Source: Actinopolyspora xinjiangensis (GTDB lineage: Bacteria; Actinomycetota; Actinomycetes; Mycobacteriales; Pseudonocardiaceae). Taken from it: DNA of 39,761 bases. The notes below the pieces were generated by a model that was not told the DNA's origin, did no database searches, and worked only from the letters and a program-made list of their open reading frames with translations. The stretch lies in assembly GCF_900104475.1 (NCBI RefSeq), contig NZ_FNJR01000021.1, positions 1 through 39,761 of the forward strand, given 5' to 3'. The position numbers and the translations under genes were made by a program. Below, piece by piece: positions 1-39,761 of the stretch. Position 1 is the first letter of the stretch. Each line of letters opens with the position of its first letter.

Positions 1-261
1 TTCGAGGTAGCGGTCCAGCAGCTGTTCGACGGTGGCGTTCGTGCGCGGGTTGCGGCGCTCGTCGACCTGGTTGAGCAGCCGGGTCCGCACCCGCTCGGCC
101 TCGGCCTCGGTATCGCGCCCCGCCGCGACCACCTCGGTGAGGTAGTGCCGCCGTTGGGTCACCGGGTCGAAACCGGCGTAGACCTTCACCCGCAGCGCGC
201 CGCTGGGAAGCCGTTCGACGCTGCCGCGGGTCCGTCTCCGTCCCCTCGTCGCTGCTGCCAC
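1..261 (-). CDS. Tyrosine recombinase/integrase, N-terminal part (runs off left edge)
   Basis: The minus strand reads from a GTG at 261 leftward without a stop to base 1, giving about 87 residues. It opens with a basic stretch, then RGSVERLPSGALRVKVYAG and DPVTQRRHYLTEVV, then a region ending TVEQLLDRYLE. This is the usual opening of actinobacterial tyrosine integrases: an Arm-DNA-binding fold, then the start of the SAM-like core-binding domain. The catalytic domain would lie left of the window. An in-frame TAA just upstream of the GTG fixes the start region. The gene faces away from the att repeat at 347, so it belongs to a different element or remnant from the AICE to its right. Confidence 0.7.
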   Translation of the reverse strand, partial: MAAATRGRRRTRGSVERLPSGALRVKVYAGFDPVTQRRHYLTEVVAAGRDTEAEAERVRTRLLNQVDERRNPRTNATVEQLLDRYLE

Positions 262-284
262 GACTCCATTTTACGAGCACTCGC

Positions 285-326
285 ACCACGTTTGATCCCA
301 CAAACCTCGAACGAGGCAAACGTGGT
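285..326. repeat. 10-bp inverted repeat between the left integrase and the att site
   Basis: ACCACGTTTG at 285-294 is mirrored by CAAACGTGGT at 317-326, a perfect 10-bp inverted repeat. A second small palindrome, CCTCG-AA-CGAGG (305-316), lies between the arms. It sits just upstream of the integrase GTG at 261 and 21 bp from the 45-bp att repeat. Its place suggests an operator for the integrase promoter or a recombinase/Xis accessory site; the role is inferred. Confidence 0.5.
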
Positions 327-346
327 CGAGTGAATTCCCAGGTCAG

Positions 347-391
347 ACTAGGCGCCCCCGGCAGGATTCGAACCTGCGACCTAGAGATTAG
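347..391 (-). other. attL: tRNA-Arg(TCT) 3'-half direct repeat
   Basis: These 45 bp are identical to 12420-12464. Read on the minus strand they contain the T-arm GCAGG-TTCGAAT-CCTGC, the acceptor 3' strand CGGGGGC with a G discriminator, the variable loop, and the 3' anticodon stem TCTCT after CTAA. This copy lacks the 5' half of a tRNA, so it is an attachment-site duplicate and not a working tRNA gene. Confidence 0.85.
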
Positions 392-514
392 GGAACGGTC
401 CTTCGCGTCGTCTGTCGTCGTTGGTCAGTCCTTGGCGTGCGCTGGGACGGAGCGCGTAGCCGAGGACTTGTTACATGGCGGTAGCAGTGGACGTTTACCG
501 TTGATTTGTGGGGG

Positions 515-525
515 TAAAGTGGGGA
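515..525 (+). other. Integrase arm-type site, left
   Basis: TAAAGTGGGGA occurs here, about 125 bp inside attL. The same 11-mer is at 12368-12378, about 45 bp inside attR and in the same orientation. Short direct repeats flanking the core are typical arm-binding sites of tyrosine integrases; that function is inferred. Confidence 0.5.
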
Positions 526-540
526 CTCTTCGAGTGGGTA

Positions 541-566
541 GGCCCCTGAACCCGTGGATCAAAGGT
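541..566 (-). other. Truncated tRNA-like att remnant
   Basis: The text GGCCCCTGAACCCGTGGATC resembles the second tRNA-like remnant at 2741-2780. It shares the flank GGTAGGCC and the block CCTGAACCC, but about 14 bases covering the T-loop are missing. It directly abuts the toxin fragment that begins at 565, so it looks like a recombination junction. Confidence 0.3.
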
Positions 567-669
567 GCGTGTGTTGCCGTTCGGTCCGCCCGGGGAAGGC
601 ATGGTCACCTATCTGATCCTGGAAGACCAGTGCCGCGTGGACATCCTGCGGGTGCTGTGGGCCGCGTAG
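565..669 (+). pseudogene. C-terminal fragment of a RelE/ParE-type toxin
   Basis: From a GTG at 565 to a TAG at 667-669 the frame reads 34 residues, including FGPPGEGMVTYLILEDQC and VDILRVLWAA. This is the pattern of the last beta strands of RelE/ParE-superfamily toxins, which end in a hydrophobic strand of the form VxVLxVxW. Most of the toxin, including the N-terminal helices, is absent. The fragment begins exactly where a tRNA-like att remnant ends, which suggests truncation by site-specific recombination. No antitoxin is visible nearby. It is called from pattern alone, and activity is not expected. Confidence 0.45.
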
Positions 670-1134
670 CTCCTCATGTCGGAGACCGGCACGCCGGCGA
701 TTCCCTCGCGCCGGGCGCGTTGATCACGGTCTCCACCGAGCACGGATGGGCCAGTCCGATCCGGTACGTCTGCTTCCCCATCCCGAGAACCCCAGTGCTG
801 CCCGCACATGCGGTGCGGCATCGAACGCCAGCACCGACCGCCGTATGGGAAGCGATGACGGTGATCATGGCTGAGGATCACGGGAAGTGGGATTACGAGA
901 TGTCGTGCAGGAAAGATACGTGTATCACGCGTCGAACTCCTCACACGTCGAGCGATTACAGGCCGATGCCGCGGATGGGGCGTTATCGCATCGGCGGTCG
1001 ACGGGGCGGATGTAGATAATGACGGTGTCGCTGCTGGTGAGGCACAGCTCGTGGGCCCAGTCGTGTAGATTCGGTAGGGGGAAGGATTGCCCTGCCCCCT
1101 TACCGTTCGGTATTCGACCGGCGCACTGTCAGCC
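670..1134. other. Intergenic region, no recognisable gene
   Basis: Reading all six frames, I recognise no conserved protein, RNA or repeat here. Open frames exist but are short, rich in Arg/Pro/His, and lack ribosome-binding sites. The stretch fits decayed mobile-element DNA between the toxin fragment and the secreted-protein gene. Confidence 0.5.
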
Positions 1135-1701
1135 TTACGTAAGGCCTCCGATGATTAGTTGCACGGGGCCGCTTTGTTCTTTCAATCCCTGCTCGGTATC
1201 GCAGGCGTCGAAGCTCGCCGTGGCTAGGAGGATTTCCCGTTGTGCGGGCAACCCCTCGCCCAGTCCGTCGGTGACGGTCCCGTTCGAGGTAACCTTGGTT
1301 ATGCCATTAGCTAGGCGGACCGCTTGGTTGCGGGTGAAGGTGACTTCGCTTTTCTGGTTCGTGTTCCACTTGTATTGGACAACGGACTCCACATTGAAGC
1401 TGCCCGAGAGCTGGCAGCTCGCCTGCGTGGTCACCGTGTATGAGCCGCCTCCGCTCGTGATGCCGCTGGGCACCGACGAACACGTATCGTACGTTTGGTC
1501 GATTTTGATCGTGACTTCTTGGGGCTCGTTGGTCAGTCCCGGATTGTAGCGAATCTCCTCCACCCCGTCGCAGACCAACGAGACCAGTGAATCGCTTCCC
1601 GAGGAGCTTTCCACTTGCGCACTCGCGATACCCGCGACCGAGACGGCCATGCAGGTGGCGCTGATGATGGCCGCTAGCCGCGAACCGGTCTTGAACTTCA
1701 T
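1135..1701 (-). CDS. Secreted protein of unknown function (188 aa)
   Basis: The protein starts MKFKTGSRLAAIISATCMAV, a Sec signal peptide with a basic n-region and a hydrophobic core, with likely cleavage after GIASA (around residue 28). The mature part is rich in Ser, Thr and Gly and has four cysteines (in LVCDGV, DTCSSV, ASCQLS and DACDTE) that could form two disulfides. It looks beta-rich, as in small extracellular actinomycete proteins. A GGAAGG motif lies 6-7 bases before the ATG. The gene stands alone among debris in the left part of the AICE, with a very AT-rich promoter region upstream. No enzymatic motif is visible. It is probably element cargo. Confidence 0.7.
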   Translation of the reverse strand: MKFKTGSRLAAIISATCMAVSVAGIASAQVESSSGSDSLVSLVCDGVEEIRYNPGLTNEPQEVTIKIDQTYDTCSSVPSGITSGGGSYTVTTQASCQLSGSFNVESVVQYKWNTNQKSEVTFTRNQAVRLANGITKVTSNGTVTDGLGEGLPAQREILLATASFDACDTEQGLKEQSGPVQLIIGGLT

Positions 1702-1734
1702 GCCTACCCTTCCCTGTTTTCAATGTGTTGTCAT

Positions 1735-1860
1735 ACGCACATATAACAAATCCCGTTTTAACCGCTCCGCCGCACAAAGTGGCGCCGTAAGAAATCTTCT
1801 TGAAAAAGCCATTTTTTGGGCGGACTATTTTTGCATCATACGAGGACGCTGAATCTCTGT
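1735..1860. promoter_or_regulatory. AT-rich promoter region of the secreted-protein gene
   Basis: This stretch is strikingly AT-rich against its surroundings, with runs such as AAAAAGCCATTTTTT near 1802-1818. It lies directly upstream of the leftward gene starting at 1701, so it probably contains that gene's promoter. I cannot assign a -10/-35 pair with confidence. Confidence 0.35.
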
Positions 1861-2061
1861 CAAATGATAGCCTGGGGGGTTCGGAAATTTCGGGCATCGG
1901 CGTGAACACTCTCACCGTTTAGGTGGAATGTGTTCCGGCACGTGGATCCAGGCAGCTCCGGGATATGGCTTGTATCGGTCGCTATCGACCAATGACATGA
2001 ATGGGTGAGACTGCATCAACATCTCGTCACCTGATCGCGTTCTCGCTATCCTCGGTGCGTA

Positions 2062-2131
2062 CCTCTTCGCGGAGGGTTGCCCCCGGTCGACGGGCCGGGG
2101 ATTCGCGAAGGGGTCTACTTCCGCGAAGAGG
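2062..2131. repeat. 12-bp inverted repeat with nested GC stem upstream of XRE gene
   Basis: CCTCTTCGCGGA at 2062-2073 is perfectly mirrored by TCCGCGAAGAGG at 2120-2131. Inside the loop are CCCCGG...CCGGGG and the palindrome TTCGCGAA (2102-2109). The right arm contains the ribosome-binding site of the XRE gene that starts at 2141, so folding would hide it. It may be an operator or a translational control structure. Confidence 0.5.
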
Positions 2132-2140
2132 GTGGTCGGT

Positions 2141-2416
2141 GTGGCCGATGAGCTCGCAGACAAAACGATCGGGGAACGGATTCAGATCCTCCGGGAGCGG
2201 CAAGGCAAGTCGCGCCCGGTGTTGGCTGGCTTGGTCGGGCGTTCCGGGGAATGGCTGAAAGCCGTCGAAAAGGGTCGGCTACACCCGCCACGCTGGGAAA
2301 AACTCGTGCAGCTGGCCGACGCGCTCGGTGTGCAGGATCTCGCCGAGTTGACCGGTGACAAGCCACCGATGGCAGCGACCGGCCGGGCAACGCACGAAGC
2401 CGTGCCCGCGACGTAG
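2141..2416 (+). CDS. Short XRE-family helix-turn-helix protein, probably truncated
   Basis: The frame from GTG 2141 gives 91 residues: VADELADKTIGERIQILRE, then a helix-turn-helix, then TGDKPPMAATGRATHEAVPAT. The N-terminal 60 residues align by eye with the XRE-TPR regulator at 28576 (IGERI...L...R.G.S...LA.LV.RS..WL..VE.G). That gene continues for over 300 more residues of TPR-like repeats, whereas this one stops after the DNA-binding domain. GAAGAGG at 2125-2131 serves as the Shine-Dalgarno. It is therefore either a stand-alone small regulator or the 5' remnant of a larger gene; the integrase debris right after it favours a remnant. Confidence 0.6.
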   Translation: MADELADKTIGERIQILRERQGKSRPVLAGLVGRSGEWLKAVEKGRLHPPRWEKLVQLADALGVQDLAELTGDKPPMAATGRATHEAVPAT

Positions 2417-2674
2417 CCCCGCACCTGGCTGTTCTGCTGCGCCGCTGTCACTGGCTACTCGCCGAAGCGGATGTGTCGGCACGGCGCGGCGCCGGTCATA
2501 CTCACGGCTGACATTCCGATGGAGGAAGTCCAGGAGACATTGGGGCACAGCTCGATCGGGCTCACCTCGTGCACCTACACGAGCGTGTCCCCGGAAGTCG
2601 CGCAAGCTTCGACAGACAAGGTGGGGCCATCGTGCCACGCTCGTCCACGGGAACGACCGACAACGGTGGTGTGA
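2417..2674 (+). pseudogene. Tyrosine integrase C-terminal remnant
   Basis: In one frame the sequence reads ILTADIPMEEVQETLGHSSI followed by GLTSCTYTSVSPEVAQAS. This is the last block of a phage-type tyrosine recombinase: the LGHSSI box with the catalytic His, then the catalytic Tyr in TYTSV. The N-terminal and core domains, including the first catalytic Arg, are missing. The fragment is followed by a strong hairpin and a tRNA-Lys-like att remnant, exactly as expected for the int-att end of an older element. Confidence 0.65.
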
Positions 2675-2687
2675 ACACACCGTTGTC
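2659..2687. terminator. 10-bp perfect stem-loop after the integrase remnant
   Basis: GACAACGGTG (2659-2668) pairs perfectly with CACCGTTGTC (2678-2687) around a 9-base loop. There is no T-tract. It may be the old integrase terminator or part of an attachment region. Confidence 0.4.
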
Positions 2688-2740
2688 ACACACCCCGGCG
2701 GATTCCCCAACCAAACACGAAATTCGCTGGTCACTGGGTA

Positions 2741-2780
2741 GGCCGCCATGGACTCGGACCCTGAACCCACTGATTAAGAG
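2741..2780 (-). other. tRNA-Lys(CTT)-like att remnant
   Basis: On the minus strand this reads CTCTTAATCAGTGGGTTCAG, then a T-arm-like region with TCCGAGT in place of TTCGAGT, then an acceptor-like end. The CTCTTAA anticodon loop fits tRNA-Lys(CTT). The T-stem carries a mismatch and no 5' half follows, so it is a decayed attachment-site copy and not a functional tRNA. Confidence 0.45.
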
Positions 2781-3193
2781 ACCACGCTTGTCGATGTTCG
2801 TCCTTGGCTGTTGGCCAATGCCGTGAGCTGCGAGGTTCAGGGTTTGCTCGCTTTGGTGCTGGTCCTTGTCTGTCGTCGTTCTGCGTTGTTCCGGTTGGGT
2901 TTCGGTTGGCTCCCTGCCTTCTCCGGGTGAGGCAGAACAAGAGCGCTCCAGTCCCCTGCCTCATCCGGCACCCAGCCGCTCCCAGCGGGCAAGTCGGGGA
3001 GTCAAGAGTACCCAGCCCCGAACTCACTCGGCGTTGCTCTTGGAACCGTAGGACTCTCTTGACGCCCCGGGTTGCCCGTCATCATCCAACGGCGGATGAG
3101 GGAGGGGATCACTCGATCACTGCTAGCACTTTCCTCAAGTCTCGATGGAGAGTGTCATACTTTGGGCGTGCCGCAAGTGGGGGCGAGCACGGA

Positions 3194-3231
3194 GACAGCA
3201 GAAGCAGCTTGAGCTGGAATTCTCTGCTGTC
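3194..3231. repeat. Nested inverted repeat
   Basis: GACAGCAGA (3194-3202) is mirrored perfectly by TCTGCTGTC (3223-3231). Inside lies a second stem, CAGCT-TG-AGCTG (3205-3216). The two stems could form a branched RNA or cruciform. No adjacent gene explains it. Confidence 0.5.
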
Positions 3232-3668
3232 ATCATAGACCCTACGAGGGGTAGCAACTAGAACTGCGGTGTGGAAGCGACGATGAAGTTCGCATCCTTA
3301 TCGCCCCTGTGAGCGGTGCGAAAAATGAGCCCAGCCGGGTGCGGGGCTACGTCACTGGCACGGTGGCATGGGCGTAGGAAGTGGCCGGGTGAGGGCGTCC
3401 GTAGCGGGACCGGACTTCGCGGGAGCACGTGCCCGACCGGCCCCGGTGCCAAGCCGTACCGGTGTGCGGGTGGTGGGCTTCCTCGGCGGTCCCTGCTGCC
3501 GGGGTCGCCTGCCTTCCGCTTCGCGTCCGGGGATGCCGTCCGCCCACCGCTTGGCGGTCGGCCGCCGGCGCCGGGACCGGGCTTGCCCGCACGCCCGGCG
3601 TCGGCCTGGCCGACCGCACCAGACAAGCGGGCGGGCGGCTCTCCCCCGGACGCACCAGGCAGCAGGCA

Positions 3669-3690
3669 GGCGGCCCCGGCAGGGGCCGCC
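3669..3690 (-). terminator. Strong hairpin downstream of the glycosyltransferase gene
   Basis: GGCGGCCCC and GGGGCCGCC form a perfect 9-bp stem around a 4-base loop, 52 bases past the stop of the leftward gene ending at 3742. A T-rich stretch precedes it in the transcript and no T-tract follows, as is common for actinobacterial terminators. Confidence 0.55.
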
Positions 3691-3741
3691 CTTGATGAAG
3701 AAAAGAAACTCTACACACACGCACACTGGGTTGGTGCTGGT

Positions 3742-4488
3742 TCACCGGAGTGCGGGGAAGAGGTCGGTGAGTGCTTGGGCTCGGGCTTCGATGATGTTCA
3801 TGCGGGCCTCGTACTCGGAGCCCTGTGAGTGTGCCTCGTGATTGGTGGTTTGGCCTTCCCATTTGCGGTAGAGCAGTCCGCATTGACTGGTGAAGTAGCC
3901 GTTGGTCACCGCGTCGAGGGCGAGCAGCAGTCCGGTGTCTTCGGAGGCTGGTAGCGCCATCCATCCGCCCAGGGCGACGAGCACGGTGGTTCGTACGCAC
4001 AGGGTCGCCGGGTGTACTTGGGCGCGGTGGTTGTGGTTGCGCCAGTGTTCGAGGACTGTTCCTCGGGAAAGGATTCCTTCGTCGGGGTCCTGGTCGAATC
4101 CCACGGTGGAGCCGTCGGGCAGTAGATCGAGTACCCGTGAGGTGGTCCAGTCGATGTGCGGGGAGGACAGGGCTTCGATGTCGCGGGCTAGTGCTCCTTC
4201 GGTGAGTAGGTCGTCGGAGTCGAGGACCTTCACCAGTTCCCCGGTGGCTCGGGACAGTGCCATCGTGCGGGCCATTCCTGCCCCGCCTCGGCGTCCGCTG
4301 TCGGGTTTGATGCGGGGATCGTCGGGCAGCACGCCGGGGAGGATTCCCTCGTCCCCGTCCTCTTGGATGAGCCATTCCCAGTCCCACTCGGCGGGCATCG
4401 TCTGCTCGGTCAGCGAGCGGTACGCCTCGGGCAGGTAGTGCGCGCTCGGGCCGTGTACGGGCGTGATGACCGATATGCGCCGTGTCAT
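3742..4488 (-). CDS. Family 2-type glycosyltransferase (AICE cargo)
   Basis: The predicted protein of 248 residues begins MTRRISVITPVHGPSAHYLP, the first beta strand of a GT-A fold. It continues with EAYRSLTEQTMPAEWDWEWL, a GRRGGAGMARTMAL segment and KVLDSDDLLTEGAL; the DSDD is the metal- and sugar-nucleotide-binding DxD motif. It should transfer a sugar from a nucleotide donor in the cytoplasm; the acceptor is unknown. The ATG at 4488 overlaps the stop codon of the GntR gene (ATGA), which indicates translational coupling; upstream in-frame starts would lie inside that gene. Glycosyltransferases are not needed for AICE transfer, so this is cargo, perhaps modifying the cell surface. No membrane segment is seen. 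Confidence 0.8.
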   Translation of the reverse strand: MTRRISVITPVHGPSAHYLPEAYRSLTEQTMPAEWDWEWLIQEDGDEGILPGVLPDDPRIKPDSGRRGGAGMARTMALSRATGELVKVLDSDDLLTEGALARDIEALSSPHIDWTTSRVLDLLPDGSTVGFDQDPDEGILSRGTVLEHWRNHNHRAQVHPATLCVRTTVLVALGGWMALPASEDTGLLLALDAVTNGYFTSQCGLLYRKWEGQTTNHEAHSQGSEYEARMNIIEARAQALTDLFPALR

Positions 4489-5297
4489 TGGTCCCACCGA
4501 TTCAGGTGTGTGGTGTAGCTGAGCAAGGTTCGGTCGGCCGACATGAGGATGTCGGAAACCTCGGCGACCGTGTCGGTGGTGTCGATGGAGATCTTTCGCA
4601 CACACAGCACCACCACGCCTTCGTCAATGCCCATCTGGTGGGCCTCTTCCGGTGTGGGCAGGCGTGCGGTGACTTCGTCGGTGATGCGGTCGATTTCGAT
4701 CCCGAGGGTCGAGAGCTGGTGCTGTGTCCCGCCGGGCCAGGGCTCGTTGGCCTCGTCGAGTAGGGCGGGGTTGGCCGAAACCGTGTCGTAGACCAGATAC
4801 GAGGTCGCGCTCCGGAACGAGGTTCCGTCCGCAGTGTCCCGCGTTTCGTAGATGCGGCGCAGCAGCTTCGTGTCCGGCGCGATGCCGAACACGGTGGCGA
4901 GGTCGTCGTCGGCCTGCGTCGTGTCGTAGGCGATGTGGAAACTCAACCGCTCGAACGGTAGCCCGGTGTCCGCCTCGGTCGCTCCCTCGCGCGCCCGGTC
5001 CTCCTCCGGGTTGACCACCCGATCTTTTTCCCACTGATACCGGCTGTCGGCGTCCCGCTTGACCCGCTGCGGCGGCTGGCGCACGTAGGTGCCTTTGCCC
5101 TTCTGGACGGTCACCAGTCCCCAGTTCCGCAGCAGCTTGATCGCGTTGCGCACGCTCGTCCGCGACAGGCCGTAGGTTTCCGCGATCTCGGGTTCGCTGT
5201 GCAGCGGTTCACCCGGTGAGAGTCGGCCCTCGTGGATCTGCTCCCGCAGCTCTTCGGCGACCTGGATGTAGCGCGGACGCCAGTCTCGTTGCGACAT
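4485..5297 (-). CDS. GntR-family transcriptional regulator (KorSA position)
   Basis: The protein of 270 residues starts MSQRDWRPRYIQVAEELREQ and has the GntR winged helix at the N-terminus (residues 8-75, with EIAETYGLSRTSVRNAIKLL as recognition region and GKGTYVRQPP closing the wing). The rest is a UTRA/HutC-like effector domain (LLRRIYETRDTADGTSFRSA and EARLPTPEEA-type segments). In pSAM2 the GntR protein KorSA represses transfer genes, and here it is divergent from the tra operon. The start at 5297 is preceded by GGGGA; longer forms would run into the operator region. The gene is coupled to the downstream glycosyltransferase. A perfect palindrome at 5369-5383 is its probable operator. Confidence 0.85.
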   Translation of the reverse strand: MSQRDWRPRYIQVAEELREQIHEGRLSPGEPLHSEPEIAETYGLSRTSVRNAIKLLRNWGLVTVQKGKGTYVRQPPQRVKRDADSRYQWEKDRVVNPEEDRAREGATEADTGLPFERLSFHIAYDTTQADDDLATVFGIAPDTKLLRRIYETRDTADGTSFRSATSYLVYDTVSANPALLDEANEPWPGGTQHQLSTLGIEIDRITDEVTARLPTPEEAHQMGIDEGVVVLCVRKISIDTTDTVAEVSDILMSADRTLLSYTTHLNRWDQ

Positions 5298-5368
5298 ATC
5301 CCCAGCGTAACAGGACATGTCTGCCTGTCTGCCATGCTCAGTTGCATTCGTAAACCTGGCTGCCATTG

Positions 5369-5383
5369 ACATGGCTGCCATGT
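5369..5383. promoter_or_regulatory. Probable GntR operator overlapping a -35 element
   Basis: ACATGGC-T-GCCATGT is a perfect palindrome in the divergent promoter region. It overlaps a TTGACA (5366-5371) that could be the -35 box of the rightward operon. Related half-sites (CTGCCAT, ACATGTCTGCC) recur at about 5315-5337 near the GntR start, suggesting two operators with autoregulation. Confidence 0.6.
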
Positions 5384-5425
5384 ACTGTAAGGTGGCAACC
5401 AACAGCAAAGATCATGGAGGTACTG

Positions 5426-5776
5426 ATGCATACGAACGTTCCGGTTGTTCTCGACGGCTACAAGTTGCAGGTCACCGAGGATCCGGTGTTGAAGATGAGG
5501 CAGGACGAGAACGGCAACGATGTCGCGGTGACGGATCGCGAGGGTGTTCAGCAGTACGTGGTGATGGTGTTCGGGAAGCCGCGTGGGCAGGACGGGCGTC
5601 CGAACGGTCGGGGTGTTGAGGTCAAGGTGACGCTGGAAACCGAACCCGGTGAGGACATCACCTCCGGGGCCACGGTCGAGCTGATCAATCCTCGGCTGTC
5701 CTACTGGACCAACGACAACGGAAAGCATCGCTGCGGCATCGCCTACAGGGCGACCGGGGTCAAGCTCGCTGGTTGA
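5426..5776 (+). CDS. Conserved AICE-type small protein (116 aa), unknown function
   Basis: The protein starts MHTNVPVVLDGYKLQVTEDP and ends with GKHRCGIAYRATGVKLAG. It alternates charged and hydrophobic residues in a way that suggests an all-beta fold, perhaps OB-like; that is an inference from pattern. GGAGG lies 6 bases before the ATG, which selects this start over in-frame upstream codons in the operator region. It is the first gene of the rightward transfer operon, controlled from the operator at 5369. Proteins of this size and style are often found between the regulator and traB in AICEs. It may help transfer or replication, but no motif identifies a function. Confidence 0.65.
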   Translation: MHTNVPVVLDGYKLQVTEDPVLKMRQDENGNDVAVTDREGVQQYVVMVFGKPRGQDGRPNGRGVEVKVTLETEPGEDITSGATVELINPRLSYWTNDNGKHRCGIAYRATGVKLAG

Positions 5777-5779
5777 TCT

Positions 5780-5796
5780 CTCATTCGCGGAATGAG
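5780..5796 (+). terminator. Short perfect hairpin after the 116-aa gene
   Basis: CTCATTC-GCG-GAATGAG starts 3 bases after the stop at 5776. It may terminate or stabilise the first transcript of the operon. The following bases are not a T-tract. Confidence 0.4.
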
Positions 5797-5906
5797 AACC
5801 CCATTCTCGACCGAAACTCTCGGTCATTCGTTCTTTGAGAATTGCATAGTGGAGCCGAGTTGTGTCTTTTTCCGGCGCATTGTGTGTGTCGGGAAATGGT
5901 GTTGAT

Positions 5907-5938
5907 CCCCGGCCGCGTTCGGTGTGGCCGGGGGTTTT
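5907..5938 (+). terminator. Rho-independent terminator
   Basis: CCCCGGCC (5907-5914) pairs with GGCCGGGG (5926-5933) and is followed by GTTTT. It lies between the 116-aa gene and the next small genes, so it separates or attenuates the transcripts. Confidence 0.7.
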
Positions 5939-5970
5939 CAGGGTTTCCCGATAGGAAGGAGGGATTCGGA

Positions 5971-6030
5971 ATGGATGTGCATGGGTCGGGGTGTTTGGGT
6001 CCGGAGTCGATGATGGGAAAGGGTGTGTGA
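5971..6030 (+). CDS. Possible 19-residue leader peptide
   Basis: An ATG at 5971 lies 9 bases after a very strong Shine-Dalgarno (AGGAAGGAGGG) and opens MDVHGSGCLGPESMMGKGV followed by TGA. The stop is 3 bases before the GTG of the next gene, so its translation could couple to that gene. No other use for the strong ribosome-binding site is evident. It may be a genuine tiny protein or a translational leader; it is too short for homology by eye. Confidence 0.4.
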   Translation: MDVHGSGCLGPESMMGKGV

Positions 6031-6033
6031 CTG

Positions 6034-6213
6034 GTGACGGCGGAGTCGGTGTTGGTGGAGCGGGTCACGGCGGCCTGGCGGGAGTACGTGGCCGTGGCCG
6101 AGGAGACCGCGCGGGAGGACCGCATGGTGTCGCGGTTGTCGCGGAGTGTGTCGGCGGTGGTGGCCGATGCGGCGCAGGTGGAGTGGGAACGCGCGTACGG
6201 AAAGGAGCGGTAA
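6034..6213 (+). CDS. Small helical protein (59 aa), unknown function
   Basis: From GTG 6034 the frame gives MTAESVLVERVTAAWREYVA through VEWERAYGKER. It is wholly alpha-helical in character, with alternating acidic and basic residues. It sits three bases upstream of the next gene and in line with the tra operon. Codon third positions are strongly G/C, as in the neighbouring real genes. It has no known motif and is probably an AICE accessory protein. Confidence 0.5.
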   Translation: MTAESVLVERVTAAWREYVAVAEETAREDRMVSRLSRSVSAVVADAAQVEWERAYGKER

Positions 6214-6216
6214 CCG

Positions 6217-6489
6217 ATGGCAACGGTTCCGGTGGGGCGTGGCACGACGTCGACGTTTCGGATCACGATGAACACTCCGGCGGTCAACCGGCTGCATCTG
6301 ATCGGCAAGCTCATGGATGACTTGCACGGCCAGTTGAACCAGGTGTATTCGCTGGAAGAAGAGTTCGCCGAGAAGCGCCAGTTCAACGAGACGGTGGACA
6401 TGGTCGGCAAAGCACAGAGTTCGATCACCCGCGTGCGGGACGCGATCGGCAAGAAGGGCGGCCAGTCGGTAGCGAAGGGATACAAATAA
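6217..6489 (+). CDS. Small helical AICE protein (90 aa), unknown function
   Basis: The protein begins MATVPVGRGTTSTFRITMNT and ends GQSVAKGYK. The middle is a long amphipathic helix (LHLIGKLMDDLHGQLNQVYS and onward) that could form a coiled coil. AAAGGAGCGG, 7 bases upstream of the ATG, is the ribosome-binding site. The stop codon TAA overlaps the ATG of the next gene (TAATG), so the two are translationally coupled and probably work as partners. I do not recognise the family. Confidence 0.6.
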   Translation: MATVPVGRGTTSTFRITMNTPAVNRLHLIGKLMDDLHGQLNQVYSLEEEFAEKRQFNETVDMVGKAQSSITRVRDAIGKKGGQSVAKGYK

Positions 6490-6671
6490 TGCGACGCAGT
6501 GGCGATGATATTCACAAGATGGCGAAAAAGGTGGACGCCTCGATGTCCACGCTCAACCAGGCGTTGCGGAAATTCGGCGTCCCGAAAGGACTGGGAAGTT
6601 CGCTGAAGAATCTGAAGACCCGCACGGGGGATGTGATTTCCCAACTGGAAATGAGCCAACGGAACCAGTAA
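6489..6671 (+). CDS. Small basic helical protein (60 aa), unknown function
   Basis: The protein starts MRRSGDDIHKMAKKVDASMS and ends ISQLEMSQRNQ. It is basic and helical, and overlaps the previous gene by one base. Its composition suggests a protein- or DNA-contacting accessory factor of the transfer apparatus, but no motif proves it. A hairpin with a T-tract follows at 6686-6735. Confidence 0.55.
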   Translation: MRRSGDDIHKMAKKVDASMSTLNQALRKFGVPKGLGSSLKNLKTRTGDVISQLEMSQRNQ

Positions 6672-6685
6672 CACGAGCACACACG

Positions 6686-6735
6686 CGGGGCACTCGGTCC
6701 TTTCCTTACGAGGGGAAGACGGGGTGCCCCGTTTT
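6686..6735 (+). terminator. Terminator/attenuator in front of traB
   Basis: CGGGGCAC (6686-6693) pairs perfectly with GTGCCCCG (6724-6731) and is followed by TTTT. A second short stem (TTTCC/GGGAA) lies inside the loop. Its place between the small genes and traB suggests that transfer-ATPase expression is reduced by partial termination. Confidence 0.6.
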
Positions 6736-6755
6736 CATGATCACGGAAGGAGTGG

Positions 6756-8270
6756 GTGGCGGTGCGGGAAACACGCGTCAACACGGGGGACACGGAGCGG
6801 ACTCCGGCTCGGCTGCTGCTGCGGTTTCTGGCCCGCCACCCCCGCTCGGTGGGCACCCTCGCGGCGGTCGGGATTACCGGCTGCTACGTCGGGTTTCACA
6901 CAATGCTGCTCGGGGCCGGAGTGGCGGTGGCCGCCGGGGCCTCGTGGCGGCTGCTGGACCGGCCGACGTTCGACCGGTTCGCGGGCCGGCTGGTGCGGGC
7001 CTGGTGGCGACGCTGGTTCGTCTATCAACGCAAGTGGGCCGATATCGCCTTCGGCTGTGGTCTGACCAGCTCCAACCGGCACGGGCACAGCCTGGTGCCG
7101 AAACTGCTGTCGGTGCGGTCCACCTTCTGTTGGGATTCGCTGCGGCTGCGCCTGGTCCGCGGCCAAGCCGCCGAGGATTTCGAGCAAGTCCTTGACCGGC
7201 TGGCGAATGCCTACAACGCGCGTCGGGCCACGCTGCGCACGATCAAACCGGGCGTGATCAGCCTGGACGTGCAGAAGCGGGAACCGTTCGACACCTTGTT
7301 CATCCCCCTGCCGGAGATGCCTCGGGAGGACAGCGCGGTGGATCTGGCTCGGCTGCCGCTGGGCCGGGACGAGTACGGGAGGGATTTCGCCCTGGATCTG
7401 GTGGGCGGGATTCACTACCTCATCGCCGGAGCCACCGGCGCGGGGAAAGGCTCGTGGATGTGGGGCCTGCTGCGGGGTCTGGCCCCGTGGATCCGCTCCG
7501 GGCGGGTGCGGCTGTGGGTGCTCGACCCCAAAGGCGGCATGGAGTTCGGCCAAGGCGCCGAACTGTTCCACCGCTTCGCCACCGACGATCAATCCGGGCT
7601 GGAGCTGACCCGTGAATACGTGGACACCCTCGATGAGCGTAAGACCGAGATGGGACGCCACGGGCGGCGCACCTGGACCCCGGGCCACTCCGCCGACTAC
7701 CCGTTGGACCTGCTGATCGTGGACGAGCTGGCCGCGATGAGCGAATACACCGACCGCGACATCAGCCGCGAATTCACCAAACTGCTGTCCAAAGCGTTGA
7801 CCCAATACCGCGCCGTCGGCGGGCGGGTAGTGGCCGCCACCCAGGAGCCGACCAAAGACGTCATCCCCATGCGGGGGCTGTTTCCCACCACGGTCGCGCT
7901 GCGGCTGGAAGAGGCCTCCTACGTGGACATGGCCCTCGGCGAAGGGGTGCGCGACCGGGGCGCCTTCGCCGACCAGATCCCCGACTACATGCCCGGCGTG
8001 GCCTACGTCAAAACCGAGGGCTCCCGCGAACCCCTGCGGGTGCGGGCGGCCTACACCAGCGATGACGACATCACCGAACTCGTCCGATACGCCACCAGCC
8101 ACGACGCCGAGATCCTCGACTTCCCCAACAGGGACAACGGCACCGAGACCGAATCAGCGGACTCTCCGGACACCGGCGGCGAGTCCGGCGAGACCGACGA
8201 CATCGAACACATCGAAGTCATCGACGACGGCGAGGACGAAGACGACGACGAAGACTTCGACGCCGCGTAA
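6756..8270 (+). CDS. traB: TraB-type FtsK/SpoIIIE DNA translocase (conjugation)
   Basis: This protein of 504 residues is the AICE transfer ATPase that pumps double-stranded DNA between mycelia as a hexameric motor. Two hydrophobic segments near residues 33-65 anchor it in the membrane. The Walker A motif GATGAGKGS lies at about 224-232 and Walker B LLIVDELAAM at about 318-327, followed by the FtsK-like ATQEPTKD segment. The last 20 residues are a striking acidic tail (EVIDDGEDEDDDEDFDAA). The start is GTG 6756, close after GGAAGGAG; GTG 6762 is a better-spaced alternative. SpdA- and SpdB-like genes follow. It is called TraB/TraSA by position and motifs. Confidence 0.9.
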   Translation: MAVRETRVNTGDTERTPARLLLRFLARHPRSVGTLAAVGITGCYVGFHTMLLGAGVAVAAGASWRLLDRPTFDRFAGRLVRAWWRRWFVYQRKWADIAFGCGLTSSNRHGHSLVPKLLSVRSTFCWDSLRLRLVRGQAAEDFEQVLDRLANAYNARRATLRTIKPGVISLDVQKREPFDTLFIPLPEMPREDSAVDLARLPLGRDEYGRDFALDLVGGIHYLIAGATGAGKGSWMWGLLRGLAPWIRSGRVRLWVLDPKGGMEFGQGAELFHRFATDDQSGLELTREYVDTLDERKTEMGRHGRRTWTPGHSADYPLDLLIVDELAAMSEYTDRDISREFTKLLSKALTQYRAVGGRVVAATQEPTKDVIPMRGLFPTTVALRLEEASYVDMALGEGVRDRGAFADQIPDYMPGVAYVKTEGSREPLRVRAAYTSDDDITELVRYATSHDAEILDFPNRDNGTETESADSPDTGGESGETDDIEHIEVIDDGEDEDDDEDFDAA

Positions 8271-8293
8271 CCCGCACGAAAGGCGGTCACCTC

Positions 8294-8479
8294 ATGATCC
8301 TGTTCCACCTCACCGGCCGCACCCTCCTCGCACTGCTGGCCACAACCTTGGTCGTGCTCCTGGTGCTGGCCGGGCTCTGGCTGCTGGCCGGGCCTGCTTG
8401 GTCGATCGGGACCGGGCTGGTGCTGGTGCTGCTCGTGCGGGGCGTGTTGGCCCTGTTCTCCCCCGGCGACAGCGAATAG
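8294..8479 (+). CDS. SpdA-like small membrane protein
   Basis: The 61-residue protein MILFHLTGRTLLALLATTLV... is almost entirely hydrophobic, with two probable transmembrane helices and a short C-terminal tail LFSPGDSE. It lies 23 bases after traB and 13 bases before the SpdB-like gene. Tiny hydrophobic Spd proteins at this place in AICEs and actinomycete plasmids help intramycelial spread of the transferred DNA. An AAAGGCGG motif precedes the ATG by about 8 bases. Confidence 0.65.
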   Translation: MILFHLTGRTLLALLATTLVVLLVLAGLWLLAGPAWSIGTGLVLVLLVRGVLALFSPGDSE

Positions 8480-8492
8480 AAGGGGGCTGCTG

Positions 8493-9464
8493 GTGTCTAA
8501 GTCTGATACAGAGCCCGCCTCGGGGCGTACGCGTCGGGTCAGTGAGCTGGAACGGCGTATCGCCGAATCCCGACACTTGCGGTCGCTGGTGCGGGACCCG
8601 GATTTGGTGGCGGTGCGGATGGACACCTCGCGGCGGCGCACCGTGGCCGGATTGTGGGTCTTTCTGGCTACCGGGCTGGTGTTTACCACCACCGGGGTCC
8701 AAGACTTCCTCGCCGGAAACCGCGCGATGACCGATCCGATGTGGTGGGCCGCCTGGACCGTCGAACCCATGTTCGCCGGGCTGTTGATCGTGCTGCTGAA
8801 CTTCGAGGCCACGATCCTGGCCCACGGCATCGCCCCCGAGGCGGCCTGGTGGTCCCGGCTCAAGCACGTGCTGCTCGGGTCGACGCTGTTCATGAACGTC
8901 GTGCCCCAACTCGCACCCCTACTCGGGGCGGGCTCGGTCAACCTGGGGTCGCTGGCCGTGCACGCCATCATCCCCGTCATCGTCTACGGCCTGGCCGAAG
9001 TCATCCCCATCATCCAAGCCCGCTCCCGCGCCGTCATCCTCGCCAGCTACGAGAACGCCGACCACCACACCCCGGCCGAGACTCCCCCGAAACCACCGGA
9101 GGCAGCGCCCTCCGCTCCCGCACCGGCCGAGCCGGAACCGGAACCGACGCCGGTCGAGTCCGCGGCTTCCTCGCTCGATTCCGGTGCGGACACCAGGGAG
9201 CACACGGACCCCTCGGAGGTCTCCGGCGAGACCGAACCGGCCGCTGCTGGGTCGGCGGTGTTGGGGCGGGTGCGGCCCTCGTCGGTGCGGCTGCCGGAGC
9301 ACGTGGTGGACAAGCTCACCGACGCCCGGAACGAGGCGTATCGCTCCGGCCGGTCATTGACCGCGGCCGACATTCAGCGGCTGCTCAAGCTGCCCGAAAC
9401 GTTGGCGACTCAACTCGCCACGGAACTCGCGATACCGGACACCAACGGGCACCCCGTGTCCTGA
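8493..9464 (+). CDS. SpdB-like DUF2637-type membrane protein
   Basis: The 323-residue protein starts at GTG 8493 after AAGGGGG. An N-terminal charged helix leads to about four membrane segments between residues 50 and 175 (GLWVFLATGLVFTTTGVQDF, VEPMFAGLLIVLLNFEATIL, later ones ending VIVYGLAEVIPIIQ). A low-complexity Pro/Glu/Ala linker follows, then a C-terminal region LPEHVVDKLTDARNEAYRSG resembling a small helix-turn-helix. This architecture is typical of SpdB/DUF2637 proteins that accompany TraB and RepSA in AICEs. The protein should be in the inner membrane and assist spread of the element between hyphal compartments. Confidence 0.75.
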   Translation: MSKSDTEPASGRTRRVSELERRIAESRHLRSLVRDPDLVAVRMDTSRRRTVAGLWVFLATGLVFTTTGVQDFLAGNRAMTDPMWWAAWTVEPMFAGLLIVLLNFEATILAHGIAPEAAWWSRLKHVLLGSTLFMNVVPQLAPLLGAGSVNLGSLAVHAIIPVIVYGLAEVIPIIQARSRAVILASYENADHHTPAETPPKPPEAAPSAPAPAEPEPEPTPVESAASSLDSGADTREHTDPSEVSGETEPAAAGSAVLGRVRPSSVRLPEHVVDKLTDARNEAYRSGRSLTAADIQRLLKLPETLATQLATELAIPDTNGHPVS

Positions 9465-9563
9465 TCGTCCGACTGCTCACTTCTCGGCGGAAACTCCCAT
9501 GTTGGCCTTGCTGCCCTGGGGGTTCCGTCCTTTTTTCGCGCTCTCAGTAGGGAAAGGGCAAGT

Positions 9564-11024
9564 ATGGTTCTTGCGGTTGACCCCACGGTGGATCGGCTCA
9601 CCCGCCGGATGCGTTCGCCGGATTTCGAGGACTGGAAACGCAAAGTCAAATCGGTGGCGGGCTGTACCCGCCCGGTGCACCTGTCCGGCCGGTGGGCCAT
9701 CCGGGATGCTCACAGCGGGGCGGAGTTGGCCTCCCGCACGGGCGCGGTCATGAGCCCCTGCGGCAACCGCCGCGAGGCCGTCTGTCCCGCGTGCTCCGAC
9801 CGGTACGCCGCCGACGCGTTCCACCTGCTCCGCGCGGGCCTCTCCGGCGGCAGTAAGGACGTTCCCGAAACCGTGGCCGAGACACCCCGGCTGTTCCTCA
9901 CCCTCACCGCACCGAGCTTCGGTCCCGTCCACAACCGGAGGGTGAGCCCCACGACGGGCAAGACGATGCCGTGTGCGTGCGGCTCGTTTCATCACGAGCA
10001 CGATCCGGCACGCGGACAGCCCCTCGACCCCGACTCGTACGACTACACCGGGCATGTGCTCTGGCAGGCCCACGCCGGGGTGTTGTGGAGCCGGTTCCGC
10101 ACCTACCTGCTGCGCCACCTCGCCGGACTGGTCGGGCTGCGGGTGCGCGAGATCGGCGAGCACGTGCGGGTCTCCTACGCCAAAGTCGCCGAATACCAAC
10201 GGCGCGGCATCATCCACTTCCACGCGGTGATCCGTCTCGACGGCCCCGAAGGACCGGCCGATCCGCCTCCGGCCTGGGCCACTAGCGAGCTCCTCGACCA
10301 CGCTGTTCGCACGGCGTCTCGGGCGGTCTCGGTCACCGGGTACGACCGCGGCGGCAACCCCCACGTGCTCGGCTGGGGTGAGCAGATCGACGTGCGTCCC
10401 ATTCGGGCGGCCAACGCCTCGCGGGTCGAGAACGAGCACGGCGAGATCACCGACGACCGGCTCGCGTCCTACGTGGCCAAATACGCCACCAAAGGCACCT
10501 CCACCAGTGAGGCCGTGGATAAACCTATCCGGTCGCAAGGCCACCTGGACCTACTGGCCATCAACCCGCACCACCGGCGGATCATCCAAACCGCCTGGAA
10601 CCTCGGCGCACCCCAACGCTGTGCGGACTGCCACCCGCACGGCGAGCACACCTCCAACGGCTGCCCCTGCCAACAACGGGCCACCTGCCAATCCTGCGGC
10701 GGCTGTGGGCAGACCTCCGGGCCGCTGGAGCATCTCAACCTACGCCGCTGGGCGCACATGCTCGCCTTCCGCGGGCACTTCCTGAGCAAGTCCCAGCACT
10801 ACTCCACCACCTTCACCCGGATTCGCGGCGACCGGCGCCAGTACCGGCACCACCAGGTGCTCGACGAGCTCGGCGTGGACGAGGACGAGATCACCGTGAT
10901 CAACCACTGGGCCATGACCCACGTGGGTCACGACAGCCCCGAGGAAACCGAACTGGCCGAAGCTCTCGCCCAGCAGATCCGCCACGACCGTAAACAGCGC
11001 TACGAACAGGAGAAACGGAGCTAG
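9564..11024 (+). CDS. repSA: RepSA-type rolling-circle replication initiator
   Basis: The 486-residue protein resembles RepSA of pSAM2, the initiator of rolling-circle replication of the excised AICE. An N-terminal zinc-like cysteine set (CGNRREAVCPACS, residues 66-77) is followed by FLTLTAPSFGPVH and a second Cys/His cluster. The HUH metal-binding motif appears as GIIHFHAVIRLDG (H218 and H220). The catalytic tyrosine should be in ASYVAKYATKGTST, around residues 311-324. A late cysteine-rich stretch CADCHPHGEHTSNGCPC adds another metal site. AGGGAAAGGGC precedes the ATG. The stop lies 2 bases before xis, so rep, xis and int form one transcription unit. The length fits the family. Confidence 0.88.
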   Translation: MVLAVDPTVDRLTRRMRSPDFEDWKRKVKSVAGCTRPVHLSGRWAIRDAHSGAELASRTGAVMSPCGNRREAVCPACSDRYAADAFHLLRAGLSGGSKDVPETVAETPRLFLTLTAPSFGPVHNRRVSPTTGKTMPCACGSFHHEHDPARGQPLDPDSYDYTGHVLWQAHAGVLWSRFRTYLLRHLAGLVGLRVREIGEHVRVSYAKVAEYQRRGIIHFHAVIRLDGPEGPADPPPAWATSELLDHAVRTASRAVSVTGYDRGGNPHVLGWGEQIDVRPIRAANASRVENEHGEITDDRLASYVAKYATKGTSTSEAVDKPIRSQGHLDLLAINPHHRRIIQTAWNLGAPQRCADCHPHGEHTSNGCPCQQRATCQSCGGCGQTSGPLEHLNLRRWAHMLAFRGHFLSKSQHYSTTFTRIRGDRRQYRHHQVLDELGVDEDEITVINHWAMTHVGHDSPEETELAEALAQQIRHDRKQRYEQEKRS

Positions 11025-11026
11025 CC

Positions 11027-11206
11027 ATGCGCAACCTGTGGACCCCGGCCGACGTGGCCGACTACCTCGGCGTGCCCACCAACACCATCTACCAATGGCG
11101 CAGCCGTGGCGGCGGGCCTCCCGGACGCAGGCTCGGCAAACACCTGCGGTTCAAGCCCGACGACGTCGAAGCCTGGTTCGACGACCAAGCCACGGAGGTG
11201 AGTTGA
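11027..11206 (+). CDS. xis: Excisionase (Xis, helix-turn-helix)
   Basis: The 59-residue protein starts MRNLWTPADVADYLGVPTNT and has the excisionase/HTH_17 winged-helix pattern: a helix-turn-helix (ADVADYLGVPTNTIYQWRSR) and a wing with GRRLGKHLRFKPDDVEAWFD. Xis binds near the att sites and directs the integrase toward excision. It begins 2 bases after the rep stop, and its TGA overlaps the int ATG (TGATG), so Xis and Int are co-translated. GGAG sits 7 bases before the ATG. Order and size match pSAM2-type xis. Confidence 0.88.
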   Translation: MRNLWTPADVADYLGVPTNTIYQWRSRGGGPPGRRLGKHLRFKPDDVEAWFDDQATEVS

Positions 11207-12354
11207 TGCCACGACCACCGTTGCCGTTGGGGACGCACGGTGAGATCCGGTGCTACAAGGTGGCCGAGAAGCGCTACCGGGCTCGGACGAAGTATCGGGA
11301 TTACGACGGCACCGTGCGGCATGTGGAGCGCATGGGCACGAGCAAGACCGGGGCCAAGGAGAACCTCAAGCAAGCCTTGCGTGACCGTGCTCGGTCGGTG
11401 GTCGGTGACGAGGTCACCGCTGCCAGCAAGGTCGCCGATGTGGCGGGGATCTGGCTTCGGGAGCTGGAGGAGTCCGACAAGGCGTTGCGGACCAAGCGTA
11501 CCTACCGCGACGCGTGGGAGCGTGATCTGTCCACAGCGGTCGGTTCGTTGCGGGTGGGTGAGGTGACCGTCTCGGTGGCCACGCGGGTGCTGCGATCGAT
11601 TCACGACAACGCCGGTTCGGGCAGTGCCAAGCATGCCAAGGTAGTGCTCTCCGGGGTGCTGGCCATCGCGGTGCGTCACGACGCGATCCCGAGCAATCCG
11701 GTCAACGAGGTGACGCTGCCGAAGGCGAGCGGGAAGCGTTCCGCCAAGCAGAAGACCGTGATCACCCGCGAGGAATACACCCGGTTGCGCAAACACTTGG
11801 CCGCCTCGGACAAGGCGCTGCGGCGGGACCTGCCGGACGTGGTGGACGCCTTGGCCGCTCTCGGGTGCCGCATCGGGGAACTGCTCGCGCTGGACTGGTC
11901 CAAGATCGACTTCGAGGCGGGCACGATCAGGATCGAGGGGACCGTGATCCGGGAGAAGGGCGTGGGGCTGTTCGTGCAGCCTCACACGAAGTCCTCGGCG
12001 GGCATGCGCACCGTCACCGTTCCGGGCTGGTTCGTGGCTCTGCTGCGCCGTCGTCACGAAGCCGCCGGAACCGAGTGGGTGTTCCCGTCGGCGTCGGGCA
12101 CGCTGCGTGATCCGGACAACACCCGTGCCGATCTGCGGGAGTCGGTGGCCGAGACCGAATGGGTCGGGCTGCATCCGCACGCCTTCCGGCACCTGGTCGC
12201 CACCCGACTCGACGAGGCCGGGTTGTCGGCCCGTGAGATCGCGGACTACCTCGGGCACGATCGGGTCAGCATGACCCAGGACGTGTACATGAATCGGAAG
12301 ACGGTCGGTGACTCGGCGGCCAGAGCCCTGGCCGACCTGCACCGGGAAGACTGA
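11206..12354 (+). CDS. int: Tyrosine site-specific integrase
   Basis: This 382-residue integrase recombines the tRNA-Arg-derived att sites. The N-terminus (residues 1-70) is an Arm-binding domain. The core-binding domain spans about 85-185 (VADVAGIWLRELEESDKALR...), and the catalytic domain runs to the end. Catalytic residues visible are Arg in ALGCRIGELLALDW, the H-x-x-R of HAFRHLVATRLDEAG, His in YLGHDRVSM, and the nucleophile Tyr in QDVYMNR. The ATG at 11206 overlaps the xis stop; an open frame extends further upstream but only as a shadow of xis. The right att core lies 65 bp after the stop, preceded by arm-type repeats. Confidence 0.93.
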   Translation: MPRPPLPLGTHGEIRCYKVAEKRYRARTKYRDYDGTVRHVERMGTSKTGAKENLKQALRDRARSVVGDEVTAASKVADVAGIWLRELEESDKALRTKRTYRDAWERDLSTAVGSLRVGEVTVSVATRVLRSIHDNAGSGSAKHAKVVLSGVLAIAVRHDAIPSNPVNEVTLPKASGKRSAKQKTVITREEYTRLRKHLAASDKALRRDLPDVVDALAALGCRIGELLALDWSKIDFEAGTIRIEGTVIREKGVGLFVQPHTKSSAGMRTVTVPGWFVALLRRRHEAAGTEWVFPSASGTLRDPDNTRADLRESVAETEWVGLHPHAFRHLVATRLDEAGLSAREIADYLGHDRVSMTQDVYMNRKTVGDSAARALADLHRED

Positions 12355-12359
12355 GCAAG

Positions 12360-12379
12360 AGTGGGGATAAAGTGGGGAT
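12360..12379 (+). other. Integrase arm-type sites, right
   Basis: Two direct copies of AGTGGGGAT (12360-12368 and 12371-12379) lie just after int and 41 bp from the att core. The 11-mer TAAAGTGGGGA inside them is repeated at 515-525 next to attL. Confidence 0.5.
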
Positions 12380-12419
12380 GGATCTCGAAACTGATCCGCC
12401 CCCACGTCTGTGACCTGCT

Positions 12420-12464
12420 ACTAGGCGCCCCCGGCAGGATTCGAACCTGCGACCTAGAGATTAG
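12420..12464 (-). other. attR: tRNA-Arg(TCT) 3'-half direct repeat
   Basis: Identical over 45 bp to 347-391. On the minus strand this copy retains the full CTTCTAA anticodon loop (anticodon TCT), but the expected D-arm and 5' acceptor strand do not follow. Neither copy in the window is a whole tRNA gene. Confidence 0.85.
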
Positions 12465-12600
12465 AAGGCGCCCGAGCTGCGTAAACCTTGCCCACGACCA
12501 GCGACAACAGCCACACGATCGACCACACGAGCCACATCAGCCACCCCCGTTGACTCCGTTCCGCACCACGATTGATGCCACGTCTGTCTGTGTGCTCACT

Positions 12601-12644
12601 CGAAGGGGGTGCCTGCCCGTAGCTCATCGGACAGACACCCTTCG
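12601..12644 (-). terminator. Long hairpin terminator of the secreted-peptide operon
   Basis: CGAAGGGGGTGCCTGCCCG and CGGACAGACACCCTTCG pair over most of their length, with a few mismatches and an 8-base loop. It starts 5 bases past the stop (12649) of the leftward small membrane protein, so it ends that operon. Confidence 0.65.
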
Positions 12645-12648
12645 ACAG

Positions 12649-12921
12649 TTACGAAGCGATAGCCGCTAGGACACTCACCACAACCGCCACCCCTGCTACC
12701 CCCAGGAAAACGGGACGTCGTTGCAGCAGCCCGAACCGGGTCAGCACAGCGGTCAGTGCCCACAGGGCGATGAACGGTAACGCCAGCCAGGCGAGTTGAA
12801 CGGTATGTCTGATGGCAAGAGTGATCGCGACATACAAGATGCCGTATGCGAGCGCGATCTGCGTCGGTGCTTTCCAGCCGTCAAGGACCCGTGATCCTTC
12901 TTGCGAAGTCATACCACTCAC
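12649..12921 (-). CDS. Small three-helix membrane protein, possible immunity protein
   Basis: The 90-residue protein has a short polar N-terminus (MSGMTSQEGSRVLDGWKAPT) and about three hydrophobic segments: IALAYGILYVAITLAI, LAWLALPFIALWALTAVL, and VFLGVAGVAVVVSVLAAIA. It begins 26 bases after the stop of the upstream secreted-protein gene and is followed at once by a terminator, so the two form a closed operon. Small multi-helix membrane proteins placed directly after a bacteriocin gene are commonly its immunity factor; that role is inferred here from position and topology only. No family is recognised. Confidence 0.6.
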   Translation of the reverse strand: MSGMTSQEGSRVLDGWKAPTQIALAYGILYVAITLAIRHTVQLAWLALPFIALWALTAVLTRFGLLQRRPVFLGVAGVAVVVSVLAAIAS

Positions 12922-12947
12922 TTTCCCGGCAAAATGATACTATTGTG

Positions 12948-13472
12948 TTAGAAACAGTTTTTTGCTATACCGCCTGCACCGATGATTTGAGATCCAACAC
13001 CACCTGCGATCTCAAGGAAGTCCGCAGCATTACCAGCCCCGATCAGAAGTCGGGCAGTTTCGGCGACACCGCCCAACGCCTTGATTGCCCGATAGGCCTT
13101 GGCGCCTGGGACGAAAAGCAGGGATACGTACGCGGCGCACTTGGTGTACTTCCATGTCTGATCCCAGAATCCGGCTGTGCTCATTCCTGTCAACTTGTTC
13201 AGCACCGCTTGCTGCGCTGCCTCGTCACCAGGGTACATCGCCTTGACCACGTCTTCGAGCGTGCGATCAGGAGGAAGCTGGGAAAGGCGCTCGTCCAGGC
13301 CTTCCTCGACTACATCCGGAGCCTGATCGGACGCCTGCAGTGCCTCGACCGCCTGTGTTGTTTCTTTTTGTTGCTGACGATCGAACTCGGAGGCCGTGGC
13401 CATCGGCGCGGCAAGTCCCATGGCCATAGTAGCCATGGCCGCTACTGCGACAGAACGAGCTCTCATTCGCAT
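12948..13472 (-). CDS. Secreted bacteriocin-like precursor protein
   Basis: The 174-residue protein starts MRMRARSVAVAAMATMAMGL, a clear Sec signal peptide with likely cleavage near TAS-EF. An acidic, helical pro-region of about 65 residues follows (rich in E, D and Q). The last 70 residues change character: FWDQTWKYTKCAAYVSLLFV, then Gly- and Ala-rich helices, ending GIAKNCF. The two cysteines of this tail could close a disulfide across the whole domain. A cationic, hydrophobic, Gly-rich, two-Cys C-terminal domain after a secreted pro-region resembles Sec-exported bacteriocins of Gram-positives. The start at ATG 13472 is chosen for the GGGGAG 9 bases upstream; ATG 13466 is possible. A small membrane protein follows. 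Confidence 0.6.
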   Translation of the reverse strand: MRMRARSVAVAAMATMAMGLAAPMATASEFDRQQQKETTQAVEALQASDQAPDVVEEGLDERLSQLPPDRTLEDVVKAMYPGDEAAQQAVLNKLTGMSTAGFWDQTWKYTKCAAYVSLLFVPGAKAYRAIKALGGVAETARLLIGAGNAADFLEIAGGVGSQIIGAGGIAKNCF

Positions 13473-13478
13473 AATCAA

Positions 13479-13919
13479 TTACTCCCCAGAGTAGTTGCGT
13501 TTTCTATACTGTGGAACCCATCTTAGGGATTTTGTTTTGTTGGTTCCCCAGGTGATGTCCACAGTGTTGATCACTCTAATTTCCCCTAAGAGATCAGGCA
13601 ACAAGCAATGATGATCATCACATGACGTCGTGGACGGTTGACGATAGATTATTCGACTAATTGATCTTTTCGGGCAAAAAGAATAAAAAGTGATTAATTT
13701 TTCGGATACCTGAAAAGAGTAATGTGTTAATACTGTGAATTTCCTTGTTGGAGATTAGAAGATATGCGCAGGAGCAGCTATCTGCTGAACCGTGGCTCGT
13801 GTCGGCCTGCTTGTTCCTCCTAGTGGTGAGCAACTGTCGGTCATCGCAATCATTAGTGCGATGACGTGCTAAAACGCAGACCCTTTCGTGCGTCATGCTC
13901 ATGTGCGTTCCATGTGTGG
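13479..13919. promoter_or_regulatory. AT-rich divergent intergenic region
   Basis: No gene is seen. The stretch, especially 13640-13765, is far richer in A+T than its surroundings. It separates the leftward secreted-peptide operon from the rightward MFS gene and should carry both promoters. On the minus strand TATAGA (near 13510) could be the -10 of the peptide operon. Confidence 0.4.
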
Positions 13920-15194
13920 ATGATCGCGACCGAGTCGGCTGCCAGCACATCGTCCGCTTCTCCGCTGCGTCTGCGGGGGTTTCGGTGGTTGTTCGTGGGG
14001 CGGGTGTTGTCGTCGTTCGGGGACAGTTTGGTGCCGTTGACGGTGGTGTTCGCGGCGTTGGAGCTGACCGGTTCGGCGGTGGGGTTGGGCGGGGTGTTGC
14101 TGGCGAACCGGTTGCCGGTGGTGGTGGCGACGTTGGCCGGGGGAGTGCTGGGGGATGTGTTCGACCGGCGGTGGGTGATGGTGGCCGCCGATGTGTGGCG
14201 CATGGCCTCCCAGGCGGTGTGCGGCGGTCTGCTGCTGGCCGGTCAGCTTCCACTTTGGGCGCTGATCGTGCTGCAGGGCTGCGCCGGGGTGGGCACTGCG
14301 GTGTTCACCCCGGCGGCCACCGGACTGCTCCCCGCGCTGGTGCCGGAGAACCTGCTGCGGCAGGCGAACGCGCTTCTCGGGCTGGCGGCCAATGTGAACA
14401 AGGTGGCCGCGATCAGCGTGGCGGGCCTGCTGGTGGCCGGGCTCGGCTCGGGCTGGGCGTTGCTGGCCGATGCGGCCACGTTCGCCGCCGGCGCGCTCTC
14501 ACTGTTGCTGATCGGCCCTGTGACCATGCTCTCCGGGAAGCGGGATCGCCGGGGCGTGCTGGGCGAGATGTGGGGCGGTTGGCGGCACGTGGCGACCACC
14601 CCGTGGCTGCGGACTCTGTTGGGCTACACCGCGCTGCTGCAGGCGCTGGTGATCGGCCCGCACATGTTGCTGGGGCCGTTGCTGGCGCGGCAGCACTACC
14701 ACGGTGCGGCTTCGTGGGCGGTGATCGGAGCCATCCAGGCGATCGGTTCGATCGCAGGCAGCGCGCTGGCGCTGCGGCTGCGACCGTCGCGTCCGCTCGT
14801 GGCGGCGGTGGCCGCCTCGCTGCTGATGCTGCCGTACCTCGCGCTGTTCGCCGCTGCCGCGCCGCTCTGGCTGGTCAGCCTGGCCGCACTCGGCTTCGGA
14901 CTGCAGGGCTCGTACTACCTGGCCACCCAGGCCTGGCTGCTGCAGCGGCACGTGCTCGACCAGCAGCTTGCCCGTGTGGCGTCCTGCTTCCAGCTCGGCA
15001 ACCTGGTCCTCGTGCCGTTGAGCCTGGCCGCCGCCGGCCCGCTGGCCGAGCACGTCGACGCCCGCCTGCTGCTGGCCGCGGCGGCGGTGTGGGCACTGGC
15101 CAGCACCCTGGTAGCACTGGCCGCACCCACCATTCGGGCACATCCGGACGCGGTTCAGCCGGGCTCCGGGGCCATGTCGACGAAGCGGCTGTAG
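13920..15194 (+). CDS. MFS transporter (drug/siderophore exporter type)
   Basis: From ATG 13920 the protein has 424 residues and about 12 membrane segments. The loop between helices 2 and 3 reads GGVLGDVFDRRWVMVAAD, the MFS motif A (G-x3-D-x-F-x-R-R). The RLRGFRWLFVGRVLSSFGDS opening and overall pattern fit the EntS/MFS_3 group of proton-driven exporters. The start is uncertain: no strong ribosome-binding site is present and ATG 13866 is also in frame. Its last 40 bases overlap the oppositely oriented helicase gene. Whether it exports a product of a neighbouring gene cannot be told. Confidence 0.8.
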   Translation: MIATESAASTSSASPLRLRGFRWLFVGRVLSSFGDSLVPLTVVFAALELTGSAVGLGGVLLANRLPVVVATLAGGVLGDVFDRRWVMVAADVWRMASQAVCGGLLLAGQLPLWALIVLQGCAGVGTAVFTPAATGLLPALVPENLLRQANALLGLAANVNKVAAISVAGLLVAGLGSGWALLADAATFAAGALSLLLIGPVTMLSGKRDRRGVLGEMWGGWRHVATTPWLRTLLGYTALLQALVIGPHMLLGPLLARQHYHGAASWAVIGAIQAIGSIAGSALALRLRPSRPLVAAVAASLLMLPYLALFAAAAPLWLVSLAALGFGLQGSYYLATQAWLLQRHVLDQQLARVASCFQLGNLVLVPLSLAAAGPLAEHVDARLLLAAAAVWALASTLVALAAPTIRAHPDAVQPGSGAMSTKRL

Positions 15195-16528
15195 TGCAGC
15201 TGGTGGGCCACGGTGACCACCCCGGTCGGCCCGGACCGCTGCTTGGCCAGGATCAGGTCGGCCTCGCCGACGCGGGCGGTGTCGCGGTCGAAGGCGTCCG
15301 GCCGGTGCAGCAGCACCACCAGGTCGGCGTCCTGCTCGATCGAGCCGCTCTCCCGCAGATCCCCGAGTTCGGGCTTCTTGTCCAGGCGCTGTTCCGGCCC
15401 TCGGTTGAGCTGCGAGAGCGCCACCACGGGCACCTCCAGTTCCTTGGCCAGCAGCTTGAGGTTCCGCGAGAACTCGGAGACCTCCTGCTGGCGGGACTCG
15501 ACCCGCCTGCCCGAGGCCATCAGCTGCAGGTAGTCCACGATCACCAGGTCGAGCTGCCCGCGCTGTTTCAGCCTGCGCGCCCTGGCCCGGATCTCCATCA
15601 TGGTCATGTTCGGCGCGTCCGAGATCACCAGCGGCGCGTCCTGCACGTCGCCGGTGCGCCGCGCGGCCGCTCTCCAGTCCGCCTCGGACATGTAGCCGCC
15701 CCGCATCCGGTCCAGCCGCACCTTCGCCTCGGCCGAGACCAGCCGCATCATCAGCTCGCCGTGCCCCATCTCCAGGCTGAACAGCGCCGTCCCACGGCGG
15801 TGCCGGATCGCGGCCGAGCGGGCGATGTCCAGCGCCAGCGCGGACTTGCCCAGTCCCGGCCTGGCCGCCACGACGGCGAGCTGGCCCGGCTGCAGCCCGT
15901 TGGTGAGCCGGTCGAGCTCGGTGAACCCGGTGGGGATGCCGGAGCGCCCGTCGTTGCGCTGGATCCGTTCCAGCTCGGACATCAGCGGGTCGGCCAGGTC
16001 CTGCAGGAAGTACATGTCCTCGGTGCGGCTGCGCCCGATCGAGGAGAACCGCTCCTGCGCCCGGTCGAGCAGCTCGGCGGCCTCGCCCTGCCCGCCGTAG
16101 CCCTGCTGCAGGATGCCGCTGGCCTCCTCGATGATGCGGCGCCGCTGCGCCCGGTCGGCCACGATCTCGGCGTAGAACGTCGCGTTCGCCGCGGTCGGCA
16201 CCGCCTCCAGCAGCGTGTGCAGGTACGTCCCGGTGTCGGAGTTTCGGGTGATCTGCGTGAGTTCGCCGGACTGCTCCAGCGCGTCGCGCACGGTGACCGC
16301 GTCGGCTGGCTCGCCTCGGCCGAACAGCTCCACGACGTGGCGGAAGATCACCCCGTGGTCGGGGCGGTAGAACTCTACGGCCCGCACTATCTCGATCACG
16401 TCGGCGATGGCGTCGCGGCTGAGCATCATCGCGCCGAGCACGGACTGCTCGGCCTCGATGTCCTGCGGCGGCATCGGTGCGTGCGGGCCGTGGAGCTCTT
16501 CTTCGGTGGTGTTCACGGCGACGGACAT
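15155..16528 (-). CDS. dnaB: DnaB-type replicative helicase
   Basis: The 457-residue protein has the complete DnaB layout. The N-terminal domain (PPQDIEAEQSVLGAMMLSRD, residues 20-120) is followed by a linker and the RecA-like domain. Walker A is ARPGLGKSALALDIARSA (about 235), Walker B LDLVIVDYLQLMASGRR (about 335), and the arginine-finger region LRESGSIEQDADLVVLLHRP lies near 400. It unwinds DNA ahead of the replisome. There is no intein. GAGGAG precedes the ATG by 6 bases. The N-terminal wording (DIEAEQSVLGAMML, FRHVVELFGRGE) departs from what I expect of housekeeping actinobacterial DnaB, so it may be a second, element-borne copy; the window cannot settle this. Confidence 0.88.
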   Translation of the reverse strand: MSVAVNTTEEELHGPHAPMPPQDIEAEQSVLGAMMLSRDAIADVIEIVRAVEFYRPDHGVIFRHVVELFGRGEPADAVTVRDALEQSGELTQITRNSDTGTYLHTLLEAVPTAANATFYAEIVADRAQRRRIIEEASGILQQGYGGQGEAAELLDRAQERFSSIGRSRTEDMYFLQDLADPLMSELERIQRNDGRSGIPTGFTELDRLTNGLQPGQLAVVAARPGLGKSALALDIARSAAIRHRRGTALFSLEMGHGELMMRLVSAEAKVRLDRMRGGYMSEADWRAAARRTGDVQDAPLVISDAPNMTMMEIRARARRLKQRGQLDLVIVDYLQLMASGRRVESRQQEVSEFSRNLKLLAKELEVPVVALSQLNRGPEQRLDKKPELGDLRESGSIEQDADLVVLLHRPDAFDRDTARVGEADLILAKQRSGPTGVVTVAHQLHYSRFVDMAPEPG

Positions 16529-16550
16529 GACGACTCCTCGGTGAAAAGTG

Positions 16551-16578
16551 CCCGGCCGGGAGGCGTTCCCCGGCCGGG
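16551..16578 (-). repeat. GC hairpin in the dnaB leader
   Basis: Two copies of CCCGGCCGGG (16551-16560 and 16569-16578) form a 10-bp stem around an 8-base spacer, 23 bases before the dnaB start. The same decamer makes the stem upstream of the radical SAM gene at 17928-17973. Confidence 0.6.
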
Positions 16579-16619
16579 CTGGGACTTCGGACGAGTTGGG
16601 ACTACGGACTGGTTGGGAT
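16579..16619. repeat. 17-bp tandem repeat after the radical SAM gene
   Basis: Consecutive units CTGGGACTTCGGACGAG and TTGGGACTACGGACTGG, then a partial TTGGGAT, lie directly 3' of the radical SAM stop codon. Matching is 13 of 17 between full units. Function is unknown. Confidence 0.5.
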
Positions 16620-17896
16620 CAGGTGTGGCGGATGGGCAGGTCCCGCAGACCCGTTTCCCGGCCGCACCGGCGCAGGTAGTCCACCGAGTAGCGCGCCGCG
16701 CGGCGCTTGATCGTGCCGTTGTCGTAGCTGGACAGCGCCGCGTGGAACCCGTCGGCGATGTAGCGCATTCCGTGGCGCCACAGGTCCCGGTGGTTGCTGT
16801 CGAGCTGTTCGACGGTGTAGTTGCGCTTGATGTTGGGCACCACGGCGACGCCGTTCTCGTCGAGCTCGGCTATGCCGTCGAGCATCTCGGTGTAGGAGTC
16901 GGCACCGAGCACGTAGTCGGTCTCGACGATGTCGAAGCCCACCCGGCGCGCACGGCGGTACTTCTCCAGGTGCCGCTCGAAGGTGATCGAGCCCTTCTTG
17001 CGCCCCCACTGCCGGATCCGCTCGGCGTCGTTGATGGTCTCGACGGTGCCGATGAACCCGATCGCGCCGTGCTCGCGCAGCAGCTCCATCGCCCTGGTGG
17101 AGTCGATGGCGTAGGTGAAGGCGTGGAAGGCGGCGTTGCCGAACCCGTAGCGGCGGTAGGTCCGCATCAGGTTCAGCATCATCTCCAGCTCGCGGTCCTC
17201 GTCGGGCTGGCAACCGGTGGTGATGTTGACGCTGACCAGTTCACCGCGGTCCCAGCCACGGCGGTCGTAGTCGGCCGCCAACTGCGCCACGTGCCGCTCG
17301 ATGTAGTCCCTCGGCGGAGGGGTGAAGCTCTTGACCGCGCCGCGCGAGCAGCCCAGACAGCCTCCCGCGCAGGTGGAGTACGGCGAGATGATCGCCGCGG
17401 TGGGCAGTTCGGTGAAGTCCGGCGCGACGCGGCTGTAGTAGTGGTTGCTGGCCGCGAAGATCCTGGCGTGCACCAGCACCTCGGCAAGGGTCCGTCCGGT
17501 GGAGCGGTTCACCAGCCGCGCCCGGTTGTCCTGCTCGCGGGTGAACAGGACCGGCGAGGCCGCGCGGTAGTCGGGGACGCAGATCGTCTGGTAGTTCGAC
17601 TTGCCCTGTTTCCCGTCGGTGTAGACGAGGGTGTAGGTGCGGTTGTCCAGCGGTTCCGCGGTGTCGCAGCCGAGGAAGCCGATCAGCAGCGACAGCAGCT
17701 GGGTGCGGCTGAGCGCGGTGTCCGGGTCCTCCCGATCGCTGTCGTCGAGCGGGGTGAACCCGGCGATGTAGTCCAGGCCCTCGGCGAGGAACCGGTTGAG
17801 TCGTTCGTACAGCTCGTCCGGGGTTTCCGTCGGGTTCGGCCCGTTCGAGCCGGGTCGGTTGAGGTCGACGAGCGGCAGATTCCTGTCCAGAGACAA
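16619..17896 (-). CDS. Radical SAM enzyme of unassigned family
   Basis: The protein carries the radical SAM [4Fe-4S] motif C-x3-C-x2-C as CAGGCLGC (about residues 176-183 from this start). That binds a cluster which cleaves S-adenosylmethionine to a 5'-deoxyadenosyl radical. The barrel continues with LVSVNITTGCQPDEDRELEM, IGFIGTVETINDAERI and FDIVETDYVLGADSY. An N-terminal extension of about 170 residues (with NRTYTLVYTDGKQGKS) is unusual, and no C-terminal auxiliary cluster (SPASM) is evident. I choose TTG 17896 because GTGGAG lies 6 bases upstream and the in-frame GTG at 17944 falls inside a hairpin; GTG 17944 would add 16 residues. Substrate unknown. Confidence 0.75.
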   Translation of the reverse strand: MSLDRNLPLVDLNRPGSNGPNPTETPDELYERLNRFLAEGLDYIAGFTPLDDSDREDPDTALSRTQLLSLLIGFLGCDTAEPLDNRTYTLVYTDGKQGKSNYQTICVPDYRAASPVLFTREQDNRARLVNRSTGRTLAEVLVHARIFAASNHYYSRVAPDFTELPTAAIISPYSTCAGGCLGCSRGAVKSFTPPPRDYIERHVAQLAADYDRRGWDRGELVSVNITTGCQPDEDRELEMMLNLMRTYRRYGFGNAAFHAFTYAIDSTRAMELLREHGAIGFIGTVETINDAERIRQWGRKKGSITFERHLEKYRRARRVGFDIVETDYVLGADSYTEMLDGIAELDENGVAVVPNIKRNYTVEQLDSNHRDLWRHGMRYIADGFHAALSSYDNGTIKRRAARYSVDYLRRCGRETGLRDLPIRHT

Positions 17897-17927
17897 TGGG
17901 GTCTCCACTTCCTTCGGGTCGTGGGAA

Positions 17928-17973
17928 CCCGGCCGGGACGCCACGCTTGCCAGGCAGACGCGTCCCGGCCGGG
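17928..17973 (-). promoter_or_regulatory. Perfect 14-bp hairpin in the radical SAM leader
   Basis: CCCGGCCGGGACGC (17928-17941) is mirrored perfectly by GCGTCCCGGCCGGG (17960-17973) around an 18-base loop. It lies 32 bases before the likely TTG start and just upstream of its ribosome-binding site. Confidence 0.6.
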
Positions 17974-18057
17974 CCTTTCGCGGTCCGAGCGGACCCGGCG
18001 CCGTACCTCGTTCAGAAGGTTGGGCGGATTGGTTTGCTCAATCTGTGCGGGTGGCGG

Positions 18058-18074
18058 AAGCGGCTTCGCCGCTT
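18058..18074. repeat. Perfect 7-3-7 hairpin between GGDEF and radical SAM genes
   Basis: AAGCGGC-TTC-GCCGCTT lies in the 258-base gap (17974-18231) between the GGDEF stop and the radical SAM leader. Flanking arms GCGGATTGG and CCAATCCGC enclose it. It may end GGDEF transcription or form part of the radical SAM leader. The gap has no gene. Confidence 0.5.
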
Positions 18075-18231
18075 GCCCGACCACCGACCGAGCGAATGCT
18101 CGCCCAATCCGCGTGTGCGCTGAGGAGGCACGGCTCCGTGCTCACTCGGCGGGATCACCCCGGTATGAGCAGCGAGTGACGGTCCCTCGCTGAGGGGTGG
18201 ATCTGGCGGGCTCCGGTAGGGCGGCCGCGAG

Positions 18232-18858
18232 TCATCCCCGCGCTTGCTGGTGCCGCCTGCGGCGATCCGAGCGGCCGCGGCCGCGCTTGTCGCGGTACAT
18301 CGCGCGGTCGGCCTGCTCCAGCACGCCTTCGAGCGTGTCGGCCGGTCCGGCAGTGATCGCCGCTCCGATGCTCGCGCTCACCCACACGGTGGTTCCCTCG
18401 ATCAGCATCGGTTCGGCGAGCCGTTCGGCCAGCGCGTGCTGCAGCTCCTCGACCCGTTGCCAGTGCGAGGGAGTGTCCGGCAGCGTGCCGAGCCAGCAGG
18501 CGAACTCGTCGCCGGACAACCGCACGGCGAGCCGACCCGGGCGCCGGCTCTCGCGCATCCGCCGCGCCACCTCGCGCAGCACCTGGTCGCCGAAGCGGTG
18601 TCCGTGGGTGTCGTTGAGCTCCTTGAAACCGTCCAGGTCGAGCAGCAGCACGGCCACGCACCGGCCGTTGCCCGCGCCGTCGCGCTGGAAGGCCTCCCGC
18701 AGGGCGAGTCGGTTGCCGAGTCCGGTCAGCGGGTCGGTGCGCAGCTCGCGGTGTAATCGCGAGGCGTAGCGGCCGGTGCACCACCAGCCGGTGGCGGTCA
18801 GCCCCAGTGCGAGGGCGGTGAGCATTCCGTTCCTCGTCGAACCGTCGCGGAGTCGCAC
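18232..18858 (-). CDS. GGDEF-domain protein (diguanylate cyclase, SGDEF variant)
   Basis: The 208-residue protein has one N-terminal membrane helix (GMLTALALGLTATGWWCTGR), then a GGDEF domain from about residue 38: RTDPLTGLGNRLALREAF, LLLDLDGFKELNDTHGHRFG, RLSGDEFACWL and VSASIGAAI. The active-site loop is SGDEF in place of GGDEF; this variant is often active. It would make cyclic di-GMP at the membrane. No inhibitory I-site RxxD is seen just before the motif, and no sensor domain. The start is GTG 18858 after AAAGGAG. Its leader carries the conserved hairpin described at 18883-18928, shared with two genes of the transfer module. Confidence 0.85.
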   Translation of the reverse strand: MRLRDGSTRNGMLTALALGLTATGWWCTGRYASRLHRELRTDPLTGLGNRLALREAFQRDGAGNGRCVAVLLLDLDGFKELNDTHGHRFGDQVLREVARRMRESRRPGRLAVRLSGDEFACWLGTLPDTPSHWQRVEELQHALAERLAEPMLIEGTTVWVSASIGAAITAGPADTLEGVLEQADRAMYRDKRGRGRSDRRRRHQQARG

Positions 18859-18882
18859 GGTGTTCTCCTTTCGAGTGGGGTG

Positions 18883-18928
18883 GATGAATCCGGGTCACCG
18901 GGTGCTTGGCGGCTTCGTGGTGACTCGG
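18883..18928 (-). promoter_or_regulatory. Repeated 5'-leader hairpin, copy A (GGDEF gene)
   Basis: On the minus strand: stem CCGAGTCACC, a conserved loop CGAAGCCGCCAAGCACCC, stem GGTGACCCGG, then a downstream ATCCACCCC box, 23 bases before the GTG at 18858. The loop is identical in copies B (26283-26330) and C (26622-26672), but the stem sequence differs completely while still pairing. Confidence 0.6.
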
Positions 18929-18993
18929 ACCGTCCCGGCCGTGGTTCGGCCGGAAGTCCTCGGTGCGTCGGTCGTGGTGGCTAGGCTGGGCGC

Positions 18994-19287
18994 ATGGAGC
19001 TCGACAACAACTCGGTGGTGAACCTGCCCGGTGTGGACGACCGGGAGATGGATCGGCTGATCGCGCTGCGTGCGGCGTGCAACGTGGTCGGTCCTCCGAG
19101 CGAGTTCGCGGCGGTCGATCTGTTCGTGCACGAGTTCCGCGGCTGGCTGGCGCAGTCCACCGGGGACTCCGACAAGCTCTTCCGGCGCTACGTCCTGCTG
19201 CTGGTCACCGAGGGGCGTTCCGGGGTGGCCGACAGGGACGCGGCGAAGCTGCGCAAGACGATCGACGACATCTACCGCAAGGTCTGA
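18994..19287 (+). CDS. Small conserved hypothetical protein (97 aa)
   Basis: The protein MELDNNSVVNLPGVDDREMD...LRKTIDDIYRKV is acidic and helical, with no recognised motif. TAGGCT lies 7 bases before the ATG and no Shine-Dalgarno is present, which is the usual look of a leaderless actinobacterial transcript. Its TGA is directly next to the stop codon of the convergent TraB-like gene (shared TGATCA), so neither gene has room for a 3' untranslated region. Function is unknown. Confidence 0.6.
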   Translation: MELDNNSVVNLPGVDDREMDRLIALRAACNVVGPPSEFAAVDLFVHEFRGWLAQSTGDSDKLFRRYVLLLVTEGRSGVADRDAAKLRKTIDDIYRKV

Positions 19288-21087
19288 TCAGATCCGCTTC
19301 AACGCGGCGCGTACCTGGGTCATCGCGAGCCCGGTGTCCCGCATCAGCTCATCCACAGCCGGTTCGGTGCCCGCCGCGATCGCCTCTCGCACGGTCGCGT
19401 CGATGTCCTCGGCCGTCGGCCCGGAGGACCGCCGTGGCGGGGCGGTTTCCGCCGGTTTCTTCGCCGTGTTCAGTGCCGGTACCGGCTCGGCCGCCGAATC
19501 CGGATCGAGCCCGGTCGGCGTCACCGGCTGCTCGGCGGGGTTCTCCAGCAGCAACGCCCGCGCCCGGATCTTGCGCGAGGTCATCATGTAGCCGAGCCCG
19601 TGCGTCGAACTGCCGTCGGGGAACTCGGCGGGCAGGTCCTTCAGGTGCTCCGGCATCGGATCACCGGTGTCGATCATGTTCCCGGAGCCCTTCTCGGTGA
19701 TCCGCAGTCCCACGATCGTTCCCGCCTTGACCTGGTCGCGCAGCGCGGTCGAGTTGCCCAGCTGCTTAACCGAGGGCACCTGGGTAGCGAGGATCAGGCA
19801 GACGCCGAACTTGGCGCCCTCCTGCGTGATCTGCTCGCACATACGCACGATGTCGCGGTTGTCGGTCTCGTCGTCGCTCATCAGCAGCTTGTGCGCCTCG
19901 TCGATGACCACGGGCACCAGCGGCAGCTCCGGGGAAGGTTCCAGTGAGCCACCGCCCTGCCGTTCCACGACGGGGCGCCGCCGCTCGATCAGCCGCAGCG
20001 TGTAGCGCAGCACCTCGCGGGCCTGCTCCGGTGTGCCCGCGAACAGGTTGGCGCGCTCGCGCCACTGCGGCAGGGAGGCACCGCCGCCCCCGTCGATCAC
20101 CAGCGGATACACCCGGTCCGACATGCTGGCCTCGGTCAGCACCACGTCCAGCACCTTGGTCTTGCCCGAACGTGTCACCCCGGAGATGAGCGCGTGCAGG
20201 GCGCCGGCTCCCGGGTTCCACAGCTTGAAGTGCAGCGGCTCGCCGTCGGCGGCGATCATCAGCGGGAACTTGCCGGTGGCCGGGTCGAGACCCGGCCCGT
20301 TCCAGTGGTTCTTCTGCTGCAACGGGTCGCTGGTGAGCACGGTCAGCCGCGACTTGCGGACCGATTCGCCGTGCATCGCCTCCACGAACACCCGACCGTC
20401 GGGCAGGTCGTAGACCGACAGGATCGACTTCCGAGCCTGCAGCGTGGTGTGCCAGTGCTCCCCGATGGCCAGAGTCACCGTGGCCTTCCAGCCGTAGGCG
20501 AACTCGGTGATCCCGTCCAAGGCGGAGCCGGGGAGCGGTTTGCCGTTGGCGGCGATGTGCTCGTTCCACAGCTTCAGCTGCCGATCCGCCGTGCCGGGCG
20601 CCACCGGAAGCGCTTCCCTGGGCTGCGGTGGTGCGGCGAGTTCGGCGGTCACGTCCGGTTCCGGTTCCGCGTGCCGCACCCACCAGGGGATCGACAGGGC
20701 CGCGCCGAACGCCCACATGAGCCCAGCCGTCACACCGTTCGCGCCGGCCAGCGCGAGGGCCGCCTGCCAACCGGCGGAGCTTCCCGCCGCGACGCAGGCG
20801 TACAGCCGGTCCCAGCGGGAGGCGTTGCGGTGCACGTAGCCGTAGATCCCGGCCGAGGCGGTCCAGCCCGCCGCCACCGGCAGCAGCGCCTCCGGCGGGT
20901 CCAGCGCCGCCGCGACGGCCCCGATGCCGTGGGTGGCGCCGATCGCCGCGAACGGCATCGCCTGCATCCGGTAACGGCGCGTCAGGCGGCGAATCTCGCG
21001 TAGGACCGATTGCGTCCGCTGTGTTCCCTCCGGGGAGGTCGAGATCCCGTCGGAGTGATCGACCTTCGCGACCGCGGTTTCAGTCAT
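19288..21087 (-). CDS. TraB-like FtsK/SpoIIIE ATPase
   Basis: The 599-residue protein has two to four hydrophobic helices in residues 40-140, then an FtsK-type motor domain. Walker A is SGVTRSGKTK (302-311), and Walker B LVPVVIDEAHKLLM lies near 405, followed by FGVCLILATQVPSVKQ. The last 45 residues (TAEDIDATVREAIAAGTEPA onward) resemble a small winged helix, as in TraB and FtsK gamma domains that read DNA motifs. It should move double-stranded DNA during transfer. It differs clearly from the TraB at 6756, so the two modules have separate origins. The ATG overlaps the stop of the preceding 66-aa gene by 8 bases. Confidence 0.85.
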   Translation of the reverse strand: MTETAVAKVDHSDGISTSPEGTQRTQSVLREIRRLTRRYRMQAMPFAAIGATHGIGAVAAALDPPEALLPVAAGWTASAGIYGYVHRNASRWDRLYACVAAGSSAGWQAALALAGANGVTAGLMWAFGAALSIPWWVRHAEPEPDVTAELAAPPQPREALPVAPGTADRQLKLWNEHIAANGKPLPGSALDGITEFAYGWKATVTLAIGEHWHTTLQARKSILSVYDLPDGRVFVEAMHGESVRKSRLTVLTSDPLQQKNHWNGPGLDPATGKFPLMIAADGEPLHFKLWNPGAGALHALISGVTRSGKTKVLDVVLTEASMSDRVYPLVIDGGGGASLPQWRERANLFAGTPEQAREVLRYTLRLIERRRPVVERQGGGSLEPSPELPLVPVVIDEAHKLLMSDDETDNRDIVRMCEQITQEGAKFGVCLILATQVPSVKQLGNSTALRDQVKAGTIVGLRITEKGSGNMIDTGDPMPEHLKDLPAEFPDGSSTHGLGYMMTSRKIRARALLLENPAEQPVTPTGLDPDSAAEPVPALNTAKKPAETAPPRRSSGPTAEDIDATVREAIAAGTEPAVDELMRDTGLAMTQVRAALKRI

Positions 21088-21280
21088 GGTTCCACTCCGA
21101 TCCGGTGTCGCGGTGCAGCACGGCGACCTCGCCGTTGCGGTGCAGTTCGTCCAGGAATCCGGTGGGTTTGGTGTCCCAGTAGTGGCCGGGTTGGACGTAG
21201 ATGTCCCACGTGTCGGTGCTGGTCCGCTGGACCGCGATTTCGTCGTGGTCCAGTTCGAGCAGGGTGATGTCTCTGTCCAT
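21080..21280 (-). CDS. Small hypothetical protein (66 aa) coupled to the TraB-like gene
   Basis: The protein starts MDRDITLLELDHDEIAVQRT and ends LHRDTGSEWNHD, with short alternating strands that suggest a small beta fold. GAGGAG lies 5 bases before the ATG at 21280; the longer frame upstream crosses a strong hairpin and is not used. Its stop overlaps the start of the TraB-like gene, so it is co-translated with it. No family recognised. Confidence 0.6.
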   Translation of the reverse strand: MDRDITLLELDHDEIAVQRTSTDTWDIYVQPGHYWDTKPTGFLDELHRNGEVAVLHRDTGSEWNHD

Positions 21281-21315
21281 CTGGGCTCCTCGGGATGAGC
21301 TGTCGTGACCCGCAC

Positions 21316-21341
21316 CCCGCCCCGGCGGCTGCCGGGGCGGG
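21316..21341 (-). terminator. Perfect 11-bp hairpin between genes
   Basis: CCCGCCCCGGC and GCCGGGGCGGG pair perfectly around a GGCT loop, 16 bases after the stop at 21358 and 35 bases before the next start. It may lower readthrough into the TraB-like gene or stabilise the mRNA. Confidence 0.55.
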
Positions 21342-21357
21342 ACACGCACCCGGCAGC

Positions 21358-22608
21358 TCAGTACTGGTCGTACCAGCCCTTCTCGGCGACGTTGCTACTT
21401 CCGCCCGCGGCGGCCATCGCGTCCGCCACCCCGCCGTGCCTGCCTTCGACGTGCTTGTGCAGCCGGTCGGCCATCGGTGCGGCGGTGTCGAGCAGGTCGG
21501 CCAGCTCGTTGATCTGGTTCAGCGTCTCGGCGTCCAGGCTGTTGGCGGTGAGCACGTCGCCGAGGTTGGTCACCTCCTCGTGCGCCAGGGTGAGCAGCTT
21601 CGCCAGCGACTGCAGTGACTGGACGGTGTCGCTGTAGCCCTCGCCGGTCGCGGCGACCGTGTTGTTGGCTGGCATGAGTTCGGCCATGGTGTTGGTGATT
21701 CCTTTCGGTTCCTCGGTTTCTTCCTCGTGCTTGTCGGCGCGTTCCGCGTCGACGTAGATCCGGTGGGGTTGCTGCTCGCCGTTGGCGTGCCGCGAACCAC
21801 CGGACGATTGGGAGCTGCCGGGTGGCGGAGTTTCTGCTCCCGGCGTGGGGCCTGCGCCGCGCGAGTCATCGGCGGCGCCGGAGTCGTGCCACCAGGCGCA
21901 GTCGGGGCACCACCCGTCCTGGTCGAGCTCGTAGGGCTCGGTCAGTCGGGCGCACCATGCGCAGCGGCGGGGGACGGTGCTGCGCACGTGGGGGGTGTGC
22001 CAGCACGTGCGGCACAGGGGCCGTCCGGTGTGGATAACGCGCAGCTCGGTCCAGGGGTAGCGGGCGCGGCAAGCCGCGCACTGCCCGGTGGCTCCGCAGG
22101 CGTCGCCGCTTTCGGCGGGGCTGGTGCAGTCGGGGCAGGCGCCGGTCTGGTCGAGCTGTTCGCCGCGCACCCAGTAGCCGCAGTTGCGGCACTTGGCCAG
22201 CTCCACCCGAGGCCGCGGTGTCTCGCGGCGCCACTGCCGCCAGGCCTCGCGGTAGTGGGCACCCCGGCGTCCGGCTTCGAGCCCGACCCGGTATCCCGAG
22301 CGGCCACCGGAGACGGCGCCGGAGTAGGCGCCGACCGCGCCCGCACCGAGGGCGGCCACAGCTCCGGCGGTGACCCAGCCGGCGGCGTAGACCCACCACA
22401 GCAGGTGGCGCGGCCCGGTGGACACGGCGGCGTGCCACCGGGACTTGGCCGACCTGAGGCGTTCCTGTCGTGCTCGTTCCCTGGCCGCCCCGCGTTCCTC
22501 GGCACGGCGGCGGGCCTCGTCCCAGCGGGCTCTGGTGCGGGCGGTGCTCTGCTCGGCGGCGTGGGTGATCGCGGCCGCCAGCACCATCGCCAGAAGCAGC
22601 ATCCCCAT
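21358..22608 (-). CDS. Membrane-anchored zinc-ribbon protein with C-terminal AICE-type domain
   Basis: One open frame of 416 residues runs from ATG 22608 (GGAGGT upstream). It starts with a membrane helix (MGMLLLAMVLAAAITHAAEQ) and a charged coiled stretch. A second hydrophobic segment (WVTAGAVAALGAGAVGAYSG) follows, then three zinc-ribbon-like Cys pairs: CRNCGYW...CPDC, CAACRARYPW...CRTC and CAWC...CPDC. A low-complexity linker leads to a C-terminal domain from MAELMPANNTVAAT (21687) to GWYDQY. In other actinomycete elements a domain like this occurs as a free protein of about 110 residues, and AAAGGAA upstream of ATG 21687 could allow separate translation. Role unknown; probably transfer-related. 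Confidence 0.6.
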   Translation of the reverse strand: MGMLLLAMVLAAAITHAAEQSTARTRARWDEARRRAEERGAARERARQERLRSAKSRWHAAVSTGPRHLLWWVYAAGWVTAGAVAALGAGAVGAYSGAVSGGRSGYRVGLEAGRRGAHYREAWRQWRRETPRPRVELAKCRNCGYWVRGEQLDQTGACPDCTSPAESGDACGATGQCAACRARYPWTELRVIHTGRPLCRTCWHTPHVRSTVPRRCAWCARLTEPYELDQDGWCPDCAWWHDSGAADDSRGAGPTPGAETPPPGSSQSSGGSRHANGEQQPHRIYVDAERADKHEEETEEPKGITNTMAELMPANNTVAATGEGYSDTVQSLQSLAKLLTLAHEEVTNLGDVLTANSLDAETLNQINELADLLDTAAPMADRLHKHVEGRHGGVADAMAAAGGSSNVAEKGWYDQY

Positions 22609-23018
22609 CACTGACCTCCGATCAGCCTGCCGATGCTGTTCGCACCGACCTGCGAGATCGCTTCGGTCAGCCCGGAGCCCGCCTCGGCCAGCGGACCGAC
22701 ACCGGCCAGGAACAGCACCGGCAGCACGACCAGACAGATCAGCGCCGTCTTGTCGGCCTTCCGGTCGATGCCGATGTCGTAGACGGTCAGCACGATGAGC
22801 AGCAGGGTCGCCGCTCCCACGACGATGCTGCTGTTGACCGGAACGATGCCGACGATCTCGTTGATGCGGGCGGCCAGCCACGCGCCGAGCGCGGTGTCCG
22901 CCAGCGAGCACCCGCCGATGAAGACCAGCGAGGACTTCAGCCACCAGGGGTTGGCCTTCTTGCGCTTCCAAAGGATCGTGACCAGTCCGAAGGCCACGAT
23001 CATGATCGCCCAGGACAA
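22608..23018 (-). CDS. Small integral membrane protein (136 aa)
   Basis: The protein starts MSWAIMIVAFGLVTILWKRK and has about four hydrophobic segments, ending in a Gly/Ser-rich tail. GAGGAG lies 5-7 bases upstream of the ATG at 23018. Its TGA overlaps the ATG of the next gene (TGATG). The topology is reminiscent of PrgI/TrbC-like or Spd membrane components of transfer systems, but no signature motif is seen, so the function stays open. Confidence 0.6.
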   Translation of the reverse strand: MSWAIMIVAFGLVTILWKRKKANPWWLKSSLVFIGGCSLADTALGAWLAARINEIVGIVPVNSSIVVGAATLLLIVLTVYDIGIDRKADKTALICLVVLPVLFLAGVGPLAEAGSGLTEAISQVGANSIGRLIGGQ

Positions 23019-23036
23019 GATTCCTCCTCGGGGAGT

Positions 23037-23588
23037 TCAGACCGCCAGCACGGTGATCAGCACGGCTACGGCGGTGGTCAGCAGGAGTCGGGAAGGCCGG
23101 CGAGCCAGCCAGAGCAGCGCGTATCCCACGGCGGTGATCACCAGGGACACCCAGCCGAACCACTGCCCGGCGGCCCGCAGCGCGGGGATGTCGCCGGACC
23201 ACTCGGCGCGTCGCGCGCGGGTGTGGATGTCGCGGAGGGACGGTGGACGAGCCCGCCACACCGAGCCGTCCAGGGCCGCACGGGCGCTGCTGCCGGCCTC
23301 CGAGGTCCAGGCGGCGGCCGCCTTCCGCAGCTTCACCACGGAGACGTGCGCGGGTCTCCCGCCGTACGAGTGCGGTTCGACTCGACTACTCGTCGTGTTC
23401 GAACCCTGCCGGTCGCTCGGGAACGGCAGCACCTCGCCGCCCTCGGTTTCCGCGTCCTGTTCGGCGGGTTCCTCGCGCGCGCGTGCGCGATCGCGCTCGG
23501 GCTCGCGCTCACGCCCCCGATCGGGACCTTCTTCCGAAGGGTTCGCGGTGGCCGAATCGGGGCTCTCCCACGGATCCGGGATAGGCAT
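23037..23588 (-). CDS. Membrane protein with disordered acidic N-terminus (183 aa)
   Basis: The first 60 residues are low-complexity Glu/Arg/Pro (EPERDRARAREEPAEQDAE and similar). A basic middle follows, and the C-terminus has two hydrophobic helices (FGWVSLVITAVGYALLWLA and LLLTTAVAVLITVLAV). It should sit in the membrane with a large cytoplasmic N-terminal part. Its start overlaps the previous gene's stop by one base (TGATG). Unknown function within the transfer module. Confidence 0.55.
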   Translation of the reverse strand: MPIPDPWESPDSATANPSEEGPDRGREREPERDRARAREEPAEQDAETEGGEVLPFPSDRQGSNTTSSRVEPHSYGGRPAHVSVVKLRKAAAAWTSEAGSSARAALDGSVWRARPPSLRDIHTRARRAEWSGDIPALRAAGQWFGWVSLVITAVGYALLWLARRPSRLLLTTAVAVLITVLAV

Positions 23589-24016
23589 CAGCGGTCACCA
23601 CCTTCGGCGTCGATCAGCTGGGCCTCCTCGCCCAGGTGCCGGGCGTAGTGCTCGAACAGCCGGTCACGCTCCGTTTCCGGCAGCAGCGAGATCGCACCCC
23701 GCAGGCACATCAGCGCGTTGCCCAACCGCGCCGAATCGGTGCCGCTCTGTTTGAGCTTGCTGTCGTAGAGCGCCGCGCTCGCCGCGTTCGGCTCGCCACG
23801 GTCGAGCACCCGCCGCACGTGCTCGGCGATCTCCTCGTACTTCCCGCGCGCCGTCCGGGCCGGAGCGCGGGAGTGGGCGACGGCGCTGAGCAGCGCGTCC
23901 TGCGCGGCCCGGAACCGTTCCACCGGGGTGCTCGCCTTGCGCGCCCGGTCCGCGTGGTGTGCGCTGCGGCGCCGCATCGAGCGCACCCGTTTCGGCTCAC
24001 GCTTCGTCGTCGCCAT
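23588..24016 (-). CDS. Basic helical hypothetical protein (142 aa)
   Basis: The protein starts MATTKREPKRVRSMRRRSAH and is strongly basic at its N-terminus, then helical (RFRAAQDALLSAVAHSRAPA, LYDSKLKQSGTDSARLGNAL). The basic head suggests nucleic-acid contact. ATG 24016 is preceded by GGAGGTGG, 5 bases upstream; ATG 24034 is less well placed. It overlaps the 3' end of the upstream 74-aa gene by 20 bases. I do not recognise the family. Confidence 0.55.
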   Translation of the reverse strand: MATTKREPKRVRSMRRRSAHHADRARKASTPVERFRAAQDALLSAVAHSRAPARTARGKYEEIAEHVRRVLDRGEPNAASAALYDSKLKQSGTDSARLGNALMCLRGAISLLPETERDRLFEHYARHLGEEAQLIDAEGGDR

Positions 24017-24221
24017 GTTCGTCCACCTCCTCACCGCGTGCGCGCATCGCGTCGAGTTCCACTTCGTCGGCGCACTGCCAGATGTCCATCTGGTCGTCGG
24101 CCTGCCAGCGGCCTTCGCACTGCCAGGCGGTCGCGGCTATCGGCCGCCCGGCCGGGCCACGGCGGGTGTGCAGCGCCCGCCGCGCCCGTTCGATCTGTTC
24201 CCGGCTGAACTGTTCGGTCAT
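23997..24221 (-). CDS. Small acidic protein (74 aa)
   Basis: The protein MTEQFSREQIERARRALHTR...DEHGDDEA has a basic helix at the start and an acidic end. Two cysteines (WQCEGRW, WQCADEV) could bind a metal. Its ATG overlaps the stop of the DUF2637 gene by 4 bases (ATGA), so it is translationally coupled. Unknown function. Confidence 0.55.
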   Translation of the reverse strand: MTEQFSREQIERARRALHTRRGPAGRPIAATAWQCEGRWQADDQMDIWQCADEVELDAMRARGEEVDEHGDDEA

Positions 24222-25345
24222 GCCGCGACCTCCGCCCTGCCGTCGCCGCCGCGACCGCGCAGTGCGCGCAGCACCTCCTGCGCCGTGGTGGCGCGGATAC
24301 CGAGGTGCCGCTGCACGGCCCGCCGGCTCGGCCGCGGGTTCAGCTCGCCCGCCTCGATCGCCCGCCGGGTCCGGGCCACCAGTTCGGACAGCTCGTCGGT
24401 GGTTCCCGAATCGGACGCTGTCGAGCTCGCCGAGTCGGTTTTCGCTGTTCCCGCCGGTTCCGAAGGGGTTGGTTCACCGGAGAGCCACCGGCCGATCTCG
24501 GCGGCCAGTTGCTCGCCCGGATCGGTCTCCTCGGGCCGCTGGGAACCGTTCGGCGGCAGGCCGGGAACCACCGCGTCCCGCAGCCGCCGCGCCCCGAGCG
24601 GGCCGCGTCCGAGCGTGACCGTGCCGGGGGCGTGCCGGAGCCGGATCGAACCGTCCGCACCGAGTTCGCCGACCGATCGGCGGACGGCGGCCCGCTCCAT
24701 CCGAACCCTGCGACGCTGCGAGATCCGGTCCGTGCGGGCGGCTTCCCGCTCGGCGCGGGAACGGCGGGTGCGCATCGGAGCGGCGGTGATCAGCTGGTGC
24801 GCGACCACGCCGCCGACCGAGACCAGCGCCATGACCAGCCCGGTCACCACACCGGAGGCGCCGAAGCCGTGCAGGAAGTTCAGCGCGGCGTTGACCGCGG
24901 CGAACGTCCACACCCCGGTGTGCAGCCACCCCGTCGGACGTCCCTGGCGTCGGGCCAGGTGCACCGAGAACGCGAACGCCCACATCGCGCCCTCGCTGAA
25001 CAGCGGCAGCACGCCACCGAGCGGCCCGTAGATGTCCACCCCGTAGGCGGCCATCGCCGACCAGGCCAGCAGCGCGGGAACCACCACGATCACGCTCATC
25101 AGCAGCTCGGTCGGATGCGCGCCGATCCAACCGCCCGCCGAGGCGAGCCGCTGCCTGCGCTCGGCGGCACGACGCCGGCTGCGCTGTTCCCGCTCGGCCC
25201 GCTCCTCGCGGGCCCGCCGCGCGGCGTCCTCGGCCACGGCACGCCGGGTCTCGGCACGCACCGACTCGGCCTCGGCCCTGACGCGTTCCGCCTCGCCCCT
25301 GGCCGCGGCTCGTGCGGCGCGCGGGTCCGTGAAGCGAGTGCTCAT
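24218..25345 (-). CDS. DUF2637-type membrane protein (SpdB-like)
   Basis: The 375-residue protein begins with a long Arg/Ala/Glu helix (residues 1-65) likely to form a coiled coil. Four membrane segments follow (PTELLMSVIVVVPALLAWSA, LPLFSEGAMWAFAFSVHLA, WLHTGVWTFAAVNAALNFLH, VVTGLVMALVSVGGVVAHQL); the F-E/A-W spacing is typical of DUF2637. A C-terminal helix-turn-helix-like part (SRRAVQRHLGIRATTAQEVL) closes it. Such proteins accompany TraB in actinomycete elements and are thought to aid spread. It overlaps both neighbours by 4 bases (ATGA junctions). Confidence 0.72.
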   Translation of the reverse strand: MSTRFTDPRAARAAARGEAERVRAEAESVRAETRRAVAEDAARRAREERAEREQRSRRRAAERRQRLASAGGWIGAHPTELLMSVIVVVPALLAWSAMAAYGVDIYGPLGGVLPLFSEGAMWAFAFSVHLARRQGRPTGWLHTGVWTFAAVNAALNFLHGFGASGVVTGLVMALVSVGGVVAHQLITAAPMRTRRSRAEREAARTDRISQRRRVRMERAAVRRSVGELGADGSIRLRHAPGTVTLGRGPLGARRLRDAVVPGLPPNGSQRPEETDPGEQLAAEIGRWLSGEPTPSEPAGTAKTDSASSTASDSGTTDELSELVARTRRAIEAGELNPRPSRRAVQRHLGIRATTAQEVLRALRGRGGDGRAEVAA

Positions 25346-25725
25346 GCCGCTTCACCTCCGATCTCGGCGAGGCGGCCCTGCTGCCGCAGCTTCCGGAAGA
25401 TCCTGCTCAGCCGCTGGAAGTCGGGCTGGCCGACTCCGCCCCAGCCGCCGTAGCGCTCGCCGCGCAGCAGCGCGCCCGCCAGGCACGCGTCGGCCACCGG
25501 GCAGCCCCGGCACTGCTCGGCGATGCGTTCGCGCTCGGCCCGGATGAGCCGTTCCCCGCTGTCCTCGTCGGCGTTCGGGAAGAACACTTCCACCGGGACC
25601 TCGGCGCAGTTGCGCCGTTCGTCGTCGCTGACCTTCAGGTGCAGCTCCCAGCCGTCGGCCTCGGCGAACCGGGCGGCACGTTCGAGCTGTTCGCGCTGGA
25701 AGTGGGTGATCCTGTTGTTCGGCAT
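25342..25725 (-). CDS. WhiB-family iron-sulfur regulator
   Basis: The 127-residue protein has the four-cysteine WhiB pattern: C40 (RRNCAEVP), then C72-x2-C75-x5-C81 (CRGCPVADAC), which bind a [4Fe-4S] cluster. The signature GGWGGVG loop is at about 93-99, followed by a basic tail (RLSRIFRKLRQQGR) for DNA or sigma-factor contact. WhiB-like proteins are redox-sensing transcription factors found only in actinobacteria and their phages and elements. Here it sits inside the transfer operon, so it probably regulates that element. The ATG overlaps the stop of the upstream 177-aa gene (ATGA-type junction). Confidence 0.9.
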   Translation of the reverse strand: MPNNRITHFQREQLERAARFAEADGWELHLKVSDDERRNCAEVPVEVFFPNADEDSGERLIRAERERIAEQCRGCPVADACLAGALLRGERYGGWGGVGQPDFQRLSRIFRKLRQQGRLAEIGGEAA

Positions 25726-26258
25726 CACGCGGCCTCCGTCCGCACGAGATCGACGAGTGCGCCACCGAGGGCGGAATTGACGAGTCCGCAGAGCTGTTCG
25801 AGTGCTTCCTTGGCGGTCTCGGTGACCGGCACGGCCAGCGGGGAGTAGGCCGGTTCGGGCAGCCGGTCGGTGGGCACGGGGATGTCGAGCCGCAGGATGT
25901 TGGTCACCTGCGTCGGACCGCTGATCCAACCGCTCCCGCGGCTTCGCAGTCCGCGCACGATCTCGGAAGGCAGCTTCGTGGCGAGGTCGACGCGGATCGC
26001 CGTCGTGCCGTCCTCCTCGCGCAGGAGCGTCGCGTCGAGGACCCGGTCGTGCGCGACGAGGTAGCCCGGCGTCATCACCGGTGGCCGCGCGATCCGCCAG
26101 GCGGAGGCGGCGAACTCCACGGGGTCCTCGGTGGGCTCTTCTCCGTCGAGGAAGGCGGCGGTGTTGCGCCGCAGGTACGCCCCGAAGCGGGATTCGGAGT
26201 CGCTGGCGTGGTCGCGGTCGTAGCGGTCGTCGGGGTGAATGAGAAGTGTTGAACGCAC
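25725..26258 (-). CDS. Hypothetical protein (177 aa) with hairpin leader
   Basis: From GTG 26258 the protein begins with VRSTLLIHPDDRYDRDHASD and continues through an alpha/beta region (APGYLVAHDRVLDATLL-like, then NILRLDIPVPTD) with no known motif. GGGAG lies 6 bases upstream of the GTG; the open frame continues upstream but across the neighbouring gene. The mRNA leader carries copy B of the repeated hairpin. The stop overlaps the WhiB start. Unknown function. Confidence 0.6.
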   Translation of the reverse strand: MRSTLLIHPDDRYDRDHASDSESRFGAYLRRNTAAFLDGEEPTEDPVEFAASAWRIARPPVMTPGYLVAHDRVLDATLLREEDGTTAIRVDLATKLPSEIVRGLRSRGSGWISGPTQVTNILRLDIPVPTDRLPEPAYSPLAVPVTETAKEALEQLCGLVNSALGGALVDLVRTEAA

Positions 26259-26282
26259 TGTTGTCTCCCGATAGCTGGGTTG

Positions 26283-26330
26283 AGGTGGACCGTCCGGGGC
26301 GACGGGTGCTTGGCGGCTTCGATCGCCCCG
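26283..26330 (-). promoter_or_regulatory. Repeated 5'-leader hairpin, copy B
   Basis: On the minus strand the stem CGGGGCGA/TCGCCCCG closes the conserved loop CGAAGCCGCCAAGCACCC, followed by GTCCACCTC. The motif ends 25 bases before the GTG at 26258 and starts just after the stop at 26341. Confidence 0.62.
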
Positions 26331-26340
26331 CTCGGCGGAG

Positions 26341-26589
26341 TCAGAGTCCGAGGAGGTGTTTCCCGGACTCGGTGAGTACGGCTCGCACGCGGGCTCCGCC
26401 GATCGCGGAACCGCCCGGTTCGAGCAGCCCGTCGTGCGCCAGGTGGTGAGCCGTGACCTGGTCACAGCAGCAGGCTCCGTCCACGAACAGGTCGGGTTCG
26501 CTGCCTTGGCTCATCTTGACCCGGCCCTCGGCGACCGCGCGTAGCGTCGCGCGTTCCCGGTGGTTGAGCTCAGCGCTCGTGCGGGACAC
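26341..26589 (-). CDS. Small winged-helix-like protein (82 aa)
   Basis: The protein from GTG 26589 begins with VSRTSAELNHRERATLRAVA and continues through a Cys triplet (DGACCCDQ), a helix (VTAHHLAHDGLLEPG) and RARAVLTESGKHLLGL-like strands. The order helix - helix - wing with TESGKHLL at the end is common in small DNA-binding winged helices. AAGGAG lies 8 bases upstream of this GTG; GTG 26598 is too close to that site. Copy C of the repeated hairpin lies in its leader. It overlaps the end of the upstream replication-type gene by 20 bases. Confidence 0.55.
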   Translation of the reverse strand: MSRTSAELNHRERATLRAVAEGRVKMSQGSEPDLFVDGACCCDQVTAHHLAHDGLLEPGGSAIGGARVRAVLTESGKHLLGL

Positions 26590-27463
26590 TGGAATCACTC
26601 CTTCCGGTTTCCTGATCGGTTGGGGTGGACGGCTCGGGGCGGTGGGTGCTTGGCGGCTTCGGCCGCCCCGAGTCGGGATCTGCGTTGCTCGGGTGGCAGT
26701 GCGGGCAGCGCGCCCAGCGGCCGTCCGAGCGTTCGACCGTCCGGCTGGGCTCGTCGCAGCTCCCGCACCACTCCGGCCGTTGCGGTGGTGCGGTGTCCGC
26801 GACGGGTTCCGGCAGATCGTCGAGCCGTGCGTTGAGCACGGCGGCCGGTGACTTCACGCCCTCCGGGTTCGCCCCGAGGTAGTGCGCGAGCCGTTGGCTG
26901 GACCAGCCCGCGGCCAGCGCCTGGACCACTTTCGGTGCGATCCGCTTGCGCTGTCGCGGCGTCAGCGGCCACGAACCCCCGAGCCCGTCGAGCACGGCGT
27001 CGATGTCGGTTTCCGCCTCCTCCTGTTTCCCGGATTCCGCCGCGCGCGAGCCGGTGGAGGGTTCCAGGACGGTTCCGGGTGGTTCGGGCGGCGCAGCTGT
27101 GCCGGGGGTGGGGCGGCGTGGCTGTGCCACCCCTGGGGTGGCAGCGGTGCCACCGGTGGCGTTCTGCCGGGGGTGGCGTTTCGCCGGGGGTGTGGACAAC
27201 TGCTGTCCCATCAGGACGGTGTAGCGGTTGGCCTCCCTTCCGCCGCGCTTGTCGATGTGCAGCTGCCCCTGGTCGGAGAGCTTGCGCAGGATGCGTTGCA
27301 CCGTGCGCTCGTCCAAGCGGGTCTTGCGGGCGAGCGTGCTGATCGAGGGGAAGGCGTTCGTGCCGTCGTCGGCGGCGTTGTCGGCGATCGCCAGCAACAT
27401 CAGCAGCTCCGTTCCCTTGGTCGGGGAGTTGTCCCAGACCCACGTCATGACCTTGATGCTCAT
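26570..27463 (-). CDS. Helix-turn-helix replication-type protein with C-terminal zinc ribbon
   Basis: The 297-residue protein starts MSIKVMTWVWDNSPTKGTEL, the standard opening of the helix-turn-helix proteins that replace Rep in many actinobacterial elements and phages. The winged helix (ISTLARKTRLDERTVQRILR, residues 42-62, then GQLHIDKRGGREANRY) binds DNA. A Pro/Ala-rich linker and a conserved middle domain (LTPRQRKRIAPKVVQALAAG) follow. A zinc ribbon CGSCDEPS...CPHCHPS lies near 235-260. It is likely the replication initiator or its loader for the module, a role inferred from family habit. The tail is proline-rich and disordered, and encodes the copy C hairpin. Confidence 0.65.
   Translation of the reverse strand: MSIKVMTWVWDNSPTKGTELLMLLAIADNAADDGTNAFPSISTLARKTRLDERTVQRILRKLSDQGQLHIDKRGGREANRYTVLMGQQLSTPPAKRHPRQNATGGTAATPGVAQPRRPTPGTAAPPEPPGTVLEPSTGSRAAESGKQEEAETDIDAVLDGLGGSWPLTPRQRKRIAPKVVQALAAGWSSQRLAHYLGANPEGVKSPAAVLNARLDDLPEPVADTAPPQRPEWCGSCDEPSRTVERSDGRWARCPHCHPSNADPDSGRPKPPSTHRPEPSTPTDQETGRSDSSVPHER
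26622..26672 (-). promoter_or_regulatory. Repeated 5'-leader hairpin, copy C
   Basis: On the minus strand CTCGGGGCGG pairs with CCGCCCCGAG around the conserved loop CGAAGCCGCCAAGCACCC, followed by GTCCACCCC. It ends about 32 bases before GTG 26589 and lies inside the 3' coding end of the upstream gene, so the sequence is constrained twice. Confidence 0.62.
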
Positions 27464-27511
27464 TCGGTCCTCGGGTTCACACAGGCGATTCCGGCGTGCT
27501 GTCGGTCGGGA

Positions 27512-27769
27512 TCACGCCGCGCCTTCCACCGCGAACTCGGCGGCGTCGACGGTGCTGTTGCGCTCGATCGCGGTGTCGACCATCTCGTCCACGGCCTTGG
27601 CCGGGACGATCAAGCGGCCCCGGATGCGGATCGCGGGAAACTCGCGGCCGGCGATCGCTCGGTACAGCGTCATCGAGGACACCCCGAAGAGCTGGGCTAC
27701 TTGCTCGACGCTGTAGAAGCGGGGCGCTTCGGCGGTCGCTCCGCTCCGGCTGTTGAACATCTGCCTCAC
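27512..27769 (-). CDS. Xis/MerR-like helix-turn-helix protein
   Basis: The 85-residue protein from GTG 27769 (GGAGG 6 bases upstream) has the excisionase-type DNA-binding domain: FYSVEQVAQLFGVSSMTLYR (helix-turn-helix) and IRIRGRLIVPAKAVDEMVDT (wing and closing helix). It is the first gene of the leftward transfer module, divergent from an XRE repressor across an 18-bp palindrome. With no integrase visible, it may act as a recombination directionality factor for an absent integrase or as an activator of the operon. Confidence 0.75.
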   Translation of the reverse strand: MRQMFNSRSGATAEAPRFYSVEQVAQLFGVSSMTLYRAIAGREFPAIRIRGRLIVPAKAVDEMVDTAIERNSTVDAAEFAVEGAA

Positions 27770-27814
27770 CTGTTGCCTCCAATCTCGCTGTGGACACGAG
27801 CAACAATAGCTAAC

Positions 27815-27832
27815 GTAGCCAATATTGGCTAC
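27815..27832. promoter_or_regulatory. 18-bp perfect palindromic operator
   Basis: GTAGCCAATATTGGCTAC lies between the divergent Xis-like and XRE genes. Related half-sites (AGCTAACGTAGCC, and GCTAACC near 27889) flank it. It is the probable binding site of the XRE repressor encoded at 27931, as in phage-like genetic switches. Confidence 0.7.
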
Positions 27833-27930
27833 CCCTGATTGGGAATCGGTTCGTTCGTGCAGGTCGATCGACGGAATCAGCTACGAAGGCGCTAACCTTG
27901 GCGCTGCGGTGACGCGCGTGGAGGTGAGCA

Positions 27931-28293
27931 GTGGAGGACGACTGGGCCGCTGTGGCGGAGGCGATCTCGAACCGCCTGCGTGAGCTGGGACTGACCCAGT
28001 TGGAAGTCGCGGCCAGGTCCAAGGTTTCGCCGGCCACCATCCGCGAGCTGCAGTACAACAAGATGCCGCGGCGCAGGAACCCGCGAACCCTCGAAGCGCT
28101 GTCCGAAGCGCTGGACTGGCCCCCCGACTACCTGGGGAACGTGCTCAGCGGAGCGGCGGCACGGCCACACGCCGACGAGGCGAACGATCCGGTGCTGCGC
28201 AAGCTCGACGACGTGCTCGATCAGCTCGAGCAGCTCAGGAGCCGCGTCGATGCCGTCGAGCGGCGCCAAGCAGGCGAAGCCGAGCAGTCCTGA
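27931..28293 (+). CDS. XRE-family repressor with coiled-coil tail
   Basis: The 120-residue protein begins MEDDWAAVAEAISNRLRELG and has an XRE helix-turn-helix (LTQLEVAARSKVSPATIREL, residues 20-40, with the recognition helix facing DNA). A long C-terminal helix (PVLRKLDDVLDQLEQLRSRVDAV in outline) is a coiled coil for dimer formation. GGAGGTGAGCA precedes the GTG start at 27931. Divergent from the transfer module, it is probably its master repressor. A small gene overlaps its 3' end on the other strand. Confidence 0.8.
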   Translation: MEDDWAAVAEAISNRLRELGLTQLEVAARSKVSPATIRELQYNKMPRRRNPRTLEALSEALDWPPDYLGNVLSGAAARPHADEANDPVLRKLDDVLDQLEQLRSRVDAVERRQAGEAEQS

Positions 28294-28420
28294 GCTCGCG
28301 CACCCGGTCGATCAGCTCGTCGATCTCGGCGATCGAGACGCCGGGGGAGTGCTCGCCTCCGGGCTCGTGGGGTCGCTCGTTCGACCGAATCGCGGGAAGA
28401 TCCTTCTCGTCACGGGGCAT
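28235..28420 (-). CDS. Small helical protein (61 aa) overlapping the repressor gene
   Basis: From ATG 28420, with GAAGGAA 7 bases upstream, the frame gives MPRDEKDLPAIRSNERPHEP, then SIAEIDELIDRVRELRTARL and a basic end. The helical C-terminal half looks like a real short protein, and third positions are G/C rich. It overlaps 59 bases of the oppositely oriented repressor gene. It may be a genuine antisense small gene; confidence is limited because of the overlap. Confidence 0.45.
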   Translation of the reverse strand: MPRDEKDLPAIRSNERPHEPGGEHSPGVSIAEIDELIDRVRELRTARLRLLGAARRHRRGS

Positions 28421-28485
28421 CCGCTCGTTCCTTCGCTGCTCTCGTCGACTGCCGCCCACTACTGTGGGAGCGGGAAGCGGTGAGA

Positions 28486-28544
28486 ACCCGCACGCGAGAA
28501 CACCCGCACCAGGGTGCGGGTCGGACCCGCACAAAAGTGCGAGT
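28486..28544. promoter_or_regulatory. Cluster of five octamer sites upstream of the XRE-TPR gene
   Basis: ACCCGCAC occurs at 28486, 28502 and 28525. Its complement GTGCGGGT occurs at 28514 and a variant GTGCGAGT at 28537. They form nested inverted repeats (ACCCGCACC-AG-GGTGCGGGT is perfect). Spacing is 16, 12, 11 and 12 bases. This is a probable multi-site operator for the XRE-TPR regulator whose ATG is at 28576. Confidence 0.6.
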
Positions 28545-28575
28545 TCCGGCTGCGTGGGAGAGGTTGAATGACGGC

Positions 28576-29775
28576 ATGGTGACGGAAGGGCCGATAGGCG
28601 AGCGCATTCGCATCTACCGCCGCAGGCGGGGGTTGAGCCAGCGCGAGCTGGCCGAGCTGGTGGCTCGGTCGGAGTCGTGGCTGTCGCAGGTGGAGCGGGG
28701 CATCCGTTCGGTGGATCGGTTGTCGGTGCTCATCGACATAGCCCGGGTGCTCAAGACCGATGTGGAGACGCTGGCCGGTTACCGGTTCGCGCTGGCGCCG
28801 AACGGACAGCCCGAGCTGGACGGTCTGGAGGAGATCCGTGCGGCGTTGAGCTCCTACCCGGGGCTCGGGCTGTCCTCGGTTCCGGCGGGTGACCTCGACG
28901 AGATCAGCCGCATGACCACCGAAGTCCATCGGCGTTACCAGGCCGCGGACTACGGAGCCGCGGCCAACATCCTGCCGAGCCTGATCACCAGCAGCGACGC
29001 CGTCGTCGCCGAGACCGGTGGTGAGCAGCGTCGGCGTGCGCTGTCGGTGCAGAACCAGGTCTACATCGCGGCCGCGAAGTTGGTCACCAAGATCGGTGAC
29101 GGTCAGCTCGCCTGGATCGCGGCGGACCGGGCGGTCAACGCGGCGATGCGGGCCGACTCCGAGACCTTGAGCGCGGGTGCGATCTACCAGGTGGCGTGCG
29201 CGTTCTTGAAGCTCGACCAGATCGATCGGGCCGAGCACATCGCCATGACCACCGCCGAGCACCTCACCGACGACAGCCCGCTGGGGTTGTCGTACCAGGG
29301 GGCGCTGTTTCTGATCGGGTCGGTCATCGCCGGGCGGCGCAGTGATCAGGCCGAGGCCACCGACCGGTTGCGGCGGGCGCAGTACCTGGCCGACGCGCTG
29401 GGGGAGGACGGCAACTACGGCTGGACCGCGTTCGGGCCGACCAACGTGGCCATCCACCGGGTGTCCTCGGCGGCCGAGTTGGGCGATGCCAAGCACGCCA
29501 TCGCCCTGGCGGAAGGCATCGACACCGGGGGGCTTCCGGAAGGCCTGAGCAGCCGAAGGGCGCAGGTGCACATCGACACGGCGTGGGCGTATTCGCAGCA
29601 TCGTGAGGACGCGGCGGTGGTGGTCAATCTGATGGAGGCTGAGCGGGTGGCGCCGCAGGCGTTGCGCTACAACGTGATCGTTCGGGAGCTGTTGCGGGAG
29701 ATGCTCAAGCGGGAGCGCCGGTCGGCCACGCCGGGGCTGCGGCCGCTGGCCCAACGTGCGGGGGTATTGCAGTGA
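28576..29775 (+). CDS. XRE-TPR transcriptional regulator
   Basis: The 399-residue protein has an N-terminal XRE helix-turn-helix (LSQRELAELVARSESWLSQV, residues 21-40) and a long alpha-helical region built like tetratricopeptide repeats (AIYQVACAFLKLDQIDRAEH, AHIAMTTAEHL, AAELGDAKHAIALAEGID). Such regulators sense a ligand or peptide through the TPR part. It lies upstream of, and overlaps by 4 bases (GTGA), a flavoprotein gene; this pair recurs in actinobacteria. A cluster of octamer operator sites precedes the gene, suggesting autoregulation. The XRE fragment at 2141 resembles its first 60 residues. Confidence 0.8.
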   Translation: MVTEGPIGERIRIYRRRRGLSQRELAELVARSESWLSQVERGIRSVDRLSVLIDIARVLKTDVETLAGYRFALAPNGQPELDGLEEIRAALSSYPGLGLSSVPAGDLDEISRMTTEVHRRYQAADYGAAANILPSLITSSDAVVAETGGEQRRRALSVQNQVYIAAAKLVTKIGDGQLAWIAADRAVNAAMRADSETLSAGAIYQVACAFLKLDQIDRAEHIAMTTAEHLTDDSPLGLSYQGALFLIGSVIAGRRSDQAEATDRLRRAQYLADALGEDGNYGWTAFGPTNVAIHRVSSAAELGDAKHAIALAEGIDTGGLPEGLSSRRAQVHIDTAWAYSQHREDAAVVVNLMEAERVAPQALRYNVIVRELLREMLKRERRSATPGLRPLAQRAGVLQ

Positions 29776-30302
29776 CTACAGTGGACAACCCGGTGGTGTA
29801 TCTGATCGGCACGGCGGCGCCGCCGGTGCGGGAGCTGGCCGAACCGGTCGGGCTGTTGCACGAGGCGGGGTGGGAGGTGTGCGTGGTGCTGAGCCCCACC
29901 GCCGCGAGCTGGGTCGACGTCGATGCGGTGGCCGAGCGGACCGGTCACCCTGTTCGTGTGCGGCCCCGGCTGCCGAGTGAGCGAGATCCGTTGCCCCAGG
30001 CCGATGCCGTGCTGGCCGCGCCGGTGACGTTCAACAGCCTCAACAAGGTCGCGGCCGGTATCAGCGACACCTTGGCGGTCAGCCTGGTCAACGAGCTGCT
30101 GGTCAGCGGTGTGCCCACCACCGCTGCTCCCTGCGTGAAACCCGTGCTGCGCCAACACCCCGCCTACCCCGCCAACGTTCGTCTGCTGGCCGAGGCCGGC
30201 ATCCGACTGCTCGACCCGGACGCCCTCACCAGCCGCGGCACCGACGGCCTGGCCACCTTCGACTGGAACACGGCAGTCACCGAGTTCCTGCAGCCGAGGT
30301 GA
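29772..30302 (+). CDS. Flavoprotein (FMN-binding, PPC-decarboxylase-like fold)
   Basis: The 176-residue protein starts VVYLIGTAAPPVRELAEPVG and has the flavoprotein Rossmann-like pattern. The first strand with GTAAPP binds phosphate, PLPQADAVLAAPVTFNSLNK contains the adenine/FMN-site motif, and GISDTLAVSLVNELLVSGVP follows. These are marks of the homo-oligomeric flavin-containing Cys decarboxylase group, although the substrate motif is not evident. It is translated with the XRE-TPR regulator and probably acts with it. The stop at 30300-30302 touches the decayed end of the CRISPR array. Confidence 0.72.
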   Translation: MTTVDNPVVYLIGTAAPPVRELAEPVGLLHEAGWEVCVVLSPTAASWVDVDAVAERTGHPVRVRPRLPSERDPLPQADAVLAAPVTFNSLNKVAAGISDTLAVSLVNELLVSGVPTTAAPCVKPVLRQHPAYPANVRLLAEAGIRLLDPDALTSRGTDGLATFDWNTAVTEFLQPR

Positions 30303-31663
30303 CCGAAGTGGCGCCAGTTCCCGAAGGGCTGGCGCCACAGCATCCTCGGACCATGAGGCGGTGGCCTCGGCGGTGTTGCGATTCTCGCCAGCCCCGGAGG
30401 GCTGGCGCCACTGGCGTCAGCCTCGACGTTGGACAGGTCGATGTTGTGGTTGCGATCCTCGCCAGCCCCGAAGGGCTGGCGCCACGATTCGCCGAGATGA
30501 TCGGCAGCACTTTCCGGTGGTCGTTGCGATCCTCGCCAGCCCCGAAGGGCTGGCGCCACCACACCAGGACGGCACCCAGGCACCCGAACGGCACACGTTG
30601 CGATCCTCGCTAGCCCCGAAGGGCTGGCGCCACGCCGCCACGGCACTACGCACCGACAGCGGGGCAGGCAGTTGCGATCCTCGCCAGCCCCGAAGGGCTG
30701 GCGCCACGCCCTACACCAACCCGGCCGGTTCGGACGACGGCACCGTTGCGATCCTCGCCAGCCCCGAAGGGCTGGCGCCACGGCCGCCTACGGGCTGCAC
30801 AAAACCCACCAGTCCCAGTTGCGATCCTCGCCAGCCCCGAAGGGCTGGCGCCACCGGGTGTTTTACTGTCTCGGGGCGTTTCCAGTGCCCGTTGCGATCC
30901 TCGCCAGCCCCGAAGGGCTGGCGCCACTGTCCCGCCTGCTGATCGTGCTGTCCGACCAGCTCAAGTTGCGATCCTCGCCAGCCCCGAAGGGCTGGCGCCA
31001 CGCTACATGCCTTACACCACCGGAGGAGTTCTCAGCGGTTGCGATCCTCGCCAGCCCCGAAGGGCTGGCGCCACACCGATCGCACGGTCGACATCCCCGG
31101 TCCCCTCGGGGTTGCGATCCTCGCCAGCCCCGAAGGGCTGGCGCCACATCCAACCAGATCCCTCCCCCATCCGACACAAAGCCGTTGCGATCCTCGCCAG
31201 CCCCGAAGGGCTGGCGCCACAGCCCCCGTCGGGGCCAGCTCGTGCTGCCCGGCCGGGCGTTGCGATCCTCGCCAGCCCCGAAGGGCTGGCGCCACGCCTG
31301 GATTTTCAGCTGCTCGGCAGCGTCCTGGTCGTTGCGATCCTCGCCAGCCCCGAAGGGCTGGCGCCACACCCAGATGGCGGGGGCGGCAGCTGAGACGCAG
31401 CAGCTGTTGCGATCCTCGCCAGCCCCGAAGGGCTGGCGCCACTGTCGAGGTACCACGCCAGCCACGCCGCGAACGGGTCGTTGCGATCCTCGCCAGCCCC
31501 GAAGGGCTGGCGCCACCCGCCGGCGCCGGGACCGGCGCCAGCCGCACGCCCGGCGTTGCGATCCTCGCCAGCCCCGAAGGGCTGGCGCCACGCGACCCCC
31601 TCCGCGAACCCTTCTCGGGGGTTTCAGTTGCGATCCTCGCCAGCCCCGAAGGGCTGGCGCCAC
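30302..31663 (-). CRISPR. Type I-C CRISPR array, 18 repeats plus one decayed repeat
   Basis: Repeats are 37 nt and spacers 35-38 nt. On the minus strand the repeat is GTGG, then CGCCAGCCC-TTCG-GGGCTGGCG, then AGGATCGCAAC: a perfect 9-bp stem on a TTCG tetraloop and an 11-nt 3' part that fits the Cas5-generated crRNA handle. Repeat starts on the plus axis are 30375, 30449, 30523, 30597, 30671, 30745, 30818, 30891, 30965, 31038, 31111, 31184, 31259, 31331, 31406, 31480, 31555 and 31627. The distal repeat at 30375 has two changes and 30597 has one. The most distal unit (30302-30338) is badly decayed. The leader is at the right, next to cas2, so transcription runs leftward and new spacers are near 31626. 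Confidence 0.97.
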
Positions 31664-31819
31664 GGCGATTGAGCAGGGTTTCCAGGGTAGCCACCTCGCC
31701 GTTGTGACTGTCCCGTGACCGACACGCCGAGCAGGTGCTTGGGAACCTCGCGGCGTGTCGAGACACGCTTGCACCTCCGAAGCCGTACATCGACACTCGA
31801 TCATGTTCTTGCCGGAAGC
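31664..31819 (-). promoter_or_regulatory. CRISPR leader
   Basis: This 156-bp gap between cas2 and the newest repeat should contain the array promoter and the Cas1-Cas2 integration signals. It includes an interrupted palindrome CGTGTC-TC-GACACG (about 31757-31770). Its part 31704-31784 is repeated in inverted orientation at 39660-39740. Short frames through it are shadows. Confidence 0.8.
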
Positions 31820-33121
<1,302 letters not shown>

Positions 33122-33129
<8 letters not shown>

Positions 33130-33766
33130 CCCATTCCCCCAGGGGTAGTGGTGTGAACAGCGAGGCGGAAGGCCGGATGTTCGCTTCGGGCATGCACCCC
33201 GCACGCAACGAGCACCGATCGCATCGCGAGTCGTTGACCGCTTCGGGAACCACCTCGGAGCGCAGCATTTCCCGCAGTTCGGTCACGGTTTCTCGTAGTC
33301 GGTTCTCGAGCGAGTCGTCGACAGTCACCTCGTAACGCCGTCGGTGCTTGCCCGCGAAGACGATGCCCTTCGGGACAGGGGAGTCGAACATGCCGCGCAG
33401 GCACAGCACCTGCGCGGCCACTTGCAGATCCGCCGCGCTTCCGGGGCGGTAGCTGCCGGACTTGTGCTCCACCGGCACAGGACCGTCGGCACCGAACTCC
33501 ACCACGTCACAGATGCCGTGGATGCCGAGGTCGTCATCCCACACCGGTAAGGCGGTCCAACGTCGCTGTCCCGATCTGCTCGTTCTCGAATCGCCGCGAT
33601 CGACGGCGCTGTGGGCGATCTGCCCTCGCGCCGTCTCCGCGCTGTCCTCGAAGTATCGTTCGAGGTGAATCAGAGCGGCCTGCCTGGGGCAGTAGGCGTA
33701 GTGCTCGATCGCGGCGATCGGAATGCTCGACCACGCGGGTTCGTCCGCTCTTTCCGCCGGGTACAT
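33122..33766 (-). CDS. cas4: Cas4 (PAM-selecting exonuclease)
   Basis: The 214-residue protein carries the Cas4 iron-sulfur ligands: Cys in HYAYCPRQAAL near residue 26, and CDRCSLRAGC near the C-terminus. Between them is the RecB-like nuclease core: GICDVVEFGADGPVPVEHKSGSY holds the Asp and the E-x-K. Cas4 trims prespacers and enforces PAM choice and orientation during adaptation. The start overlaps the cas7 stop by one base (TGATG). The full set of motifs is present. Confidence 0.93.
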
Positions 33767-34662
33767 CAGGCGACGACCTTCGTCATCGTCACTCCGCGCG
33801 GCAGGTCGTCGTCGGCCACGCTGACGGTGTAGTCGCCGAAACCGCGGGGGACTTTCCCGGCCGCCGCGGCGGAGGGGACATCCACCCTGTTGAGCAGGGT
33901 GTGCGCGGGGGCGCTGCCGAACGCGTTGTCGTGGCTGAACACGTACAGCCCACGGGCGGTCATGGTTCCACGCGCGGAGGAACGATCGTGATCGAACATC
34001 ATGGCCAGCGTGCGGTAGAACAGCTCCAGGTCCGTGCTGTCCACACCGGTCTGCTGGCCGCGACTTGCTGAGTAGTAGATCTCGGCCCGGTAGAGAGCGT
34101 AGGGAACGGTCCACTTGCCACCCATCTCGGTGGTCTCGCCCTTGTCGATGTCCTCCTGCTTGGTCTGGGTGATACGGGTTATGGCGTGGTGCTGCGGCAT
34201 CACCGGATCGACGCTGCGGGCGTTGGTTACCTGCATCGGGCCGTAGATCTGGCCGAGGTCCTTGGTGGTGCCGGTGTTGAGCACGGCCCCGAACAGGCGC
34301 ATGTCCGCGTAGCGCTCGGTCAACCAGGAGCGCGCCGTTCTGCGGTCCTCGTCGGTGAGGGACTTCTTCTTGTCCAAACCGGTCTCTGCCTTGGAGGCGC
34401 CCAGCTTGGTGTTCAGCGCATGACCGGCTTCGACGAAGATGCCGTAGCGGTCTTCGTTGTCGGTGCCCTGGGCGGCCATGGGCAGGCTGTCGCGCACCTT
34501 GCGCTTGATCGCCACGTCGCTGACCAGGCCGTGCCCGGTTTCCTCGTCCATGCGAGGCCGGTTGTCGAAATCGGGATCGCCGTTGGGGTTGCCGTCGGCG
34601 ACGTCGAACAGGAACACCATGTCGTGGCGCACGGTCGGGTCGAGGTGCGGTTCGATGGCCAT
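33766..34662 (-). CDS. cas7: Cas7 (Csd2, crRNA backbone subunit of type I-C Cascade)
   Basis: The 298-residue protein starts MAIEPHLDPTVRHDMVFLFD and continues VADGNPNGDPDFDNRPRMDE, the hallmark opening of Csd2/Cas7 of subtype I-C. It also has GMVSDVAIKRKVRD-type and QIYGPMQVTNARSVDPVMPQ segments. Several copies coat the crRNA spacer in the complex. AAAGGAA precedes the ATG at 34662 by about 7 bases; the open frame continues upstream only as a shadow of cas8c. No disruption is seen. Confidence 0.95.
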   Translation of the reverse strand: MAIEPHLDPTVRHDMVFLFDVADGNPNGDPDFDNRPRMDEETGHGLVSDVAIKRKVRDSLPMAAQGTDNEDRYGIFVEAGHALNTKLGASKAETGLDKKKSLTDEDRRTARSWLTERYADMRLFGAVLNTGTTKDLGQIYGPMQVTNARSVDPVMPQHHAITRITQTKQEDIDKGETTEMGGKWTVPYALYRAEIYYSASRGQQTGVDSTDLELFYRTLAMMFDHDRSSARGTMTARGLYVFSHDNAFGSAPAHTLLNRVDVPSAAAAGKVPRGFGDYTVSVADDDLPRGVTMTKVVA

Positions 34663-34694
34663 TGCCGGTTCCTTTCCGGGGAAGTAGTGGGTGG

Positions 34695-35126
34695 TCAGTT
34701 TTCGGTCTCGGACTCCGAGCCCGAGTCCTTCTCGGCTTTGCGCTTGCGGGCCTGGTCCATGTCGTGAGCTTTCTGGTGGTGATAGCCCAGCAGGAACATC
34801 GCCTGCTGATCGGGCGAGAGGTAGCCGGTCGTGCTGCGTCCCGGATCGATCAGCTTGCGGAGCTCCGACAACTTCTGTCCGAGCGCGTTGGCCTTTGCCT
34901 TGGTGTCCCCGCGACGCCGCAGTTTGGCCAGCCACGAAGTGGCGAGCTTTTCACCCGCGAGGATGGCCGGCGTCGGATTGCCGATCGCCGAGGACAGGAA
35001 ACGGTCACCGAAAGTGGCGTTCAGCTGCCCGTCGCTGGCGTGGTACTGGATCTGTTCGAGATGGGCGAAGATCCTGCCGGACACGTACGGCGTGTCCGTG
35101 CGGTTCTCGTCCAGACCTGGTGACAT
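34695..35126 (-). CDS. cas11c: Cas11c (small subunit from internal start in cas8c)
   Basis: Inside cas8c the minus strand reads AAGGAGGT-TCAC-ATG, a perfect Shine-Dalgarno 4 bases from an in-frame ATG at 35126. The resulting 143-residue product starts MSPGLDENRTDTPYVSGRIF and is helical and basic, as is known for Cas11 of type I-C. In characterised I-C systems Cas11c is produced just this way and is needed for a full Cascade complex. The position, about 75 percent along cas8c, matches. Confidence 0.8.
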   Translation of the reverse strand: MSPGLDENRTDTPYVSGRIFAHLEQIQYHASDGQLNATFGDRFLSSAIGNPTPAILAGEKLATSWLAKLRRRGDTKAKANALGQKLSELRKLIDPGRSTTGYLSPDQQAMFLLGYHHQKAHDMDQARKRKAEKDSGSESETEN

Positions 35127-36479
35127 GTGAACCTCCTTGGAAGGATGACGACGCAGCGCCAGGCGCAGTAGCGCTGCTCGCGGAACATCGAGGTGACCGT
35201 CCGCGGCTACGCGCCCCAGCACGTGGTGCAGCACCGAGGTCGGCAGGGGGCTGCCCCGAAGGCAGCTGCTCAACAGGTCACGCTGCACGTGCTCGGGGCG
35301 ACGAGCTGAGTTCGAGGTCAGGTCGGCATACGTTCTGCGTTCTAGGTCCCACTTGCCGGTGGCGAGCACCAAGCTCCAGTAGCCGCTGGGCACAGACTCC
35401 GCTTCCCAGCGGGAAGCTACGAGGATGTCCTCGTACCACCGGGCGAGGTTGTGCATGACCTCCTCGAGCGGTCTGTCGATCCAGTCGCGGATCACGACCC
35501 GCGAGGAGTTTCCGCCCAGCGTGACCGAGCAGAACCGGTCACCCGAGAACTCCTCGGCACGATTGCCGACAGCACCGAGCTGCCCGTTGTGCATCCGGTT
35601 GATCAACCTGGTGACCGAGTCGGCGTTCGGCCGAGTAGACATCGCCGAGAGGAAGTCGTCGTCGGGCTCCCCGAGAGTCCACCACGCCATGGCGCTGTCC
35701 TGCCGTGGAAAGCGCACGACGTGCTCGGAGTCGAGCAGGTGGGTGAGACCGGTGTTGACCGCGTCGCCGCAGTCGAAGCAGATCGGCGTGTTGCGCAGCC
35801 CCTTTGTCAGTCCGTAGCCGAACACCATCTCGTTCACGCTGACCAGCGCAGGATCGTTACCCGCTCCGGGGACGAGCCGTTTGGCCAGTTTGCCGGGGAT
35901 GGTCTCGGCCAACGGGGCGTGATGGCCGCACACCAGACAAAGCCCCTCGTTGCCACCGCTCTTGCGCCTGGCCACTTCCTGCACCCAGAACCGGCGCAGC
36001 GACTCGTGCTCGATGATCGGAACCTCGTCCACCGTGATGAGCACGCCCTGCTTCGCGGTGTAGGGCTCCTGGGGAACCGCCAGCTCGCCCACGCCGCCGT
36101 TGGCGTAGAACTCCCGCACGACACGGGCGGCGTCGTCCGTGTCGGCCGCGCTGTTCGCCCACTCCTCGATGAGCCGCACGAAGGCCTCGTGGCACTGGCT
36201 CACCCGTTCGGGGTCGGTGTTGTCGTCGCCCCATCCGAGCACGTACTGCACGTCGTCGGCGCCCAGTTGTGGTGCGACGCCGACGGTGCGGGTCACGGCC
36301 GGAGTCAGATGCGCGGGGCCGCGCGACTTCTTGTCGTCCGGGTCCACGAGGGAAGCGAGCCGGGGTTCGCGGTGGTTCTCGCTGTACAACGCGAGTTGCC
36401 AGCGGAACTCACGCCGTCGGTGGAAGGGCTGTGTGGTGGTGTGTTGTTTCGTGTACTCGACCAGCCGCTGCAGCAGCAT
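34695..36479 (-). CDS. cas8c: Cas8c (Csd1, large subunit of type I-C Cascade)
   Basis: The 594-residue protein begins MLLQRLVEYTKQHTTTQPFH. The typical Csd1 features are present: an N-terminal domain with the GQHAP-like zinc knuckle LCLVCGHHAPLAE...ICFDCGDAV (about 195-255), and a helical C-terminal part. Cas8c recognises the PAM and opens the target. The ATG at 36479 overlaps the cas5 TGA; GTG 36482 is the alternative. The last 143 codons have their own perfect ribosome-binding site and are read also as Cas11c. Confidence 0.94.
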   Translation of the reverse strand: MLLQRLVEYTKQHTTTQPFHRRREFRWQLALYSENHREPRLASLVDPDDKKSRGPAHLTPAVTRTVGVAPQLGADDVQYVLGWGDDNTDPERVSQCHEAFVRLIEEWANSAADTDDAARVVREFYANGGVGELAVPQEPYTAKQGVLITVDEVPIIEHESLRRFWVQEVARRKSGGNEGLCLVCGHHAPLAETIPGKLAKRLVPGAGNDPALVSVNEMVFGYGLTKGLRNTPICFDCGDAVNTGLTHLLDSEHVVRFPRQDSAMAWWTLGEPDDDFLSAMSTRPNADSVTRLINRMHNGQLGAVGNRAEEFSGDRFCSVTLGGNSSRVVIRDWIDRPLEEVMHNLARWYEDILVASRWEAESVPSGYWSLVLATGKWDLERRTYADLTSNSARRPEHVQRDLLSSCLRGSPLPTSVLHHVLGRVAADGHLDVPRAALLRLALRRHPSKEVHMSPGLDENRTDTPYVSGRIFAHLEQIQYHASDGQLNATFGDRFLSSAIGNPTPAILAGEKLATSWLAKLRRRGDTKAKANALGQKLSELRKLIDPGRSTTGYLSPDQQAMFLLGYHHQKAHDMDQARKRKAEKDSGSESETEN

Positions 36480-37105
36480 CACGCCTCCACCGGGACGCCC
36501 GCGTTGATGCCGGTGCGGGGAATGTGCATCCGGCCGGATTCCAGCCTGGCGGTGAACCAGGAGAACGACGGGGACTTCTCGCCGTAGTGCACGCTGTGCA
36601 GCATGATCCCCAGGTCGTCGGTGATCGGCTGCGGTTCGCTGTCGTCCGCGGGGCCGAAGTGCGCGCTGAACTCACGTGTTCCGAGGTAGGGCTGGTGGAA
36701 GCACTGGCCGCGTTCCACCCGCCGCCGGAACTGGTCGCGGTAAGCCGCCTCGGGTTTCGTGGCGTGTTCCCGAAGCTCCACGTGGGCGTGGATGCGGTAT
36801 GCCACGTCGCGTAGACACACCGAGTTCCGCTGGGTCCGGTTGCCCGGTGAGTCCACCGTGGTCCCGTGCTTGACCGCGTCCTCCAGCATGACCAGGTCGG
36901 TGGTCTCGTTGCGTTTCTGGGTGAACTGGTGGATCGGCTCGAGCACGTCGATGGCCACCGGCCGCCAACCGAATTCCGGTTTCCAGAAGATCGCTTCGAG
37001 CACACCGATGGCGGCGGTCGGTGTCATCACGGGGTAGGTGACCCGCTCCACCTTGAGTTCCGGACGGGTGAACAGCGCCCCCCGGCCCCAGACCTGAACG
37101 GTCAA
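36479..37105 (-). CDS. cas5: Cas5 (type I-C, crRNA-processing endonuclease)
   Basis: The 208-residue protein begins with LTVQVWGRGALFTRPELKVE and RVTYPVMTPTAAIGVLEAIF, the opening of Cas5d/Cas5c. In type I-C it replaces Cas6: it cleaves the repeat RNA at the base of the hairpin, leaving an 11-nt 5' handle, and stays bound to it. The start is TTG 37105, chosen because GAAGGAG lies 8 bases upstream and the family begins at this point. It follows the cas3 stop by 38 bases and its TGA overlaps the cas8c ATG. Confidence 0.92.
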   Translation of the reverse strand: MTVQVWGRGALFTRPELKVERVTYPVMTPTAAIGVLEAIFWKPEFGWRPVAIDVLEPIHQFTQKRNETTDLVMLEDAVKHGTTVDSPGNRTQRNSVCLRDVAYRIHAHVELREHATKPEAAYRDQFRRRVERGQCFHQPYLGTREFSAHFGPADDSEPQPITDDLGIMLHSVHYGEKSPSFSWFTARLESGRMHIPRTGINAGVPVEA

Positions 37106-37143
37106 GGGCGGGGCTCCTTCGGGGGATTTCGGCAGTTCCCGAC

Positions 37144-39357
37144 TCAAAAGACGGTCCTTTCGATCAGGGTCGAGGTGTCGATGCCGTAGGCCGGGTGGTA
37201 CTCGTGGTCCCACACGTGCAGGTCGCCGAGTACGGGCTTGCAGAGCGCCTGGATCCCCGGATCCTGCAGGAGCCGACGCGGCAGCGACACGACGTATGGT
37301 TGAAGTTCGCGCAGCAGTGGTCCGCTCCGCTCCGGCTCGCTGAGCAGACGGTTGAGGCGCTGTTCGGCCTCGGGGTCGTATTTGATCGCCACCACCGGAA
37401 CGGTGTCGTCGTCGAGCATCCGGAACGCCAGGGAAGGCTCGCGTGCCTGTCCACCCGCCGGGGATGGTCGCAGCGGTCCTTCCGCCACGGCCTGGAAATC
37501 CAGCTTCGAACGGTTCGCCTGAACCGCGGTGGCCCGCTCAGCGTTTTCCGTGTTGGAACGCCGATACAGCACCTGGTAGTAGCTGTCCAAGACTTCCATG
37601 TTGTCCGGGTCGATTACCGAGCCGTCGGACTGCGGACCGAAGTACTGGCGCGTGATATCGCTTCCGATCCGGTAGCCAGCGGGCTGCGACATGTCCGAAG
37701 CATCGAAGATGATCACTCGTCCGAACTCCGCTCCTTTGTTTTCCCGATTGGCTCGCCCCGCTGCCTGCTGCAACGAGTCGGCCGGTGCCATGGCGCGGTA
37801 GACAACCGGGCTGTCGATGTCCACACCGGCCTCGATGAGCTGCGTGGACACCACGCGGACCGGTTCACCGGAGGCGAGCCGGGCACGCATTCCATCGAGC
37901 TCGGCTTTCAGGTGTGCTCCACACATCCTGTTCGAGAGGTGGACGATGTTCTCGAGGCCGGACTCCTCCCAGTGTTGGTAGATCCTCCTCGCGTCATCGG
38001 TCGTGTTCACGACCAGCAAGACTTGTTCGTGCTCGGCGGCGTGGTCGGCAACCTCCGACAACGTGGGCCGCGGGTCGAGCCACCACTCGTAATTCACCCG
38101 GCGCATCCGCTTGAACAGTTCGGCCGGGGCATCGACGATCTCGGGAACTTTCAGGTCCCGCCAGACGTCGAGGGTCTGGAACGAGGGCAAGGTCGCCGAG
38201 GCGAGCAGCACGGTCGTTCCGAAGTGTTCCGAGAGGGTGCGCAGCGCATCGAGAATCGGAGTGAGCACGGGCAGCGGCAGGGCCTGCACCTCGTCGAGAA
38301 TGATCACCGAATCGGCGAGGCGGTGCAGCTTGCGCATCCTGGCGGGCTTGCGGGAGAACAACGAGTCGAACAGCTGCACCGTGGTGGTCACGATGAACGG
38401 GCTGTCCCAGTTCTCCGTGGCGTGTCGGTACTGCAGCGCCTGCCGGCCTTCCTCCGGCATGCGAACGGCCGAGTGGTGTTCCAGTACGTTCTCCGCCCCG
38501 AGCATCTCCCGGTACTCAGCCGCGTTCTGAGCGGTGACGGTGGTGAACGGAACCGTCACGATCACCCGCTTCTTGCCGTGCGCGGCCGCGTGGTGCAGCC
38601 CGAAACCGGCACTGGTGAGGGTTTTGCCGATCCCGGTCGGGGCGGGCATGCCGTAGATGTCTGTCGGCCCCATCGCGTGTGAGACCGCCGTGCGATATAC
38701 CTCCTCGCGGACCCGGTTGATCGGGGAGTCCTCGCTGTCCGCGATTCGCTTCTGACGGGCTCGTTCGAATGTGTCGCGGAGGGCGGACATGTCGGTGTCG
38801 GGGGAGACCCGTGGTGCCTCGAGGCCGTCGAAGTGTGCCGAGGTGTCGAGATGATCGGCGTCCACCAGGGCGGAGAACACCAGCCGCATCCCCAGTTCGG
38901 CCAGCAGCCGGGAGCCGGCCCATTCCGGTGGAAGCAGTGAGTTCACCGGCAGGTCCAGGAATTCCTTCGCCTCGGGGAGAGCTTCGAGGAAGCGCTTCAC
39001 CGGCTCGTCGGTGAGGTCACCGTCCTCCGGATCCAACTCCTTCAGCTCTTCCCGGTTGGAGAGTCCGCCGTGGTGGCCGTGGATCGCCATCGCGGCGACA
39101 CCCGCCGCTGGTTTCAGCAGGTGCGCGCCCAGATCCTTGTGAGGGACGCCGACCGGTTCGTCGGTGCCCTCAACTCGCAGCAGCTTTTCCTGCCACGCGC
39201 ACCGAGCTTTCCCGCAGTCGTGGAACAGCCCGAGGGCGTATGCCAACTCGGAGTACCCGAACGGTTCCGCGAACCGGGCGGCCAGCTCCGCGGTGGCACG
39301 TGCGTGTTCCGAGAAGCCGTGTCTGTCGCCATTGATGTTGACGCTGTGTGCGTACAC
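37144..39357 (-). CDS. cas3: Cas3 helicase-nuclease
   Basis: The 737-residue protein fuses an N-terminal HD nuclease with an SF2 helicase. The HD residues are LGLFHDCGKAR (H46, D47), later HGHHGGL and DADHLDT. Helicase motifs follow: I APTGIGKTLTS (near 245), II IILDEVQALP (near 350), III LLASATLP, and VI LQQAAGRANRENKG. Cas3 is recruited by Cascade and degrades the target strand. It is the first gene of the cas operon, with a complex inverted-repeat region upstream. All catalytic motifs are intact. Confidence 0.96.
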   Translation of the reverse strand: MYAHSVNINGDRHGFSEHARATAELAARFAEPFGYSELAYALGLFHDCGKARCAWQEKLLRVEGTDEPVGVPHKDLGAHLLKPAAGVAAMAIHGHHGGLSNREELKELDPEDGDLTDEPVKRFLEALPEAKEFLDLPVNSLLPPEWAGSRLLAELGMRLVFSALVDADHLDTSAHFDGLEAPRVSPDTDMSALRDTFERARQKRIADSEDSPINRVREEVYRTAVSHAMGPTDIYGMPAPTGIGKTLTSAGFGLHHAAAHGKKRVIVTVPFTTVTAQNAAEYREMLGAENVLEHHSAVRMPEEGRQALQYRHATENWDSPFIVTTTVQLFDSLFSRKPARMRKLHRLADSVIILDEVQALPLPVLTPILDALRTLSEHFGTTVLLASATLPSFQTLDVWRDLKVPEIVDAPAELFKRMRRVNYEWWLDPRPTLSEVADHAAEHEQVLLVVNTTDDARRIYQHWEESGLENIVHLSNRMCGAHLKAELDGMRARLASGEPVRVVSTQLIEAGVDIDSPVVYRAMAPADSLQQAAGRANRENKGAEFGRVIIFDASDMSQPAGYRIGSDITRQYFGPQSDGSVIDPDNMEVLDSYYQVLYRRSNTENAERATAVQANRSKLDFQAVAEGPLRPSPAGGQAREPSLAFRMLDDDTVPVVAIKYDPEAEQRLNRLLSEPERSGPLLRELQPYVVSLPRRLLQDPGIQALCKPVLGDLHVWDHEYHPAYGIDTSTLIERTVF

Positions 39358-39659
39358 CTCTCACCCCAGTCGGTTACATCACTCACCGGAATCGGTCAGG
39401 AACGTATCGCGAGCAACCGACAGCTATTGCCCGGCCCCGCTCCGGGGGTGCCGAAAAGCCCTCGAGTCACTTGGGAACCCCAAGCGTGTCCCGAAATCCC
39501 GGGAGGTTCTCAAGTGGATTGCCGGCTCTGGTGGGAGAGCCGGTGATTGGAGGTTGAGGCGCCCAAGAAGGTGGTGGGGTGTGCCAACATTGCTCGCGCG
39601 GTGAACGGAGAGGGGATGAGTTCGAGGCCATCTCGGGCGAACGGAACGACGACTGCGCC
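39358..39659. promoter_or_regulatory. Upstream region of the cas operon with two inverted repeats
   Basis: No gene is seen. CACTTGGGAACC (39468-39479) is mirrored by GGTTCTCAAGTG (39505-39516) with one mismatch, a possible operator. CCGGCTCT (39522-39529) and AGAGCCGG (39536-39543) form a perfect hairpin. The stretch should hold the leftward cas promoter and the start of a rightward leader. Confidence 0.5.
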
Positions 39660-39740
39660 GGCTTCGGAGGTGGAAGCGTGTGTCGACACGCCGCGAGGTT
39701 CCCAAGCACCTGCTCGGCGTGTCGGTCACGGGACTGTCAC
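39660..39740 (+). repeat. Inverted second copy of the CRISPR leader
   Basis: These 81 bp are the reverse complement of 31704-31784 with three mismatches. Similarity continues to the window end (CGAGGTG then TACCCTG). In the first leader, TACCCTG is followed by 19 bases and then the first repeat. Confidence 0.85.
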
Positions 39741-39761
39741 AGCCGAGGTGTGGTTACCCTG

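Follow-up and report, generated by a model that had tools for sequence, protein, structure and literature searches.

The coat-protein hairpin of phages MS2/R17 is bound by protein at its loop, overlaps the start region of the next gene and controls its translation, and rolling-circle replicons of the pC194 group are nicked within or close to a hairpin. In cluster K mycobacteriophages, extended start-associated sequences (ESAS) have conserved 17-bp inverted-repeat arms around a variable spacer, beside a 13-bp start-associated sequence (SAS); they precede the starts of several unrelated genes, and a role in translation initiation is proposed for them, with no reader known (PMC3203893). The regulation described for pSAM2-type conjugative elements is transcriptional, through KorSA and Pra (PMC8584621). 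Here we describe a small putative RNA hairpin, the same at the head of unrelated genes of actinobacterial mobile elements, that looks like an undescribed translational switch; we found no earlier account of it in the openly licensed literature.

The window, meaning the whole stretch of DNA analysed, comprises positions 1-39,761 of contig NZ_FNJR01000021.1 of Actinopolyspora xinjiangensis (GCF_900104475.1). According to the original prediction, three leaders share an identical 18-base loop, each on its own stem; exact copies of CGAAGCCGCCAAGCACCC at 18900-18917, 26304-26321 and 26644-26661, all on the minus strand, bear this out (Table 1). Dinucleotide shuffles gave a mean of 0.12 loop matches with ≤3 mismatches, and 0 of 100 shuffles reached three. 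The rest of the genome held no further exact copy and one site with two mismatches, on another contig. The stems differ in sequence and pair with themselves as claimed, with 10 perfect pairs in C, eight perfect pairs plus a U-G beside the loop in B and 10 positions with one mismatch in A; the single G-T pair ascribed to copy A exists only on the opposite strand, the mRNA-sense strand having A.C. RNAfold recovered the stem in all three copies (z -3.8, -2.4 and -3.3 for A, B and C), and covariance model R1, built with A-type copies excluded, scored hairpin A at 50.2 bits (E 2.8e-10). The predicted box and downstream start codon were found in 3/3 copies, each having a stem, a [GA]TCCACCYC box, a purine-rich Shine-Dalgarno sequence (SD) and a GTG start (18858, 26258, 26589), and copy C does lie within the coding end of another gene.

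Table 1 Hairpins, boxes and genes of the element in the window
Feature	Position	Strand	Details
Hairpin A	18890..18928	-	stem CCGAGTCACC / GGTGACCCGG, one A.C mismatch, 19-nt apical region with conserved loop
Box A	18877..18885	-	ATCCACCCC, then SD AAGGAG 18870-18865; from sequence
Hairpin B	26295..26330	-	stem CGGGGCGAT / GTCGCCCCG around conserved loop
Box B	26282..26290	-	GTCCACCTC, then SD GGGAG 26269-26265; from sequence
Hairpin C	26633..26672	-	stem CTCGGGGCGG / CCGCCCCGAG, within 3' coding end of upstream 297-aa ORF
Box C	26622..26630	-	GTCCACCCC, then SD AAGGAG 26603-26598; from sequence
GGDEF (diguanylate cyclase) gene	18232..18858	-	headed by hairpin A; Pfam PF00990, E 3e-35
177-aa protein gene	25725..26258	-	headed by hairpin B; no Pfam family; conserved in related elements
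82-aa protein gene	26341..26589	-	lies behind hairpin C; no matching family
DnaD_N/HTH_36 protein gene	26570..27463	-	3' end holds hairpin C; Pfam HTH_36 6e-10, DnaD_N 5e-6
FtsK/SpoIIIE-type (TraB-like) transfer gene	19288..21345 (ORF as listed)	-	same element; Pfam E 6e-6

The signature motif of the GGDEF protein behind hairpin A reads SGDEF. The 82-aa protein has homologues in S. soli, genome G411 and congeners, and the earlier 'winged-helix-like' label for it is unsupported, Pfam giving no meaningful match. The DnaD_N/HTH_36 protein is perhaps the element's replication initiator, and the transfer gene likely starts at 21087.

The hairpin is widespread. The covariance-model search called for by the original prediction found the motif across genomes: the same element occurs in other Actinopolyspora, Saccharopolyspora, Halopolyspora and Halosaccharopolyspora, mostly with 3-4 hairpins per element, a variant is present in 148 of 246 genomes of g109 (a genus judged to be Streptomyces on genome size, class and element genes), and related hairpins occur on named Streptomyces plasmids. 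From the g109 search, 60 further places were taken among the matches listed. Set A8 comprises 80 loci, without L107, L111, L113, L115, L116, L119, L122-L126, L128-L130 and L133, and also without L089-L091 and L093, which longer loci represent too; the loci left out were presumed duplicates, and all of them were scanned. Weak matches probably due to chance (G233, G011, G241, G237, G240, whose loop is 9 nt shorter, G412, G117, G001:C4:125745 and others) were kept out of later models, and no convincing gene start lay behind the weak matches inspected, which comprised those other than G153, G336 and G408. Exact-pattern matches L004-L006, L012, L014 and L015 were dropped because they had no comparable stem by eye.

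Genes headed by the hairpin fall into eight groups, defined by sequence motif or BLAST cluster, and are associated with mobile elements. Rep genes account by motif for 42 of the 79 distinct A8 copies, and the BLAST cluster figure of 60/84 overstates repSA, some underlying start choices being in wrong frames; among the copies read, the g109 variant often precedes repSA. In many g109 elements the replication initiator appears to start at AUC. Small 'zinc-ribbon-like' proteins were named by Cys motifs in their sequences, not by family match. A GGDEF gene directly follows 5 of 113 distinct hairpins, so that the predicted connection with cyclic di-GMP stands as a recurrent association and not as a mechanism; we regard the link as suggestive only.

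The stem is under selection as a structure. Had homologues kept the stem sequence and lost pairing, the idea of a structured leader would have been contradicted; the opposite was seen, since stem sequences change while 90.7% of cells remain paired among 30 copies, with double, compensatory changes at all 11 of 11 stem pairs. Covariance-model alignments are biased toward structure; in 13 B/C/D copies aligned with MAFFT, 91.6% were paired, 8 of 11 pairs showed double changes and the covariation score was unmatched in shuffles (0/500), although further pair types (12) were below those in shuffles (14.1). On a tree of 85 distinct hairpins, pairing was 94.0% against a null of 65.1 ± 5.5, and 33 branches carried double-compensatory changes against 2.8 ± 1.6 (null maximum 8 of 300). 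Compensatory changes thus exceed phylogenetic expectation, as a structured leader should show; the covariation testing originally suggested succeeded at the level of the tree but was weak pair by pair, an R-scape-like test giving E<0.05 at 1 of 16 given pairs and 0 of 687 others (60 simulations).

Most often the apical core reads C[CGCCAA]G, and CGCCAA is near-invariant across two bacterial families. Support for an inner helix is weak: on the full tree it shows 2 double-change branches against a null of 0.2, but its pairing (74.1%) equals the null (74.6%), and only the two positions beside the loop exceed shuffles. An alternative fold joining GGCGG of the left arm to CCGCC of the loop was rejected because it needs GGCGG stems and is broken in copies A and B. 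Inspected by eye, the sequences offered no conserved partner for the C-rich loop with which a loop-to-tail pseudoknot or anti-SD pairing could form. The upstream gene of G411 reads the loop in a different frame from that of other elements, and in Halopolyspora and S. aridisoli the hairpin is kept though the downstream gene is apparently reduced to a remnant of 19-22 codons; from these sequences, selection would seem to act at the nucleotide level.

The geometry around the start codon is fixed. Measured from the first base of the hairpin, an SD and start follow at 68-105 nt in 113 of 114 distinct matches, against a fraction of 0.24 of random places by this loose rule, which contradicts a dispersed repeat with no link to gene starts; L228 and plasmid L207 are exceptions with no gene ahead on their own strand. 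Gene-position readings cover loci other than L222-L227 and L229-L233. The predicted constant distance to the start was likewise borne out, with 93 of 113 copies having the start at 78-90 nt (0.052 of random places). The hairpin's 3' end is a median of 42 nt from the start codon (quartiles 39.5-45; 113 distinct copies), and the distance has a standard deviation of 5.6 compared with 17.3 at random places. For copy A the automatic choice fell on an ATG 33 nt downstream (63 nt) instead of GTG 18858 (30 nt), and similar slips are likely in a few of the 22 'other' rows of the 113-copy set. Pairing kept under sequence change, together with this tie to gene starts, argues from sequence for the predicted structured leader.

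Position relative to the upstream gene is also constrained: a stop codon lies within 25 nt upstream in 96 of 113 copies, against 0.246 by chance, and the hairpin begins a median of 6 nt past it. This placement, and the very stable stems, would suit an mRNA processing or stability element at which host RNases cut or protect, giving cistrons different lifetimes with no dedicated regulator. We consider that unlikely, as stability does not need a near-invariant apical sequence, the distance varies about as little to the start codon as to the stop codon, and the gene preceding copy A, like that preceding its counterparts in L063 and L065, is on the opposite strand. The tight spacing to both codons would equally fit a translational insulator or coupling sensor that works without a trans-acting factor, blocking reinitiation from the upstream gene and being melted by terminating ribosomes. 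Its loop could vary freely, however, which the conservation of CGCCAA between families contradicts, and before copy A the opposite-strand gene leaves nothing to decouple; we think this rather improbable. A transcriptional attenuator or Rho-related leader, in which C-rich linker and loop govern elongation, draws on the composition between hairpin and SD (median 48% C, 19% G), but would not require fixed start-codon spacing, and none of the 113 copies has TTTT in the 10 nt that follow the hairpin. The latter led us to reject an intrinsic terminator, and attenuation as a whole seems barely credible.

Hairpins could also function in DNA, as a rolling-circle double-strand origin (dso) or another single-stranded structure for replication or transfer. 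The g109 loop CTCGATA resembles the pC194-family nick sequence. At stem positions 3-10 we counted 10 G-U and 9 A-C, no strand preference and hence no sense-strand G-U excess, so the strand test is uninformative as to RNA or single-stranded DNA. RepSA nicks a pC194-type dso (PMC3218068), and in a scan of 30 g109 RepSA loci (one per genome, drawn from 81 matches spread over 36 of the 41 genomes) 22 adjoined a hairpin (model match E≤0.04; L241 with another loop). Against this, the other eight had none within the flank examined (G1104 has one ~2.6 kb upstream), the only RepSA match of the A. xinjiangensis genome (window 9621-10973) has no hairpin and the hairpins belong to a different element, and elements carry up to four copies that are start-spaced where checked. 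We therefore rejected a rolling-circle origin as a general explanation and hold a DNA-level role to be very unlikely.

On balance, we lean towards the three hairpins belonging to one leader RNA family of actinobacterial integrating conjugative elements and plasmids, which acts on translation and is read by a trans-acting factor. We infer the RNA level, the translational step, the existence and identity of the factor and the sign of control. Each hairpin would sit in the mRNA just upstream of the ribosome-binding site, its variable outer stem displaying an apical domain that is conserved and probably consists of a short inner helix and the C[CGCCAA]G loop, for recognition by a trans-acting RNA-binding protein. 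The position of the hairpin, ~42 nt ahead of the start codon, is at the upstream edge of the 30S subunit footprint, and whether the hairpin is bound or unbound may set how efficiently the small subunit loads. The SD has a median unpaired probability of 0.47 and is not clearly hidden; folding by itself thus does not account for a switch. Where a gene precedes the hairpin, which then starts a median of 6 nt past its stop, ribosomes terminating there should unfold the hairpin and would thereby tie control to that gene's translation. The replication initiator, small zinc-ribbon-like proteins and the GGDEF enzyme might thus come under one post-transcriptional control.

A wider proposal, which we find doubtful, is a mobile-element regulon in which one RNA-binding reader of C[CGCCAA]G hairpins, perhaps a hairpin-headed zinc-ribbon-like protein, jointly sets the output of replication initiator, zinc-ribbon-like proteins and diguanylate cyclase and so times excision, replication and the host cyclic di-GMP state in transfer. 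In phmmer comparisons of the window element's proteins with gene calls of 26 loci, g109 elements matched only an Xis-like HTH protein and WhiB (one locus), and no shared reader emerged. A hairpin with start spacing and covariation, present in 148 of the 246 g109 genomes sampled, would add an RNA layer to element replication and spread, the CGCCAA loop would offer a concrete target for identifying the reader protein, and recurrence ahead of diguanylate cyclase genes makes a link from element to host cyclic di-GMP testable.

Among known systems, cyclic di-GMP riboswitches and other Rfam leaders share the leader position, and some downstream genes encode GGDEF enzymes, but within the pieces searched no Rfam 15 model matched a hairpin: the window had 0 matches at the gathering cut-off, L001, L002 and L021 had three sub-threshold matches away from the hairpins, and eight further loci had 0 at E≤2. 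The proposed logic is that of the MS2/R17 operator, from which the hairpin differs in ending ~42 nt upstream of the start and in having no known reader. As with a pSAM2/pC194-type dso (PMC3218068), a hairpin lies near repSA in many g109 elements; unlike such an origin, it recurs in three copies in an element with no RepSA match, keeps its start-codon spacing and was not found at 8 of 30 RepSA loci within the flank examined. No site in the window matches the SAS GGGATAGGAGCCC with ≤2 mismatches, where chance would give 1.14, and the hairpins lack conserved 17-bp arms. Like ESAS, these are repeated, gene-oriented inverted repeats ahead of several unrelated actinobacterial mobile-element genes; whereas ESAS conserve the arms and vary the spacer, the family described here varies its arms with compensation and conserves the apical loop.

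Hairpins A, B and C, on the minus strand, lead the genes for a GGDEF protein, a 177-aa protein and an 82-aa protein, respectively. The loop is invariant as originally predicted: CGAAGCCGCCAAGCACCC occurs in three exact copies in the window, against an average of 0.12 matches in shuffled sequence with 3 mismatches permitted, and a whole-genome search found no further exact copy. A separate stem closes each copy, in line with the proposal of stems that differ in sequence and still pair with themselves, and RNAfold recovered all three (z-scores -3.8 (A), -2.4 (B) and -3.3 (C)); the supposed G-T pair of stem A is an A.C on the mRNA strand. The expected box, [GA]TCCACCYC, follows each stem and precedes a Shine-Dalgarno (SD) sequence and a GTG start. 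Hairpin C does lie within the coding end of another gene, the DnaD-like one, whose 3' end it overlaps. The 82-aa protein had been called winged-helix-like, and Pfam recognises no winged helix in it.

Features of the window, with labels taken from the sequence where marked
Feature	Position	Strand	Remark
Loop of hairpin A	18900-18917	-	
Gene upstream of hairpin A	18994-19287	opposite to hairpin A	
Loop of hairpin B	26304-26321	-	
Loop of hairpin C	26644-26661	-	
DnaD/HTH_36 protein	26570-27463		
Xis-like HTH protein	27512-27769		label from sequence
Xre-like gene	27931-28293	+	label from sequence
82-aa, 177-aa, WhiB-like, DUF2637, FtsK/TraB-like and GGDEF proteins			other genes of the hairpin element
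CRISPR-Cas genes	31820-39357		near the hairpin element; Cas1, Cas4, Csd1, Cas3 by Pfam
Second, pSAM2-like element	4485-12354		no such hairpin before its repSA
RepSA of second element	9564-11024		
Integrase-like gene of second element	11206-12354		label from sequence
GntR-like, FtsK/TraB-like and Xis-like genes of second element			labels from sequence

The genes around the hairpins look like a transfer element. Copies B and C sit within a gene run, with B beginning 8 nt past a stop codon, and copy A leads the GGDEF gene alone. By eye, a Cas3-like gene, the same HTH gene and the element are also neighbours in Halopolyspora (locus L063), and the neighbourhood therefore seems conserved.

A loop search allowing ≤1 mismatch matched 12 of 61 genomes of the same family. 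Five loop matches (L005, L006, L012, L014, L015) had no comparable stem by eye and were rejected; the remaining seven genomes were the window's own, five congeners and one of another genus, with 3-4 copies each. Covariance model R1, trained on copies of types B, C and D only (13 in all), scored copy A, outside its training set, at E 2.8e-10, and matched 25 of 390 genomes of the family (E≤0.01). We accepted 14 on stem, loop and context (G000-G004, G006, G008, G014, G118, G245, G375, G392, G411, G413); the other 11, part of which were inspected, are regarded as chance or undecided. Of the window's own genus, three of ten genomes lacked an R1 match. Across 84,980 species genomes, the loop plus box pattern gave 11 stretches, confined to Actinopolyspora biskrensis, A. 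mzabensis, Saccharopolyspora aridisoli, S. soli, Halopolyspora algeriensis and Halosaccharopolyspora lacisalsi.

Model R2 reached beyond the family: in an even phylum sample (396 genomes) it matched the window's genome and eight others, all of one genus, g109, judged to be Streptomyces, and in an order sample (397 genomes) 11, mostly already known or weak. R3, built to include the g109 copies from the R2 searches, matched 148 of 246 g109 genomes at E≤0.01. At E≤0.001, 17 genomes of a class sample (296 genomes, 115 genera) matched: the window's own, 15 g109 genomes and a further one (G1451, locus L228). The large-sample scans were run under stricter tool filters, and the near-absence from other sampled genera serves as a rough false-positive control. 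L228 (1501-1553) has a good stem and a CCGCCAAG loop, with the nearest SD and start on the opposite strand. One IMG/VR contig matched the g109 loop pattern. With one g109 copy as BLAST query, a phage collection gave no match and plasmids two weak ones, including L207 (model E 3e-4; 4002-4055), which has a good stem, a CTCCAAG loop and no gene behind it on its own strand.

Compensating stem changes, as originally predicted, were found in the stem as a whole. In 13 copies (MAFFT), 91.6% of cells were paired and 8 of 11 pairs had double changes; the covariation score was equalled by 0 of 500 shuffles, and the count of further pair types lay below the shuffles. Double changes reached 11 of 11 pairs in 30 copies, and again in a set of 38 that spans both bacterial groups (92.0% paired). 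On a tree of 85 distinct hairpins we counted 33 double-compensatory branches versus 2.8 +/- 1.6 (maximum 8 of 300 runs) under a phylogenetic null that replaced the substitutions on the tree, and 94.0% pairing versus 65.1 +/- 5.5. Among 703 column pairs the outer pairs rank 1, 2, 3, 5, 6 and 7 and the other five 10, 13, 14, 25 and 54. Pair by pair the prediction fared less well, one pair alone reaching E<0.05 in 60 simulations, with 0 false pairs. Two positions flanking the hexaloop CGCCAA pair above shuffles, and its closing pair changes from C-G to U-A in L167, L176, L179, L234, L236, L237 and L245, so the apical domain is probably an inner helix plus hexaloop; this helix has two double-change branches and a paired fraction not above the full-tree null.

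The hairpin also keeps its place relative to genes. An SD and start lie 68-105 nt from its first base in 113 of 114 distinct copies; at random places in the same loci this loose rule holds 0.24 of the time. The predicted fixed distance is borne out: starts fall at 78-90 nt in 93/113 copies versus 0.052 of random places (47/113 versus 0.024 when starts are limited to ATG/GTG and the SD list is stricter), with a spread of 5.6 nt versus 17.3 nt. The start lies a median of 42 nt from the hairpin's 3' end (quartiles 39.5-45). Downstream genes span repSA, genes for small Cys-motif proteins of three kinds, those for the 82-aa, 177-aa and GGDEF proteins, and two related 704/732-aa ORFs. A stop codon lies ≤25 nt upstream in 96/113 copies (0.246 by chance; median gap 6 nt), and TTTT occurs in the next 10 nt of none (0/113). 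Structure and geometry are established. The loop is kept in G411 despite lying in a different reading frame of the overlapping upstream gene than in other elements, and hairpin C is intact where the downstream gene has apparently shrunk to a 19-22 codon remnant (L063 5163-5313; L064 12373-12214), which argues that the conserved entity is the nucleotide sequence and fold.

In the elements of the window, A. biskrensis and S. aridisoli the hairpin is followed immediately by the GGDEF gene; those of Halopolyspora, Halosaccharopolyspora and S. soli have 1-2 small genes in between, the first zinc-ribbon-like. Two g109 elements (L108, L173) also have a GGDEF gene behind the hairpin. A survey of 12 plasmid GGDEF loci gave model matches ahead of the gene in L212 and L215, CCAA stem-loops by eye in L218 and L219 (the latter model E 0.045), and, by eye, CCAA stem-loops ahead of a WhiB gene preceding GGDEF in L206 and L217; L221 had no hairpin immediately ahead of the gene. 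Where read, the signature motif was SGDEF, AGDEF or GGDEF. The tie is an association and does not in itself point to a c-di-GMP sensor. In Streptomyces/Kitasatospora plasmids, GC-rich leader hairpins with other loops occupy the same place by eye (L213 2839, L214 2833, L220 2851, L211 2827, L216 2839), which may point to a broader class of leader hairpins at a set distance from the start codon.

That the hairpin is instead a rolling-circle origin might be suggested by the 22 of 30 g109 loci for RepSA, the pSAM2-type replication initiator, with a model match at E≤0.04 (one, L241, with another loop), but we disfavour this because the single RepSA match in the window's genome has no hairpin. Some RepSA loci carry a strong different-loop hairpin ahead of the gene (L249, arms GAGCAGCACC and GGTTGCTGCTC; L241 2844-2909). 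RepSA of g109 also appears, from its sequence, to use a non-canonical start, AUC in 32 and AUU in 3 of 35 distinct loci (including L097 from 8786), with a strong SD and the conserved N-terminus I-I-T-R-x-T-P-P-P-L; in 9/35 loci the 60 codons downstream contain no ATG, GTG or TTG, and 4/35 have an in-frame ATG or GTG upstream.

Given a conserved loop on a stem that varies, oriented with the gene and spaced from its start, the best explanation is a trans-acting reader that would recognise the apical loop and control 30S loading; the reader, the sign of control and the trigger we infer. The fold does not clearly conceal the SD. A strand test did not separate RNA from DNA forms, and RNA is likely the active form because most copies directly follow an upstream gene. 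Within the pieces searched against Rfam 15, none of the hairpins was matched, and we found no account of this hairpin in openly licensed literature. We rate it a new family within a known kind, the leader hairpin, of interest for its breadth and its ready testability. Among described features the ESAS of cluster K mycobacteriophages comes closest, with the reverse logic: conserved arms around a variable spacer (PMC3203893).
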